A program made the position numbers and the translations under genes. The notes beneath the pieces were generated by a model. It worked only from the letters and a program-made list of their open reading frames with translations, was not told the origin of the DNA and made no database searches. DNA of 64,000 bases. Source: Isoetes taiwanensis. Lineage: Eukaryota > Streptophyta > Lycopodiopsida > Isoetales > Isoetaceae. Below, in pieces: positions 1 to 64,000 of this stretch. Within the stretch, counting starts at the first letter, position 1; every line of letters starts with the position of its first letter. The DNA lies in the NCBI GenBank assembly GCA_021234155.1, contig JAJEKV010000053.1, forward strand, positions 2,712,077 to 2,776,076, written 5' to 3'.

Positions 1-3000
1 TGTGCATTTTGGTCGAGGGTTCCAAACCTTGCCAATGTATGTTTATCTTTGGGAGTTAGTTCTTGGGGAGTTATCTGATGATGATCCCGGCGTGGTAGAA
101 CTTAAGCCTATCACGTGTGTCCTCCACTTTAGTAGCAGAAAGCGATGGGATATAGCTAGCTAGTCTAGCATGGACCTTAAACAAAAATAAAAAATGCTAG
201 AAGTGACTTCCTGAAGTAGAATATCCGCCTACAAAGTGTGCATGAGCAAAAGTTTGCCCAACCGGATGTGTGGTGAGTTGAGTATAGGCCTATTAATGCC
301 AATAAATGTGCATTTGGTCGAGGGTTCAAACCTTGCCAATGTATGTTTATCTTTAGGAGTTAGTTCTTGGGGTTATCTGATGATGATCCAAGCGTGGTAG
401 AACTTAAAAGCCTATCGTGTCCTCCACTTTAGCAGGCTGCTTGCCAAAGGCAGTGGGATACTCAACTAGCTAGTCTAGCATGGACCTTAAACAAAATAAA
501 AATACTCCGTGACTTCCTAAAGTAGATGTCTACTACAAAGGAGGTATTGCATATGAGCAAAAGTTTTGCCCAGGATGTGTGGTGAGTTGGTATAGGCCTA
601 GTAATGCCAAAATAAATGTGCATTTGGTCGAGGGGGTTCAAACCTTATGCCAATGTATGTTTATCTTTGGGAGTTGATTCTTGGGGTTATCGATGATGAT
701 CCCAGCCGTGGTAGGGCAAAAGCCTATCACGATGTCCTCCACTTTAGGCTGCCTTAAAGCGATGGATATAACTAGCTAGTCTATGGACAATAAACAAAAT
801 AAAAATACCGTGACTTCTAAAGGCGGGAGAACCATCACCTACAAAGTGTGCATGTAGGCAAAGTTTTATATGAGGATGTGTGGTGAGAGTTGGTATAGGC
901 ACAAAGCCAATGCCAAAATAAATATTGCGCATTTAATTAGAGTTCAAACCTTGCCAATGTATGTTTATCTTTAGGAGTTGATTCTTGGGGGTTATCACGA
1001 TGATGATCCCGACATTGAGTAGAACTTAAAAGCCTATCGTGTCCTCCCTTTGGGCTGCTTGTAAAGTGGAATATAACTAGCTAGTCTAGCATGGACCTTA
1101 AACAAAAATAAAAATACCGTGACTTCCCTAGAAGTGAGATATCCACGCCTACAAAGTGTCACATGTAAGGCGGATTTGCCCAGCGGATGTGTGGTGAGTT
1201 GGTATAGGCTAGTAATGCCAAAATAAATGTGCATTTGGTCGAGGGGTTCAAACCTTGCCAATGTATGTTATCTTTGGGAGTTAGTTCTTTGAGGTTGCTC
1301 GATGATGATCCCAGAAGCGTGAGTAGAACTTAAAGCCTATCACGTGTCCTCCCACTTTGGGCTGTAGCAAAGCTTGATGGGACTCTCTTCGCTAGTCTAG
1401 CATGGACCTTAAACAAAATAAAAAATACTCAAGTGACTTCTAAAGGCGGGAGATATCACATACAAAGTGTGCATGTAAAGGCAAAGTTTTGCCCATGGAT
1501 GTGGTGAGTTGGTATAGGCCTAGTAATGCCAAAATAAATGTGCATTTGATGGGGGTTTCAAGCCTGCCAATGTATGTTTATCTTTGGGAGTTAGTTCTTG
1601 AGGTTACTCGATGATAATCCCAGTGGTAGAACTTAAAAGCTATATTCCATACACTGACAGGCGATGGGATATCTCAACTAACTAATACAGCGTAGATAAG
1701 CAAAATAAAAAATACCGTGACCTAAGATATCCACACTACAAAGTGTGCATGTAAAGGCAAAAGTTTTGCCGGATGCAATGGTGAGTTGGTATAGGCGCAG
1801 TAATGCCAAAATAAATGTCGTTTGAATTAGGGTTCAAACCTTCGCCATGTATGTTTATCTTTGGGAGTTAGTTCTGCTTGGGGTGCTCTGATGATGATCC
1901 AGAAGCGTGGTAGAACTTAAAAGCCTATCATCCTCCACTTTAGGCTGCCGCAAAGCAGTGGGATATAACTAGCTAGTCTAGCATGGATAATAGAAAACAA
2001 AATAAAAAATACTTTCGTGACTTCCCTAAAGTGGGGAGATATCCACGCCTCTGGTGTGCATGTAAAGGCAAAAGTTTTTGCCCAACGGATGTGTGTGGTG
2101 AGTTGGTATAGGCCTAGTAATGCCAAAATAAATGTGCATTTGGTCGAGTTTCAAGCCTTGCCAATGTATGTTTATCTTTGGGAGTTGATTCTGCGGGGTT
2201 ATCGATGATGATCCCAAATGGTAAAGGGCAAAACTATCGTGTCCTCCCTTTTAGTGCATAAATGATGGGATATAACTAGCTAGTCTAGCATGGACTGTAA
2301 AATAAAAAACACTAGAAGTGACTTCCCTAAAATGAGAGATATCCACCTTCAAGTGTACATGTAAGGTAAAAGTTTGCTAGCGGATGTGTGGTGAGTTGGT
2401 ATAGGCCTAGTAATGCCAAAATAAATGTGCATTTGGTGGGGGTTCAAACCTTGCCAATGTATGTTTATCTTTGGGATTTAGTTCTTGAGATTCTCTGATG
2501 ATGATCCCCGTGATGGTAGAACTTAAAGCCTATCGTGTTTTTCCACTGGCTGCATGAAACGTGGGATATAACTAGCTAGTCTAGCATATATAAAAATAAA
2601 AAATACTTTTAGAAATTTGACACCACACAAAAGAGTAGGAGATATCCTTACAAAGTGTGCATATGGAGGCCAAAAGTTTTGCCCAAGCGGATGTGTGGTG
2701 GTTAGTATAGGCCTAGTAATGCCAAAATAAATGTGCATTTGGTGGGGTTCAAACCTTGCCAATGTATGTTTATCTTTGGGAGTTAGTTCTTGGGGTTATC
2801 TGATGATGATCCGGCGTGAGTAGAACTTAAAAGCCTATCGTGTGTCACTCCACTTTATTTTACATAAGGCGATGGGATATAACTAGCTAGTCTAGCATGG
2901 ACCTTAAACAAAAATAAAAAATACTCGTGACTTCCTAAAGGCGGGAGATATCACGCCTACAAAGTGTGCATATGAGCAAAGTTTTGCCCAACGGATGTGG

Positions 3001-6000
3001 TGAGTGGTATAGGCCCTAGTAATGCCAAAATAAATGTGCATTTGGTCAGGGGTTCAAACCTTGCCAATGTATGTTTATCTTTGGGAGTTAGTTCTTGGGG
3101 TTGCTCAGTGATGATCCCGACGTGAGGTAGAACTTAAGCTATCGTGTCATCCCACTTTAGGCTGCCGCTTGAAAAGCGTGGGATATAATAGCTAGTCTAG
3201 CATGGACCTTAAACAAAATAAAAAATACTGAAGTGACTTCCTAAAACGGGATATCCCTGCCTACAAAGTGTGCATGTAAGGCAAAGTTTTGCCCAGGATG
3301 TGTGGTAGTTTAGTATGGCCTAGTAATGCCAAAATAAATGTGCATTCCCAGTCGGGGTTTCAAACCTTGCCAATGTATGTTTTATCTTTGGGAGTTGATT
3401 CTTGGGGTTATCACGATGATGATCCAGGCGTGGTAGAACTTAAAAGCCTATCACGTGTGTCCTCCACTTTGAGCTGCTTGGCTTGATGGGATCTCTTCAA
3501 CTGATCTAGCATGGTTGTAAACAAAAATAAAAATACTTCGTGACTTCTAAGGCGGAATCACGCCTACAAGTGTGCATGTAAGGCAAAAGTTTTGCCATAG
3601 GATGTGTGGTGAGTTGGTATAGGCCTAGTATTGCCAAAATAAATGTGCATTTAATTAGGGGTTCAAACTTGCCAATGTATGTTTATCTTTGGGAGTTGGA
3701 TTCTCTTGAGGGTTATCGATGATGATGATCCACGGCGTGGTAGAACTTAAAAGCCTATCGTGTCCTCCCACTGGCTGCCGCGTGGGATATAGCTAGCTAG
3801 TCTAGCATGGACCCAGCAACAAAAAATAAAATACTACGTGATGACAAAGTGGGAGATATCTGCTAGGAGGTATGCATGTAAAGGCAAAAGTTTTGCCCAG
3901 CGGATGTGTGGTGAGGTTGGTATAGGCCTAGTAATGCCAAAATAAATGTGTGCATTTGGTCGGGGTTCAAACCTTGCCAATATTTATCTTTGGGAGTTAG
4001 TTCTTGAGGTTATCGATGGTGATCCAGAGCGTGAGTAGGAACTTAAAAGCCTATCGTGTCCTCCACTTTAGGCTGCCCGAAAGCGATGGGATATAGCTAG
4101 CTAGTCTAGCATGGACCTTAAACAAGAAAATAAAAATACCGTGACTTCTAAGGCGGGAGATACCCTGCCACAAAGTGTGCATGTAAGGCAAAAGTTTTGT
4201 AGGTCGTGGTGAGTTGGTATAGGCCTAGTAATGCCAAAATAAATGTGCATTTGGTGGGGGGTTCAAACCTTGCCAATGTATGTTTATCTTTGGGAGTTGG
4301 ATTCTTTGAGGTTATCGATGATGATCCCGGCGATGGTAGGAACTTAAAAGCCTATCTGATGTCCTCCACTAGGCACTTGCCAAAGGCGATGGGATATAAT
4401 AGCTAGTCTAGCATGGACCTTAAACAAAAATAAAATGCTAAGTGACTTCCTAAAGGCGGAGATATCACGCCTACAAAGGAGTGTGCATGTAAGGCCAAAA
4501 GTTTTGCCCAGCAGTGTGTGTGGTGGCGAGTTGGTATAGGCCTAGTAATGCCAAAATAAATGTGCATTTGGTCAGGGTTCAAACCTTGCCAATGTATGTT
4601 TATCTTTTGGGAGTTAGTTCTTGGGGTTATCATGATGATGATCCCACAGGCGTGGTAGGGTACAAAACCTATCGCATTCTCACTTTTGGTAGCAAAGGCG
4701 GTGGGGGATATAACTAGCTAATCTATGGACGCCAACAAAAATAAAAATACTGGTGACTTCCTAAAAGGCGGAGATATCCACGCCTACAAAGTGTGCATGT
4801 AAGGCAAAAGTTTTAGCGGATGTGTGGTGAGTTGGTATAGGCTTTGAAGTATTAATGCCAAAATAAATGTGCATTTGGTGAGGTTCCAAGCCTTGCCAAT
4901 GTATTTTATCTTTGGGAGTTAGTTCTTGGGGTTATCGATGATGATCCCAAATGGTAGAACTTAAAAGCCTATCACGTGTCTTCCACTTTAGCTGCATGGC
5001 TTGATGAGTGGGATATAACTAGCTAGCTAGTTAGCATGGACCTTAAACAAAAATAAAAATACCGTGACTTCCCTAAATTATCCGCCTACAAAGTGTGCGT
5101 GTAAAGGCAAAAGTTTGCCCAACGGATGTATTGGTGGCAGTTGGTATAGGCCTAGTAATACCCATAAATGTGCATTTGGTGGGGTTCAAACCTTGCCGGC
5201 ATGTTTTATCTTTGGGAGTTGATTCTTGGGGTTATCACGATGATGATCCCGACGTGGTAGAACTAAAGCCTATCGTGTCCTCCACTTTGGCTGCCCGCCA
5301 AAGCGTGGGACCTCAACTAGCTAGTCTAGCATGGACCTTAAACAAAATAAAAATACTCGTGACTTCCTAAAGGCGGGAGAATATCACCTTTATAAAAATA
5401 CTCGTGACTTCTAAAGCGGAGATATCTGCCTACAAAGTGTCATGTAAGGCAAAAGTTTTGCCCAGCCGGATGTGTGAGTTGAGTATAGGCCTAATGCCAA
5501 AATAAATGTGCATTTGGTGGGGTTCAAACCTTGCCAATGTATGTTTCTTTGGGAAGTTGATTCTTGAGATTTATCACGATGATGATCCCACAGGCTGATG
5601 GTAGAACTTAAAGCTATCGTGTCCTCCCTTTAGGCTGCCTTGAAGCGATGGGATATAACTAGCTAGTCTAGCATGGACTAAACAAAAATAAAAAATACCG
5701 TGACTTCCTAAAGCGGGAGATATCCTGCCTACAAAGTGTGCATGTAAAGGCAAAAGTTTTGCCCAACGGATGCAATGGTGAGTTGGTATAGGCTAAGTAA
5801 TGCCAAAATAAATGTGCATTTAATTAGGGGTTCAAACCTTGCCAATGTATGTTTATCTTTGGGAGTTGGATCTTGGTTATCTGATGATCCCAGAAGCGTG
5901 GTAAGAACTTAAAAGCTATCACGGTGTCCTCCCACTTTAAGGCTGCCCATGAGGCGGTGGGATATAACTAGCTAGTCTAGCATGGACCTTAAACAAAAAT

Positions 6001-9000
6001 AACGTGACTTCTAAAGGCGGGAGATATCACCTTACAAAGTGTGCATGTAAGTAGTTTTGCCCAGCAGGATGTGTGGTGAGTTGGTATAGGCCTAGTAATG
6101 CCAAAATAAATGTGCATTTGGTCAGGAGGTTCAAACCTTGCCAATGTATGTTTATCTTTGGGAGTTGGTCACTGGGGTTATCGATGATGATCGGCGTGGT
6201 AGAACTTAAAAGCCTATCGTGTCCTCCACTTTATTTCCCTTGAAGCAGTGGGACTCTCTTCAACTAGTCTAGCATGGACCTTAAACAAAAATAAAAATGC
6301 TGCATTGACTTCCTAAAATGGGAGATATCACGCCTACAAAGTGTGCATGTAAGGCAAAGAAGTTTTGCCCAGCGGATGTGTTGAGTTGGTATGGTAGTAA
6401 TGCGAAAATAAATGTGCATTTTAATTGGGGTTCAAACCTTGCCAATATGCTTATCTTTGGGAGTTGGTTCTTGGGGTTATCACGATGATGATCCCGTGGT
6501 AAGGCAAAGCTATCGTGTCCTCACTTTAGGCTGCTTAAAGCAGTGGGATATAACTAGCTAGTCTAGCATGGACCTTAAACAAAAATAAAAAATACCATTG
6601 ACTTCCTAGGCGGGAGATATCTGCCCTATAAAATACTCGTGACTTCTAAGTGAGAGATATCACATACCACAAAGAGATGTGCATGTAAGGCAAAGTTTTT
6701 AGCGGATGTGTGGTGAGTTGGTATAGGCCTAAGTAATGCAAAATAAATGTGCATTTGGTGGGGTTCAAACCTTGCCGATGTATGTTTATCTTTTGGGAGT
6801 TAGTTCAGGGTTATCGATGATGATCCCGGCGTGGTAGAACTTAAGCCTATCGTGTCCTCCACTTTAGTGCCTTGAAGCGATGGATATAACTAGCTAGTCT
6901 AGCATGGACCTTAAAGCAAAATAAAAATGCACAAATGACTTCTAAGAAGTGGGAGATATCCACATACAAAGTGTGCATGTGAGCAAAAGTTTTGCCCATA
7001 CCGGATGTGTGGTGAGGTTGGTATAGGCCTAATGTGCAAAATAAATGTGCATTTTAATTAGGAGTTCAAACCTTGCCAATGTATGTTTATCTTTGGGAGT
7101 TGATTCTTGAGGTTATCGATGATGATCCGACGTGGTAGAGACAAAAGCTTTATCGTGTCCTCCACTTTGGCTGCCACTTAGTGATGGGATACTCAACTAG
7201 CTAGTCTAGCATGGACCTTAAACAAAAATAAAATACTAGAAGTGACTTCCTAAAGGCGGGGAGATATCACACTTACAAAGTGTGCATGTAAGGCAAAAGT
7301 TTTGCCCAACCCGGATATGGTGAGAGTTGGTACTAGGCCTAGTAATGCCAAAATAAATGTGCGGCAGTGGGGGTTCAAACCTTGCCAATGTATGTTTATC
7401 TTTGGGAGTTGATTCTTGAGGGTTATCGATGATGATCCCCGGCGTGGTAGAACTTAAAAGCCTATCACGTGTCCTCCACTTTAACCACTTAAAGCCTTTG
7501 ATGGGATATAGCTAGCTAGTCTAGCATGGACCTTAAACAAAAATAAAAAATACTTCGTGACTTCCAAGAAGTAGGAGATATCACCTACAAAGGGAATGTG
7601 CATGTAAAGGCAAAAGTTTTTGCCCATGGATGTGTGGTGAGTTGGTATAGGCCTAGCAAGTAATGCCAAAATAAATGTGCATTTGAGTGGGGGTTCAAAC
7701 CTTGCCAATGTATGTTTATCTTTGGGAGTTTTGTTCTTTGGGGTTATCACGATGATGATCCCAGGCGATGGTAGAACTTAAAACCTATCATTATCCTCCA
7801 CTTTGGCTGCCCATGAAGGCTTGATGGGATATAACTAGCTAATAGTCTAGCATGGACCTTAAACAAAAATAAAAATACTGTTTCGTGACTTCTAAAGTAG
7901 GAGATATCCTGCCTACAAAGTGTGCATGTAAGGCAAAAGTTTGCCCAGGATGTGTGTTGAGAGTTGGTATAGGCCTAGTAATGCCAAAAGAATAAGTATT
8001 GCATTTGGTCAAGGGTTCAAACCTTGCCAATGTATGTTTATCTTTGGGAGTTGATTCTTGGGGTTATCTGATGATGATCGACGTGAGTAGAACTTAAAAG
8101 CCTATATCACGTGTCCTCACTTTAGGCTGCCATGGCGATGGGATCTCAACTAGCTAGTCTATGGACTATGCTCAAAAATAAAAATACCATTGACTTCCTA
8201 GGCGGAGATATCCTGCCACAAAAGTGTGCATGTAAAGGTAAAGTTTTGCCAGCGGATGTGTGGTGAGTTGGTATAGGCCTAGTAATGCCAAAATAAATGT
8301 GCATTTGGTGGGGTTCAAACCTTTGCCAATGTATGTTTATCTTTTGGGAGTTGATTCTTGGGGTTATCGATGATGATCGGCGTGGTAGGAGCAAAAGCCT
8401 ATCACGTGTCCTCCACTTTAGTTCTTAAAGGCAGTGGGATATAGCTAGCTAGTCTAGCATGGACCTTAAACAAAAATAAAAAATACTCGTGACTTCCTAA
8501 GGCGGGAGATATCCTGCCTACAAAGTGTGCATGTAAGGCAAAAGTTTTGCCCAACGGATGTGTGGTGAGTTGGTATAGGCCTAGTAATGCCAAAATAAAT
8601 GTGCATTTGGTCAGGGGTTCAAACCTTGCCAATGTATGTTTATCTTTGGGAGTTGATTCTTGGGGTTATCGATGATGATCCCGGCGTGGTAGAACTTAAA
8701 AAGCCTATCGTGTCCTCCACTTTAGGCTGCCCAAAGGCAGTGGGATATAACTAGCTAGTCTAGCATGGACCTTAAACAAAAATAAAAATACTAAGTGACT
8801 TCCTAAAGGCGGGAGATATCCTGCCTACAAAGTGTGCATGTAAGGCAAAAGTTTTGCCCAACGGATGTGTGGTGAGTTGGTATAGGCCTAGTAATGCCAA
8901 AATAAATGTGCATTTGGTCAGGGTTCAAACCTTGCCAATGTATGTTTATCTTTGGGAGTTGATTCTTGGGGTTATCGATGATGATCCCAAAGCGTGGTAG

Positions 9001-11515
9001 AACTTAAAAGCCTATCGTGTCCTCCACTTTGGCTGCCGCCAAGCGATGGGATATAACTAGCTAGTCTAGCATGGACCTTAAACAAAAATAAAAAATACTG
9101 CGTGACTTCCTAAAAGGCGGGAGATATCCACGCCTACAAAGTGTGCATGTAAGGCAAAAGTTTTGCCCAGCGGATGTGTGGTGAGTTGGTATAGGCCTAG
9201 TAATGCCAAAATAAATGTGCATTTGGTCGGGGTTCAAACCTTGCCAATGTATGTTTATCTTTGGGAGTTAGTTCTTGGGGTTATCGATGATGATCCCGGC
9301 GTGGTTATCCCGGCGTGGTAGAACTTAAAAGCCTATCGTGTCCTCCACTTTGGCTGCCGCCAAAGGCGATGGGATATAACTAGCTAGTCTAGCATGGACC
9401 TTAAACAAAAATAAAAATACTTGTGACTTCCTAAAGCGGGAGATATCACACTTACAAAGTGTGCATGTAAGGCAAAAGTTTTGCCCAGCGGATGTGTGGT
9501 GAGTTGGTATAGGCCTAGTAATGCCAAAATAAATGTGCATTTGGTCAAGGGTTCAAACCTTGCCAATGTATGTTTATCTTTGGGAGTTGATTCTTGGGGT
9601 TATCACGATGATGATCCCGGCGTGGTAGAACTTAAAAGCCTATCACGTGTCCTCCACTTTGGTTGCCGCCAAAGGCGATGGGATATAACTAGCTAGTCTA
9701 GCATGGACCTTAAACAAAAATAAAAATACTAAGTGACTTCCCTAAAAGTGGAGATATCCACACCAAAAGTGTGCATGTAAGGCAAAAGTTTTGCCCAGCG
9801 GATGTGTGGTGAGTTGGTATAGGCCTAGTAATGCCAAAATAAATGTGCATTTGGTGGGGGGTTCAAACCTTGCCAATGTATGTTTATCTTTGGGAGTTAG
9901 TTCTTGGGGTTATCGATGATGATCCCGGCGTGGTAGAACTTAAAAACCTATCGTGTCCTCCACTTTGGTTTGCCCAAAAATAAAAAATACGATGGGATAT
10001 AACTAGCTAGTCTAGCATGGACCTTAAACAAAAATAAAAAAATACATTTGGTGACTTCCTAAAAGTTGGTTCTTGGGAGATATCCACCCGCCTACAAAGT
10101 GTGCATGTAAGGCAAAGTTTTGCCCAAAATAAAAATACGGATGTGTGGTGAGTTGGTATAGGCCTAGTAATGCCAAAATAAATGTGCATTTGGTCATGGG
10201 TTCAAACCTTGCCAATGTATGTTTATCTTTGGGGGAGTTAGTTCTTGGGGTTATCGATGATGATCCCCGGCGTGGTAGAACTTAAAAGCCTATCGTGTCC
10301 TCCACTTTGGGCTGCCCGCAAAGCGATGGGATATAACTAGCTAGTCTAGCATGGACCTTAAACAAAATAAAAATACTAAAGTGACTTCCTAAAAGGCGGG
10401 AGATATCCGCCTACAAAGTGTGCATGTAAGGCAAAAGTTTTGCCCAGCGGATGTGTGGTGAGTTGGTATAGGCCTAGTAATGCCAAAATAAATGTGCATT
10501 TGGTGGGGGGGTTCAAACCTTGCCAATGTATGTTTATCTTTGGGAGTTGATTCTTGGGGTTATCACGATGATGATCCCGGCGTGGTAGAACTTAAAAACC
10601 TATCGTGTCCTCCACTTTAGGCCCCCAAGGCGATGGGATATAACTAGCTAGTCTAGCATGGACCTTAAACAAAAATAAAAAAAATACTAGAGTGACTTCC
10701 TAAGGCGGGGAGATATCCACGCCTACAAAGTGTGCATGTAAGGCAAAAAAGTTTTGCCCAGCGGATGTGTGGTGAGTTGGTATAGGCCTAGTAATGCCAA
10801 AATAAATGTGCATTTGGTCGGGGGTTCAAACCTTGCCAATGTATGTTTATCTTTGGGAGTTGATTCTTGGGGTTATCGATGATGATCCCGACGTGGTAGA
10901 ACTTAAAAGCCTATCGTGTCCTCCACTTTGGCTGCCGCCAAAGCGAGTGGGATATAACTAGCTAGTCTAGCATGGACCTTAAACAAAAATAAAAAATACT
11001 GTGACTTCCTAAGGCGGAGATATCCACGCCTACAAAGTGTGCATGTAAGGCAAAAGTTTTTTTGCCCAACGGATGTGTGGTGAGTTGGTATAGGCCTAGT
11101 GATGCCAAAATAAATGTGCATTTGGTCAGGGGTTCAAACCTTGCCAATGTATGTTTATCTTTGGGAGTTGGTTACTGGGGTTATCGATGATGATCCCGGC
11201 GTGGTAGAACTTAAAAGCCTATCGTGTCCTCCACTTTAGGTAGCAAAAGCGATGGGATATAACTAGCTAGTCTAGCATGGACCTTAAACAAAAATAAAAA
11301 TACTAAGTGACTTCCTAAGGCGGGAGATATCCACGCCTACAAAGTATGCATGTAAGGCAAAGTTTTGCCCAGCGGATGTGTGGTGAGTTGGTATAGGCCT
11401 AAATGCCAAAAATAAATGTGCATTTGGTCAGGGGTTCAAACCTTGCCAATGTATGTTTATCTTTGGGAGTTGGTTCTTGGGGTTATCGATGATGATCCCC
11501 GGCGTGGTAGAACTT
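1..11515. repeat. Tandem satellite, ~310-bp monomer, ~37 copies
   Basis: The whole stretch is a head-to-tail array. The landmark CTAGTCTAGCATGGACC recurs about every 302-314 bp (for example near 9,067, 9,379, 9,692, 10,342, 10,650, 10,964 and 11,266). Monomers to the right of about 8,400 are nearly uniform, while those to the left carry many small indels. Each monomer contains TGGTGAGTTGG followed about 40 bp later by GGTTCAAACC, which resemble polymerase III A and B boxes, so the unit may derive from a tRNA-related SINE. Two monomers carry local partial duplications (about 5,345-5,420 and 6,575-6,665). All open frames here are recurrent shadows of the repeat; I see no gene. The array runs off the left edge. 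Confidence 0.97.
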
Positions 11516-13265
11516 TGGTGTTTTATTACCTTTTTTTTTTTTTTTTCCTTTGGTGGATTGGTTATGGCGTAGTTATGGTCGGGGTTATGATGGAGGATAT
11601 GACCATGGGCGTGGGGGTTATGGTTAAGTAGTGTGTATGGTGCGATGATTATAATGGTCGCCATGATTATAACACTTTTTGTCGTAGTGGATATGGGCGT
11701 GGTGGGTGGGTCACGTGGATATCAATCTAGATATCAATCTATTGTGTGTGAATATGTAGTGCGTGATGGTCATGGCATTGCAAGATGCTTTGATAGAAAA
11801 GAGGATGAAAGCGAGATATGGAAGCTAATTGTGTTAATCGTCCGTGATAGTGAGCGATTATGGTGTGGAAAGAACAATTGGACATCTGTACAAGCTAGTA
11901 CAAATGTTTTTTTAGATGCCGACAACATGATGATAGATTCGGTGTGCATCACGCTAATGATGGTATTGTGTGTTAAGCAATGGTGTTGAGCTTTGTTATG
12001 GTGTTGGGCATGTGTGTATACAGCATGTTCCTTATTCATGTGTTATTGTGTGTTTGCACTATGGTGTCAACTTCTACATATAGTGTTGGAATTTATTTCT
12101 TATATATATTGTTGAGCATTGATATTGTGTGTGGTATTGAAATATTAAGTTCTAACTTATAGTATTATCTTGAGTTTATATGGTGTTGTCTAGCTATTAT
12201 GTTTTACACTTTGTGCAATTTTTCATCTAGGTGCAACAACATATGGTATATAGAAAATCCTTGCTCAAAAATTACCATCCCTTGAAAATATGTTTTATAT
12301 GGGAGATGGCGATCGTCAACAAATTCTTGGTATTGGTGATCTACCATTCTGAGCTCATTCGAGAATTCATTTTTTTTTGTGGTGTTTTACATGTTCTTGC
12401 TTTACATCGTCATTTACTTTACGTTTCTCGATTAAGCGATGTTGGTATTCATCTTTACTTTGATGAGTTATTTTGCTACCTTTTTGAAAGATGGCTTAAT
12501 ACTTGAATGCTTGGCATCGCCATCCCAATTTATATGAGTACCGAATTACGGATGGTCTAATCTATGCTCTTCTTTGCCACATCGATGGAGATTTATGGCA
12601 TGGGCGCTTTTGTCATGCCTCTTTTTCAATCTTGTTGGACATGAAAGCGACATGGTGTGGATTAATGGCTTCTCGATGGATTCTCGGGCACTCTTGGCAC
12701 CATGTGAGGCTTGTGTACTTGGTAAGCCTTGTCGGCGTTCTTTTAATCATGTTGGACCTCGTGCATCTTCTATTTTGGAGTTGGTCCATATGGACCTTTG
12801 TGGACCATTGCCACGGTCACTTGGTGGTGCCATATATTTTCTCTTAATCATTGATGATTACTCCGTTATTCTTTCATCTTTTCTCTCAAGAAGAAATCGA
12901 TGTTTTCTCAGCGTTACGTAAGTGGAAGGCAATGGTGGAATTGCGGATGGATGTGCCCTTAAAAGCATTAGCGGTGACAATGGTGGTGAATTTAAGAATC
13001 ATGTATTTGACTCTTTTTTGTACTAATCTTTGGCATTACGAGAAATTCTGATTACCACATACACCACGACATAATGGAGTGGCGAGCGTAAAACGGGACC
13101 GTCTTGAATGCTATTGATTATGTTGCTTCATTACGGTTTAAATACACAATTTTGGGCTGAAGCGGCGAAATTTCTGGTTTATGTTCAAAATTGTATATCT
13201 TCTTCATCTGTCGCTGGTTTCACACCTTTTGAGATATGGTCTTGCAAGAAGCCCACAGTAGCACA
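11516..13265 (+). mobile_element. Decayed Copia (Ty1/copia) gag-integrase fragment
   Basis: Several plus-strand frames together read as part of a Copia polyprotein. A Gly/Arg/Tyr-rich gag tail lies at about 11,555-11,630. A zinc-knuckle relic at 11,747-11,788 has CX2CX4HX4C spacing with the second Cys replaced by Val. A protease-to-integrase linker (LLYVSRLSDVG) lies near 12,415-12,450. GAG-pre-integrase (LWHGRFCHAS, then CEACVLGKPCRRSF) spans about 12,590-12,745. The integrase start (HMDLCGPLPRSLGGAIYFLLIIDDYS) spans 12,785-12,862, continuing with GDNGGEFKNH near 12,975 and PHTPRHNGVA near 13,055. There are many frameshifts and stops. No reverse transcriptase or LTR is visible. It abuts the satellite through a T-run at about 11,530-11,547. 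It cannot be functional. Confidence 0.85.
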
Positions 13266-14440
13266 TTTTAAAGTAAAAAAAAAAACCTTTAAGTCTGGTA
13301 CAGACCAGACCATTAATCTTAATCAAGACATTTGTCTAAATCAAGATTCAATTTGCAGTTCTCAATACATACAGGTGTATATGCATTAAGACATAGACCT
13401 GGTCACATTTTTTAGCATTAAACCATCTCCTTTTTTTCTTGTCATTCATATATTCAATACTTTGTGAAGAACAAAACATATACCAGTTTTTTCCTTTCAA
13501 AAAGTTCTCTTTATTCCAGTAACAACTCCAAAATATTCAAATGACTATAATTTACCTTATAATTAGTGGATGTACCACCAAAGATACAATCATCATTGCA
13601 AGTTTCCAAATGTAACCATTGTAGCTCCACTATAAATAATAGCACAGCCCAAACGCTTCAAAGTCATCATGCATTGAAAACAAAAGCGCGAGGCGAGGAC
13701 CACATTACTGCGGTAGAACCAAAGGACGGTTAGCCAAGTTCATGGGTAAGAGCCTAAGCTACTAGCAGGTGTCATGGGGTCCTCTAAGGTTATCCCCCTT
13801 CACACTGCTTGTAATCAGAAAAATATCCAAAATAAAAGGTTAATCACCATATACACTATAAAGTTGGCACAAGATATTTTCATTACAAAGATCTTGCAAA
13901 AATTCATAACAAGGCTTATGTAATCAAAGCAAATCAAACAAGTGTGCCTCAGCCATATTATCCCCTGTTATAAGCTCAAATTTTAGTTCGGATCAACTTT
14001 TATTATCTATATTAAGCAGCATATGACTTTAATCTACATGTTCTGCTGCATAAGCCAATTTTTCACTCCTTTAAGCCCATTACATCAGGAGTACATGATC
14101 ATCATATGTCCAAGACTATTTTAATTTTATCCAAACTGGATCTGTTTACTAGTAAAAACACAAATGCATTGACCAGTGGTCACTGCAAGCAAGCATAGAT
14201 TACATGCTAGAAATTTACATGGTACTTCTGGTTATGCACAATTTTTTGTCTCATATTTACTAGATCAGTGGAGTTTAACTATACATTAGTAACAGAAATA
14301 TCAATCTGAACTCTGTTTGTAAAACAAAGATTCCAATCAAAGCACGAAATGTCAAACGCAACACTAAAGCAATAGTGAAGCTAACAATCATATACTGATC
14401 ATGCAGAAGTTCATATTGTATACTACACAAATGCCAAATG
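13266..14440. other. AT-rich region without a recognisable gene
   Basis: I find no convincing coding exon, RNA gene or repeat family here. The stretch starts with an A-run at about 13,274-13,285 that could be the tail of a small retroposon, and continues as AT-rich sequence resembling intron or intergenic DNA. Confidence 0.5.
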
Positions 14441-14458
14441 GCCAAATAAACCTCAAAC

Positions 14459-14710
14459 CTGAATAGATTGTGCGATCATATGATTTGCCTTGGACTCCAT
14501 CGCTCTTTTCTCCACATGGATGCGTATCATTTGAATCTCCCTGGACCTTATTATGAGTTCCAACAATATTGCTGTTTCTCCAGAGTTTTCATCCATAGGC
14601 AGCTCAGAATCAGAACCAAGCACCATAGCATGCCATAGCCGTCTCTTGCATTTATGCTCAAGAGTCTTGCGCTTTAAGGAATCGGCAAGAATATGTTGCC
14701 TTACAAGCAT
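14459..14710 (-). CDS. Exon-like segment of an unidentified host gene
   Basis: The minus strand is open for about 84 codons with a protein-like composition rich in Lys, Arg and Glu (for example RRLWHAMVLGSDSELPMDEN). It ends at a plausible donor, CAG followed by GTTTGAGG, on the minus strand at 14,458. I do not recognise a family. It may be an exon of the same minus-strand gene that left exon-like pieces in the duplicated blocks further right, but that link is inference. Just upstream, at about 14,688-14,740, a short direct repeat (AAGAATCGGCAAG) is present. Confidence 0.35.
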
Positions 14711-14770
14711 GTTTTACAAGAATCGGCAAGCAAGATATGTTGCCGGATTTCTCCAATTGGTTTTACCCTA

Positions 14771-15371
14771 GATATTTAGCCATTTGCCCTAAATTCCCTT
14801 TTCCTCCAATATTGCATGTCAAGAAAAATATAAATTCCTTTAAGGTCACATCATTAAAATTAAAGTATCTTTTTGGCCCCACATCTTGCACGGTCCACCA
14901 TATCCCATAGTCTTATCCCATATGGTGTGATACTACACGTCCATTGTTAGCATATGAAAATCTTACACCCTTGTCTCAAGAATGTCCAATGTTAGCACAT
15001 GCAAAATTTAGACCCTTGTCTCAAAAATATGAAAACATGAATGCATACAAGCACTCATTTGTTTCAAACTGCCTTTGTTAACCCATCCATCCTTGTCTTG
15101 TATAATGTAACAACATATGTTCACACATACTCTTGTTCATATGCCACTAGCATAATAGCACTTAGCCCATAGCAAACAAGCTATCTTCTCATCTTAGAGC
15201 ACTACAAGGTATCTTAGAGCACTACATGGTACAACTGTCTCAAGAACTACACCATTGCCCCAAAAATATGAAATCATGCATCTACACATGCCACTTCATG
15301 AACTTATATTGTGTAGGTTACCATGTCATATTAATTAAAAAAAAAAAATATATATATATAACATTATTAAG
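14771..15371. other. AT-rich spacer with small repeats, no gene seen
   Basis: I see no gene. There is a small duplication (ATCTTAGAGCACTACA, about 15,190-15,230) and an A-run plus TA microsatellite at about 15,338-15,360, just before the left boundary of the 4-kb duplicated block. Confidence 0.5.
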
Positions 15372-18300
15372 AATGGTAGCTAACGCTCATCCAATTTAGG
15401 AGAGATTACTCTATCGTCACTTAAAGTCGATTGATTCAACATTCAAGTGTGCTAGGCAAGTTCCTGAGAAGTCGGTTCATTGCTTGAAACCGTACATAGG
15501 TAAGGTGCACTGCAATGGCAACTATACACATAAACATATTTTTGATCCATAGAAAATAAGAATAGAATAGAATAGATTTTTTAGAAGAGAAAACATCAAA
15601 AACGTAGTACCATAGACCAAAGACATGGGAAAACTTGTTACATTAATCCATGTTTGCAAGCAAATTAGAGTTAAGCTACTTCGCTTTTGCAAGTTCAAGA
15701 TGCATGGACATACGATTGGCATGTATTTTAACCTGATCTTTGCAAGTTCCTCATATTAAGTGAAAAAAGAATGACTATGAGTTCCCCCCTTATAAAATTG
15801 CTTGCACAAAACTCGTCTCCTTTCTAAAAAGTGTAGCTTCTGTATTTATTGTCTTTGAAGTGTTTCAAGAATGTCTTTCAACCCAATAACACTTCAAAAA
15901 CTGTATTGCCTCTGCAAGCATACACCATCATTAACATAAGAGCTATAACCTGGGATCATGTATGGTGCCAAAAATTTATTCAATAAATCAAAGCTTCAAT
16001 GATCAGCTTTAAGTACATATGGGTTTATCCATGGCATGCTCACACAAGTTTGAAATAAAAGTCTTTGCAATAGGCTTCCTTCCATTATCAAGCTTACATC
16101 TTGATGACTTTGCAATGGCTCTGTTAAACACAAACACATTTTCTACTTATCTTTGTAACACGGGATCACATATAGAAAATGCATAAGTAGGTGCATGTGC
16201 TTCTACTTTATCCATTTTTTCATAATCATAGCAAATTACTTAGGCCTGCCAATATTACAACTTGTTGACGAACACTTATTAGTGTGAATGGACACTAATA
16301 ATTTATTTTATCCTATAAGGTGCACTAACAAATTACCTTGTCTTGAATTGCAACGATTTACCTTGTTTTGAATTGCTACATATGAATCAAAAGATGATAG
16401 TATGCTTTGGATAAACATGAACACGATACTATAAAAAATTTCAAGGACATTAGAATGTGGATAGAAGGGAAGAATGCCATCTCGATGAGCTAGCCATTGA
16501 ATACCTTTGTGGTAGATAAGTTATGACGTACCATAGGTCTCTCTTTGCATTTCTTGCATTCCAAAACAACACCATGCAATTTCGTCAATAAACATATCGA
16601 ATACTTTTGTAATAAGTTATGGCATACCGTCAATCTCTCTTTGCATTTCTTGCTTATTCATTGCTTATTCCAAATAACACCATGCATTTCATTCAATAAA
16701 TATGGATTCTCTCAAGTTAAGGCCTTTGATCCTAACACGTACAATCATCCAGCATTGAAATGTTTTAGAATCAGGCTTATTTTGTGTAAAAGGATACAAC
16801 AGAACCAAAATACATGGGAAATCATGAGAGAAAGAATTTATGAGGTAAAAAATCACGAGGTAAAAAACTTAAATGCTAAATGGATAAATTATCTATGCTA
16901 AGATTGATATCATCTAATTTATGTTGGCAAACCAAAAACCAGACCCAAGCTTCAAAAACGATACATTATGTGCACACAAGATATGGGAATTCATATAATA
17001 ATGGAGGCAAATTCAAAAGAGGAATAGCGTAAAAATGTGATAGCGAAATGCTCCTTATCAAGTCCAACACATTGAAAACTTCCAGTTTCAAGCACTTCTT
17101 TTACAATTGCCGATGCTGACTGATACTCTATAAGTGGCTTCAAGTCTTCATTCCAAATAGGAAGAAATGTTGGATTCCTGAACTACCTCTTCTTTGTCAA
17201 ACTCCTTGCTTCTTTTCTCATCCTGCTTCCTCATGACCTGTTGAACTGCCTTTCCACAATATTATCTTGATTAAAGACAATGAAGCACAATGGTGATTGA
17301 ATTTAAAGACAAATCCATGGCAATTACATGATATCCAAGACGTTGGGATACTAATGCCTTATGTTGCCCATTGGGAGTAGTGTAAGAATAAGAATGCAAG
17401 TGTCGGCCATGGCTCCATCCCAACAATGCCATTTGAGTATAACCTCCATCTTCATATGGTGACGTCCTACTTCTTTCAGAAACAAATACAAAATTGTGTA
17501 TTCAATATCCACTCCAAAGTGGAGCATGGGATTTGAATCAACAACATGCAAAAGGTGCATAGGGCTTCGCACATCCTTGCAGACAACTCAAGTTTCCAAT
17601 AATGGATTTGTTTCATTCAAGTACTAAATTTTTTTCAACATCAAGTGAGAAAGAGCACGATAGTACAGAATTTCAGTTACACACATAAGCAACCCATCCT
17701 TAACAGTGCACATACTCCATCCATCTGTCATAAATTATAATGCCAAGTTAGAATCTCCATCGTGACAAAAGCCAAAAGCAATCCTAATAATTACAATAAG
17801 TACCCCAGCCATATCCACTTCCAGGAAAAGTTGAAGATCCAAGAAATAGAGTTATTCAAAAAACATCAATAGGGTTGCCAACGTTTGGAGTAAAGAACGA
17901 CCAACTGGTTACTCAATCATTCCCGCGCATGTAGAGGGCATGCTCAATTAAAGAAACATGTTGCAAATCTTTGATATAGTTATTGCTACTTTGTAAATGA
18001 AGTCAATTGGGTTAAAAAGCATTTGGGGTAATCTTGGACATAACTGTTTATTGTGGAGCCAATTTTGGAGCCGCTAGAATTAACATGCTCAAAAAGCCGA
18101 CAACAAAATTATAACCAAGGCAAAATCCATTTACAAAAACTACCAAGCAACCCATTACCAAGAAGCTCCAATAGTCAATTAGAAGTAACCTCCAAACCAA
18201 ATGCAATGGAAAGCTTCAAATTCAGCTAACTGACAATTGCAAACAATGTTAAAGGGACATACCTTAGGTCTTCCCATCTCACTAGGACCTGAATTGTCCT

Positions 18301-18378
18301 GAGTAGACTTCACCTATTGTTGGTGTATAGAAACACTTATTCTTGGTGTATAAATAATGTTTTGTAGTTAGAACACAA
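15372..18378. repeat. Tandem duplication copy 1, left part
   Basis: This 3,007-bp block is nearly identical to 30,978-34,007, with scattered substitutions and small indels. Both start at AAGAATGGTAGCTAACG. Homology stops abruptly at 18,378, where the 11-kb element begins, and resumes at 29,436. The rejoined first copy (about 4,050 bp) matches the second copy (about 4,049 bp) in length. It contains minus-strand exon-like segments but no intact gene that I can name. Confidence 0.95.
17351..17585 (-). pseudogene. Exon-like segment, copy 1 (unknown gene)
   Basis: The minus strand encodes a peptide-like stretch including NPMLHFGVDIEYTILYLF and KMEVILKWHCWDGAMADTC, also present in copy 2. This copy lacks a few bases relative to copy 2 near 17,545 (CTTG, about 33,173 in copy 2), which breaks the frame that copy 2 keeps open. 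Other short exon-like pieces lie nearby: NSGPSEMGRPK with a GTATGT donor near 18,260-18,310, and QDEKRSKEFDKEEVVQES near 17,170-17,225. I recognise no family. The pieces probably belong to one minus-strand gene. Confidence 0.35.
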
Positions 18379-18405
18379 GGGTCAAAGCACAATATTGGGG
18401 GGCAA
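18379..18405 (+). repeat. Left terminal inverted repeat of the 11-kb element
   Basis: The 27 bp are an exact reverse complement of 29,409-29,435, preceded by the ACAA target duplication. Confidence 0.95.
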
Positions 18406-18793
18406 TTTTACGGACCTTGAGCATTGGGTCTTTGGGGGTGCTTTTGGCCTTTTTCCTAATTTTAGACTCCATTATCGAATTAGGTTTTATGGCGTAAGCT
18501 GCTCGAGCAATTTGAGGAGAGATCGTTGGCCGCCAAAGAGCATCCTCTCAAAATGATCATACCATAAATCCGTCTTCCCCATTCGAAGATGCACTTCTTC
18601 CTATTTTTTCAAGAAGAGATGGATTTGGTTGAGCGTTTTCTTTGCCGAATTTGAAGCAAAAATTCGAATCTTGATCGAACTGGTGGCAAAGGACACAGGC
18701 TTCGATTTGGAGTCTGAAATTCGGATATAAAGGCGCGAGTTTGTGCCATCCAACTGTCGTTGCCCGGGATGAATTAACGATTTAGGAGAAGGA

Positions 18794-19230
18794 TTGCCTT
18801 CCCCTTCAATTTCGCTGTTAAAAGAGTTTCATCTCCCATTTCGGTTTGAGAAAGTGTCGTTGGACACACTTGTTGTGGCTGCATTAAGTGTTAAATGCAA
18901 ATGTTTATCACCAAATCACGACTTACCGGGAAGATTATATGCGCCAAAGAAGAATGCAAAGGAAAAGAAAGAGCGAAAGATTGGCACAAGAATCATTTTG
19001 CAACCCCTCATAGATTGGCCACTAGAACCAAGCGAAATTGGCAAAGATATTTTGGATAATATTGAGAATGTGTGCAAAAATTTGTTTCAAGATGATAGGG
19101 ATGAGATATTAGCAAGAAACGGGTCAAGGATTACCTCAAATTGGCATCATGGGCCACAAAAGAATTTTTAGCGGTCGGGGATCTTGTTGATAATGTTAAA
19201 GCGGTCTTCAAAGCAACAAGCTAAGAAGGA
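18794..19230 (+). pseudogene. N-terminal coding remnant in the 11-kb element
   Basis: A 125-codon plus-strand frame contains a lysine-rich patch (APKKNAKEKKERKIGTRI) followed by LQPLIDWPLEPSEIGKDILD. After its stop at about 19,171, a shifted frame continues with protein-like sequence. It is in the same orientation as the transposase-like gene further right and lies about 0.4 kb inside the left terminus, so it may be that gene's first exon. I recognise no domain. Confidence 0.4.
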
Positions 19231-19231
19231 A

Positions 19232-20463
19232 TCATGACATTACTCATGCAAGATCATCTACACTTTTAATGGTATCAACAATTCCAACAATAAGTCTCGT
19301 ATTGCAAAGACATTGAACATAAAGAAAAGGTTGTTTATCTTTGCTTTGGACAAGAAGAAGCGGTACAATTGGTGGACCTTGGTCCATGTTTAAAAAGGAA
19401 AAATAGGAGTGACAAACTTTATTTGGTGATCGAGAGAAGGTATACAACTCTTTGGTTTCCAACACGGGGTTTCCCCTAACAAGAAGCAAGTTGTGAAGCT
19501 TAGAAGATGCAATGAAGGCTTGAAGACTTCGAAACCCTACAGTTTGCATCGATTCATTTTTGGAAGAATCTCGGGTTTTGAGATCTCTAACTCGATTTTT
19601 ATTCAATTCCAATGCTTTGTCTTCTTTATTTTCTTCTTCACTATGTTGCATATTACATGCATTTCCTACATGCAAATTCTAAGCACATGCATTTAACGGT
19701 TACGCAAACAAAGTTCCTACTTGAGTTCATTTTTTTCATTTAGGTTGTATTTTACAAAAATTTGAAAAAGAGCACCGACATGAAGATTGGATTGAGGAAG
19801 TTTGAATCTTTGAAACCTTTGTTTGTTAGGAGATTGAAAGATCGAAAACTTGCATGTGCATTTACCACATGAAGATGGAATTTGTAAAGGCTTTTGAATA
19901 GAATTAGAAGAGATCCAAACACACATGAGCCAAATTGTGCTTGCAAGTGTAATATGGTTTGTGGTAAGGGAGACCTTTGTGAAGCAAAAGACAAAACATT
20001 TAACGGTGTAAGTGAACTATGGAGGTCACTAGTGCATTTGTAAAGCGAAGGAGGAGATTTGGCACAAGGCAAAATGCCTTAAACTTGGTTGCACTTTTGT
20101 GGTATCAAGAAACTAAGAAGATGTCCAAGGGAGAAAGAGTGCATTGAGAACTATCGATTGGAAGAACTTTGAGAAGGTGTACCAATTGTTTTCCAATTGT
20201 TTACTTGCCAATTGAATGGTAGTGCTCAAAACAGATTTTTGGGCTCTGTTTGGTGGTATTCATCTTGTTTTTGTCAACACGGGGTTAAGGAGACAATAAA
20301 AAAGTCACGTAGGCAAAGGGAAAAATCATAGAAGACAAAAGACATTATGAGGCTTGTGTACAAGACAACTACCTTGAAGGAGTTCATGACACATGCTGAT
20401 GGTGTTATCAAACAGTTTATCCCACACAAACAACACATATCTACTATTAATATAACAAACAAC
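19232..20463. other. Element interior without a recognisable gene
   Basis: Open frames exist on both strands, but none has a recognisable motif, and their composition resembles intron or degenerate sequence. I see nothing nameable. Confidence 0.4.
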
Positions 20464-20915
20464 ACATATAACAAACAACACATATCTACTATTAATATTA
20501 ATTAACACAAACTATTGCATTTAACACATTTAAATTAAAATCCCCACAGAAACCCCCTTTGGTTTGGGTGCATATTCCCCTGCGGGGGTGACTTGGACAT
20601 CGAGAGACATTGGATAGGCATATTCACCCTTTATTCCTTAATCTACACCGTACATAAAGTTCCTCGTTTGTGGGGTATCCATGTACAAAATTTGCTATAC
20701 TGTATAACAAGATTTGCAAAATACTATAAGATTTGAGGTAATATACTACATGGTGTTGATTTCGTACATGCGAAACATAATTTTAGGGGCTCTCGCCCTA
20801 TGTCACCCAGGTGTGAATATGCACCCAAACCAAAGGGGTTTCGGGGGATTTTAATTAAATGTGTTAAATGCAATAGTTTGTGTTAATTAATATTAATAGT
20901 AGATATGTGTTTGAT
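20464..20915. mobile_element. Fold-back (MITE-like) element
   Basis: About 115 bp at 20,478-20,592 recur as the reverse complement at about 20,800-20,915 (outer part ATCTACTATTAATATTAATT; inner part a CCCC/GGGG-rich stretch with TTTGGTTTGGGTGCATATTC). The arms enclose about 200 bp without coding capacity. The left arm carries a partial extra copy of its outer end (from about 20,440). I could not define a target duplication. Confidence 0.75.
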
Positions 20916-21299
20916 ATATAAAAATTTTTGGGCCCTTGGGCCCCTAACAACAAACTCCCGAGGAATCAAGCATGGGCTAATCAAAAGCAATGCACATTCA
21001 GCCTTAGAAAGGTATTGCATATAAACAAGCCGTTTAAATTATAATGATATATAGTAAAAATGTTTGAAACAATGAGAGGCGTATTAAATGAGGTAATGTG
21101 TATTTTTGGGCCCGAACACAACATGGTTTTATAGTAGGACATCTTAACACATTTACAATATTGTAGAAACATCATTACACACATTAAAAAAATATACAAG
21201 CAGTGAAACCCCCCTGGGAATCGAATCTGGGTACTCCAAGCCTCCTCTATCCCTTCTCTACCAATAAATCTCTCCTTCTCGCCTTTGGAGAACGAATGC

Positions 21300-21412
21300 A
21301 ACAATGCAACGCTATCAATCATGGGCACATCCGCACATATACTTTCCAACATCGGATTCCAACCACAATGGCTTAAAAATCCCGCAAGAGCCTCATCCTC
21401 ATGATCCAAATG
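21300..21412 (-). pseudogene. UDP-glycosyltransferase PSPG-box fragment
   Basis: On the minus strand, the peptide ALAGFLSHCGWNPMLESICA, followed by DVPMI, matches the core of the plant secondary-product glycosyltransferase (PSPG) box, normally (F)(V/L)(T/S)HCGWNS.LESI..GVPM, which binds the UDP-sugar. Homology fades on both sides: the Trp-Pro-x-x-x-DQ end of the box and the acceptor domain are absent. It lies inside the 11-kb element, so it is best read as a captured gene scrap. It is too short to be functional. Confidence 0.7.
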
Positions 21413-21631
21413 ACACATGTAATACTGACATTGTTTTTTATTTATCTAACCACATGTAATACTGACATTGTTTTTTATTTATCTAACCACTCTAGGTACC
21501 TTTTGTATGATATTCTCATTTCTTCTTCATTATCTCCTAAGCCCAAAAATGAAGATGGTAATAATGGTCTCACTCCCAATGCAAACAAGAGAAGAAGTTA
21601 TTTATCAACATATAATATAATACATGTCACT

Positions 21632-22127
21632 TGGTCTTGCCATCATTTCTTTAAGCAGCATAGCATATGAAGTTTAACACCGCTTCCAAATATGCAAAGG
21701 TAATCCGTGAGCTGCATATCAGTTTTATTGGAAGCCACGACTGCAGATGCCGGCATAATATTTTCAAAGGGACTGCAACAATTCTTCATGACTCAGGGCT
21801 CAGCCGCCCTTTCTTTATATTCTCTATCATTCTTAACCACATTAACTACTCTACATAAAATTCCCCTAACTACTCTACATAAAATTCCTGTCATAAAATT
21901 CCATATCATTCTTACCATTGCCCAACTGCCTTTGCGTTCACAGATAAGAGGAATTTTAGCTTATTGCTATTGGGCCTTGTGCAAAATAAGAGGAATTTCA
22001 GCTTATTGCTAATGGGCCTTGTGGAAAATGACAAAGGCAAACAAGAAGCACATCTGATTTTGCCCGAGTTCAAACTACGAGAGAGCCCAAGTCCTGAACT
22101 CCAAGTTTTGATTGACCAAAACATCAA
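21632..22127. repeat. Direct repeat unit 1 (~490 bp) inside the 11-kb element
   Basis: This stretch is about 80-85% similar to 22,376-22,858. Shared landmarks are CTTGGTCTTGCCATCATTTC at the start and TGAACTCCAAGTTTTGATTG at the end. The unit also contains an internal short tandem repeat (CTACTCTACATAAAATTCC, 21,844-21,890, and GAGGAATTT(T/C)AGCTTATTGCTA, 21,949-22,012). Confidence 0.85.
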
Positions 22128-22375
22128 ATACTATAGGTTGTGGAGCTTGGTTTGACATAATGTCATCAATTTCATATTTAACAAGCTTTCATGTACAGCG
22201 GCTTTGCCCGAGTCATGTTTAATTGAATGTATAGCACAAATAAAATGAGACAAAGATCATACATAACTAAATTGGCAAATGCATAACCCGAATAAGTAAA
22301 TAAAATAGAGATCATACATAAAAAAATCAAGCCACGGCATTTTTAAAAATACATACATTTTCAATCGATTATGAT

Positions 22376-22858
22376 TACATCATTTGGTCTTGCCATCATT
22401 TCTTAAAAGCGGCATAGTATATAAAGTTCACTTGCTTCCAAATATAAGGTCGGAATGCAAAGGTAATCATGGTAACATATCAGTTTATTGGAAGCCACAA
22501 TTGCGGATGCCCGTATAATGTTCTCAAAAAGGGCTGCATGACTTCGGGGGCCCGGCCGCCCTTTCTTTATATTCTCTATCATTCTTAACCAACGCCAACT
22601 ACTTTACATAAAATTCCTGTCATAGATTCCTTATCATTCTTACCATTGCCCAAGCTGCCTTTGCATTCCACGGATCAGAGGAATTTTAGCTTATTGCTAA
22701 TGGGCCTTGTGGAGATAAGAGGAATTTCAGCTTATTGCTAATGGGCCTTGTGGAAAATGACAAAAGGCAAACAAAGCACACATCACGGTATCCGGTTCAA
22801 CTACACGAAAAACCCAAGTCTGAACTCCAAGTTTTGATTGACCAAAACATCAAAGGAA
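22376..22858. repeat. Direct repeat unit 2 inside the 11-kb element
   Basis: This is the partner of the repeat at 21,632-22,127. The two copies are separated by about 250 AT-rich bases. Both read in the orientation of the plus-strand transposase-like gene and could be duplicated intron sequence. Confidence 0.85.
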
Positions 22859-23239
22859 GGAAATTAACTGGAGCTTGGAATTATCGGCACAAGATCGGAT
22901 GCCGCGGTTCAATTTCTACTACTAAACTTGAGTCAATTCTAGGAATGGTGAACACTTGGCCAATGATGTTTTAGCTCAGGACACTTGTTCGGGATTTGGA
23001 ATATAGTGAACTAGCCTTGTTTCAATAGAAAACTCTTTCTTGCTTTATCCGAGATGGCTTGGGACATTGCTCTTTCTTCACCTACTTTCCTTGAAACCCG
23101 GGGCTTTTCACAGTGGTGCATCGAGAACATTTGGTTATTTGAATCATGCATGAATTAAATTTACCTGGAAAATGCCATGCGCGCCAGAGGAGAAAAGAAG
23201 CTCAAACCTAATCCTTTGAAGTAAGCGCTCTGAAATGCC

Positions 23240-25040
23240 CATGCCTTCAACAATACGATTACGTTGCGATTACCGATTCGGAAGAAGATCTTCATCTTTC
23301 CATGACCGCCATAGGCATTTCAAAGCATAGCTTGCAGCAAATGAATCCTTAATTCCAAAGATGGGGCCGGAGCGAGAAAACAAGAAGGAATGAATAAAAG
23401 AACAAAGAAACCCTAGAATAGAAGAATCGAGCTTTGCATCGCTTTCGACTTTTCCGCGAAGGAAAGTTGAAGAGGTAAACCATGGAGAAATGGATTTTTA
23501 ATCAAAAAAATACTAGGAACACTCTAGATATCTTGATTAGTGCGCCTCGCTGTCGCCCATCAAATCATATGAAAACCATAGCAAAAAGCGTACAAAAAAT
23601 ACAAAAACAACCCCCTATTATTATGGTACATATTTACACAGCCAGATGGCAAGCGGATCAGTTCAAGAACTGTCGTCAATCTTTTCAAAAGGTACTATGG
23701 TTTTGTCATAGACTTTCTTTAGAAATTTCTCTTTCAAAGTTCGTGAGGAAATCGAGCATGCATTGGCATAACGACCACATATTACATACGGGCATGCTTT
23801 AGATGGAGATCCCCCAAATATCAAGGTTGGGGATAGAAAGATTGTCAAAGAGACACATTTCTACATATCGATGACAAGAAACATGATAGTTTGTTTGTCC
23901 GGCCACGGTTTACAAAGTCATCATGACTTTTATTGAGCAAGGGAGTACACTTGTCTAAACATGTGTTACAGTGCGATGGATGTGCTTCCAGTTCAAATCT
24001 TCTAGGGCTTTTTTTCTTCTTAGGCAGATTCTATAAGTTGGCGGGGATTAAGATCACGGTGGAACTTTTTCACTTCATCACATGGGAAAAGGGAACATGG
24101 CGGTCTTTGGAGCTGTCATAAAGAGAATTTTGACAAGTGAAATGCTCAAAGCGAGGCAGCACTCCCCTTGAGGAATGCACAAGATGTTGTGAACTTCACG
24201 AGTTGGTATTTTAGCTCAAAGCTGTCTTTGAAAGAGACTAACATAAAAGCGAGGTCAATACTTTTTTCTTTCCTTTTTTTTTGTTTGCTTATTACTTCTC
24301 AAAGCTGCTACTAAGCTGTTTGGAACTCCAACATTAGGTTCTTTTGGCTTGTGAAGCTAGGTGATGTTAATAGGGACATGCAATATGATTGTGAGACTCT
24401 CAAAGGCACAACAAAGATACATACAATCGAGCCATCTTGCAAAACCAGGGTCTTTTGAAGTGGCACCTGAGGGCATCTGTCATGTTTTCTGCGGTACATT
24501 TGGGCGAGCGTGGTCAAGTGTAAACATGCATCTCGGCTTGGAGGTATGCACATGAAACTTTACTTCCTATGGAGGTGGTAGAAGAGGCATCACGTAACTC
24601 ATATATGCGGTATGAAGGGACAATCGATTGGAAGGCGAAAATGGTTGATGTAGGTGACAACTTTGTTGTCAATCTTGAGAGGGGCAATAAAGATAATGTT
24701 GATTTACGGATCATTAAGTGCGAACCTAAACACCTTTGTGGAGCGTGCATTTAAGGACTCTTGGGGCTCTAAATTCAACAAGCGAGAAAATTGTATTGTC
24801 GGTCGGTATTACAAGAGCATTGGAGATGGTAAATCTGTTGTTACACAACATGCACGAGGTAACACACTATTCCCACCTTGTAGTGTGTGTGCAAAGTTGG
24901 TCTGAGGCGTGGCTGATGAGGAACATGTATACTTCCTTTCAAATGAGGCACATGAACAAATTGTTGAGTATTTGCCTCCTCCAACATCAGAGGTACTTCT
25001 TTGCCGGCCCAAACCACAGAAGGGTTTGATGCCACAATAA
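23240..25040 (+). pseudogene. Decayed transposase-like gene of the 11-kb element
   Basis: Read across frameshifts, the plus strand gives a run of motifs I know from uncharacterised RNase H-fold/DDE-like proteins of plant and animal transposons: KFVREEIEHA-like sequence near 23,740; HFYIS then DDKKHDSLFVRP near 23,858-23,905; CDGCASS followed by a shifted FKSSRAFFFLGRFY near 23,972-24,035; GKGT then a shifted GAVIKRIL near 24,088-24,132. A C-terminal part follows: NFVVNLERGNKDN, then a region reading IIKCEP, AFKDSWGSKFNKRENCIVGR (24,746-24,805) and EAHEQIVEYLPPPTSEV (to a stop near 25,040). At least five frameshifts make it non-functional as written. It is the best candidate for the enzyme that moved the element. 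The family name is uncertain. Confidence 0.55.
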
Positions 25041-25639
25041 AGGGTTCTTGCCTTGGACTTAGATTAAACCATTTGCGATTCTTGAGATCTTAAGTACAAA
25101 ACTGTACTTACTTTAGGGTTCTTTGAGCAAAGGCTCAAACAATGTACTGGAATCTGATATACATTGCAGTGGAAGCAATTTCTTCAACTCTTGTCTGTTT
25201 CTATAAAATTTTTTGGTACTATTTGCTCAGACATAAATTTTTATCTCTTAATGACATGATTGAACCCTTTGTTTTAACATATTTACGCCTTTCTAGTAGT
25301 GGGCTTGCTTGTAATGGAATTTCTTGAGATGCCTTGTACTTTCGAATTACTTGCATCCACATTATTGTGGATTTTTTAGATGTGCATTTGGCTACATGCT
25401 AAAAAGACAAGCTCCAGTGAAGAACATATCGACCAGAATCTTATCCTCTTGGAAAATGTGTAAAACTTAGCTAATTGTGCAAGGTATGTAATCAGTTAAC
25501 CCTCTTTGTGTGTGTTGCTAGACTACCCTTGATTTAGACTAAAGAATGTTTACTTTGTAAACTTGACAAACAGATCTGACATTGAAAGAACATTAAATGA
25601 CTCCAACTTGGTAAAGAGACCAAGCCAAGAGTCTACCTA

Positions 25640-25860
25640 GCTTTGTTGGGACTTAGGCAATTGGCAATTGGCATTGTTGGGACTTAGGCAATTTGAGCAC
25701 ACTAAAGCAAATTTTCACACTTAAGCAATTTGCACTATCTTAAGCAAATTTGCACATTAGCACTACACTTAAGCAAATTTGCACTACACTTAAGCAAATT
25801 TGCACATTAACACTACACTTAAGATATTTGCACTACACTTAAGCAAATTCAAAGGTTCAA
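25640..25860. repeat. Short-unit tandem repeat (CTTAAGCAAATTTGCAC-like)
   Basis: Units of about 17-35 bp built on TTAAGCAAATTTGCACTACAC recur about eight times. A second, looser pair of duplicated segments (AAAGTGAAATTCAGTTT) follows at 25,855-25,980. There is no gene between about 25,045 and 26,300. Confidence 0.8.
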
Positions 25861-26520
25861 AGTGAAATTCAGTTTCATATATTGCATTAACGTTTGCAAG
25901 TTCATCAGATTCAAAGCTTGGAAGTGAAATTCAGTTTGCTTATTGCATATATTGCAATAACGTTTGCAAATTCAGCTTTCAGTTTCACACAGTTTCACGT
26001 GTGTGAATCTAGAACTGTATGTTCCTAAAAGCATGCGAATCTAACAACATGTCATGTTGACATTCGAACACATTTTGTAAAAGCATAGAAAGTACAAATT
26101 CATTCCTTGAAAAGCTTTGTTTTCATTCATTAAAAATTGTATGTACATTGTAAAAAAAAAAACGGACTTCTTCAAAAAGATCCGTAGAGGCGAAAATGAA
26201 GCTTCATAGCCTAGCCATATTAGGTCTCCATCGGTCTGCGGTGAAAAAGATGCACAATTGTTAACAAACACGGTTGGTAAACATCTGAGAATAAACATTT
26301 GCCTAACTTTGGTATGTTTAGAGTAGCTGTCTTCTCTACATATTGTTCAAGAGTCATGTCTTCTTCATCACTTTCCTCGTCGATTTGGGAAGCTCAAGTG
26401 TGGGATCTTCATGTGGGGATCTTCGAGTTTATTTGCGAGATCTGACACCTTTAGAAACATCACTTGCTTGCACAAGGGCATGCTTTGATCAAAGTGCATC
26501 TCGAAAGAGATTGGCTGGGG

Positions 26521-26650
26521 AATGATTGGCATTTCGGGGAACAATTGGCATTGGTGGAATGATTGGCATTTCGGGGAACAATGGGCATTGGTGGAATGAT
26601 TGGCATCTCGGGAACAATGGGCATTGGTGGAATGATTGGTATTCGAGGCG
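26521..26650. repeat. 36-37-bp minisatellite in an exon
   Basis: About 3.5 units start at 26,521, 26,558, 26,595 and 26,631. On the minus strand the unit reads as a 12-residue Pro/Ile/Met repeat (NHSTNANCSPKC or PIIPPMPIVPEM depending on frame). It lies in the downstream part of the minus-strand gene. Confidence 0.85.
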
Positions 26651-27189
26651 GTGTAGCGAAATAGATGGCATGGTAGGAATAGTTGCCATTGCAAGAATAG
26701 ATGGCATTGTAGGCAGCGCTTTCGTATTGATTCAAATGCGGCATTAGCGGCACCTAAATCTATCTGAGGAGGTCTTCAATTTGGCTTCCACATGCTACGC
26801 ATTTTGCACCAAACCACCTGGCGGCCTTGCGAGAATCGAACCACATGTTTGCAATCAAATTTGGAGTTAAAACTTCGGTTTGGATTGCTCAATGTAAACT
26901 GGATTGTTAAAAGACTCTCTAGCGGAGTCTCTTTGGCGATTTTCTTCAAAGCACAGCTTAGCACACACCCTTCTTATAAGGACCTCTCTTCTTTCCACTT
27001 TTGGCACATCTGAAAGTAAAACATGTGGTTAAACTTGATTCATTTCACAAAAACACCTCTCATTAAAAAGGGCAACAAAAATAACCTTTAGTTTACCAGC
27101 AGGGAGGTCGCGTGCACTACACTTTTTAGGCTTGCCTTTTCTCTCATTTGGAAGCTTGGCCACAATAACTACATCACTAACGGCAGGTG

Positions 27190-27690
27190 CGACATTTGCC
27201 CCTTCCTTTTCAAGCCCCGGTGGGATATTTTCAAGATCAACATCATCTGCGGCCGGTTGTCTTGTCTTCTCCTCTTCTCCTTCTTGTGGAAACTCTTTGC
27301 AACAAGAATAAAAATGTTAAGAAGAAAGTTTTAAATTACAGAATGCAAGTTGACATTTGCTTGCCTTTTACGTGGCGAGGTGTTTTGAAGATCAAGATCA
27401 TCTGCGACATCGTATTGTCTTCTCCTCTTCTCTTTTCACGGGTGGAAACAAGCGCAATAAGAATAAAAATGTTAAGAAGAAAGTTTTTGAAATCTGAAAT
27501 GCAAGTTGACATTTGCTTGCCTTTACGTGGCGAGTTGTTTTGAAGATCAAGATCTTCTGCGGCATCTTGGTGTCATGCAGTCTTCTCCTCTTCTCTTCGG
27601 CTGGAAACTCTTGCAATAACAAAAAAATAAATTAAGAAGAAAGTTTTACAATTACAAATTGAAATTGACATTTGCTTGCCTTTACGTGGT
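27190..27690. repeat. ~158-bp tandem repeat of an exon-intron unit
   Basis: The landmark GACATTTGC occurs at 27,191, 27,352, 27,508 and 27,667 (spacings 161, 156 and 159). Each unit has the same minus-strand layout: a coding-like acidic part (DLDLQN) and an AT-rich intron-like part (AATAAAAATGTTAAGAAG). Confidence 0.85.
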
Positions 27691-29408
27691 GATGTCATTG
27701 ACCTAGGTTAAAGGTCTCTTACCACGACCACATACAATATCGGCATCTTCCTCTTCTTCTTGACATCATCTTGATTTGGATCTTACGCACTCTCCTTAAT
27801 AGGTAAAAGTCTAGGTATCCAAGTTCAACATACAACTCTCTCGGTATATCTAGTTTTGCAAACCATGCATTGTAGGTTTTCCACACATTCTTTGGAAACA
27901 AAAGAGGTGATATTTGTGTCCACAAACCAATTGGACAAACATGCTATAAGATGGACTAAAAGCAAAGCCACAAACTTGGCAACCATCTTCAAAATTGATA
28001 ACAAAGCGTTTGCTGGACTAGGTTTTACAATGCTTGTGCTCATAAAATTATCCCCAAAATCTTTTTGATTTTTAACCTTCACCTTGTAATCATCAACATT
28101 ACAAATCTTAGCACGCAAAGTCAGGTTCTTAGATCTGTTAGTTGCTGGTCCAAATCTGCACTATTATCGACTTGCCTCTTCCTTTTCAAAATCGTGAGCA
28201 ATGACAAACCAAGCTTTGATTCATCTTGACAAAGCTTTCCAAGGGCTTTGGTCTTCATCTGGACAAACCTCTACAAGGTCTTCAATCATTACTTTAGTCT
28301 TCTTCAATCTATCCAAGGCGAAGCGGTTTGCCTCATCAAAGCACGCCATCAAGCCCTCAACTCGATTTTTAAAACTCCAGCTCTCGTCTTGTTTTGTATC
28401 GTGAAATTGATTCTTCAAAACCTAACATGTCGGTCTCTAAAGAAGAAACACCCATACTAATGTTCTTCAAAGCAATCTCCTCCATATCTGTTTTATGTCT
28501 CTTGTTTCTATTGGAAATCTTAATTCTTTCAAAGGCAAATGTAGCCCAATCCAACATATATTTACCGGGGTTTTCTTGACTCTTACAGTGTCATGCCATG
28601 CAAATGCGGGCAAAAATAGTTCTAGCTTCATTGTTCTTGGACCAAAGCCGATAGATTTTCTTGATCAATACCTTGATCGATTCTCAAACTCGGCCTAATG
28701 CAAGACACTTTTATTTTGTTATCCTTCTTTACTTCTTGAGACCAAAGCGTCAAAAAATCTGACTTAGGGCAATCTGTCCAAGTGATCTGCAAAGGATCTT
28801 TGCCCTCATTACACAAAAGCCACGATATTGGACAAACTCCTCACTATGTAAGCTATCTTCATCACGCAAAATAAATAGAAGGTAAATCGGAGAAATGAGG
28901 TCGGATCATAACGGATAAATAAGAACATTAAGCATCAAAATTGAAAAGCCCGGTAACTTAAAGAATCGAGAATGGAGGCCTTTATTAGACTTTTAGCCTA
29001 AAAGATCATTGGAAACTAAAAAATGATCCCGGATCATAAAGACTTCAAAAATTAACCATTGTCATCATCCTTTCACATAAAGGAGCGAAAAAGATCGGCC
29101 TTTATCTATCTTTACCGAAAATATAGAATGCAAAAGAATACCTCACGGTTCTTTGCAAATCCGGTATCTGTCTCTTCACTTAGGCTCCTCATAGAACGGA
29201 CTATCGGTTCGTAGCCCGTAAGGGACAATCATGGGAAGCATGGCAATGATGAAGATGGAGTAGAGAATCATAGCTCGGCCTAATTGCGGCACGAAAAACT
29301 GCGCCCTAGGGTTCCGTTCGAGTCGAGAAAAGTAATTACAATTAAAAAAAAATTGGAGGGAAAAAAGGGTTGGGGGGGGTGCTGGAGGGGTGCTTGCCAT
29401 GCGCGTTT

Positions 29409-29435
29409 TTGCCCCCCAATATTGTGCTTTGACCC
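29409..29435 (-). repeat. Right terminal inverted repeat of the 11-kb element
   Basis: It is an exact reverse complement of 18,379-18,405, followed by the ACAA target duplication. The adjacent subterminal DNA carries an A-run and a G-run (29,341-29,393). Confidence 0.95.
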
Positions 29436-30478
29436 ACAAAGTAAAGGGAGGATGGACAGACTAAAAACCTAACTACAAAGCAATATAGAAGAAATTGTGT
29501 CAAGCTAAATGAACAAAGCGTGGCAATCATGGCAGAACATGGGGAGACATAACATGTTATTACTAGGATTATATTGAACTTGAAACTTTATGTCTGAAGG
29601 AAAAATGGTGGCCAGTGCATCAAGTAGTACTTTTGCCCTTGATTAGATTGAGCTAATAAAGCTTTATGTGTTTAATGACTTTCATGCTACTCTTGAACAA
29701 CGCAATGCAAATACCAACATCAAGCGGGCTGACCTGGAAAATTCTCTACAATGTTATGGAGTATTATTCATCAAGGAGAGAGAATTACAACTTAACAAAC
29801 ATGTAGTGATTATTTAAGAATTTCTTGTTTGTTTTGATTCTAAGCACAATCTAAAAAGCATGTGGCAAAACAAAACTTCTTGTTGCAATAACTTCGCCAT
29901 CTCAGAATATTTAGGTCCAAAGATTGGATTATCAAATTTTTGGTCACCTATCTGCATACTACATACATCTCTGCACATGCCCCTCGTGTCCTAATCATGT
30001 CTATTTCTTTTGCATTGCCAATGAGGCAAATCGCTTGTACGATGAAAACATAAAGCACCACCGAAAACATCTTGAAACCTCGCAATTTCACATAGTTGCC
30101 GAAGATTAGAATATCTAGGCAACATGCTAGTTTCTGAGGTTAGAATAGCCACAAAAGCTAAGCAACATGCTATATTCTGTTTGAGGGGATGATTTCATAA
30201 AAACGATGTTAATGAAAATAACAAAGATGGGAGAGAAGAAGTTCAATATCTAAAAAGGGATGGGCAACACAGTTTGACTCGCATCAACTCTCTATTTTCT
30301 TCTCAAAAATATTGGTGGAGCTTCTCATTCAAGGCATGGCTGATTGCATGCAAATTTTGGTGCTCCAGCAAGAAAAACGAACATCGCATTTTTATGACTC
30401 AAAGTGTCCTCAACATGGCGGGATGTGCATGTCGAGATGAAAAATTCAGACCCAACAAAAATAAAACATCTTGAGAAC
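29436..30478. repeat. Tandem duplication copy 1, right part
   Basis: This block matches 34,004-35,026. It contains decayed plus-strand protein-like sequence (FNDFHATLEQ, KRADLENSLQCYGVLFIKER at about 29,680-29,785) that I cannot assign to a family. Confidence 0.93.
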
Positions 30479-30977
30479 ATCTTTTCCTACATCTAGCTAC
30501 ATCTTTTCCTCTATATTGATATGAACTCTCAATGGTTCAACAAGCACGAAAACCCCCTTTTTTTTTGAATAAATCTTTTTTCCCTACCAAAAAACTTGTA
30601 AAGACCATTTGCCATTGCAAAAAAAAAAAGGAGAAAAAAAAAAAGTCATGACCATTGGAAATAATCTACTCAAATAAAAACCAACTAGTAACTGGTGCTC
30701 CGCATTGCCGGGCATAGATACAATTTTATTATAGGTATCTATAAAGTTGTAGACATCTATACAATGCTATTTTTGAAAGAATGAGATGTGACACACATGA
30801 GCAAAGATCATGTGTCACAATTGGTATGAAACATATACCAACTTGCATTTGACAACCTAAATATCATAAATACTACATTGTGGATTTGGAGTGCAACATT
30901 ATTAATTTGCATTAAGTGCAAGTGTTGTGTTTTTAATCATTGGCTGGATAACATTATTACTTTCAACATTTCTTTTT
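30479..30977. other. Spacer between the two duplicated blocks
   Basis: About 500 bp are unique to this position. They contain several A- and T-runs (near 30,555-30,645) of the kind left by retroposon tails. I see no gene. Confidence 0.5.
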
Positions 30978-33900
30978 AAGAATGGTAGCTAACGCTCATC
31001 CAATTTAGGAGAGATTACTCTATCGTCATTTAAAGTCGATTGATTCAACATTCAAGTGTGCTAGGCAAGTTCCTGAGAAGTCGGTTCATTGCTTGAAACC
31101 TTACATAGGTAAGGTGCACTGCAATGGCAACTATACACATAAACATATTTTTGATCCATAGAAAATAAGAATAGAATAGAATAGATTTTTTAGAAGAGAA
31201 AACATCAAAAACGTAGTACCATAGACCAAAGACATGGGAAAACGTGTTACATTAATCTATGTTTGCAAGCAAATTAGAGTTAACCTACTTCGCTTTTGCA
31301 AGTTCAAGATGCATGGACATACGATTGGCATGTATTTTAACCTGATCTTTGCAAGTTCCTCATATTAAGTGAAAAAAGAATGACTATGAGTTCCCCCTTA
31401 TAAAATTGCTTGCACAAAACTCGTCTCCTTTCTAGAAAGTGTAGCTTCTATATTTATTGTCTTTGAAGTGTTTCAAGAATGTCTTTCAACCCAATAACAC
31501 TTCAAAAACTGTATTGCCTCTGCAAGCATACACCATCATTAACATAAGAGCTATAACCTGGGATCATGTATGGTGCCAAAAATTTATTCAATAAATCAAA
31601 GCTTCAATGATCAACTTTAAGTACATATGGGTTTATCCATGGCATGCTCACCAAGTTTGAAAGGTCCATAAAAGTCTCAATTATGATATAGTTGATATAT
31701 ACATTCCTTCCATTATCAAGCTTCCTGCATCTTGATGACTTTGCAATGGCTCTGTTACACCTGCAATACGTACAAACACATTTTCTACTTATGCTGTAAC
31801 CTGGGATCACATATAGAAAATGCATAAGTAGGTGCATGTGCTTCTACTTTATCCATTTTTTCATAATCATAGCAAATTACTTAGGCCAGCCAATATTACA
31901 ACTTGTTGACGAACACTTATTAGTGTGAATGGGCACTAATAATTTATTTTATCCTATAAGGTGCACTAACAAATTACCTTGTCTTGAATTGCAATGATTT
32001 ACCTTGTTTTGAATTGCTACATATGAATCAAAAGATGATAGTATGTTTTGGATAAACATGAACACGATACTATAAAAAATTTCAAGGACATTAGAATGTG
32101 GATAGAAGGGAAGAATGCCATTTCGATGAGCTAGCCATTGAATACCTTTGTGGTAGATAAGTTATGGCGTACCATAGGTCTCTCTTTGCATTTCTTGCAT
32201 TCCAAAACAACACCATGCAATTTAGTCAATAAACATATTGAATACTTTTGTAATAAGTTATGGCATACCGTCAATCTCTCTTTGCATTTCTTGCTTATTC
32301 ATTGCTTATTCCAAATAACACCATGCATTTCATTCAATAAATATGGATTCTCTCAAGTTAAGGCCTTTGATCCTAACACGTACAATCATCCAGCATTGAA
32401 ATGTTTTAGAATCATGCTTATTTTGTGTAAAAGGATACAACAGAACCAAAATACATGGGAAATCATGAGAGAAAGAATTTATGAGGTAAAAAATCACGAG
32501 GTAAAAAACTTAAATGCTAAATGGATAAATTATCTATGCTAAGATTGATATCATCTAATTTATGTTGACAAACCAAAAACCAGACCCAAGCTTCAAAAAC
32601 GATACATTATGTGCACACAAGATATGGGAATTCATATAATAATGGAGGCAAATTCAAAAGAGGAATAGCGTAAAAATGTGATAGCGAAATGCTCCTTATC
32701 AAGTCCAACACATTGAAAACTTCCAGTTTCAAGCACTTCTTTTACAATTGCCGATGCTGCCTGATACTCTATAAGTGGCTTCAAGTCTTCATTCCAAATA
32801 GGAAGAAATGTTGGATTCTTGAACTACCTCTTCTTTGTCAAACTCCTTGCTTCTTTTCTCATCCCTCCTCATGACCTGTTGAACTGCCTTTCCACAATAT
32901 TATCTTGATTAAAGACAATGAAGCACAATGGTGATTGAATTTAAAGACAAATCCATGGCAATTACATGATATCCAAGACGTTGGGATACTAATGCCTTAT
33001 GTTGCCCATTGGGAGTAGTGTAAGAATAAGAATGCAAGTGTCGGCCATGGCTCCATCCCAACAATGCCATTTGAGTATAACCTCCATCTTCATATGGTGA
33101 CGTCCTACTTCTTTCAGAAACAAATACAAAATTGTGTATTCAATATCCACTCCAAAGTGGAGCATGGGATTTGCTTGAATCAACAACATGCAAAAGGTGC
33201 GTAGGGCTTCGCACATCCTTGCAGACAACTCAAGTTTCCAATAATGGATTTGTTTCATTCAAGTACTAAATTTTTTTCAGCATCAAGTGAGTACAGAATT
33301 TCAGTTACACACATAAGCAACCCATCCTTAACAGTGCACATACTCCATCCATCTGTCATAAATTATAATGCCAAGTTAGAATCTCCATCATGACAAAAGC
33401 CAAAAGCAATCCTAATAATTACAATAAGTACCCCAGCCATATCCACTTCCAGGAAAAGTTGAAGATCCAAGAAATAGAGTTATTCAAAAAACATCAATAG
33501 GGTTGCCAAAGTTTGGAGTAAAGAACGACCAACTGGTTACTCAATCATTCCCGCGCATGTAGAGGGCATGCTCAATTAAAGAAACATGTTGCAAATCTTT
33601 GATATAGTTATTGCTACTTTGTAAATGGAGTCAATTGGGTTAAAGACAGATTTGGGGTAAGCTTGGACATAACTGTTTATTGTGGAGCCAATTTTGGAGC
33701 CGCTAGAATTAACATGCTCAAAAAGCTGACAACAAAATTATAACCAAGGCAAAATCCATTTACAAAAACTACCAAGCAACCCATTACCAAGAAGCTCCAA
33801 TAGTCAATTAGAAGTAACCTCCAAACCAAATGCAACGGAGAGCTTCAAATTCAGCTAACTGACAATTGCAAACAATGTTAAAGGGACATACCTTAGGTCT

Positions 33901-35026
33901 TCCCATCTCACTAGGACCTGAATTGTCCTGAGTAGACTTCACCTATTGTTGGTGTGTAGAAACACTTATTCTTGGTGTATAAATAATGTTTTGTAGTTAG
34001 AACACAAAGTAAAGGGAGGATGGACAGACTAAAAACCTAACTACAAAGCAATATAGAAGAAATTGTGTCAAGCTAAATGAACAAAGCGTGGCAATCATGG
34101 CAGAACATGGGGAGACATAAGGATTATATTGAACTTGAAACTTTATGTCTGAAGGAAAAATGGTGGCCAGTGCATCAAGTAGTACTTTTGCCCTTGATTA
34201 GATTGAGCTAATAATGCTTTATGTGTTTGACGACTTTCATGCTACTCTTGAACAATGCAATGCAACATCAAGCGGGCTGACCTGGAAAATTCTCTACAAT
34301 GTTATGGAGTATTATTCATCAAGGAGAGAGAATTACAACTTAACAAACATGTAGTGATTATTTAAGAATTTCTTGTTTGTTCTGATTCTAAGCACAATCT
34401 AAAAAGCATGTGGCAAAACAAAACTTCTTGTTGCAATAACTTCGCCATCTCAGAATATTTAGGTCCAAAGATTGGATTATCAAATTTTTGGTCACCTATC
34501 TGCATACTACATACATCTCTGCACATGCCCCTCGTGTCCTAATCATGTCTATTTCTTTTGCATTGCCAATGAGGCAAATCGCTTGTACGATGAAAACATA
34601 AAGCACCACCGAAAACATCTTGAAACCTCGCAATTTCACATAGTTGCCGAAGATTAGAATATCTAGGCAACATGCTAGTTTCTGAGGTTAGAATAGCCAC
34701 AAAAGCTAAGCAACATGCTATATTCTGTTTGAGGGGATGATTTCATAAAAACGATGTTAATGAAAATAACAAAGATGGGAGAGAAGAAGTTCAATATCTA
34801 AAAAGGGATGGACAACACAGTTTGACTCGCATCGACTCTCTATTTTCTTCTCAAAAATATTGGTGGAGCTTCTCATTCAAGGCATGGCTGATTGCATGCA
34901 AATTTTGCTGCTCCAGCAAGAAAAACGAACATCGCATTTTTATGACTCAAAGTGTCCTCAACATGGCGGGATGTGCATGTCGAGATGAAAAATTCAGACC
35001 CAACAAAAATAAAACATCTTGAGAAG
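30978..35026. repeat. Tandem duplication copy 2, with the empty site of the 11-kb element
   Basis: This is the uninterrupted counterpart of 15,372-18,378 plus 29,436-30,478. At 34,004-34,007 it carries the single ACAA target (context AGAACACAAAGTAAAGG). The two copies differ by scattered substitutions and a few indels, including a ~65-bp difference at about 31,660-31,760 and AACATGTTATT present only in copy 1 near 29,551. Confidence 0.95.
32995..33258 (-). CDS. Exon-like segment, copy 2 (unknown gene)
   Basis: An 89-codon minus-strand frame reads ...LELSARMCEALRTFCMLLIQ, then NPMLHFGVDIEYTILYLFLK, EVGRHHMKMEVILKWHCWDG. Composition and conservation between the two blocks suggest a real exon, with a possible donor (GTAGG) after LYLFLKE. 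The homologous frame in copy 1 is broken. I do not recognise the protein. Confidence 0.35.
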
Positions 35027-35400
35027 CAAAAATCCATTCAAGAACGATATGGAAAGGTAGCAAGTGCATGACACAAGCATGCGGCCTTCCACCCATCCGC
35101 ATGCTGCGATTCCATGTGAGAGGAGCACTGCAGTATAAAGTCGAAATTTCGATATGGCCTATCAGAAAAATTTTCGGCATCATAAAAGCTTCAAAAGCTT
35201 AGGCCTACCTGAATAAAAAAAATCTAAAAAGGTTTTCCACTTGCTGGAAAAACCAAATTTAAACAACAGATATATTACAAACGTGTTGCATTCAGAAGAC
35301 GAGCAACATAATTACAAGAGAAGCCAGCTTCATGTACAAGCTAGCACAATCCACTTCACATATCTACATACACACGAAAAACAAAACAGCATGACACCAT
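35027..35400. other. Region between the duplication and the next gene
   Basis: No gene is recognised. It probably includes the 3' flank of the minus-strand gene that follows. Confidence 0.4.
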
Positions 35401-35404
35401 CACA

Positions 35405-38400
35405 CGAAGAGACACAAAACTAGGCATGCATCGTACTCTCGTGGTGAGAGCAAGAGATTTAAAGTCCCTAAGCTTCCGACAGAGAAGGCCCCACACATGG
35501 TTCATCTCAGCACGAAAGGTCCTCCTTTCCTTCTGAGGGACATGGATTCCAGGATCATCCATTGCGCACAGACACTCCTCCAAAATATCAAATGCATTCG
35601 TCAGAGCAATCTGCAAGTCATAGATTATACGCATTGTATGTGTGGCCATTCCTTGAGGATCAAAAAAAGGATCTCCACGTGTAGCATTGAACAAGAACCT
35701 CGATTTTTCTTCGCACATCAGTGCTCTCAGATTCACTGTCTAAAGAAACAAGCGACGAAAATAAGTCCACAAACCTTCCTTCATGATCTTCCTCGCGACC
35801 TACATCAGAGAATCAAAGAGTCAGTGTCTTTCAAGCACAAACTAGCATAAAGCATAACATACGATCAAGAGATGGCAAGCGTATGAATCCAACTAGATGT
35901 AATCTTGAAACAAGAGCACGTTAGCGTTCTCGGGAGGAATAAAACCAGACATTTCCTCTCTATATTCCTCATTCTCTTCCTCCTCATCTCCTCCACTCTC
36001 CTCCTCTCCCACACTATCAGGACCATCCAACTCATCAAGCTCTTGGGACGCAATACAATCATTCCAATATATGTGCCTCTTCTTACCGACACGCTCAACA
36101 GGAGCATTCCCATCTGGAGTGCCATAGACTACGCATTGCACATCCTTGATGGAAGTGTGAGAAGGATCCAAAGCGAGCCGCAACAAATACAACTCGGTTA
36201 CAACCAGGTTATTACCTGCCATAAAGATCCACTAAGCGGCTACTCATTTTAGAGTTAGTTGCACATAAAATTGCTATGTCAGATGCAACCACTTTCAATT
36301 CAGCCGGTGGACATTTCTTGAATGGCGTGAATTCCATAAGTTTATCCTTGTCATCATTTCTGTTATCAGATCCAAGATGTTAGTGTCATATTAACAATTG
36401 ATCCATGACAATAAAGCATAAATTGATACCTTCCAATCTCTGCTTCCAGTGGTTTAGACCTGCAAAACGAGTAAAATCTAATAAGCTACTGAAGTATAAC
36501 TAAGTAAATGTAAGCTAGCAATTACCGTTTTGCAGCGGATGTCCCTGCTCTGGTTTGCACTCTCTTTTTTCCAGCTGTTTTGGCATCAGCTTTGACCATA
36601 AATTTTTTTGTTGCCTTGACTGCAATCTCCAAGGCTTCTTCAACATCATCTGGCTCCATTGAATCGTCACAAGTCTCTAAGGTAAAGAAAGTGCTTCATT
36701 TTAATGTTTTGAAAGCAAGACAAAAAAAGAAACACGTACCTGCCAAAGAACAAGACTTTTCCTCAACTTGAACTTCAACAGCAGCTTCATGACTGTTTTC
36801 AATGTCGTCACCAACATGTTCAGTAATTTTATCTGTAAACACGTCAATGTAAGTTTCAAAATACAAAAAAAAAAAAAAAGAAACCCTGAAAAGGAGAAAG
36901 AATTACTTTCTGGGCTTTCAGCTTGTTGCTACAATAGTAGCAGCTCGGCTTCAACAGGTGGGATGTCTTTTTGGAAAACAACCTCTTCTGCAAAATATTG
37001 AACATTAGTGAACTCTAACTACAACAGATATAATCTTAATGTAATCAGACTGTAATCACCCTACCTTCCACAATTTCTGAAGTTTTATCCAAGTACCCCT
37101 CGGTCTCCAAATCCTGCACTGATTGCTTATGAGTTGTTGCAATTCTCAAAGGTGATGTAGATGTGGATGGACTTCCAACATTGATAGCAGCAGCATCTTT
37201 TGTGCCAGGTTCAGCAACTGGGATGTCTAAGAATGGTAAATGCAACCCCTTCCCAACAACATTCTTCTTTTCACCTACAACATAAGATTTTGCTATATTC
37301 AGAACTTAAGCATAGTGCATAAACATGGGTTTTAGTTTACACTGCGGTTTTAGAAACATGAATTGTTTAGTTTACACTTGATTTAGAATCTGAGTTTTAG
37401 TTCTTGCTTTCTTCATACTACCCATATCTGCATTGACACAATTAGGCTCATAAGCAAATAAGAAATGTAAACACTTGATTTAGAATCAAGGGGAGATGTA
37501 GAGTACATAGAAGCAAAATCTGCAGAAAAACAATCAAATGCAAATCAAAACAGAACAAATGTTAATTAGATGCAAGTAGGTTTTTATTACAGGCAAACTT
37601 TATCTTCATTGGCTAATGTAAATTTACAAAATAGAAGTACATTAGTGTGCATAGCTATCGAGAATGTAAAGGAAAACCAAATACTAAATTCAAATACATT
37701 TCCGAACATATGTAAAATGTAAAGAACAAAATATTTTATCAATACACCCTATCAAATACATCATTGAAATTGAATGTAAAGGAAAGTCAAATACTAAATT
37801 CATATGCATTTGAGATCACATGTAAATGCAAAGTAATACCATATGCAATACACCCTATCAATACACCACAAAAGGAATTCGGAAAAGCACTTCATGGCAC
37901 ATGTAAATGTAAAGAAACGAAATATATATTTAGTCTTTACAAAAAGACAAAACCACGCCAAATCAAATGCTAATACGATTTATGTACATGATGGAAACTA
38001 ACTACATCTAAGTACACTCAAACTAATTATGTAATGAAAATAGAAATAGATGTACCTTGAGAAGAGATTCCTAAAGCGATTACGCAGTCCCCTCGGACCA
38101 TGAACAATCATGTACACATGTATTAAAATCGTTGAAACCACGAATACAAGACAAAATAGACAATATGTATGACCACAAAGTGGAGATATTACCATGGTCG
38201 AGTCAAGGCAATCATTGCAAATTGTTGCAAGTATTGGTGATATGTGAGGATGAAGCGCCCGCCTTCTTTCTGCGAGTATGGGGAGCGGGCTGCAGCCTAT
38301 CGGTCTCTGATCTTTCCAAATGCTTAGTCATCTCCTTTATTCTATTCTCACAATTGGAATTAACTTCCAAATCCTTACTGATTTTTTCAATGGCAGCTTC

Positions 38401-39284
38401 TAATTCTTGCAAATCAGCCTTTAAACAATCAATGTGAATCATTAGAGCATCTGAGTCAGCAATATAACTTGATTTCTCCTCCTCTAAGTGGGATGCCAAA
38501 GCCATTTGCACATCAGTTGGCTTCCCGCTTGCTTTTACACCTGCCATAATGCTAAACTGCTCACATATTTGTGCATCTTTATTCAGCACAAGTCTTGTCA
38601 AGAACCTCTTATCACTCTCATGCTTCAACAGTTCAATTTCCATTGTTTTCCTTTTCTCTTTTAAAGTCTGTATTTCATCAAGCATGGAGGCAAAATCTAA
38701 TGCTCTTCTTTCCCTCCACCTTTTCATCATTTCCAACTGCTGCCCCAATTCTACTGAGGCATACATTTAGTAGCTTTAACAATTGGAAGACTTTTATCAG
38801 TAGCTAATTCAATGGTCGATTCTTTTTGAGAGCCTTTTGAATGAAGACTTGCACTTGCTTTCACCTCATCCCAATCAATGCTTACTCCTTTGTAATGAAG
38901 TGCATATGCTCGGGCAAAATACAATGGAATGTGATGATTTGCAATGTCCTTCCTACAAAAAACGTGCTCATCAAAAGAAAAAAAATCTGCCATCCAAATA
39001 GGCTTAATCCTGCACTCTTGATAACCCCTAATAGTAGGGGCTTCAGAACCCCAAACATCCTGCACTATTTGCACTAGCCCTGAAAACATGCTATCAAAAT
39101 TGTTGCTCCTAAGCTGCCTGATGCTTACCTTGTCAAACTCGGGCGGCAAGACCTCCCGATCTGAAGAAGACCCACTCTTGAGTTTTTGGGCGGCAGTTCC
39201 AGTGGGAGACCTTGGCATGGGCTTTACAGATTTGTTGCGAGGAGATTTCCTTGGAGATGTCTTTGTTCCAAGCTGTTTCGTCAT
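35405..39284 (-). CDS. Multi-exon gene of unknown function with coiled coil
   Basis: The minus strand carries a chain of protein-like exons with GT-AG borders. The first, about 39,284-38,212, encodes a basic Ser/Pro-rich start (TSPRKSPRNKSVKPMPRSPT), a globular part (FDKVSIRQLRSNNFDSMFSG; IKPIWMADFFSFDEHVF) and, after a one-base shift near 38,760, a long coiled coil (LDEIQTLKEKRKTMEIELLK; CLKADLQELEAAIEKISKDL). Smaller exons follow at about 37,267-37,067, 36,989-36,906, 36,833-36,740, 36,681-36,527, 36,459-36,431 and 36,362-36,226. Acidic C-terminal parts lie at about 36,222-35,893 and 35,808-35,405. Interruptions are a TAG at about 36,936, a shift near 36,222 and a T-run shift near 35,668. 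I recognise no family. It could be a chromatin or meiotic coiled-coil protein or an element-borne gene. The gene looks recently intact. Confidence 0.55.
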
Positions 39285-41085
39285 GATCTCTTCCCTGGTG
39301 CGTCAGCTCTCTGAAAATGCAAGCTTTTGGCTATGGAGGTCCTGATCTTGGCTATGGAGGTTTGAATATGGATGTCAAGCTTTCGGCTATGGAGGTTCGA
39401 GCGGGAGAGAGGTTGAACAGAGAGCGGGAGGAGAGTTCAAAATTATTTGCCCTATTAATGATTCATTCCAAGAATAATAATTTCTGGGGGGAGGGATTTT
39501 CTTACACTTTGAATTTGTAAATGTAAAATACTGGCACTTTTTTTGCCCACCCTTTCATGCTTCTACCCAGATAGAAAGCTAAATAAACTCCGGAAGTAGA
39601 CAATTACCAAAGGTTTCAAAAGGAAAAGAGGTAAGCCACAATGAAACTCAAAGTCAGAGATCATTGAATAAAAACCCCACCCTTTCGGGTTTTCGGGGAA
39701 CCCATGGAGATAAATAACAGACTAGGAGCCACACAAGTGCATCATCCATCCATCATTTGACAGTTGCCATAGAATCATTGCATTCTTGGGAAGACTCATC
39801 TTGCAAAATCAACAACAACATATGGCCGAACATAAACCCTAGGTGCAATGGTAGATGGCAGAAAAAACTAGCAAGAAAGGAAAAGATGAGATGCAAGACA
39901 AGACAAATGGAGAAAAAGAAGTCAACAAACGTCAAGAAAGAAAAAGGGAAAGAGAGTGAAAAATAACTATGGAATATAAATGGGATAAAACCTCCAAATG
40001 ACCCCATTTGTAGCCATGAGGATAGATAGAGTAGGCCAAACATGAACATTATGCAAGGAAGAACAAGTACTTAGTATTGTCAAAAAACCCAAAGTACTGC
40101 ATTGCCCCAAAAAAAGAACCAAAGGAATAGAATAGAATAGACGCCAATATACACATCACTTAAGATGTACACGTAAGTACTGCCTTGGCCATAGGCTATA
40201 AAGAATGTAACATCAAATGTGTTAGTGCACAAAAGAACGAAAATTATTGAAATGGGCATGAAAAGTATGCCTGTTGGAAGTGTGAAGCACAAGCAAAAAA
40301 AGGATGAAACCAAATCAAACTTACGCCTCAATAAATAATATCTATCAATGCCTATTAGCATTACTTTGAACCTACCTATTGTTTATCTAGGCCTAATGCA
40401 TGATGTTCAAAAGAATCGAGAAGTATAATGTATGAATAAAGAAGAGATACCAAGAGTAACATTAAGCAACAGGCAAATTCAAAGAAAATTGCCTAAAAGA
40501 CTAGAAAGAACGAAATGATAGTATGAGCTAATTTAAAAATAAAAATCCAAACCAAAAGACATGGCAAAAAGAAAAGCAAAGAATGAAGACTCAAGAAGTG
40601 ATTGTCTATGGTTAAAAGGCCGGCTTCAGACTACATCTTGCAAGCAAAGAGTGAATTAGATAGTTTAGACAAAAGGTCAGCCATGGAACCATTAAAATAA
40701 AATAAAATGGAAAACTAAGAATGGTTCTAATAACCATTATGGAAAAAATCGAGTGGCTCACCACAGACTGTTGGAAATAGTGAAGAGTGCAGCGGGAGCT
40801 GCTGCAAACAAATCGCCCACTGCCGATTGAATAGTCTGGCCTGTCTTTTACAGAGAGGCGGTGGCAGGTGCCTTCTACAAAGAGGCGAGTGGCAGTTCAG
40901 ATGGACACCTACAGAACACAGAGGAAAAAATAGTGAACACCAAACAAACATAGGGAGAGGAGAGAATACATATGATTATGGAGTAATAACAAAATGTTTG
41001 AAAGAATGGTGCATGGAAACTATCAAACATAGAGGCAAACAGTAAAAAGGTGATATTAAAGAAAAAACAGAAGATACCATAGAAA
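39285..41085. other. Upstream and intergenic region, no gene seen
   Basis: Directly upstream of the preceding gene is a small repeat (GGCTATGGAGGT three times, about 39,331-39,396). Beyond it the sequence is AT-rich with A-runs. A Cys-rich minus-strand frame at 40,727-40,951 looks fortuitous. I see nothing else. Confidence 0.4.
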
Positions 41086-41230
41086 GATCAACTTCTGTAG
41101 ATATCTCAGGTTCAAGAGGAGGTTCAAGAGGTCCATCTTGCTCTAAGATACCTACATGAAGCTTTAAAATGTAATCAACGTCTGCTTGGACCAGATCACA
41201 TTTAGGTAGAAACAAACTCATTAATAACAA
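41079..41230 (-). CDS. Single exon-like segment, unknown
   Basis: The minus strand reads [20 protein letters not shown], then [20 protein letters not shown] and STEVDLSM, ending at a plausible GTATCT donor near 41,078. The composition is protein-like. No family is recognised and no partner exon is found nearby. Confidence 0.3.
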
Positions 41231-41774
41231 CTCTATGACTCACTTTCATTTGCACTGCTTTATAGGCTATTAGCAATACATGTCCAACTATTCTTTTTGC
41301 ATGTCTCCAACAACTTCTTGAAAAATTGACAAATATGATGAACCTTATAGACTGCAGCTAAGATCTAACCAAAGCTAAATCAAGCTTTAAGCAGCTAAGC
41401 TTCTGCTATTTCGTAAGCCTCTTTTTCAGTCAAATCTAGAATGAAAGCTGAAGGGGCGGAAAATCGAAGAACAGTTGGGAAACACCAAAGAGGATGCATA
41501 GAAGACAATGATTACTGACAAACCTTGTACAGATCACCGTGGTATTGTTAAAGGTACGCTCTAAATAGTTGCTATTGCTGCAGTCTATCTTCATAGATGA
41601 TCTGAACCATAAGTAGAATTATTTTGCTCAACATAATATGATACTGAATACAAATATGTTAAACAAGCTCACTTGAACACATCATATTCAATATACAGCC
41701 AGAAAGCATTATTGCCTTGGCTTGTCAGTGCCGCATTTCCAGATTTATTCCATATGCAAGATACAAGAATAATT

Positions 41775-42116
41775 TTAAGAAGATGGGCATTGTTTGTCAC
41801 AGAGGCGAACCCAGTCAGGGACATTAACACAGCTTGTGGGGAGCTGTTTGCTGCAGAGGCAATGCATTGGGTGGCTGAGTAACAGGTTACAGCAGGCATT
41901 TAATTGGCGACCAATGCGGTTGACAATAGGGGAGAAATCTGTGGAGGAATTGACGCCGCCCGCAATGGGCTGCAGAATGCGCACCAATCCTCCACTGCAG
42001 CGAGTTGCAACATCGAGCACAGATGCCGTGTCGCAGCCACTCGGCGGCGACTTGGCATCTGTGCACACCAAGCTCAAGCTCACTACCAGCAGCACCCACA
42101 CCTTCTAAGCCTCCAT
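41775..42116 (-). pseudogene. Lipid-transfer-protein-like gene with early stop
   Basis: On the minus strand a hydrophobic leader (VWVLLVVSLSLV) precedes a mature domain with the eight-cysteine pattern of the plant nsLTP/2S-albumin/protease-inhibitor superfamily: C...C...CC (NACC)...CLC...C...C (spans GCDTASV to LCDKQC). These small secreted proteins bind lipids in a four-helix fold held by four disulfides. The in-frame ATG is at 42,116-42,114, but codon 4 is TAG (42,107-42,105), one C-to-T change from CAG. No other ATG precedes the leader. The rest is open to a stop near 41,775, giving about 113 codons. Length and cysteine order fit the family. It is either a recent pseudogene or carries a sequence error. 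Confidence 0.65.
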
Positions 42117-42485
42117 TGCTCGCTATTCCTCTTCCTCCCCCTTCCCAACCCGATTGGGTTCCGTGGACGTTAAAATTTCTTCCTTCCTTCCAACCTTAAG
42201 CACACCTTCATATTCTCATACCCCCATATGACACGCTTTTCTCATCTCACACGTTCTTCTTTTTCCTGCTTTGACCAGTCATAACTGGCATGGCCTCGCC
42301 AGTTGTTGAAAATAATGGACTCCCCAGCGTTCCCACTTTGATGCCTTTGATTTTTTTATGCCTTTCTTTTCTTGTCATCATTCATACACATGCTGCAAAT
42401 TATATTCTAAGGCATGGTTCCATTGTCCTTTTCTCAACAAGGCATGGATGCAACTGTTACTTCTGCCAATCCATTTAGCTTATTA

Positions 42486-42785
42486 GGCTTGTGGATAACA
42501 ATTACATGTATATGTTAGAATTGTCCAACAATGAGTTTTATCTTCACCAGAGCTTGCATTTGTATTGCGCCTGCACTGAGCTGAAGCATATTTGGCCAGC
42601 GTTGTAAACCCATCTTTGTCCTTTTCGCACTTCTTTGGTTTGCCATGAAGGGACACCAGCATTGCAATTGCTGGGCTATAGGAGGTGATCCCAGTGTATA
42701 GCTCGATCAGGTATTCTCTTATCTCTTTCTTCTTATAGCGGTTGCAAAACACAGAGACATTTTGTGAATATTTGGAAGCATTCAC
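42486..42785 (-). CDS. Possible short exon, unknown
   Basis: A 100-codon minus-strand frame reads SQNVSVFCNRYKKKEIREYL, then IELYTGITSYSPAIAMLVSL. It is protein-like in composition, with Lys- and Cys-rich parts. It lies about 0.4 kb upstream of the lipid-transfer-like gene on the same strand. I recognise no domain and no splice context, so coding status is uncertain. Confidence 0.25.
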
Positions 42786-42789
42786 ATTT

Positions 42790-44400
42790 ATGTCTTGAAA
42801 AAGCTTTTACAAACCCAAGACAAAGATGAAGGCTATTATTTTCTTCAAATCCGTTTCAACCTACTGCTGACATATTTTGTTTTACAAATAAGATCTGACC
42901 TATTTTTGGCTTAGTCCAAAAAAATTTTGAGAAAATAATCCGGTTTTGCCAAAGCCCAGTGTGTCCTCCAAAGAATATATTTGCAAAGAGCCATTCTTTA
43001 TTCGTTGCCTTGTATGTTCTTTTTCTATTTGTGATCAACAAAAATGATATAGAATGCTTTCTTTGATAAGCAGTCATGTCTCTTCTCCAACAACATTTGA
43101 ATAAAGCTATTGTTTATCCCTAGAGCTTAAGATATAAGTGAAAGCTTAGCTTAGATATTTGTGTTTCTGTAGATGCACATGTTGGCGAGCATTTCAATGA
43201 AAAGTCGCTAAGGAATAATTCTTAAAACTGGAATTTTTTACGACTCTACTATTTCAAACCAATTATTCATCTACTATTGCAGATTTACACCGTCTGGGGG
43301 TAAGTCTCTTATCTATGGGTTCAAGATGTGCCTAGAGTCATTCTTTAATCTGAACATGATAGTTTGCAGCTTCATGGCCTAGAACTAGAGCGCTTAGACA
43401 AATTTCATGGTTTTCGCTGCTTCCATAATAAAATCATGGCAGATGCATGTCAGAGTGGTTACTTGTTCATAATAAGCTATTGATCCATGCTTTTCTCAAA
43501 ACTAATGATATCCTTTTCCGCAGTTCCAAGCAGCCTTTGTAATGGGGCCAAGTTAGGGCCTCTAAGCTTTTTCTCATTTGTGTTTATTAATCTTTGGGCT
43601 TGCAGTGCATCATACCTTCCTAGGGCACATGGCTAATTACGTCTAAGACTAACCATTTTTAAGACTGGAACATGCAACAGTCAGATCAAGCTATGAACTA
43701 TAATGCTAAAGCATCTTGAAGTTAGAAAATACAATTTTCTATTGTAACACCATATGGAGGAAAGCAACAGGAGCATGGTTGAACTAAGCTAGTAAGAATG
43801 TTTTGAAAATTGCAACGCTAAATGTTTGCCATTCATGTGAATGTTCATGCCATTTTTACTATGAAAGTGCATTTGATCTAATATCGGCTTCAATCTAGCT
43901 TTAGGAAAACACTATGGACTTTATAATGTTGCATGTTTGTGAGTCTGATGGATGGGAACATTTGGATCAATAGTGATGGCCCTCGTAAAAGGACCCTTCA
44001 ACTAAAGTGAACACTAGCTTATTCCATCCATACAAGCAAGTTGTAGTCAAATGGATTTCACTAGATTCAAAGCCTTTGCTTGTGGATGGCCATAGGTAAT
44101 ACGTGGTTGACGTGTAAGGGACATAGTTTTTGTCTACCTTTTTAGATATCTAAGAACTAGTTCATTCCTTCTTAGTGTAGTGTGAGTGAAATGAAAGAAC
44201 AATCTCATCTCCTTGCAACCTACAAAACTTAAATATGAATATCAAATCCCACAAGTCACCTTGCTATCCTCCCAACCGAATTTGCCAGGAAAGCCTCTAA
44301 TGAGGTCCCTATCTCAGTCTTGCACTTTCTTTAACACAATTCAATGACAGTCAGGCTAATAGAAGATAATAGCTTTTAGTAGAACTTAGAGTTTTAGAAC
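42790..44400. other. Intergenic region, nothing recognised
   Basis: The stretch is AT-rich with ordinary composition. I see no open frame with a motif, no tRNA and no clear repeat before the transposase pseudogene. Confidence 0.45.
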
Positions 44401-44404
44401 TCCA

Positions 44405-46376
44405 CCTCCCATCCATGTTGCTAAACCTAATGTTGATGCCAATCTTGATCCTCAATCCCTATCTGCTGCACCTAGGAAGAAGAAATCAGGCCATGCAAAC
44501 CTCCAAACTAGACCAAAAAGAAGTCAGCCCAAAGATCTTGTTAGAAATGCAGCAAGGGGGGCTTGGACTGTGAAAGTTATGGAGGAAGCCATTGATGCAA
44601 TAGATGATGTTCTCATGTCTATTAGAGCTGCTGCTATTCATTATGGCATCCTCCAAACCACACTTAGAAACCATCTGTCAGGTTTAACCCAACACAAGCA
44701 TGGTTGCATTCCTAGGGCCTTGACTATTGATGAGGAAAATAGTCTTGCTGCTTGGGCTTTGCAGCAAGCTAATAATGGAAGGGCCATCACTTTAGAAATA
44801 TTTAGGGAAAGAGTGGCTGAGCTTGCAATTAACAGGCCTACAACTTTTGCAGATGGCTTGCCCGGCCAAAAATGGTGGAGAGGGTTCAAGAGAAGACACC
44901 CTGAGATCAGGCTCAGATCTGCCCAGCCAATTGAGGTGCTTAGAACCCGGGCCTTGACAACATCTAACCTGAACAACTTCTATGGCACCCTACAAAACAT
45001 TTACCGTAGTGTGCAGTTGGACTCCAGCCGAATTTGGAACTGTGATGAGACTGGGATCCAAGCTGGAGATAGGACTGGAATTAAGATGCTTGCCAAGTCC
45101 ACTAATCGATATGTTGGTGGCACTATTCCCAATAGTAGAGAGTGGGTGACACTCTTATGCTGTGTCAATGCTGCAGGCCAAAGAATACCTAACCTTTATG
45201 TCTTTTAAGGGAAGAGGATGAGGGACTGTAATGTGTTGGCAGGCTGTGAACCTGGTGCAGTCTGGTCATATAAAAAAAAAGCATGGATTACTGATGTCTT
45301 GTTTGCAGGTTGGCTTGATCACTTCAAAGCTTCAGTTCCAGGGGGGATTAGTCCACAAAGACCACACTTGTTGGTGTGTGATGGCCATGGCAGCCATGTG
45401 ACCATGGAGGCGATGTCCAAAGCTAGGGATATGGCTGCACAGTGTGCTACTCCCTCCACACACTTCTCACAAACTCCAGCCTCTAGATGTGTCTTGCTTC
45501 TCCCCATTCAAGCAAGCCTTCAGAAGATTAAGAGCCAAACTGATGCATACAACCAATTATGTTGAGCCATCCAAGCCAGATCTTGCTACTCTTGTTTACA
45601 AAGCTTGTGATGCAGCACTTACCCCTGAAAACATCAAAGCAGGATTCCAAGCAACTGGAATTTGGCCCTTTCTTGCTGATATGGTGCTACCAGACCCTAC
45701 TGCTGATCAGTATGCAGCAGAACATCCAGATGAGGAGGGGACTAGTGATGGGATTCTGACGTTGTATATGATAGAGTTGATCCCCCAGCCAATGAGGCTG
45801 AAACTAACAGTGACAATGTTGTTCCTGATTCTGAAGCACCTGCAGATGGCTTGCATGCACTAGCTGCTGCAATTGAGCAAGATAAAATCACTGAAATAGC
45901 TGCAGCAAATGAGGCAGTGGTAGTTGCAACACATGAAGATACAAGCAAGAAGGGAAAAGGTAAGCTTCCTCCTACTCTCAAAAAGAAGCTTTACATTACT
46001 AGTGATGAGTTTATGGCTGCAAAGAGAGATTACTTAAAGCAATTAGAGGAGGCAAAGGAAATTAGAAAGAAGCAAGTTGAAGAGAAGGCTAGGATAAGGG
46101 AGGAGAAGGCCAAAAAGAAAGAGGAAGAGAAGTTGAGGAAGGAGAAGGTAAGGTTGGAGAGAGATGAGAGGAGAAAGGCCAATGGGCCCGAGAAGAGAAA
46201 GAGAAAGAAGGGTAGGAAATTTGCTGAAAGTGATGATAGTGAAACTGATGAAGAAATTGAGATTGCCAACATAGAGGTTGCCTATCAAATGAGGAGCGGC
46301 AAACGTGTGAGGAAGTCAAGTTCAAAGGTCATTGAGGCTGCTGAGGCCAATGAAAGTGCTAAGGTACACTTAATTT
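44405..46376 (+). pseudogene. Jerky/pogo-type (CENP-B-like) DDE transposase
   Basis: The plus strand encodes a Tc1-pogo-family transposase. An N-terminal helix-turn-helix region lies around RAAAIHYGILQTTLRNHLSG, and a Tc5/CENP-B-type DNA-binding domain around GRAITLEIFRERVAEL and GQKWWRGFKRRHPEI. The DDE_1 core has WNCDETGIQ (45,036), VCDGHGSHVT (45,374) and LLPPHTSHKLQPLDV (45,445-45,490). A long charged C-terminal coiled coil follows (EEKAKKKEEEKLRKEKVRLE), then GKRVRKSSSK. Three frameshifts (near 45,205 in a T-run, near 45,440 and near 45,760) break it; the catalytic residues otherwise look intact. The coding stretch ends at a possible GTACAC donor (46,362), 40 bp before the terminal repeat of the next transposon, so that transposon may have landed in its intron. 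Terminal repeats of this element were not found. Confidence 0.85.
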
Positions 46377-46402
46377 GTGCTTACTATTATCTTTAGGATA
46401 AT

Positions 46403-46432
46403 AACAAAGTTTAAATTGAAACGCACTTATTT
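46403..46432 (+). repeat. Left terminal inverted repeat of copy A
   Basis: Thirty bases match the copy B termini with one or two differences. The similarity continues inward past position 46,500, through a short palindrome (GGAATCTTTGAAAGATTCC). Confidence 0.9.
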
Positions 46433-46796
46433 GCTCCAAACGCACTTCAAAAGGAATCTTTGAAAGATTCCCTAAAATTCCCTTAAAAAGTCCATTTTTA
46501 AGGTTTTTTCGTGACAGATGTAGGTACCCTTTTTGAGGGGTTGATTGAACATACCATCCATGCAAAAATTTTAAATAGCAATTTTCATCCTCCCAATTTA
46601 GAACAAAAAATAGTTACTTATATAAAGTGTAGCAAAAAGGGGGCAATAAAAAAAATAGCAAGGGTAGTAGAGTGACAAGGAAGTGATATATTCAAGGTTG
46701 TGAAAATTGTACAAAATTATGAACAAAATTGTAAAAAATATAGGACATTTTGACAAACCCTCATCACCTGCACTTTCTGTTCTTTACATGTTCGAG

Positions 46797-47068
46797 TCAT
46801 CGGACAAACTTACATTTTGCAGCAATATCAGGATGCATCTCATCCTCAGACTCATTTAATCCCTGATCACTTGAGCCTTCATCCTCAGCTTCACTCTCAA
46901 AACTGGATGTACTCGAACGATCTTCTTCCTCACTGTCTACAAGTGAGTCTTCATCATCATCTTTTTTGGCCACCTTTCTAGGTTGTTTGTCTAATCCACA
47001 TGCCGACCTTATTAAAGTTTGAGTGACCATACGTAACTTATTAGCGGCCGGTCGACAAAGTCATGTGC
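46797..47068 (-). pseudogene. Copy A putative transposase gene, C-terminal end
   Basis: The minus strand encodes the acidic C-terminus of the element's second gene (LVDSEEEDRSSTSSFESEAE ... DEMHPD), ending in a TGA at about 46,799, roughly 0.4 kb inside the terminus, as in copy B. The LINE insertion at 47,083 separates it from the rest of the gene (49,364-49,870). Confidence 0.8.
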
Positions 47069-47082
47069 AAGAACCTTTACTT

Positions 47083-49349
47083 TTTTTTTTTTTTTTTTTT
47101 TTTTGAAGAAACGGCAGAGATTGTATTAGTATATGAGAAAATTACATGATCATACATACAAAAAAACCATTGTAGGGATCAACCTTGCAATGGAAAAATG
47201 GTGATGGCTAGAGGACCACCACAAACCTTTTTTAGGGGAAGGATACCCGCTCAAAACAAAGGAAAAAGCACTTTTAAAAAATAGTTCGAGCATAGAGAAA
47301 GTCCAAAAGCTGGTCAACATTTTACGTAATATCGGGGACCCCTTCGAGATTGATTATAGCAAAGGCCTCCTCTCAGATGGACAAGCATCAGTCGTCAAGT
47401 TCATTCGCCCATAACCTCGTTGAATCCGGAGATACATAACCCAAGCATCACGAGCATCTTCATGAATTTTCAGCTTTGCTTGGAAGTAAGGTTTAATCTC
47501 CTGGATGAACCTCCGAAGATCTTCATCATTCAAATGGCCGGGTAAAGGTAATGCGGTGATAACCTCGCTTTTAAGCCGAGAAAAGTGCATCAATGGTTTC
47601 CAAAGGCGAGAGAGGAACAGTAGCAGGGATCAACCTCGCGGGCATGTCCTCCCTCATGGTGCCTCCTCAGCAGAAGCTCTGTCAAACAAAGAATCCACAT
47701 CATTAAAGAGCAAAGTGAAAAACTGAAAGAAACCATTGAAGTTTCCTAAGGAATCCCAGCGTCTGTTATAATTCAAGCCCTGCTTTGCCTTATGAGCCAT
47801 GGCAGCTTCAGCTAGGAGGACCTGAAAGGAAGCTTTGAGTTTATTCAGACTTGGGGCCGATCCAGAGATAGCAACTTCATTTCTATGTTTCCATATGGCC
47901 CAGCAAGAAAGGATCCGAATGGTTCCTTTGAAAGGGGAATTCTGATTTAAGTATTGTAGCAAGGAAGCCTCATCAATAGGAGTATGTTGCACCAGAGGTT
48001 GAATCCACTGCCAAAAAAGAGAAAGCCAAGGACAGAGGAAGACGTGTGAACTTGTTTCTGTGGAGCCACAGTCCATTGGACATAAATCAGAGATTTGATT
48101 GTTGAATTGGGCTCTGAAACCATTTGTTTTTAAACTTTTGTTCAACAGTAACCATCTAAAGAGCCCGATTTTGCTAGCACATTGAAGTTTCCACCCCTGT
48201 CTTATGATTTCAATAGCAAGATCCTGTTGGCAATTCCAAGCTCTGCTCACTTTTAATTGAGACCTGTCCAAAAGCATACTATAAATTTTAGAAACCTTAT
48301 ATGGACGCCCACCACAGGTCCAATTCTGAGCTTCATTTGCTTGTCCAACTGGGTTTCGGGTTAGAGTGGCATAGATGTTTCTGTTTGTATCCGTGTCAGG
48401 CAGGATTGAGGTGAGGTCTCCCCAATCTTTCCATTTGTCACCATTTTTCATGGAACCAATGGTATGCAGATCTGCATAGCACCATTCCTTATACTTAAGA
48501 GGATGTTTAAGGGCTAAACATCCCTCCTCTTCCTCGGTCAGGTCCTGATGCCAGAAGAAACTAAAATTATTACTAACAGAAGTCAAAGGCCGAGCTCTGA
48601 AGCAGGGAGATGCTTGGTTCCATGCAGAGAGAATTCTTCTCAAAATTTTGGATGTGCCTGGGGCAGCTTTAAGTTGAAAGAAAAGCCGAGTCGGGAAGAT
48701 GATGAGGGAGTGAAGGAGACCCTTCTAGAGATGTAACCCCGGCCGAAGACTTTTACCAATTTCAAAGGTCGAGAGAGGGGGCAAAGAGCATTAAAGATCT
48801 CCACTACTAGCTTTGCTTTGCGGGGCTTGTGCTTGGACAAAAAGGTCTTTTGCAGCCCGGACCTCCTTCTTTCCTAGGCGGTCAGACACTCCAGGAGACC
48901 ATTCTCGCACCTTGCGGATATAATCCCTCATGGCTGATTCTAGCTTCCTATAGGAGGATTTATCAGCAATGATGGCTGAAGAGAAAAAAATGTGTGTACT
49001 TGCAATCACACTATTAACAATCTCGACTCTTCCTGCAAGGGAAAGGGATTTAGGATACATTTGTATTTTTTTCCTCATCCTATTGACTATGGGATCCCAT
49101 AACCCTGCCAGATTCATATTAACTGCCAAAGGTAAGCCAAGTAATTTGGTGGCAGTTTTGTGACCTGTGACCTTTATTCCATGGATCTCGTCTTCCTCAG
49201 ATTGCAGGATAATTGTGCTTTTACTTTTATTCAAATGGACTCCTGATGCACCCCCAAAAAGATTTAGCATCTCCAGAAACTTTGGCAAACTGGAACCATC
49301 ATTTTGAAGGAAGGTAAAAGTATCATCTGCATACTGCATTATAGAGAAA
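47083..49349 (-). mobile_element. 5'-truncated LINE with poly-A tail and 14-bp target duplication
   Basis: The T-run at 47,083-47,104 is the poly-A tail of a minus-strand LINE. The 14-bp sequence AAGAACCTTTACTT flanks it at 47,069-47,082 and 49,350-49,363. Copy B has the uninterrupted site once, in the other orientation, at 59,556-59,569. The LINE begins just upstream of the reverse-transcriptase YADD motif, so most of ORF2 was lost on insertion. Confidence 0.95.
47654..48643 (-). CDS. LINE ORF2 C-terminal part with zf-RVT domain
   Basis: This 329-codon minus-strand frame is the region after reverse transcriptase in plant L1-type LINEs. It includes WTCGGRPYKVSKIYSMLL, WKLQCASKIGLFRWLLL and the zinc-binding zf-RVT motif around CPMDCGSTETSSHVFLCPW, then the ILSCWAIWKHRNEV helix. 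It is separated from the RT part (48,791-49,349) by a frameshift. A further segment at 47,354-47,593 may be the end of the same ORF. The protein is incomplete and inactive. Confidence 0.85.
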   Translation of the reverse strand: MRRILSAWNQASPCFRARPLTSVSNNFSFFWHQDLTEEEEGCLALKHPLKYKEWCYADLHTIGSMKNGDKWKDWGDLTSILPDTDTNRNIYATLTRNPVGQANEAQNWTCGGRPYKVSKIYSMLLDRSQLKVSRAWNCQQDLAIEIIRQGWKLQCASKIGLFRWLLLNKSLKTNGFRAQFNNQISDLCPMDCGSTETSSHVFLCPWLSLFWQWIQPLVQHTPIDEASLLQYLNQNSPFKGTIRILSCWAIWKHRNEVAISGSAPSLNKLKASFQVLLAEAAMAHKAKQGLNYNRRWDSLGNFNGFFQFFTLLFNDVDSLFDRASAEEAP

Positions 49350-50017
49350 AGAACCTTTACTTCAGCTAGATCTATGACAGCAGTGTTTGCTTTGGACTTT
49401 GCTCTCTTTCCCACTCTTGTTCTTACCGTCTCCAAAGTATAACTCCCACTGAAAGCATTGGCAGCATTTGTTCTCATCCAGTGCACTTTTAATTGAGTGG
49501 GAATTCCATCCCCTCTTGTTACCTCCAGTACTTTAGCTAGCCAGAATGGCTTCCCAGATTCATCATTATCAGCTGGGACAGCTATGAGCATTCCTATCTG
49601 AATCTCTGAGACTGAACCAGATACTCGAGCAACTTGTTGTGCCGTGCGTCTGGGGCCAGTGTACATGACTCTGTCATCTTCATCTGAGCTAGCCATTATC
49701 TCTACATGTTCCTCTTGATTCTCAACTTGCACAGGGAGAGTTGGCCTAGATGGCCAGTTGAATGTAACTGGTCTTCGACCTTGTAATGAAGCTTGCAACA
49801 TGTCACGTTGCCGAGAAAAAAACTGAGGCCACCATAAAGCATCTACCTCCCCAAAGTGGTTAGAGCATGACTGAAGCAAACCATCTCTTTGACACTGAGC
49901 ACGATTAAGAGGCCACCAAAAAATGAAGATGGGGTCAGAGTGCTTCAGGTCCGAAAGCTGTACGCGGCACATGTGGCTATCCTCAAGCAAAGAATGAGAA
50001 GGAATCCTCATGCCCAT
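48791..50017 (-). CDS. Chimeric ORF: transposase-gene tail fused in frame to LINE RT
   Basis: A single 408-codon minus-strand frame runs from antisense methyltransferase sequence (49,871-50,017), through the copy A transposase-gene part (49,364-49,870; SSDEDDRVMYTGPRRTAQQV, then the chromo/tudor-like GMLIAVPADNDESGKPFWLA and LKVHWMRTNAANAFSGSYTL), directly into the truncated LINE reverse transcriptase (YADDTFTFLQNDGSSLPKFL ... ). The fusion results from the LINE landing in the correct frame and an upstream deletion. No promoter is evident, so expression is doubtful. Confidence 0.75.
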   Translation of the reverse strand: MGMRIPSHSLLEDSHMCRVQLSDLKHSDPIFIFWWPLNRAQCQRDGLLQSCSNHFGEVDALWWPQFFSRQRDMLQASLQGRRPVTFNWPSRPTLPVQVENQEEHVEIMASSDEDDRVMYTGPRRTAQQVARVSGSVSEIQIGMLIAVPADNDESGKPFWLAKVLEVTRGDGIPTQLKVHWMRTNAANAFSGSYTLETVRTRVGKRAKSKANTAVIDLAEVKVLFSIMQYADDTFTFLQNDGSSLPKFLEMLNLFGGASGVHLNKSKSTIILQSEEDEIHGIKVTGHKTATKLLGLPLAVNMNLAGLWDPIVNRMRKKIQMYPKSLSLAGRVEIVNSVIASTHIFFSSAIIADKSSYRKLESAMRDYIRKVREWSPGVSDRLGKKEVRAAKDLFVQAQAPQSKASSGDL

Positions 50018-50587
50018 GTGTCGCCACTAGTTGTGATGGTAGACAGAAGTCAGTGCAACCAATTAAAAGATTATAGGAAGGCATATTTCGAAGATTACAC
50101 CTATTATGTTCTTGGAGGCACACATAGTTATAAAGCAAGAAAAGAACTTTCACAAGAAGAAAGCCGTAATGAAGTCTGGAAGAGCGTGGAAGCACATATC
50201 TACGTGGGGCTGACAGACGAAGAAGCAAAGGTCATTGCCGTGAGTCACAATCTCGACAATGACTTCAGATTAAAAATGAGCCTGATAGACAAGATCCGCT
50301 TTATGCACCGAGCGTGGAGTTCAAACAAATGCATGGAGAGGACTTTAAGAAGCAAAAGAACAAGCTCCAAGAGCTTCGAGAAGCTTGTGTCACATAGTGC
50401 TGCCTTAGTTACGATTCCGATAAGAAGCCTATAATGGCTGTAAAGCAGTACGACAATTACTTCCAGCTTGCCTTCCGAGATGGTCAAGTAAGTAAAACTT
50501 TTAATTATCTTTTAGTATGTTTAATGCGGAGTGAACTGTGCAGTGGCCTCAGACTGTATAAACTTATACCAACCTTGAAAGCAGGGC

Positions 50588-50768
50588 TCGGTATAAATTT
50601 ATACCATGCCTTGGCACGGTATAGACATGGTATAAATTTATACCGATACAACGCACGGTATAAATTTATACTGAGCCCTATACCGAACCTTGGCTCGGTA
50701 TAAATTTATACCGTGCTTTGGATCGGTATAAATTTATACCGTGCCTTGGCTCGGCATAAATTTAAGCC
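50588..50768. repeat. Palindrome array in copy A intron 2
   Basis: Six copies of GGTATAAATTTATACC or close variants, centred near 50,597, 50,636, 50,664, 50,704, 50,732 and 50,760 (spacings 28 or 40), lie in the intron between exons 2 and 3. Spacer words such as CTTGGCTCGG recur between them. Confidence 0.92.
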
Positions 50769-51501
50769 GAGCCCTGCTTTCAAGGTTAGGCTTTCAAGTT
50801 ACGCTACTCAACACTAAATTATTTGACTTCGACCATTAACAGGTTTGGGATCTTCAAGATGGTGAGCTTAAAGAACAAGCTAGCTCCACCGGAAGGAAAC
50901 CAAAAAAAAAATATTGAAGGAAAATAGAAAAACATGAGCATTGTACCCTGGACTCAGCTACAGGGTCTAAAAAGCAAAGAAATTTTCGTACGTCTCCTGG
51001 AGAAGGTTATGGCCAAGGAATTTACTCTGGATGAAATGGCCAAGGAAGCTAAAACGTAAGCCTTTTGTACTATGTTCTTTATTCCTCACTTCGTCTTACA
51101 ACCTCTTTCCTTTTGCAGTCAGAAAGACATTGTCACCTGCCAGTCGGAACTAATGAAGCAACTAAACTTAGAAGACTGGGAGGAGTGCAAGCTTCTTTAC
51201 CCAGTTTGTACGACAGACAGTACAATCAGGGAGCACGCAGTTAACTTCAGTGGCTGGGTAAGTTTTGCAGAAAACATGTTTTGTCTTTGTGCCTTTGTCT
51301 CACTGTTCTCTTACAGAACAAGAAGAAAGGGCTACCAGCAGGCTTTTTGAACCTGGTTCGTAGGGCCAAAGAGGAAAGGCAGAGACTTAAGGCCATTGAA
51401 CAGGGAAAAGAAGTTGGCCCCAGCAGTTTTGACACTAGCTATGAAAGATTTACAATGTTTGATCAGGACTGCTTGTACAAGGTTTCAGGGTGATTGCACT
51501 A

Positions 51502-51531
51502 AACAAGGTTTAAAATGAAACGCACTTATTT
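51502..51531 (+). repeat. Left terminal inverted repeat of copy B
   Basis: It matches the right end (60,230-60,259) with one mismatch over 30 bp. Subterminally it contains a shortened version of the palindromic AAAGATTCC region found in the other ends. Confidence 0.93.
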
Positions 51532-51979
51532 AAGAAGTGCGTTTGAAAGATTCCTTTATAAAAATTGGAAACTTGAAAAAAACAGACAAAATAGGGAGCA
51601 AAATAGATTGTTAAGCAATTAGCATTCGAAATACCCCCAAAAAAGCAACATTTTTGAAGCCTTTTCATTTTTTAAAGAGGAGAAAAAAAAAAAAGCTTGT
51701 TTTGAGGAGGGAGACATTAAATTTAAAAGCTGAATAAGTATTTATTGCTGAAAATAGAAGGAAATATAGTTTGTCTTTTTGCAAGCTTAATATAAGTACT
51801 AAGAAAATTAAACATAGGGAAGACAAAGAGTGTGAAATCATGGAGCAAGAAAGAGTTGCTCTAATTAAGCACTGTTGAAGAGACAAAGCTTTCAGATTAA
51901 AAATCATCATCAAAATATGTTATATTTCTTAGCACATAGTTTACAATGAAAGTTAGTTTGTAATCTTGACTGTATAAAT

Positions 51980-54900
51980 TTATACAACTGGTGGAGGAGG
52001 TGGTTCTTCCCAGTCCACAGGACTCTCGTACCCCTTAGGATCTGACTCTTGTGAGGGTATGATAGCAGAGATGCCTGCTTCTGATTCCAATGGCACAGGT
52101 ACAGGCTGTTTCTCTGGCTCGGGCACCACAGGCTCTAAGTCGACGAACTCCACCTCCTCATCTTTTCTTCCTGTAAGTGGAGGCTGGATTTCTGTGTAAG
52201 TGCCCTTAGCATCGCTAGCACCGTTCTTTGCTCCCAGTTCCTCGTTTTCATCAGGAAAGGATTCACAAGAGCTTATCCCGGTCCCCGATGAAACTTACTT
52301 TATTTGGGTCTATGTCGATCGAGAGGCGACATTGCGGCCCTCGCTTAAGGGCGCAAATCTGGCACATGGTGCCCGATCCGAGAAAAGGCATCTAAGATCC
52401 GGTCTCGAGGCGAAAACCATCAGATCAAATTATTAATAAGCCCATTTGTGGCTTGATAATGGGACACCACGGCGCCTTGTCATTTGTGGGTCTCTTAATT
52501 TCTGCGTAACAATTTGGGAACCGAAATGCATTGCGGGGAGGAGTCTTCTCATTCTGCGTGTTGAAATGAACCATGGTTTTTGGTGTCCGCTACCGTGTAA
52601 AACCTATATGAAAATGCTCAAAACAACTCACTAAGCGCGGACCACCACCATGACCCTTGACGTTTGTTTTAAGCCTGCCAAGCAAAGCAGCAATAAAAAA
52701 TTAGTAGAAAGAAAACAAGGAAAATAAGTTACCCCAGTGGTGTGGCGGTATAAACTTATACCACGGTTTCCTTGCTGTATAAATTTATACCACGCGGCAA
52801 GCCAGTATAAATTTATCTCTGAACATTGCTAATTTGTATAAATTTATACCACGGTTGTTCCAGCCTTTAAAATTCAAACCTTAAGACAGATGTGGTATAA
52901 ATTTATACCTAGGAGTTAATGTAAAAAAAAAAAGCGTTAAATGTAAAGCTTACCAAACGCAGTTTTCGAAGCCAGCGTTGCAGACAGCTCCCATAGGTTT
53001 AAGCACCGACATCGTCTGCAGGTCGGAATGAAAAATAATGACCCTCCAGTTTTCAGATGTCGTGACTTCTTTTAGGCCATCCAAGAAAGAACGGACTTGC
53101 ACGTGAGTGAAAGCCTCCTCGTCAAAAGCGCTATCCTTGATTTTGAAGCCATAAGGAATATCTGCAATGCATAATGTAAAATTTTGTTTGTCTAAAAGAG
53201 TCCCCAATCTTGTGCAGTCACCCTGAACAACCCTGTACTGGACGTCCTGATTAAATGTAGTAAATCTCTCGTAAGTAGTGTCAAAACTGGAAGTGGCGAC
53301 CTCTTTACCCTGTTCAATTGCCTTAAGCCTTTGCCTCTCCTCCTTGGCCCTACGAACCAGGTTTAAGAATCCAGTTGGTAGCCCCTTCTTCTTGTTCTGT
53401 AAGAATAATGTGAGACAAAGGCACATAGACAGAACATATTTTATGCAAAACCTACCCAGCCACTGAAGTTAACAGCGTGCTCTCTGATGATACTATCTGT
53501 GGTGCAACTTGGGTACAAAAGCTTGCACTCCTCCCAGTCCTCTAGGTTGAGCTGCTTCATTAACTCAGCCTGGCAGGTGACAATATCTTTTTGACTGCAA
53601 AGAAAATAATATTGTAAGACAAAAAAAGGTAGAAACAACACGGCAAAGCAAGTGGGGCTTACGTCTTAGCTTCCTTAGCCATCTCGTCCAATGTGAATTC
53701 TTTGGCAACTACTTTTTCCAACAGGCGAACAAATATTTCTTTGCTTTTGAGACCCTGTAACTGCGTCCAGGGTACAATGCTCATATTTTTTTGTTTTGAT
53801 TCACCACCTTTCTTTGGTTTCTTTCCTGCGGCGCTAGCTTGTTCTTTAAGCTCATTATCCTCGAACATACAGAAAATCCTCTCTTGAAGATCCCACACCT
53901 GAAAATGGTCAGACGAAGTTTAGTGTTGATTGGCGTAAGAGAAAGGACATTGGATCGAGTCGGCGGTATAAATTTATCTGTGTGCGGTCGCAGGTATAAA
54001 TTTATCGCGTGCCGTCGCGGTATAAATTTATACCGCGTGCTCGGCCGCAGATAAATTTATACCCCGGAGGGCACCGGTACAAATTTAGACCGCGACCGAA
54101 TGGTATAAATTTATACCGGCCAGACGCGGTATAAATTTATCCCGCGACACGGCGCAGGTATAAATTTATATGCGGGGCCCGACGCGGTATAAATTTATAC
54201 CGTGACTCGTCACTTGTAACCACGCTAAACAAACTACAAAAGACAGAAAGAAAGCATTTACTCACTTGACCATCTCTAAATGCGAGCTGAAAGTAGTTAT
54301 CGTATTGTTTTACTGCCATAATGGGCTTCTTATCAGAGTCATAACTGAGGCAGCACTCTGTCACGCAGGCTTCTCGAAGTTCCTGCAGCTTGTTCTTTTG
54401 CTTTTTAAAATCCTCTCCATGCGCTTGTTTAAATTCCACGTACTCACGGTGCATGAAGCGGATCTTGTCTATCAAACTCATCTTCAATCTAAAGTCATTG
54501 TCGAGATTATGACTCACGGCAATGACTTTTGCTTCTTCATCTGTTACACCCACGTAGATGTGCGCTTCCACACTCTTCCACACTTCGTTACGGCTTTCTT
54601 CCTTTGCTAGTTCTTTTCTTGCCTTGTAACTATGTGTGCCACCAAGAACGTAGTATGTGTAATCTTCAAAGTCAGCCTTCTTATAATCTTTTAGTTGGTT
54701 GCACTGACTCCTGTCCACCATAACAACTAGTGGCGACACATGGGCATGAGGATTCCTTCTCATTCTTTGTTAGCCACATGTGCCGCATACAGCTTCCGGA
54801 CCTGTAGCACTCTAACCCCATCTTCATTTTTAGGTGGCCTCTTAATAGTGCTCAATGTCAAAGATATAGTTTGCTTAAGCAGTTTAGTTTCATTCACCCG

Positions 54901-55686
54901 CTTAAGAATAGCACTTGATTTATCTGTGGGCTTCACAACAATATCTGCACCAGGAGCCTTCTGAAGTGCTTCTGCTGACTCCTCTATAGTCAATTGCTTT
55001 GTGGTTCTAGACCTTTTTTTTGTGGGAGCCTGTGTATCTACTACCAGGGAATGCTTCCTACCCTTTCCCTTTGGTATTACTATATCCTCCTCTTCCTCTT
55101 CTTCTTCTACTTCCTCAATTTTTTCTTCCTCATCGTTAGGAGTGGGGTACCACAGACCTTTGACCAACACCTTGTCTTCGCAAAGCACCACTGACATCAA
55201 AATGTCCACCAGGATCCCCCCTATCTGAATGTCTGCGGGGTTAAGTTAGGAGGATGACGGTATAAATTTATACGCAAGCCACTAAGAATAACTTACATAG
55301 CCGCCCTTGTAATTTTCAGATATGTACTCATGCACGTCTTTGGGCTTGCACATGCTTAATCTAAGCATTTTACTGTTAAGAACATAAAAGACTTCCCCTT
55401 TGTCATGCATGCACTTCATTAAAATTTCATCTTCGTTTTCTGTAGTAGCCAGGTTTATAATTTCGCCGGCAGGATAATAATCATCGGCCTTGTACTTGCC
55501 CTTCCCTGACTGATGGCACAAGTACAGGTACGCCTCAGTTGGTTTGCTCTCTCTTGCTCCCCTGTGGACGTACCACGTCTGGTCTGTTAGTTCGTACGTC
55601 TGTGGCTCTATTGGTGCAGCCTTTGAAGATTGGCCTTTCTGTACAAATTTTATCCTTGGGCCGGAACTGTGCGTTAAAAAACCCAT
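51980..55686 (-). CDS. ParB-like domain/amino-type DNA methyltransferase, six exons
   Basis: Six minus-strand exons with phase-consistent GT-AG borders: 55,686-55,297; 55,224-54,266; 53,898-53,663; 53,594-53,456; 53,396-52,954; 52,674-51,980 (about 950 codons). Order of parts: N-terminal unknown region (YELTDQTWYVHRG); acidic stretch and basic nuclear-signal-like KGKGRK and KKRSRTTK; ParB-like fold (VSPLVVMVDRSQCNQLKDYK, YYVLGGTHSYKARKEL, DEEAKVIAVSHNLDNDFRLK); linker; motif IV ADIPYGF; motif-VIII-like VWLKTNVKGHGGGPR; FEHFHIGFY; C-terminal motif I DAFSGSGT; acidic tail. Motif IV before motif I is the order of beta-class m4C/m6A methyltransferases. ParB plus methyltransferase is a known bacterial/phage pairing (COG1475 with COG0863). 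Damage: a 7-bp loss near 54,770 relative to copy A and several indels in exon 6. The target base is unknown. Confidence 0.85.
52747..52909. repeat. Palindrome array in copy B intron 5
   Basis: Five TATAAATTTATA-type palindromes lie in the intron between exons 5 and 6. The same intron of copy A carries its own array at 62,889-63,049. Confidence 0.92.
53965..54201. repeat. Palindrome array in copy B intron 2
   Basis: Nine palindromes have centres 26-29 bp apart (near 53,972, 54,000, 54,026, 54,055, 54,083, 54,109, 54,135, 54,164 and 54,193). The spacers are GC-rich (GCGGTCG-like). It occupies the same intron as the copy A array at 50,588-50,768. Confidence 0.93.
55257..55274. repeat. Single palindrome in copy B intron 1
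   Basis: One GGTATAAATTTATACG unit sits in the short intron between exons 1 and 2. Confidence 0.85.
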
Positions 55687-55890
55687 TTTTTAAGTAAGAA
55701 AGCGAAACATTTTTCGACTTTTTGACACACAAAAACAGTAAAAACAGAGGCTAGAAGGGCATAAAATCCACAATAAATTAACACTTCTTTTGTCTTATTT
55801 AAGCTTAAAACACAACAATGTTACTAAAATATTAAGGTTCAGGTCCATATTTTAAGCGCTAGACACCAATTTTCCGAAACTATTTTGAAA

Positions 55891-56224
55891 CGGTATAAAT
55901 TTATATAAGCCGAGCAAAGCGGTATAAATTTATCTTGAGAGATGGCTCGGATCGATATAAATTTAGACGCCTTGTGCTCGAGCGGTATAAATTTATACCG
56001 TTCCAGAACACATTCGGTATAAATTTATACCGCAAGTGTTCTTGAACGGTAAAAATTTAGACCGCTCGTGTATCCAATGCAGATAAATTTATACCGCTCA
56101 AGAACACTAGCGGTATAAATTTATACACGAATGTGTTCGAACGGTATAAATTTATACCGCCGAAAGCACAAAAGTGCGTATAAATTTATACCGATCCAGA
56201 GCCATCTCGGTATAAATTTATACC
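55891..56224. promoter_or_regulatory. Phased array of 11 palindromes between the divergent genes
   Basis: Eleven copies of GGTATAAATTTATACC or near variants are centred at 55,899.5, 55,928.5, 55,961.5, 55,991.5, 56,023.5, 56,055.5, 56,087.5, 56,119.5, 56,150.5, 56,184.5 and 56,216.5. The mean spacing is 31.7 bp, three turns of B-form DNA. It lies about 200 bp upstream of the methyltransferase ATG and about 480 bp upstream of the second gene's ATG. Each unit contains TATAAAT on both strands. It could be a bidirectional promoter, an operator array for an element protein, or a transposase-binding region. The function is inferred from position and spacing only. Confidence 0.85.
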
Positions 56225-56519
56225 GTGGGGGCTTACACTCTAACAGATTAAAACAAAATGGAAACTAATACGATGCGGAAAGTAGACTTACGTGGCCATG
56301 ACCGTATGAACTAAGCGTATAGACGCGTTAGGAGAGCAAATAAGAAGGGGTATATAAATTTTTTGGACCATGACATGGCCTATCTCGACTCGAATTCATC
56401 TTTGCGTATATGGAAAATAGGGTGGCGGTCTTGCGGGCTTAAGTACCCCATATATCTAAGTGCCGCTAAGTATAAGCGTTTCTCCATAAAGTTTCTAATA
56501 CAAGTGTCTGTGAGTTTTA

Positions 56520-56685
56520 GGTATAAATTTATACGTTTTACGTTCTATGTTGCCCTCCTCTGTAAAAAATTTATACCATCTTATAAATTTTTTTCTTTTT
56601 TTTTTTTTCCCTTTCTGTATAAATTTATACCATCTATATAAATTTATACCGTCTGTTCTTACGTGTAGTATAAATTTATACACGA
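56520..56685. repeat. Second, looser palindrome cluster upstream of the plus-strand gene
   Basis: Four TATAAATTTATA-type units and partial units (AATTTATACC) lie within the 190 bp before the ATG at 56,708, mixed with a T-run at 56,592-56,608. Confidence 0.85.
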
Positions 56686-56707
56686 TTATGCCGCTAACTT
56701 TCTGAGT

Positions 56708-59700
56708 ATGGCTCGAGAGAAAAGAACCGCAGAGCCTCCAACTCCTGTTCGCAGGCTCCCTCCTGCAATGACTTTCACACCTCCTCAACAGACACCAGGA
56801 AGTAGTCACGAATATTCTAGCTCCGACATTCCAACACCCAGCTCTGTTGAGCTTACTCCAGCACGACCACCTCGGCTTCCACCACCAGTTCAATTTACTC
56901 CACCACACCACCTCCCTCACGAGCGTCGTTTGCCCCCACCAATGCGTTTTACTCCACCACAGGCTAGAGAGCTCGGACTACCTACTCCAGTTCATTTTAG
57001 TACATTAAGCCCATAGTCCACAAGTAGGCTCCCTCCACGGAGGCAAATCACACCAACTCCATCCATTTCGCTAAATGGTACTACAACAAGTGGGAGCAGT
57101 CAGCGACACGCAACTCCTGTGTTCTACGACACTTCAGGAGCTGGTCAACTACGTCACCAACCTCGATTACTTTTTCCCAGAGAGAGGGAAAGCACCTCCC
57201 CCCAGGACTTGACCACATCAAACCTCTCAGCATCTACAAGCACACCTCATGTTGATCTTTCAGACGAAGAAACACCTCATGTTGATGTCTCAAACGAGGA
57301 CCTACCAAAGCCACAAGACTCCATGTTCGAATTCAAAGCCCCTGCAAGTAAGAATCTTAAGCGTAACTTACACAAGAAAGCATGTATACAACCGTTAGAA
57401 GAAAGAAACTCATGGACGAGGCTCACTTGCGGGCAACACATACAAAGCACTGTTGTTCTCAACGTTGTTTGCTTAAGATTGGACTAAAGGAATTGAGGTT
57501 GATTAAATGATAGTTCTGAGTTCAATGACTCGCTAGACCAAAGGGGCTACTTAGCCTTCAATATTAGGCCGATGATGGTGAGAAGTTTACTTACACATTG
57601 GTGGCCACACCACAATCAAAACGACCTTCAAATTGATTCATGCTTTAGGCGTGACGACTTGACCGCTGAAGAAAAGGCTTGACAAGAATCCGGGCATCAA
57701 TGACTCTTGCCATTCGGGGAGGCATAACCGAAATTCATGCCCTTCAATGTGTTTTCTGGATGGAAGGTTTCTTTAAGGAGTCTTGTGAGAAACTCCCTAA
57801 CAGCCCTATATACCACTTGAGTGACAATTTCCGCGAAACAAGAAGTCTACGATAATTATAAGGAGATGTGTGTTGAGGCTTGGAGAACGGCTTTATGCTG
57901 CTACTCTTACTTTCTTGTGCTCGGAAAAAGAGTTTTCTCGGCGTGTCCATTCCTAGAAAGCATAGGATGTCTGTTTGTGCTACATGCTCAATTAAAAGCT
58001 TCGAGACAAAATGCAAGGACACTTCACACACTAAAAGTAAGCTTCGGGGACGTGTTCTTGCCTAGTTCTACTTAAAAGTAGGTTCTTTCCTAAACATATT
58101 TTCATTTTAGGATGCATTGAAGGAGAAACCCGAACAAACCACAGAGAGAACAACAATCTTTGGAAAGGAGAAAATTGACAAAACATAGGAAGAAAAGACC
58201 GGAACAACCACTCAACTACATATCGGTTGTTATTGATGGAATGGACGGAAGAAGACCACCCTACCACATTTTGTCAATGTGCCTAAGGATCTTCTTGAAG
58301 AAGATTTCATACATCCGCATGTTGTTGGTGCTATGGTATTTAATGGAAAACTCTCTTGCAAGGCATTTTTGAATTATCCAAATATTCATGCTGATCCAAA
58401 TCTCACTATCACAATATTGAATAAGCTTCTTTCCAATCTAGAACATATACCCACCGTTCTCAGATCTTGACTAGACAACACGACAAGGGAAAATAAGAAT
58501 CAGTTGTTTGCTTACATTGCTATGCTAGTAGTAGAAACAAATCTTCAAGAAGGTGAAGATTGGTTTCACCGCTTGTTGGTCATACACACGATCAAATTGA
58601 TCGGATGTTCAAGTGGGTTCTCTAAGCGTCTTGCTTTCGAAAAAAGCTCTCGACCTACCAAAGAATGATTGAGGTTATCCAAGATTCCTACAATCCTCGT
58701 CCGGACATCGAGTTATTGGAAGAAACTTATGATTTCAAAGAATGGATTTTTCTGAGAGATCAACTGGTCACCGTGCTATTGAGCCCTTGAGAAACATTAC
58801 ATTTCAGCATCGGATCAAAATTTCACTTGAAGATGGCAAGGCCATCTTACAAGGAAAGAAATATGCCACATCCTTGCGATGGCGACCAAAGTATTATTCA
58901 ATTCATTAGCACCATCCCCAATACTAGTTCCATGCTCTCTGCCCGAAAAAATGCCTCTAAAAAGCTTGAAAGAAATCACAAAGAGTAAAAAGGAGGGAAG
59001 AGCATTTGACTCAAACAAATCATTGGATTATATTGAGACAAGTATTGGTCATGCTCTAACCACTTTGGGGGAGGCGAGATGCTTTATGGTGGCCTCAGTT
59101 TTTTTCTCGACAGCGTGACATGTTGCAAGCTTCATTACAAGGTCGAAGAACGGTTACATTCAAGCGGCCATCTAGGCAAACTCTCCACTGTGCAAGTTGA
59201 GAATCAAGAGGAACATGTAGAGATATTGGCTAGCTCGGATGAAGATAATGAGTCATGTACAGCGGCCCCAGGCATACGGCACAACAAGTTGCTAGAGTAT
59301 CTGGTTCGGTCCGGAGATTGAAAAAGGAATGCTCATAGCTGTCCCAGTGATAATGATGAATCTGGGGAAGCCATTCGGCTAGCTAAAGTACTGGAGGTAA
59401 CAAGAGAGGATGGAATTCCCACTCAACTAAAGGTGCACTGGATGAGAACAAATGCTGCCAGTGCTTTTAGTGGGAGTTATACTTTGGAGATGGTAAAAAC
59501 AGGAGTGGGAAAGAGAGCAAAGTCAAAGCAAAGCAACTTTGTCATAGATCTAGCCAAGTAAAGGTTCTTGCATATGGCTTTGTTACATTGCTTTGCTAAT
59601 AAGTTACGTATGGTCACTCAAACTTTAATAAGGTCGGCATGTGGATTAGACAAACAACCTAGAAAGGTGGCAAAAAAAGATGATGATGAAGACTCACTTG

Positions 59701-59846
59701 TAGACAGTGAGGAAGAAGATCGTTCGAGTACATCCGATCTTTGAGAGTGAAGCCGGGATGAAGGCTCAAGTGATCGGGGGATTAAATGAGTCTGAGGATG
59801 AGATGCATTCTGATCTTCTTTCGCAAAATGTAAGTTTGTCCGATGA
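56708..59846 (+). pseudogene. DUF7869-like putative transposase gene of copy B
   Basis: The ATG at 56,708 opens a proline-rich N-terminus with a repeated R-x-L-P-P-x-x-x-F-T-P-P motif. The frame continues past one TAG (57,014-57,016, CAG-to-TAG type) to 57,487. Further on, across many frameshifts, come a Cys-rich part (near 57,450 and HRMSVCATCSIKSFE near 57,960-58,005) and a putative DDE-like core: NYISVVIDGMD (58,213), HPHVVGAMVFNGKLSCKAFL (58,312), LDNTTRENKNQ (58,471) and VGHTHDQIDRMF (58,575-58,610). I recall this core as Pfam DUF7869, a transposon-associated domain of uncertain activity. A chromo/tudor-like module (AKVLEVTREDGIPTQLKVHW, about 59,380-59,440) and an acidic tail end at the TGA at 59,844-59,846. 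It is divergent from the methyltransferase gene. It is the likely transposase, inactive here. Confidence 0.72.
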
Positions 59847-60229
59847 CTTCGAACATGTAAAGAACGAAAGTCACGAGTGATGAGTGTTTGTCAAAATGTC
59901 CTATATTTTTGACAATTTTGTTCATAATTTTGTACAATTTTCACAACCTTGAATATATCACTTCTTTGTCACTCTACTACCCTTGCTATTTTTTTTATTG
60001 CCCCATTTTTTCTACACTTTATAATAGTAACTATTTTTTGTTCTAGTTTAGGAGGATGAAAATTGCTATTTAAAATTTTTGCACGAAAGTTATGTTCAAT
60101 CAACCCCTCAAAAATGGTACCTAAATTACTTAAATTGTCACACCTGTCACAAAAAAATCTTAAAAATGGACTTTTTAAAGGGAATTTTAGGGAATCTTTC
60201 AAAGATTCCTTTTGAAGTGTGTTTCCAGC

Positions 60230-60259
60230 AAATAAGTGCGTTTCATTTTAAACTTTGTT
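60230..60259 (-). repeat. Right terminal inverted repeat of copy B
   Basis: It is the reverse complement of the left end with one mismatch, followed by the ACTA duplication. Inward similarity to the copy A left end continues for several hundred bases (60,259 back to about 59,590, against 46,403 to 47,068). Confidence 0.93.
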
Positions 60260-60414
60260 ACTAGGCTGGGGACACTTTTGGACAAGCAAAATTTTACTTT
60301 GTGCATAGCAGATATGCCATACGGCTTCAAAATTAAAGATAGCACCTTCGATGATGAAGCCTTCACGCACGTGCAAGTTCGTGCTTTTTTGGACGGGCTA
60401 AAGGATATCACGAT

Positions 60415-61464
60415 CAGGGATCGGTTCAATACTGTATACGTTTTATACTCAATACGTATTATTCGAATAATACGGCACTAATTTGAAATATAATACATCA
60501 AAAATATGGCAAAAAAAAATTCCGGCGTCGGAAATTTTTTGGCGTAAAACAAAACCGGTTTAAACTACGCTGAAACTCTTCGGCGATAGCTTAAACCTTG
60601 TTTCCCTTATTTTTACGTAAAGCGAAACTGAAGGTTTAAACTACAAAACTTCCATAGCATAGCGAAGGTTCGGCATCTCAGCTCTCCTCTGCACTTGCTA
60701 TACGTGATTCTGATCCTTCTGCTGCATGTGGTCGCTTTGCTCCACTTCAGTGGGCTGATTTAGCTGAAGATAATACTGTCTTGTCGAAGGACCAAGTTAC
60801 ATCTTCAAACTCTCCTGAGATTCCGGTAATTATATCGGATTTGACGCCATTACAGATTGAGTGCGGTTAGACTCTTAAGCAGACCTTATCTCCTTTTACT
60901 TATCTAGTATGGAGTAAGCACATGGTGTCGCAGGCTCGTGTTCCAGCAGCATCTTCTTGTGTTTACACAACTAGATGAGAAATATTCATTTTGTACTTAT
61001 TCTTGCTCATTAATAAACTTTTTGTTCGTCCTTCAAAAAAAATAAAAATAAAAAATAAAAAAAAATTGGCATTTCCTTTTTTTTTTTTTATTTTCCTTGT
61101 AAAGCAGTTATTTAAACTTCTGCTGAAGAAGATTTTGCTTACGCGAAAAAAAAAAATTCAAAAAAAAAGATTTGAATTTCGGCGTTTAAACCCAAAAACT
61201 TTTTTTCGTTTAGCAAAAGCTGAAGGTTTTGCTTATCACGATCTTCGGTTGCTTATCGCGATTTTTTTTTTTTTTTTAAGTTTCGCGTACGCTTACGCGA
61301 AAAAAGTTTCGCGTAAGCGAAACTAAAGGTTTCGCTTACGCAAAAAAAAATTTTTCCGGCCGGTAGGTTAAAAATACAAAAAATACATATTTAACCTAAA
61401 AATACGTATTTTTGGACTTTATACATCTGGAAAAATAATTTTGTACGTACAGAACCTATCCCTG
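60415..61464. mobile_element. hAT-like non-autonomous element in exon 5 of copy A
   Basis: The termini CAGGGATCGGTTC and the reverse complement of CAGGGATAGGTTC face inward. The flanks are ATCACGAT (60,407-60,414) and GTCACGAT (61,465-61,472), an 8-bp duplication with one mismatch. Removing it restores the exon reading AAGGATATCACGATATCAGC. Both the 8-bp duplication and CAGGG ends fit hAT. The interior has no transposase, only GTTTAAAC- and GCGAAAC-type inverted repeats (61,185-61,345) and a nested retroposon. Confidence 0.85.
60672..61067 (+). mobile_element. Short poly-A retroposon nested in the hAT-like element
   Basis: GGCATCTC (60,672-60,679) and GGCATTTC (61,068-61,075) flank about 390 bp ending in an A-rich tail (61,035-61,065). 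A 60-codon frame inside (RFAPLQWADLAEDNTVLSKD) resembles the start of plant LINE ORF1 proteins. It is probably a fragment of a LINE. Confidence 0.6.
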
Positions 61465-61590
61465 GTCACGATATCAGCAAACTGGAGGGTTATCATTTTT
61501 CATTCCGACCTGCAGACGATGTCGGTGCTTAAACCTATGGGAGCGGTCTGTAACGCCGGCTTCGAAAACTGCGTTTGGTAAGCTTTAAAT

Positions 61591-62856
61591 TTATTAGCAT
61601 TCTGCAGGATGGAGCATCTTCTCCTGCGGCGCTGTTGTTGCAGTCTCTTCGCCATTGTGTGGCATTCGGGAAGCCGTCTGTGCATGTGGAGTTGCCTTTG
61701 GCACTGTTGTATGGTCTCTGGCCTTTCCCACATGCATCCCCTTTTCTCACAGGAGTGTTGCGGGCTTGGGATCATGTGTGTGTGCTCTTCTTGCTAGATT
61801 ATGCCTCAGTTTATCACCACTCTTCTCCTTTCTTGTGGGTTCCTCTACCCCCTGCGCACTTGCCCGTGCATGCTTTCCTTGGCGCGAGCCCGTTGGGCGG
61901 ACTCTTTGTGCTCACCTTGGAGGATTGGTATTGGGGTGGTCAGCTAGCCGTGGGAGTTCTTTTGAGCTGGCTTTACGCTGAGGCGTGGCCAGGGCTATCA
62001 CGGGAACCGCGTGGCGGTATTCAACTTCACATACCTATAGTCCCTCGGGGATGATGTGGTGGTGCGGGTTTGGAAGGTTCATCCTGATGTTGTGTCTTCT
62101 TGCTTTGTGCGGTCTTCTTCACCAGGGTCTGGCCATTCATGACACCACTTGCCCCCTTCCAGCAAGCGGTCTCTGCGACTTCGGGGTTCGATGGCCTTCG
62201 GTTTGGGCGTGGACATGGAGCTCACTTCCCCACCAAAGTTAGGGTGCTTACGTGGCGGGGTGATGCCTGCATTGTATCGGGGGTGAATGCCCTTGTGAGT
62301 CGGTTTAGGCGGGTGTGAGCCCTCTCGCCCTTGTTGTGGCCTTCATCATGAGGCGTGGGCATTATGCGGTTTTATGCCCTCACTTGCCCGGTGCACAGGG
62401 GATTGGGTTAGGGCTCTCTGTTTGAATTGAGATTGACTAGCCGGCGATTCTTTTGCTTCATATTATCACGGTGCTTGGCAGCTCTTGCGGCGAAAGAAAC
62501 CTACATCTGTCGCGTGGCTTGGTTGGTGTAGCTGATTTGGAAGCGGCGGTTGTGGATCTTTTAGGGGATTCGGCGACTGCGGCCTCTCGATTCTAGACTC
62601 ATGTACAAGCTATTTCAAAGCTTTCTGGTGTTCCCGGGAGTAGTAGAGCGGAAGTTTGCCATTTGGCGGGACTTCTTGGGTGTTGTAGATGGTGATGGTC
62701 GGTTTGTACAGCAATAGAGTTGCAGTTTTTCTGTGAGTTTGTTGTGGAGTGTCGAGGTATCGCTGTCTCTTTGGGGCAGTTCTCCTTCCTCCTCACTTGC
62801 TTTGTAACATTACCATTCTTTTAATATATTGATGACACAGTTCTTCAAAAAAAAAA
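61591..62856 (+). mobile_element. GC-rich retroposon (LINE-like) in intron 5 of copy A
   Basis: This insert interrupts the intron between GTAAGCTTTAAATTTATT and the palindrome array. It ends with CAGTTCTTC plus an A-run (62,847-62,856), like the 3' end of a non-LTR element. Approximate flanking repeats are TTTATTAGC and TTTTATTGC. Its GC content is clearly higher than the surroundings. Overlapping open frames (for example 61,575-62,054) lack a motif I recognise, so the family is uncertain. Confidence 0.6.
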
Positions 62857-62888
62857 TTTTATTGCTTTTCTATTTACTGTAACTCCAT

Positions 62889-63049
62889 GGTATAAATTTA
62901 TACCACAGTTGCCTTAAGGTTTAAATTCATACGGATGGATCAATCGTGGTATAAGTTTACACAGCAAAGCAACCTTCGTATAAATTCATACGACATGGCA
63001 CCGTGGTATAAATTTATACAGCAAGGCAACCGTGGTATAAATTTATACC
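62889..63049. repeat. Palindrome array in copy A intron 5
   Basis: Palindromes near 62,889, 62,950, 63,004 and 63,034, plus diverged units (TAAATTCATACG), lie in the same intron that carries the copy B array at 52,747-52,909. Confidence 0.9.
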
Positions 63050-63787
63050 TCCACACCACTGGGCTAACTTATTTTTATTGTTTTCTTCCTACTAATTTTT
63101 AATTGATGTATTGTTTGGCAGGCTAAAAACGAACGTCAAGGGTCATGGTGGTGGTCCGCGCTTAGTGAGCTGTTTTGAGCATTTCCATATAGGTTTTTAC
63201 AGCACGGACGCCAAAAAGACCATGGCTCATTTCAATATACAGAATGAGAAGATCCCTCCCTGCAATGCTTTTTCAAGACCGGCTGTTTACGCAAAAGTTA
63301 AGAGACCCACGAGACAAAGGCGTTGTGGTGTCCCATTATCGAAAACCACGAGGCTTATTAATAACTTAATACGATGGTTTTCGCCCGACCGGATTTTGGA
63401 TGCTTTTTTCGAACAGGCACCACGGCAATTTATTTATATAAAGCGGTGGGCTATAATGTTGTCTCTGTCGACATACACCCTAATAAAATAAGTTTCATCA
63501 GGACCAGGATAAGCTCTTGTGAATCCTTTCCTGATGAAAACGAGGAACCGGGAGCAAAGAACGGTGCTGGCGATGTTAAAGGCACTTATACAGAAATCTA
63601 GCCTCCTATTACGGGGAGAAAAGACGAGGAGGTGGAGTTTGTCGACCTGGAGCCTGTGCCGGAGAAACTGCCTGCGCCAATAGGATTGGAATCAGAAGTA
63701 GGCGTCTCCGCTGTTGTGTCCTCGCAAGAGCCAGATCCTAAGGGGTACGAGAGTCCTGTGGACTGGGAAGAGCCACCTCCCGTATGA

Positions 63788-64000
63788 GTTTATACAGACA
63801 GAATTATAAACTTCTTTCATTGTAAACTATGTGCTAAGAATTATAATATATTTTGATGAAAATTTTTAAACTGAAAGCTTTGTCTCTTCAACAATGCTTA
63901 ATTAGAACAACTCTTTCTTGCTCCATGATTTCACACTCTTTGTCTTTCATATGTTTGATTTTATTAGTACTTATATTAAGCTTGCAAAAAGACAAACTAT
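63788..64000. other. 3' flank of copy A methyltransferase gene
   Basis: It is homologous, in opposite orientation, to 51,770-51,979 of copy B (TAAACTATGTGCTAAGAA, AAGCTTTGTCTCTTCAACA). The similarity shows that copy A continues past the window edge toward its right terminus. Confidence 0.9.

Follow-up and report, generated by a model that had tools for sequence, protein, structure and literature searches.

Bacterial ParB, Noc and KorB bind short palindromes, and bacterial-type amino-methyltransferases also occur in eukaryotes, where bdelloid N4CMT and the Marchantia N4C methyltransferases are host genes and are not transposon-borne, in contrast to the Isoetes taiwanensis gene described here. 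The closest described case is Sola1-1_Ec32 of Ectocarpus, a Sola1 element with a protein that combines a ParB-like part and an N4C/N6A methyltransferase (PMC12477816). According to the same account, transposons of green and red algae also encode similar ParB-like/methyltransferase proteins, and the Isoetes element is therefore not the first of its kind (PMC12477816).

The window, i.e. the whole stretch of 64,000 nucleotides of contig JAJEKV010000053.1 that was analysed, contains one copy of a transposon family inserted into another. The inner copy is delimited as follows.

51502-60259: inner DNA transposon, 8,758 bp, structurally complete with broken genes (terminal inverted repeats, target-site duplication, empty site)
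51502-51531, plus strand: left terminal inverted repeat, 30 bp, 97% complementary to 60230-60259
60230-60259, minus strand: right terminal inverted repeat, 30 bp, 97% complementary to 51502-51531
51498-51501: target-site duplication ACTA, left copy
60260-60263: target-site duplication ACTA, right copy

The initial annotation had called this 8.76-kb element complete, which is exact for its inverted repeats, coordinates and ACTA duplication but not for its genes, both of which contain stops and frameshifts. When the flanks are joined through a single ACTA, they align without a gap across the junction to a paralogous exon within the inner element. Thus, the insertion target was the methyltransferase exon of another copy, the remains of which surround the inner element.

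46404-51501: outer (older) copy, left part, in opposite orientation, without the part matching 54880-59047; LINE piece at about 47083-49348
60260-64000: outer copy, right part, extending past the window end (64000); insertions at about 60414-61464 and about 61594-62857

This outer copy, running from 46404 to beyond 64000, was thought to carry the same gene pair. That is ruled out by the loss of 4.2 kb (matching 54880-59047), which leaves only the 3’ parts of both genes, and the genes of both window copies are broken. Since the inner element lies inside the outer one, strong target immunity, or protection from self-insertion, is disfavoured for this family.

The repetition of the inner element is far beyond chance. 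With its left end (199 bp), at least 40 matches were scored among 1,181 candidates in the 1.66-Gb genome, at 95-100% identity. Twenty further copies located by this left end were followed, 17 of which are end to end and span both gene regions. Perfect 4-bp target duplications of differing sequence flank all 17; the left inverted repeat has 0-1 mismatches in every one of them and the right one in 16, with 8 mismatches in the remaining copy, L028. Inverted repeats and a target duplication of fixed 4-bp length, seen in many copies, are as expected for cut-and-paste transposition. Sola2 elements also have 4-bp duplications (PMC3627910), a length shared by this family. We also located loci by the ParB gene: in short stretches where element ends were expected, 9 of 10 such loci have at least one end, and one has none. 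A different arrangement, with copies devoid of the genes and the methyltransferase gene residing elsewhere, would speak against a transposon-borne gene, and both counts argue against it.

Between the termini are the two divergent genes that had been predicted, a ParB-methyltransferase gene and a DUF7869 gene.

51980-55686, minus strand: ParB-like/beta-class amino-methyltransferase gene, about six exons (GT-AG reading; homologs; selection)
55686-55297, 55224-54266 and 53898-53663, minus strand: its exons 1-3 (GT-AG reading)
53594-53457, 53396-52954 and 52674-51980, minus strand: its exons 4-6 (GT-AG reading)
54266-54879, minus strand: its ParB/Srx-fold part, motif GGTHSYKA
52954-53396, minus strand: exon with methyltransferase motif IV, ADIPYG (UPF0020, E 4.2e-4, just below cut-off)
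52300-52400, minus strand: region of methyltransferase motif I, FLGSGT, placed after motif IV and with a broken frame (PF01555 over the corresponding part of relatives)
56708-59870, plus strand: divergent gene with DUF7869 core, probable transposase, many stops, end approximate (PF25273, E 7.7e-14)

The inner element’s ParB-methyltransferase gene has frameshifts near 54770 and in its last exon. Structure prediction of the ParB part yielded the alpha/beta fold of a ParB N-domain (best of five models, pLDDT 69.6; the other four, 40-50). PHROG ParB was matched weakly in 3 of 6 members (best E 3.7e-4), and Pfam ParBc by neither window exons nor relatives at E up to 0.05-1. We rejected the Pfam identity ‘IgA0_D2’ for the ParB exon, which reaches a best E of 1e-3, below cut-off, and contradicts the fold result. 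The CTP-binding motif of canonical ParB is GERR-like. It is not kept in this part, where GGTHS, closer to sulfiredoxin, is found instead; GGTHSYKA is present in the window, 16 of 18 copies have it, and GG[TC]HS or GDTHS occurs in most relatives possessing a ParB part. As for the second half of the protein, N6_N4_Mtase (PF01555) was unmatched by the broken window exons in the Pfam search and lies above cut-off in 3 of 9 and 3 of 10 relatives (best in P0031, E 7.8e-19, yet the gene model of this relative has no motif IV part). The ADIPYG exon is followed by FLGSGT in the next exon, and the same order is seen in relatives with both motifs. Together, fold and homology support an accessory gene in which a ParB-type module is fused to a beta-class amino-methyltransferase; the exon reading, the fold of the ParB part and the PF01555 matches of relatives agree with the architecture first proposed, motif IV ahead of motif I included.

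A full-length model of the relative P0002 is of low confidence (pLDDT 45), which makes its fold matches only supportive: CcrM, an N6-adenine enzyme, comes first, enzymes acting on N4 of cytosine are also among them, and bdelloid 8s9o stands at rank 41. By BLASTP, no relation of the window’s first methyltransferase exon to P0003 was seen (E 0.31). Searches with P0009 found no match in prokaryote genomes and a single weak locus, L001, in viral contigs, and phage tblastn returned distant methyltransferases only. Motif IV reads DIPYG or DAPYG, altered at the second position relative to canonical [DNS]PP[YF], with EAPYG in one relative and DALYG in another. Departing in this way from DPPY, the enzyme might be catalytically altered, or directed at RNA or protein, with the fusion serving mainly as a DNA-binding regulator of the element promoter. 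We consider this unlikely, given that the best matches are DNA amino-methyltransferases, that 14 of 18 copies retain ADIPYG, and that the motif IV exon is under selection (shared variants 47/38 versus 29/70, in a count that leaves aside variants shared by exactly two copies as well as the beginning of the last exon, where motif I lies).

A similar signal was obtained between the inner and outer window copies, where 57 of 64 changes in the ParB exon are synonymous against a null mean of 19.7. These comparisons of aligned copies support purifying selection on the ParB-methyltransferase gene. They also bear on whether the gene is a captured passenger with no role in the element’s life, a view encouraged by how common gene capture is among transposons and by the state of most copies, which are broken (reading frame open in 5 of 18 for the ParB exon, 4 of 18 for the motif IV exon and 1 of 18 for the last exon). 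A passenger would have to account for both signals of selection and for the gene lying at the same position and in the same direction in all 17 end-to-end copies, and we find it highly improbable.

The DUF7869 core, at about 58250-58660, has an open frame in none of the 18 copies. Its shared variants run in the opposite direction (6 synonymous/15 nonsynonymous versus 14/15), and the same test on the transposase as a whole gave P 0.21. The core itself was correctly recognised at the outset, as seen from the PF25273 match in the window and from the intact domain of the relative P0046 (PF25273, E 1.1e-53). A module of the same gene had been described as chromo/tudor-like; it is conserved (46% identity), but the name found no support in Pfam or in a PDB sequence search with P0046, which returned no meaningful relative. 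Acidic motifs of the protein were picked out by eye only. Assignment to the KDZ superfamily was not adopted, DUF7869 being the only Pfam match (E up to 1) of the window core, from a broken gene, and of P0046, which is possibly partial. P0046 had no match in the viral contigs searched, and no mention of DUF7869 was found in the open-access papers searched. We take the DUF7869 protein to be the probable transposase that moves the family.

Not mentioned in the initial annotation, a 16-bp palindrome, GGTATAAATTTATACC, is arrayed in the element at a spacing of about 29 bp.

55889-56225: palindrome array, shared promoter region
56516-56682: four further palindromes upstream of the DUF7869 gene
53967-54199: array of the palindrome within intron 54265-53899 (18 copies with 2-10 sites each)
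52749-52907: array of the palindrome within intron 52953-52675 (18 copies with 3-5 sites each)
55259-55274: lone palindrome within intron 55296-55225 (all 18 copies have one)
51971-51986: single palindrome over the methyltransferase stop codon, counted as 3’UTR, one per copy in 18 copies
50557-50738: palindrome array, outer copy’s intron, spacers and spacing unlike the inner counterpart
62891-63047: palindrome array, outer copy’s second array intron

Across 18 copies we counted 471 palindromes. Of these, 453 are located in methyltransferase-gene introns or the shared promoter/5’UTR region, a non-coding placement like that of VANC motif arrays, and 18 at the stop codon/3’UTR; the transposase gene and the right end are free of them. 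Because ParB proteins bind such palindromes, the arrays were taken as candidate cognate sites. Other roles are conceivable. The palindrome core reads TATAAA on each strand, giving two back-to-back TATAAA boxes, and the largest group (250/471) occupies the intergenic/5’UTR region, as would suit promoter/TATA signals; alternatively, these could be sites for the transposase or a host factor, with the ParB-methyltransferase acting elsewhere, for example at the terminal repeats. However, the other 221 belong to the methyltransferase gene, in its introns or at its stop codon/3’UTR, and the transposase gene has none. Transposase binding sites are normally at element ends, whereas the palindromes nearest to the ends of the inner copy are about 470 bp (left) and 3.6 kb (right) away. 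We therefore hold such roles to be rather unlikely, though they retain a real chance, and favour the palindromes as candidate ParB sites.

Tandem arrays expand easily, and for the two palindromes that stand singly, conservation does not clearly exceed that of nearby non-coding DNA (0.978 versus 0.987; 0.957 versus 0.944), which raises the question of chance satellite-like expansion within one element lineage. Against this, an identical core occurs at five separate places in each of 18 copies, while the spacers are unlike (231 distinct of 280), leaving such an origin only a slim chance. The CpG observed/expected ratio of the arrays (1.95 and 1.89) exceeds that of 360-bp windows outside them (median 0.45, maximum 1.22). 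With motifs masked, it is 0.90 in the promoter and 1.31 in the 5’UTR; of the array introns, the larger one has 1.18 (inner copy) and 0.69 (outer copy), the other 0.45 and 0. Although this excess resembled a trace of protection, it is mostly the palindrome motif itself and is lowered by masking, and as a footprint it is ambiguous. Searches for RNA families and tRNA found none.

Together, these observations suggest an element that marks itself chemically. In the model that we propose, the DUF7869 protein, as transposase, would move a high-copy family of which the ParB-methyltransferase is the accessory gene. The ParB part would recognise the element’s own GGTATAAATTTATACC palindromes and thereby bring the methyltransferase to the family’s own copies, on which it is predicted to write N6-methyladenine or N4-methylcytosine. 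By controlling its own promoter, the element would likely benefit and also evade silencing by the host. This logic resembles that of VANC/VANDAL with a writer enzyme added, since VANC is not known to be a ParB-methyltransferase. We judge this model as a whole to be probable. More tentatively, a land-plant family may run a parS-like self-recognition in which a ParB-type protein loads on the arrays, concentrated as they are in the family’s regulatory DNA, and m6A or m4C is written at these sites, so that every copy bears a mark of its own making that counters host silencing. What stands of the initial annotation’s proposal, that a eukaryotic transposon may write its own DNA modification, is the encoded modification protein fused to a ParB-like binder, for which fold, homology, copies and selection all speak; the writing is a prediction from these.

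The locus bears on the question of self-written DNA marks other than 5mC in eukaryotic mobile elements, for which the family offers a concrete test case: the protein and the candidate site are both defined, and array sizes differ among the many copies. If the model is true, a ParB-type DNA binder, possibly a sequence-addressable epigenetic writer, joins plant biology, and an accessory class so far described, in the account cited above, from algal transposons extends to land plants. In the open-access literature searched, no earlier report was found of the palindrome arrays, the selection evidence, the DUF7869 partner or the land-plant setting, all of which look new.

With bacterial ParB-parS, Noc and KorB, the Isoetes system shares the ParB fold and a clustered short palindromic site, but it differs in having GGTHS in place of a GERR-like motif, in its methyltransferase fusion and in residing in a nuclear transposon. 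Dinoflagellate and charophyte retrotransposons are likewise eukaryotic mobile elements with a DNA methyltransferase of their own, although theirs acts in C5 cytosine methylation and their description, as far as consulted, includes no ParB module (PMC5890265). VANC/VANDAL of Arabidopsis resembles the Isoetes family in its element-encoded accessory protein and in a short motif arrayed in non-coding regions and introns, with arrays that differ between copies; as described, however, VANC leads to a loss of methylation from DNA, and it has a directional nonamer where the Isoetes elements have a 16-bp palindrome (PMC5735166). Sola1-1_Ec32 differs in host lineage and size (21.5 kb versus 8.8 kb here), and in the parts of its description consulted neither arrays of a palindrome nor tests of selection nor a DUF7869 partner were found, but there too a ParB-like domain and a methyltransferase are carried by a DNA transposon and transcribed opposite to the transposase, and its authors propose that the protein binds and marks the element’s own sequence (PMC12477816).

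The DNA transposon under study (the inner copy) ends in 30-bp inverted repeats that are 97% complementary, with ACTA on either side, and lies within an older, oppositely oriented member of its own family (the outer copy). When the two flanks are joined through a single ACTA, their alignment with the corresponding exon of the element continues unbroken across the junction, indicating that the insertion target was the methyltransferase exon of the older copy. Thus, the inner element jumped into a methyltransferase exon of its own family. The features of the window are as follows.

Features of the window (positions, strand where assigned, description and basis)
1-11514: tandem satellite array; unit of roughly 305 bp, internal match 74-85%
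20981-21445: ORF with a UDP-glycosyltransferase-like motif, HCGWNPMLES (by eye); no Pfam match at E 0.01
44390-46396: Pogo/Tigger-like transposase gene (HTH_Tnp_Tc5, Psq, DDE_1)
46404 to beyond the window end: outer copy, in opposite orientation (alignment to the inner copy)
47083-49348: LINE-type reverse transcriptase fragment in the outer copy (zf-RVT above cut-off, RVT_1 below)
51502-60259: DNA transposon, inner copy (inverted ends and ACTA flanks)
51980-55686 (-): ParB-like/methyltransferase gene
about 56708-59870 (+): divergent DUF7869 gene (DUF7869 core, E 7.7e-14)
60414-61464: insertion in the outer copy, hAT-like by eye; ends CAGGGAT...ATCCCTG-like, probable 7-8-bp duplication

The outer copy, which sits in or beside the 3' part of the Pogo/Tigger-like gene, contains the LINE piece and two other insertions and has no stretch matching 54880-59047, so only the 3' parts of both genes are left in it. 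The initial annotation had described a complete element with inverted repeats and ACTA, and a second copy carrying the same gene pair; the ends and the ACTA are as described, while the second copy is limited to these 3' parts. Similarity between the two copies is uneven (92-94% in the ends, the DDE tail, exon6c of the methyltransferase gene and the 3'UTR; 68-87% in middle exons and introns), which suggests a recombinant copy. Synonymous change in the exons exceeds the change in two short introns.

We then asked how the element is distributed in the genome (1,658,258,908 bases, 1110 contigs). Its first 199 bases gave at least 40 scored matches of 95-100% identity among 1181 candidates. The 20 best, the window itself left out, were fetched, a choice biased to young copies. 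Seventeen extend from one terminus to the other and include both gene regions; they measure 8.3-9.3 kb, some contain internal gaps or inserts, and all 17 are flanked by perfect 4-bp target duplications of varying sequence. Another, L022, is almost full-length, truncated where the fetched stretch stops; the matches at L010 and L013 span 4.7 and 0.8 kb. The ParB exon, used as a query, gave 151 reported matches (2986 candidates, 150 scored). Ten of these loci were picked down the list, and only short stretches at the expected end positions were fetched. At least one element end was present at nine (0-2 mismatches over 30 positions, whereas 50 shuffles of one stretch gave no fewer than 11) and neither at one, within these narrow stretches. 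Both ends were found at three, with matching 4-bp flanks in two and not in the third. The initial annotation had named, as the case against it, termini lacking the genes and a methyltransferase gene residing elsewhere without termini; the two samples indicate instead that gene and element mostly travel together.

Selection was examined at two levels. Firstly, in the comparison of the inner with the outer copy, the ParB exon shows 64 changes, of which 57 are synonymous (null mean 19.7, maximum 31 in 2000). The excess varies among exons: synonymous counts are 17 of 34 in the tail (null 10.7) and 6 of 8 in exon6c (null 2.7), and about 30 of 2000 null draws attain each of these. The ParB exon has an NG86 omega of 0.014, and all compared exons together one of 0.059, with synonymous sites near saturation. 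Secondly, variants among 18 copies were split into those in at least three copies (older, from the active lineage) and those in one (mostly post-insertion decay), excluding those in exactly two. Shared variants are 220 synonymous/157 nonsynonymous versus 176/377 for singletons (P 7e-16). The same direction is seen in all seven stretches, at P values from 0.031 down to 1e-6, and is strongest in the ParB exon (49/13 versus 36/55). The P values of this test are optimistic, since it assumes independent sites and equally related copies. Together, the two comparisons argue that the methyltransferase gene has been of use to the element rather than simply carried along by it. The closest annotated relatives of its protein are fern proteins, which suggests a land-plant host; for the motif IV exon, the closest of those compared is P0009 (37%, versus 28% for P0002).

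The DUF7869 gene is probably the transposase, because it is the sole other gene seen in an element with terminal inverted repeats and target duplications and because its only protein-search match, P0046, has acidic motifs (VIDGMD, LDNTTREN and GHTHDQID, by eye). P0046 has an intact PF25273 (E 1.1e-53) and shares a C-terminal module with the window gene; it and P0009 each come from ENA records with three member sequences. In the C-terminal part of the window gene, 14 of 31 changes between inner and outer copy are synonymous (null 8.3, with 27 of 2000 null draws attaining this; omega 0.33). Shared and single transposase variants do not clearly differ (17/25 versus 22/49, P 0.21), and the DUF7869 core goes in the opposite direction (6/15 versus 14/15). 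Selection is clearer on the methyltransferase gene than on the transposase (57412-59760). The core is open in none of the 18 copies, and many copies may have been mobilised in trans.

A 16-bp palindrome, TATAAATTTATA, recurs many times in the element, frequently in a longer form, GGTATAAATTTATACC (129 exact occurrences across 18 copies). When up to one mismatch is allowed, 39 sites occur in the window: 29 in the inner copy (0.05 expected; maximum 1 in 40 first-order resamples), 10 in the outer copy and none in the other 46.4 kb; with two mismatches there are 54, six outside the copies. Across 18 aligned copies (the inner copy and the 17 end-to-end copies) there are 471, of which 250 lie in the intergenic/5'UTR region and 113 and 72 in two introns. 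A third intron and the 3'UTR have one per copy each, the latter overlapping the stop codon in the inner copy; these two single-copy palindromes are not clearly better conserved than neighbouring sequence. The remaining exon features, the transposase gene and the right end contain none. The flanks of the 17 copies (21,364 bp) have three, all at one copy, L015, possibly from another nested element. The copies differ in site number, with 2-10 in one intron and 7-16 in the intergenic/5'UTR region. For gaps no longer than 45 bp (280 in all), the median spacing is 29 bp, and 231 of the spacers are distinct. Cores are exact in 338 of 471 versus a median copy similarity of 88.6%, although the one-mismatch limit enriches the core by construction. 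The CpG excess of the arrays largely belongs to the motif itself.

ParB, Noc and KorB bind short palindromes, often clustered. By analogy, a selected ParB-methyltransferase and arrays of one palindrome in the same element would most simply be used together, the fusion being addressed to the element's own arrays in regulatory and intronic DNA; methylation of the element, and its effect, would follow recognition. Since the arrays occupy the shared promoter region and introns of the methyltransferase gene itself, they would serve to regulate or protect the element's own expression.

A ParB-methyltransferase in a transposon is already a known kind, since the 21.5-kb Sola1 element of Ectocarpus is reported to encode a ParB-like and N4C/N6A methyltransferase protein (PMC12477816). 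The open-access text searched makes no mention of palindrome arrays, selection on the ParB-methyltransferase gene, a DUF7869 partner or a land-plant host. More distant precedents are C5 methyltransferases carried by retrotransposons (PMC5890265) and methyltransferases in viral mariner elements (PMC3627910). The nearest working analogy is VANC/VANDAL, in which a motif is likewise arrayed in non-coding regions and introns, with arrays varying between copies (PMC5735166).
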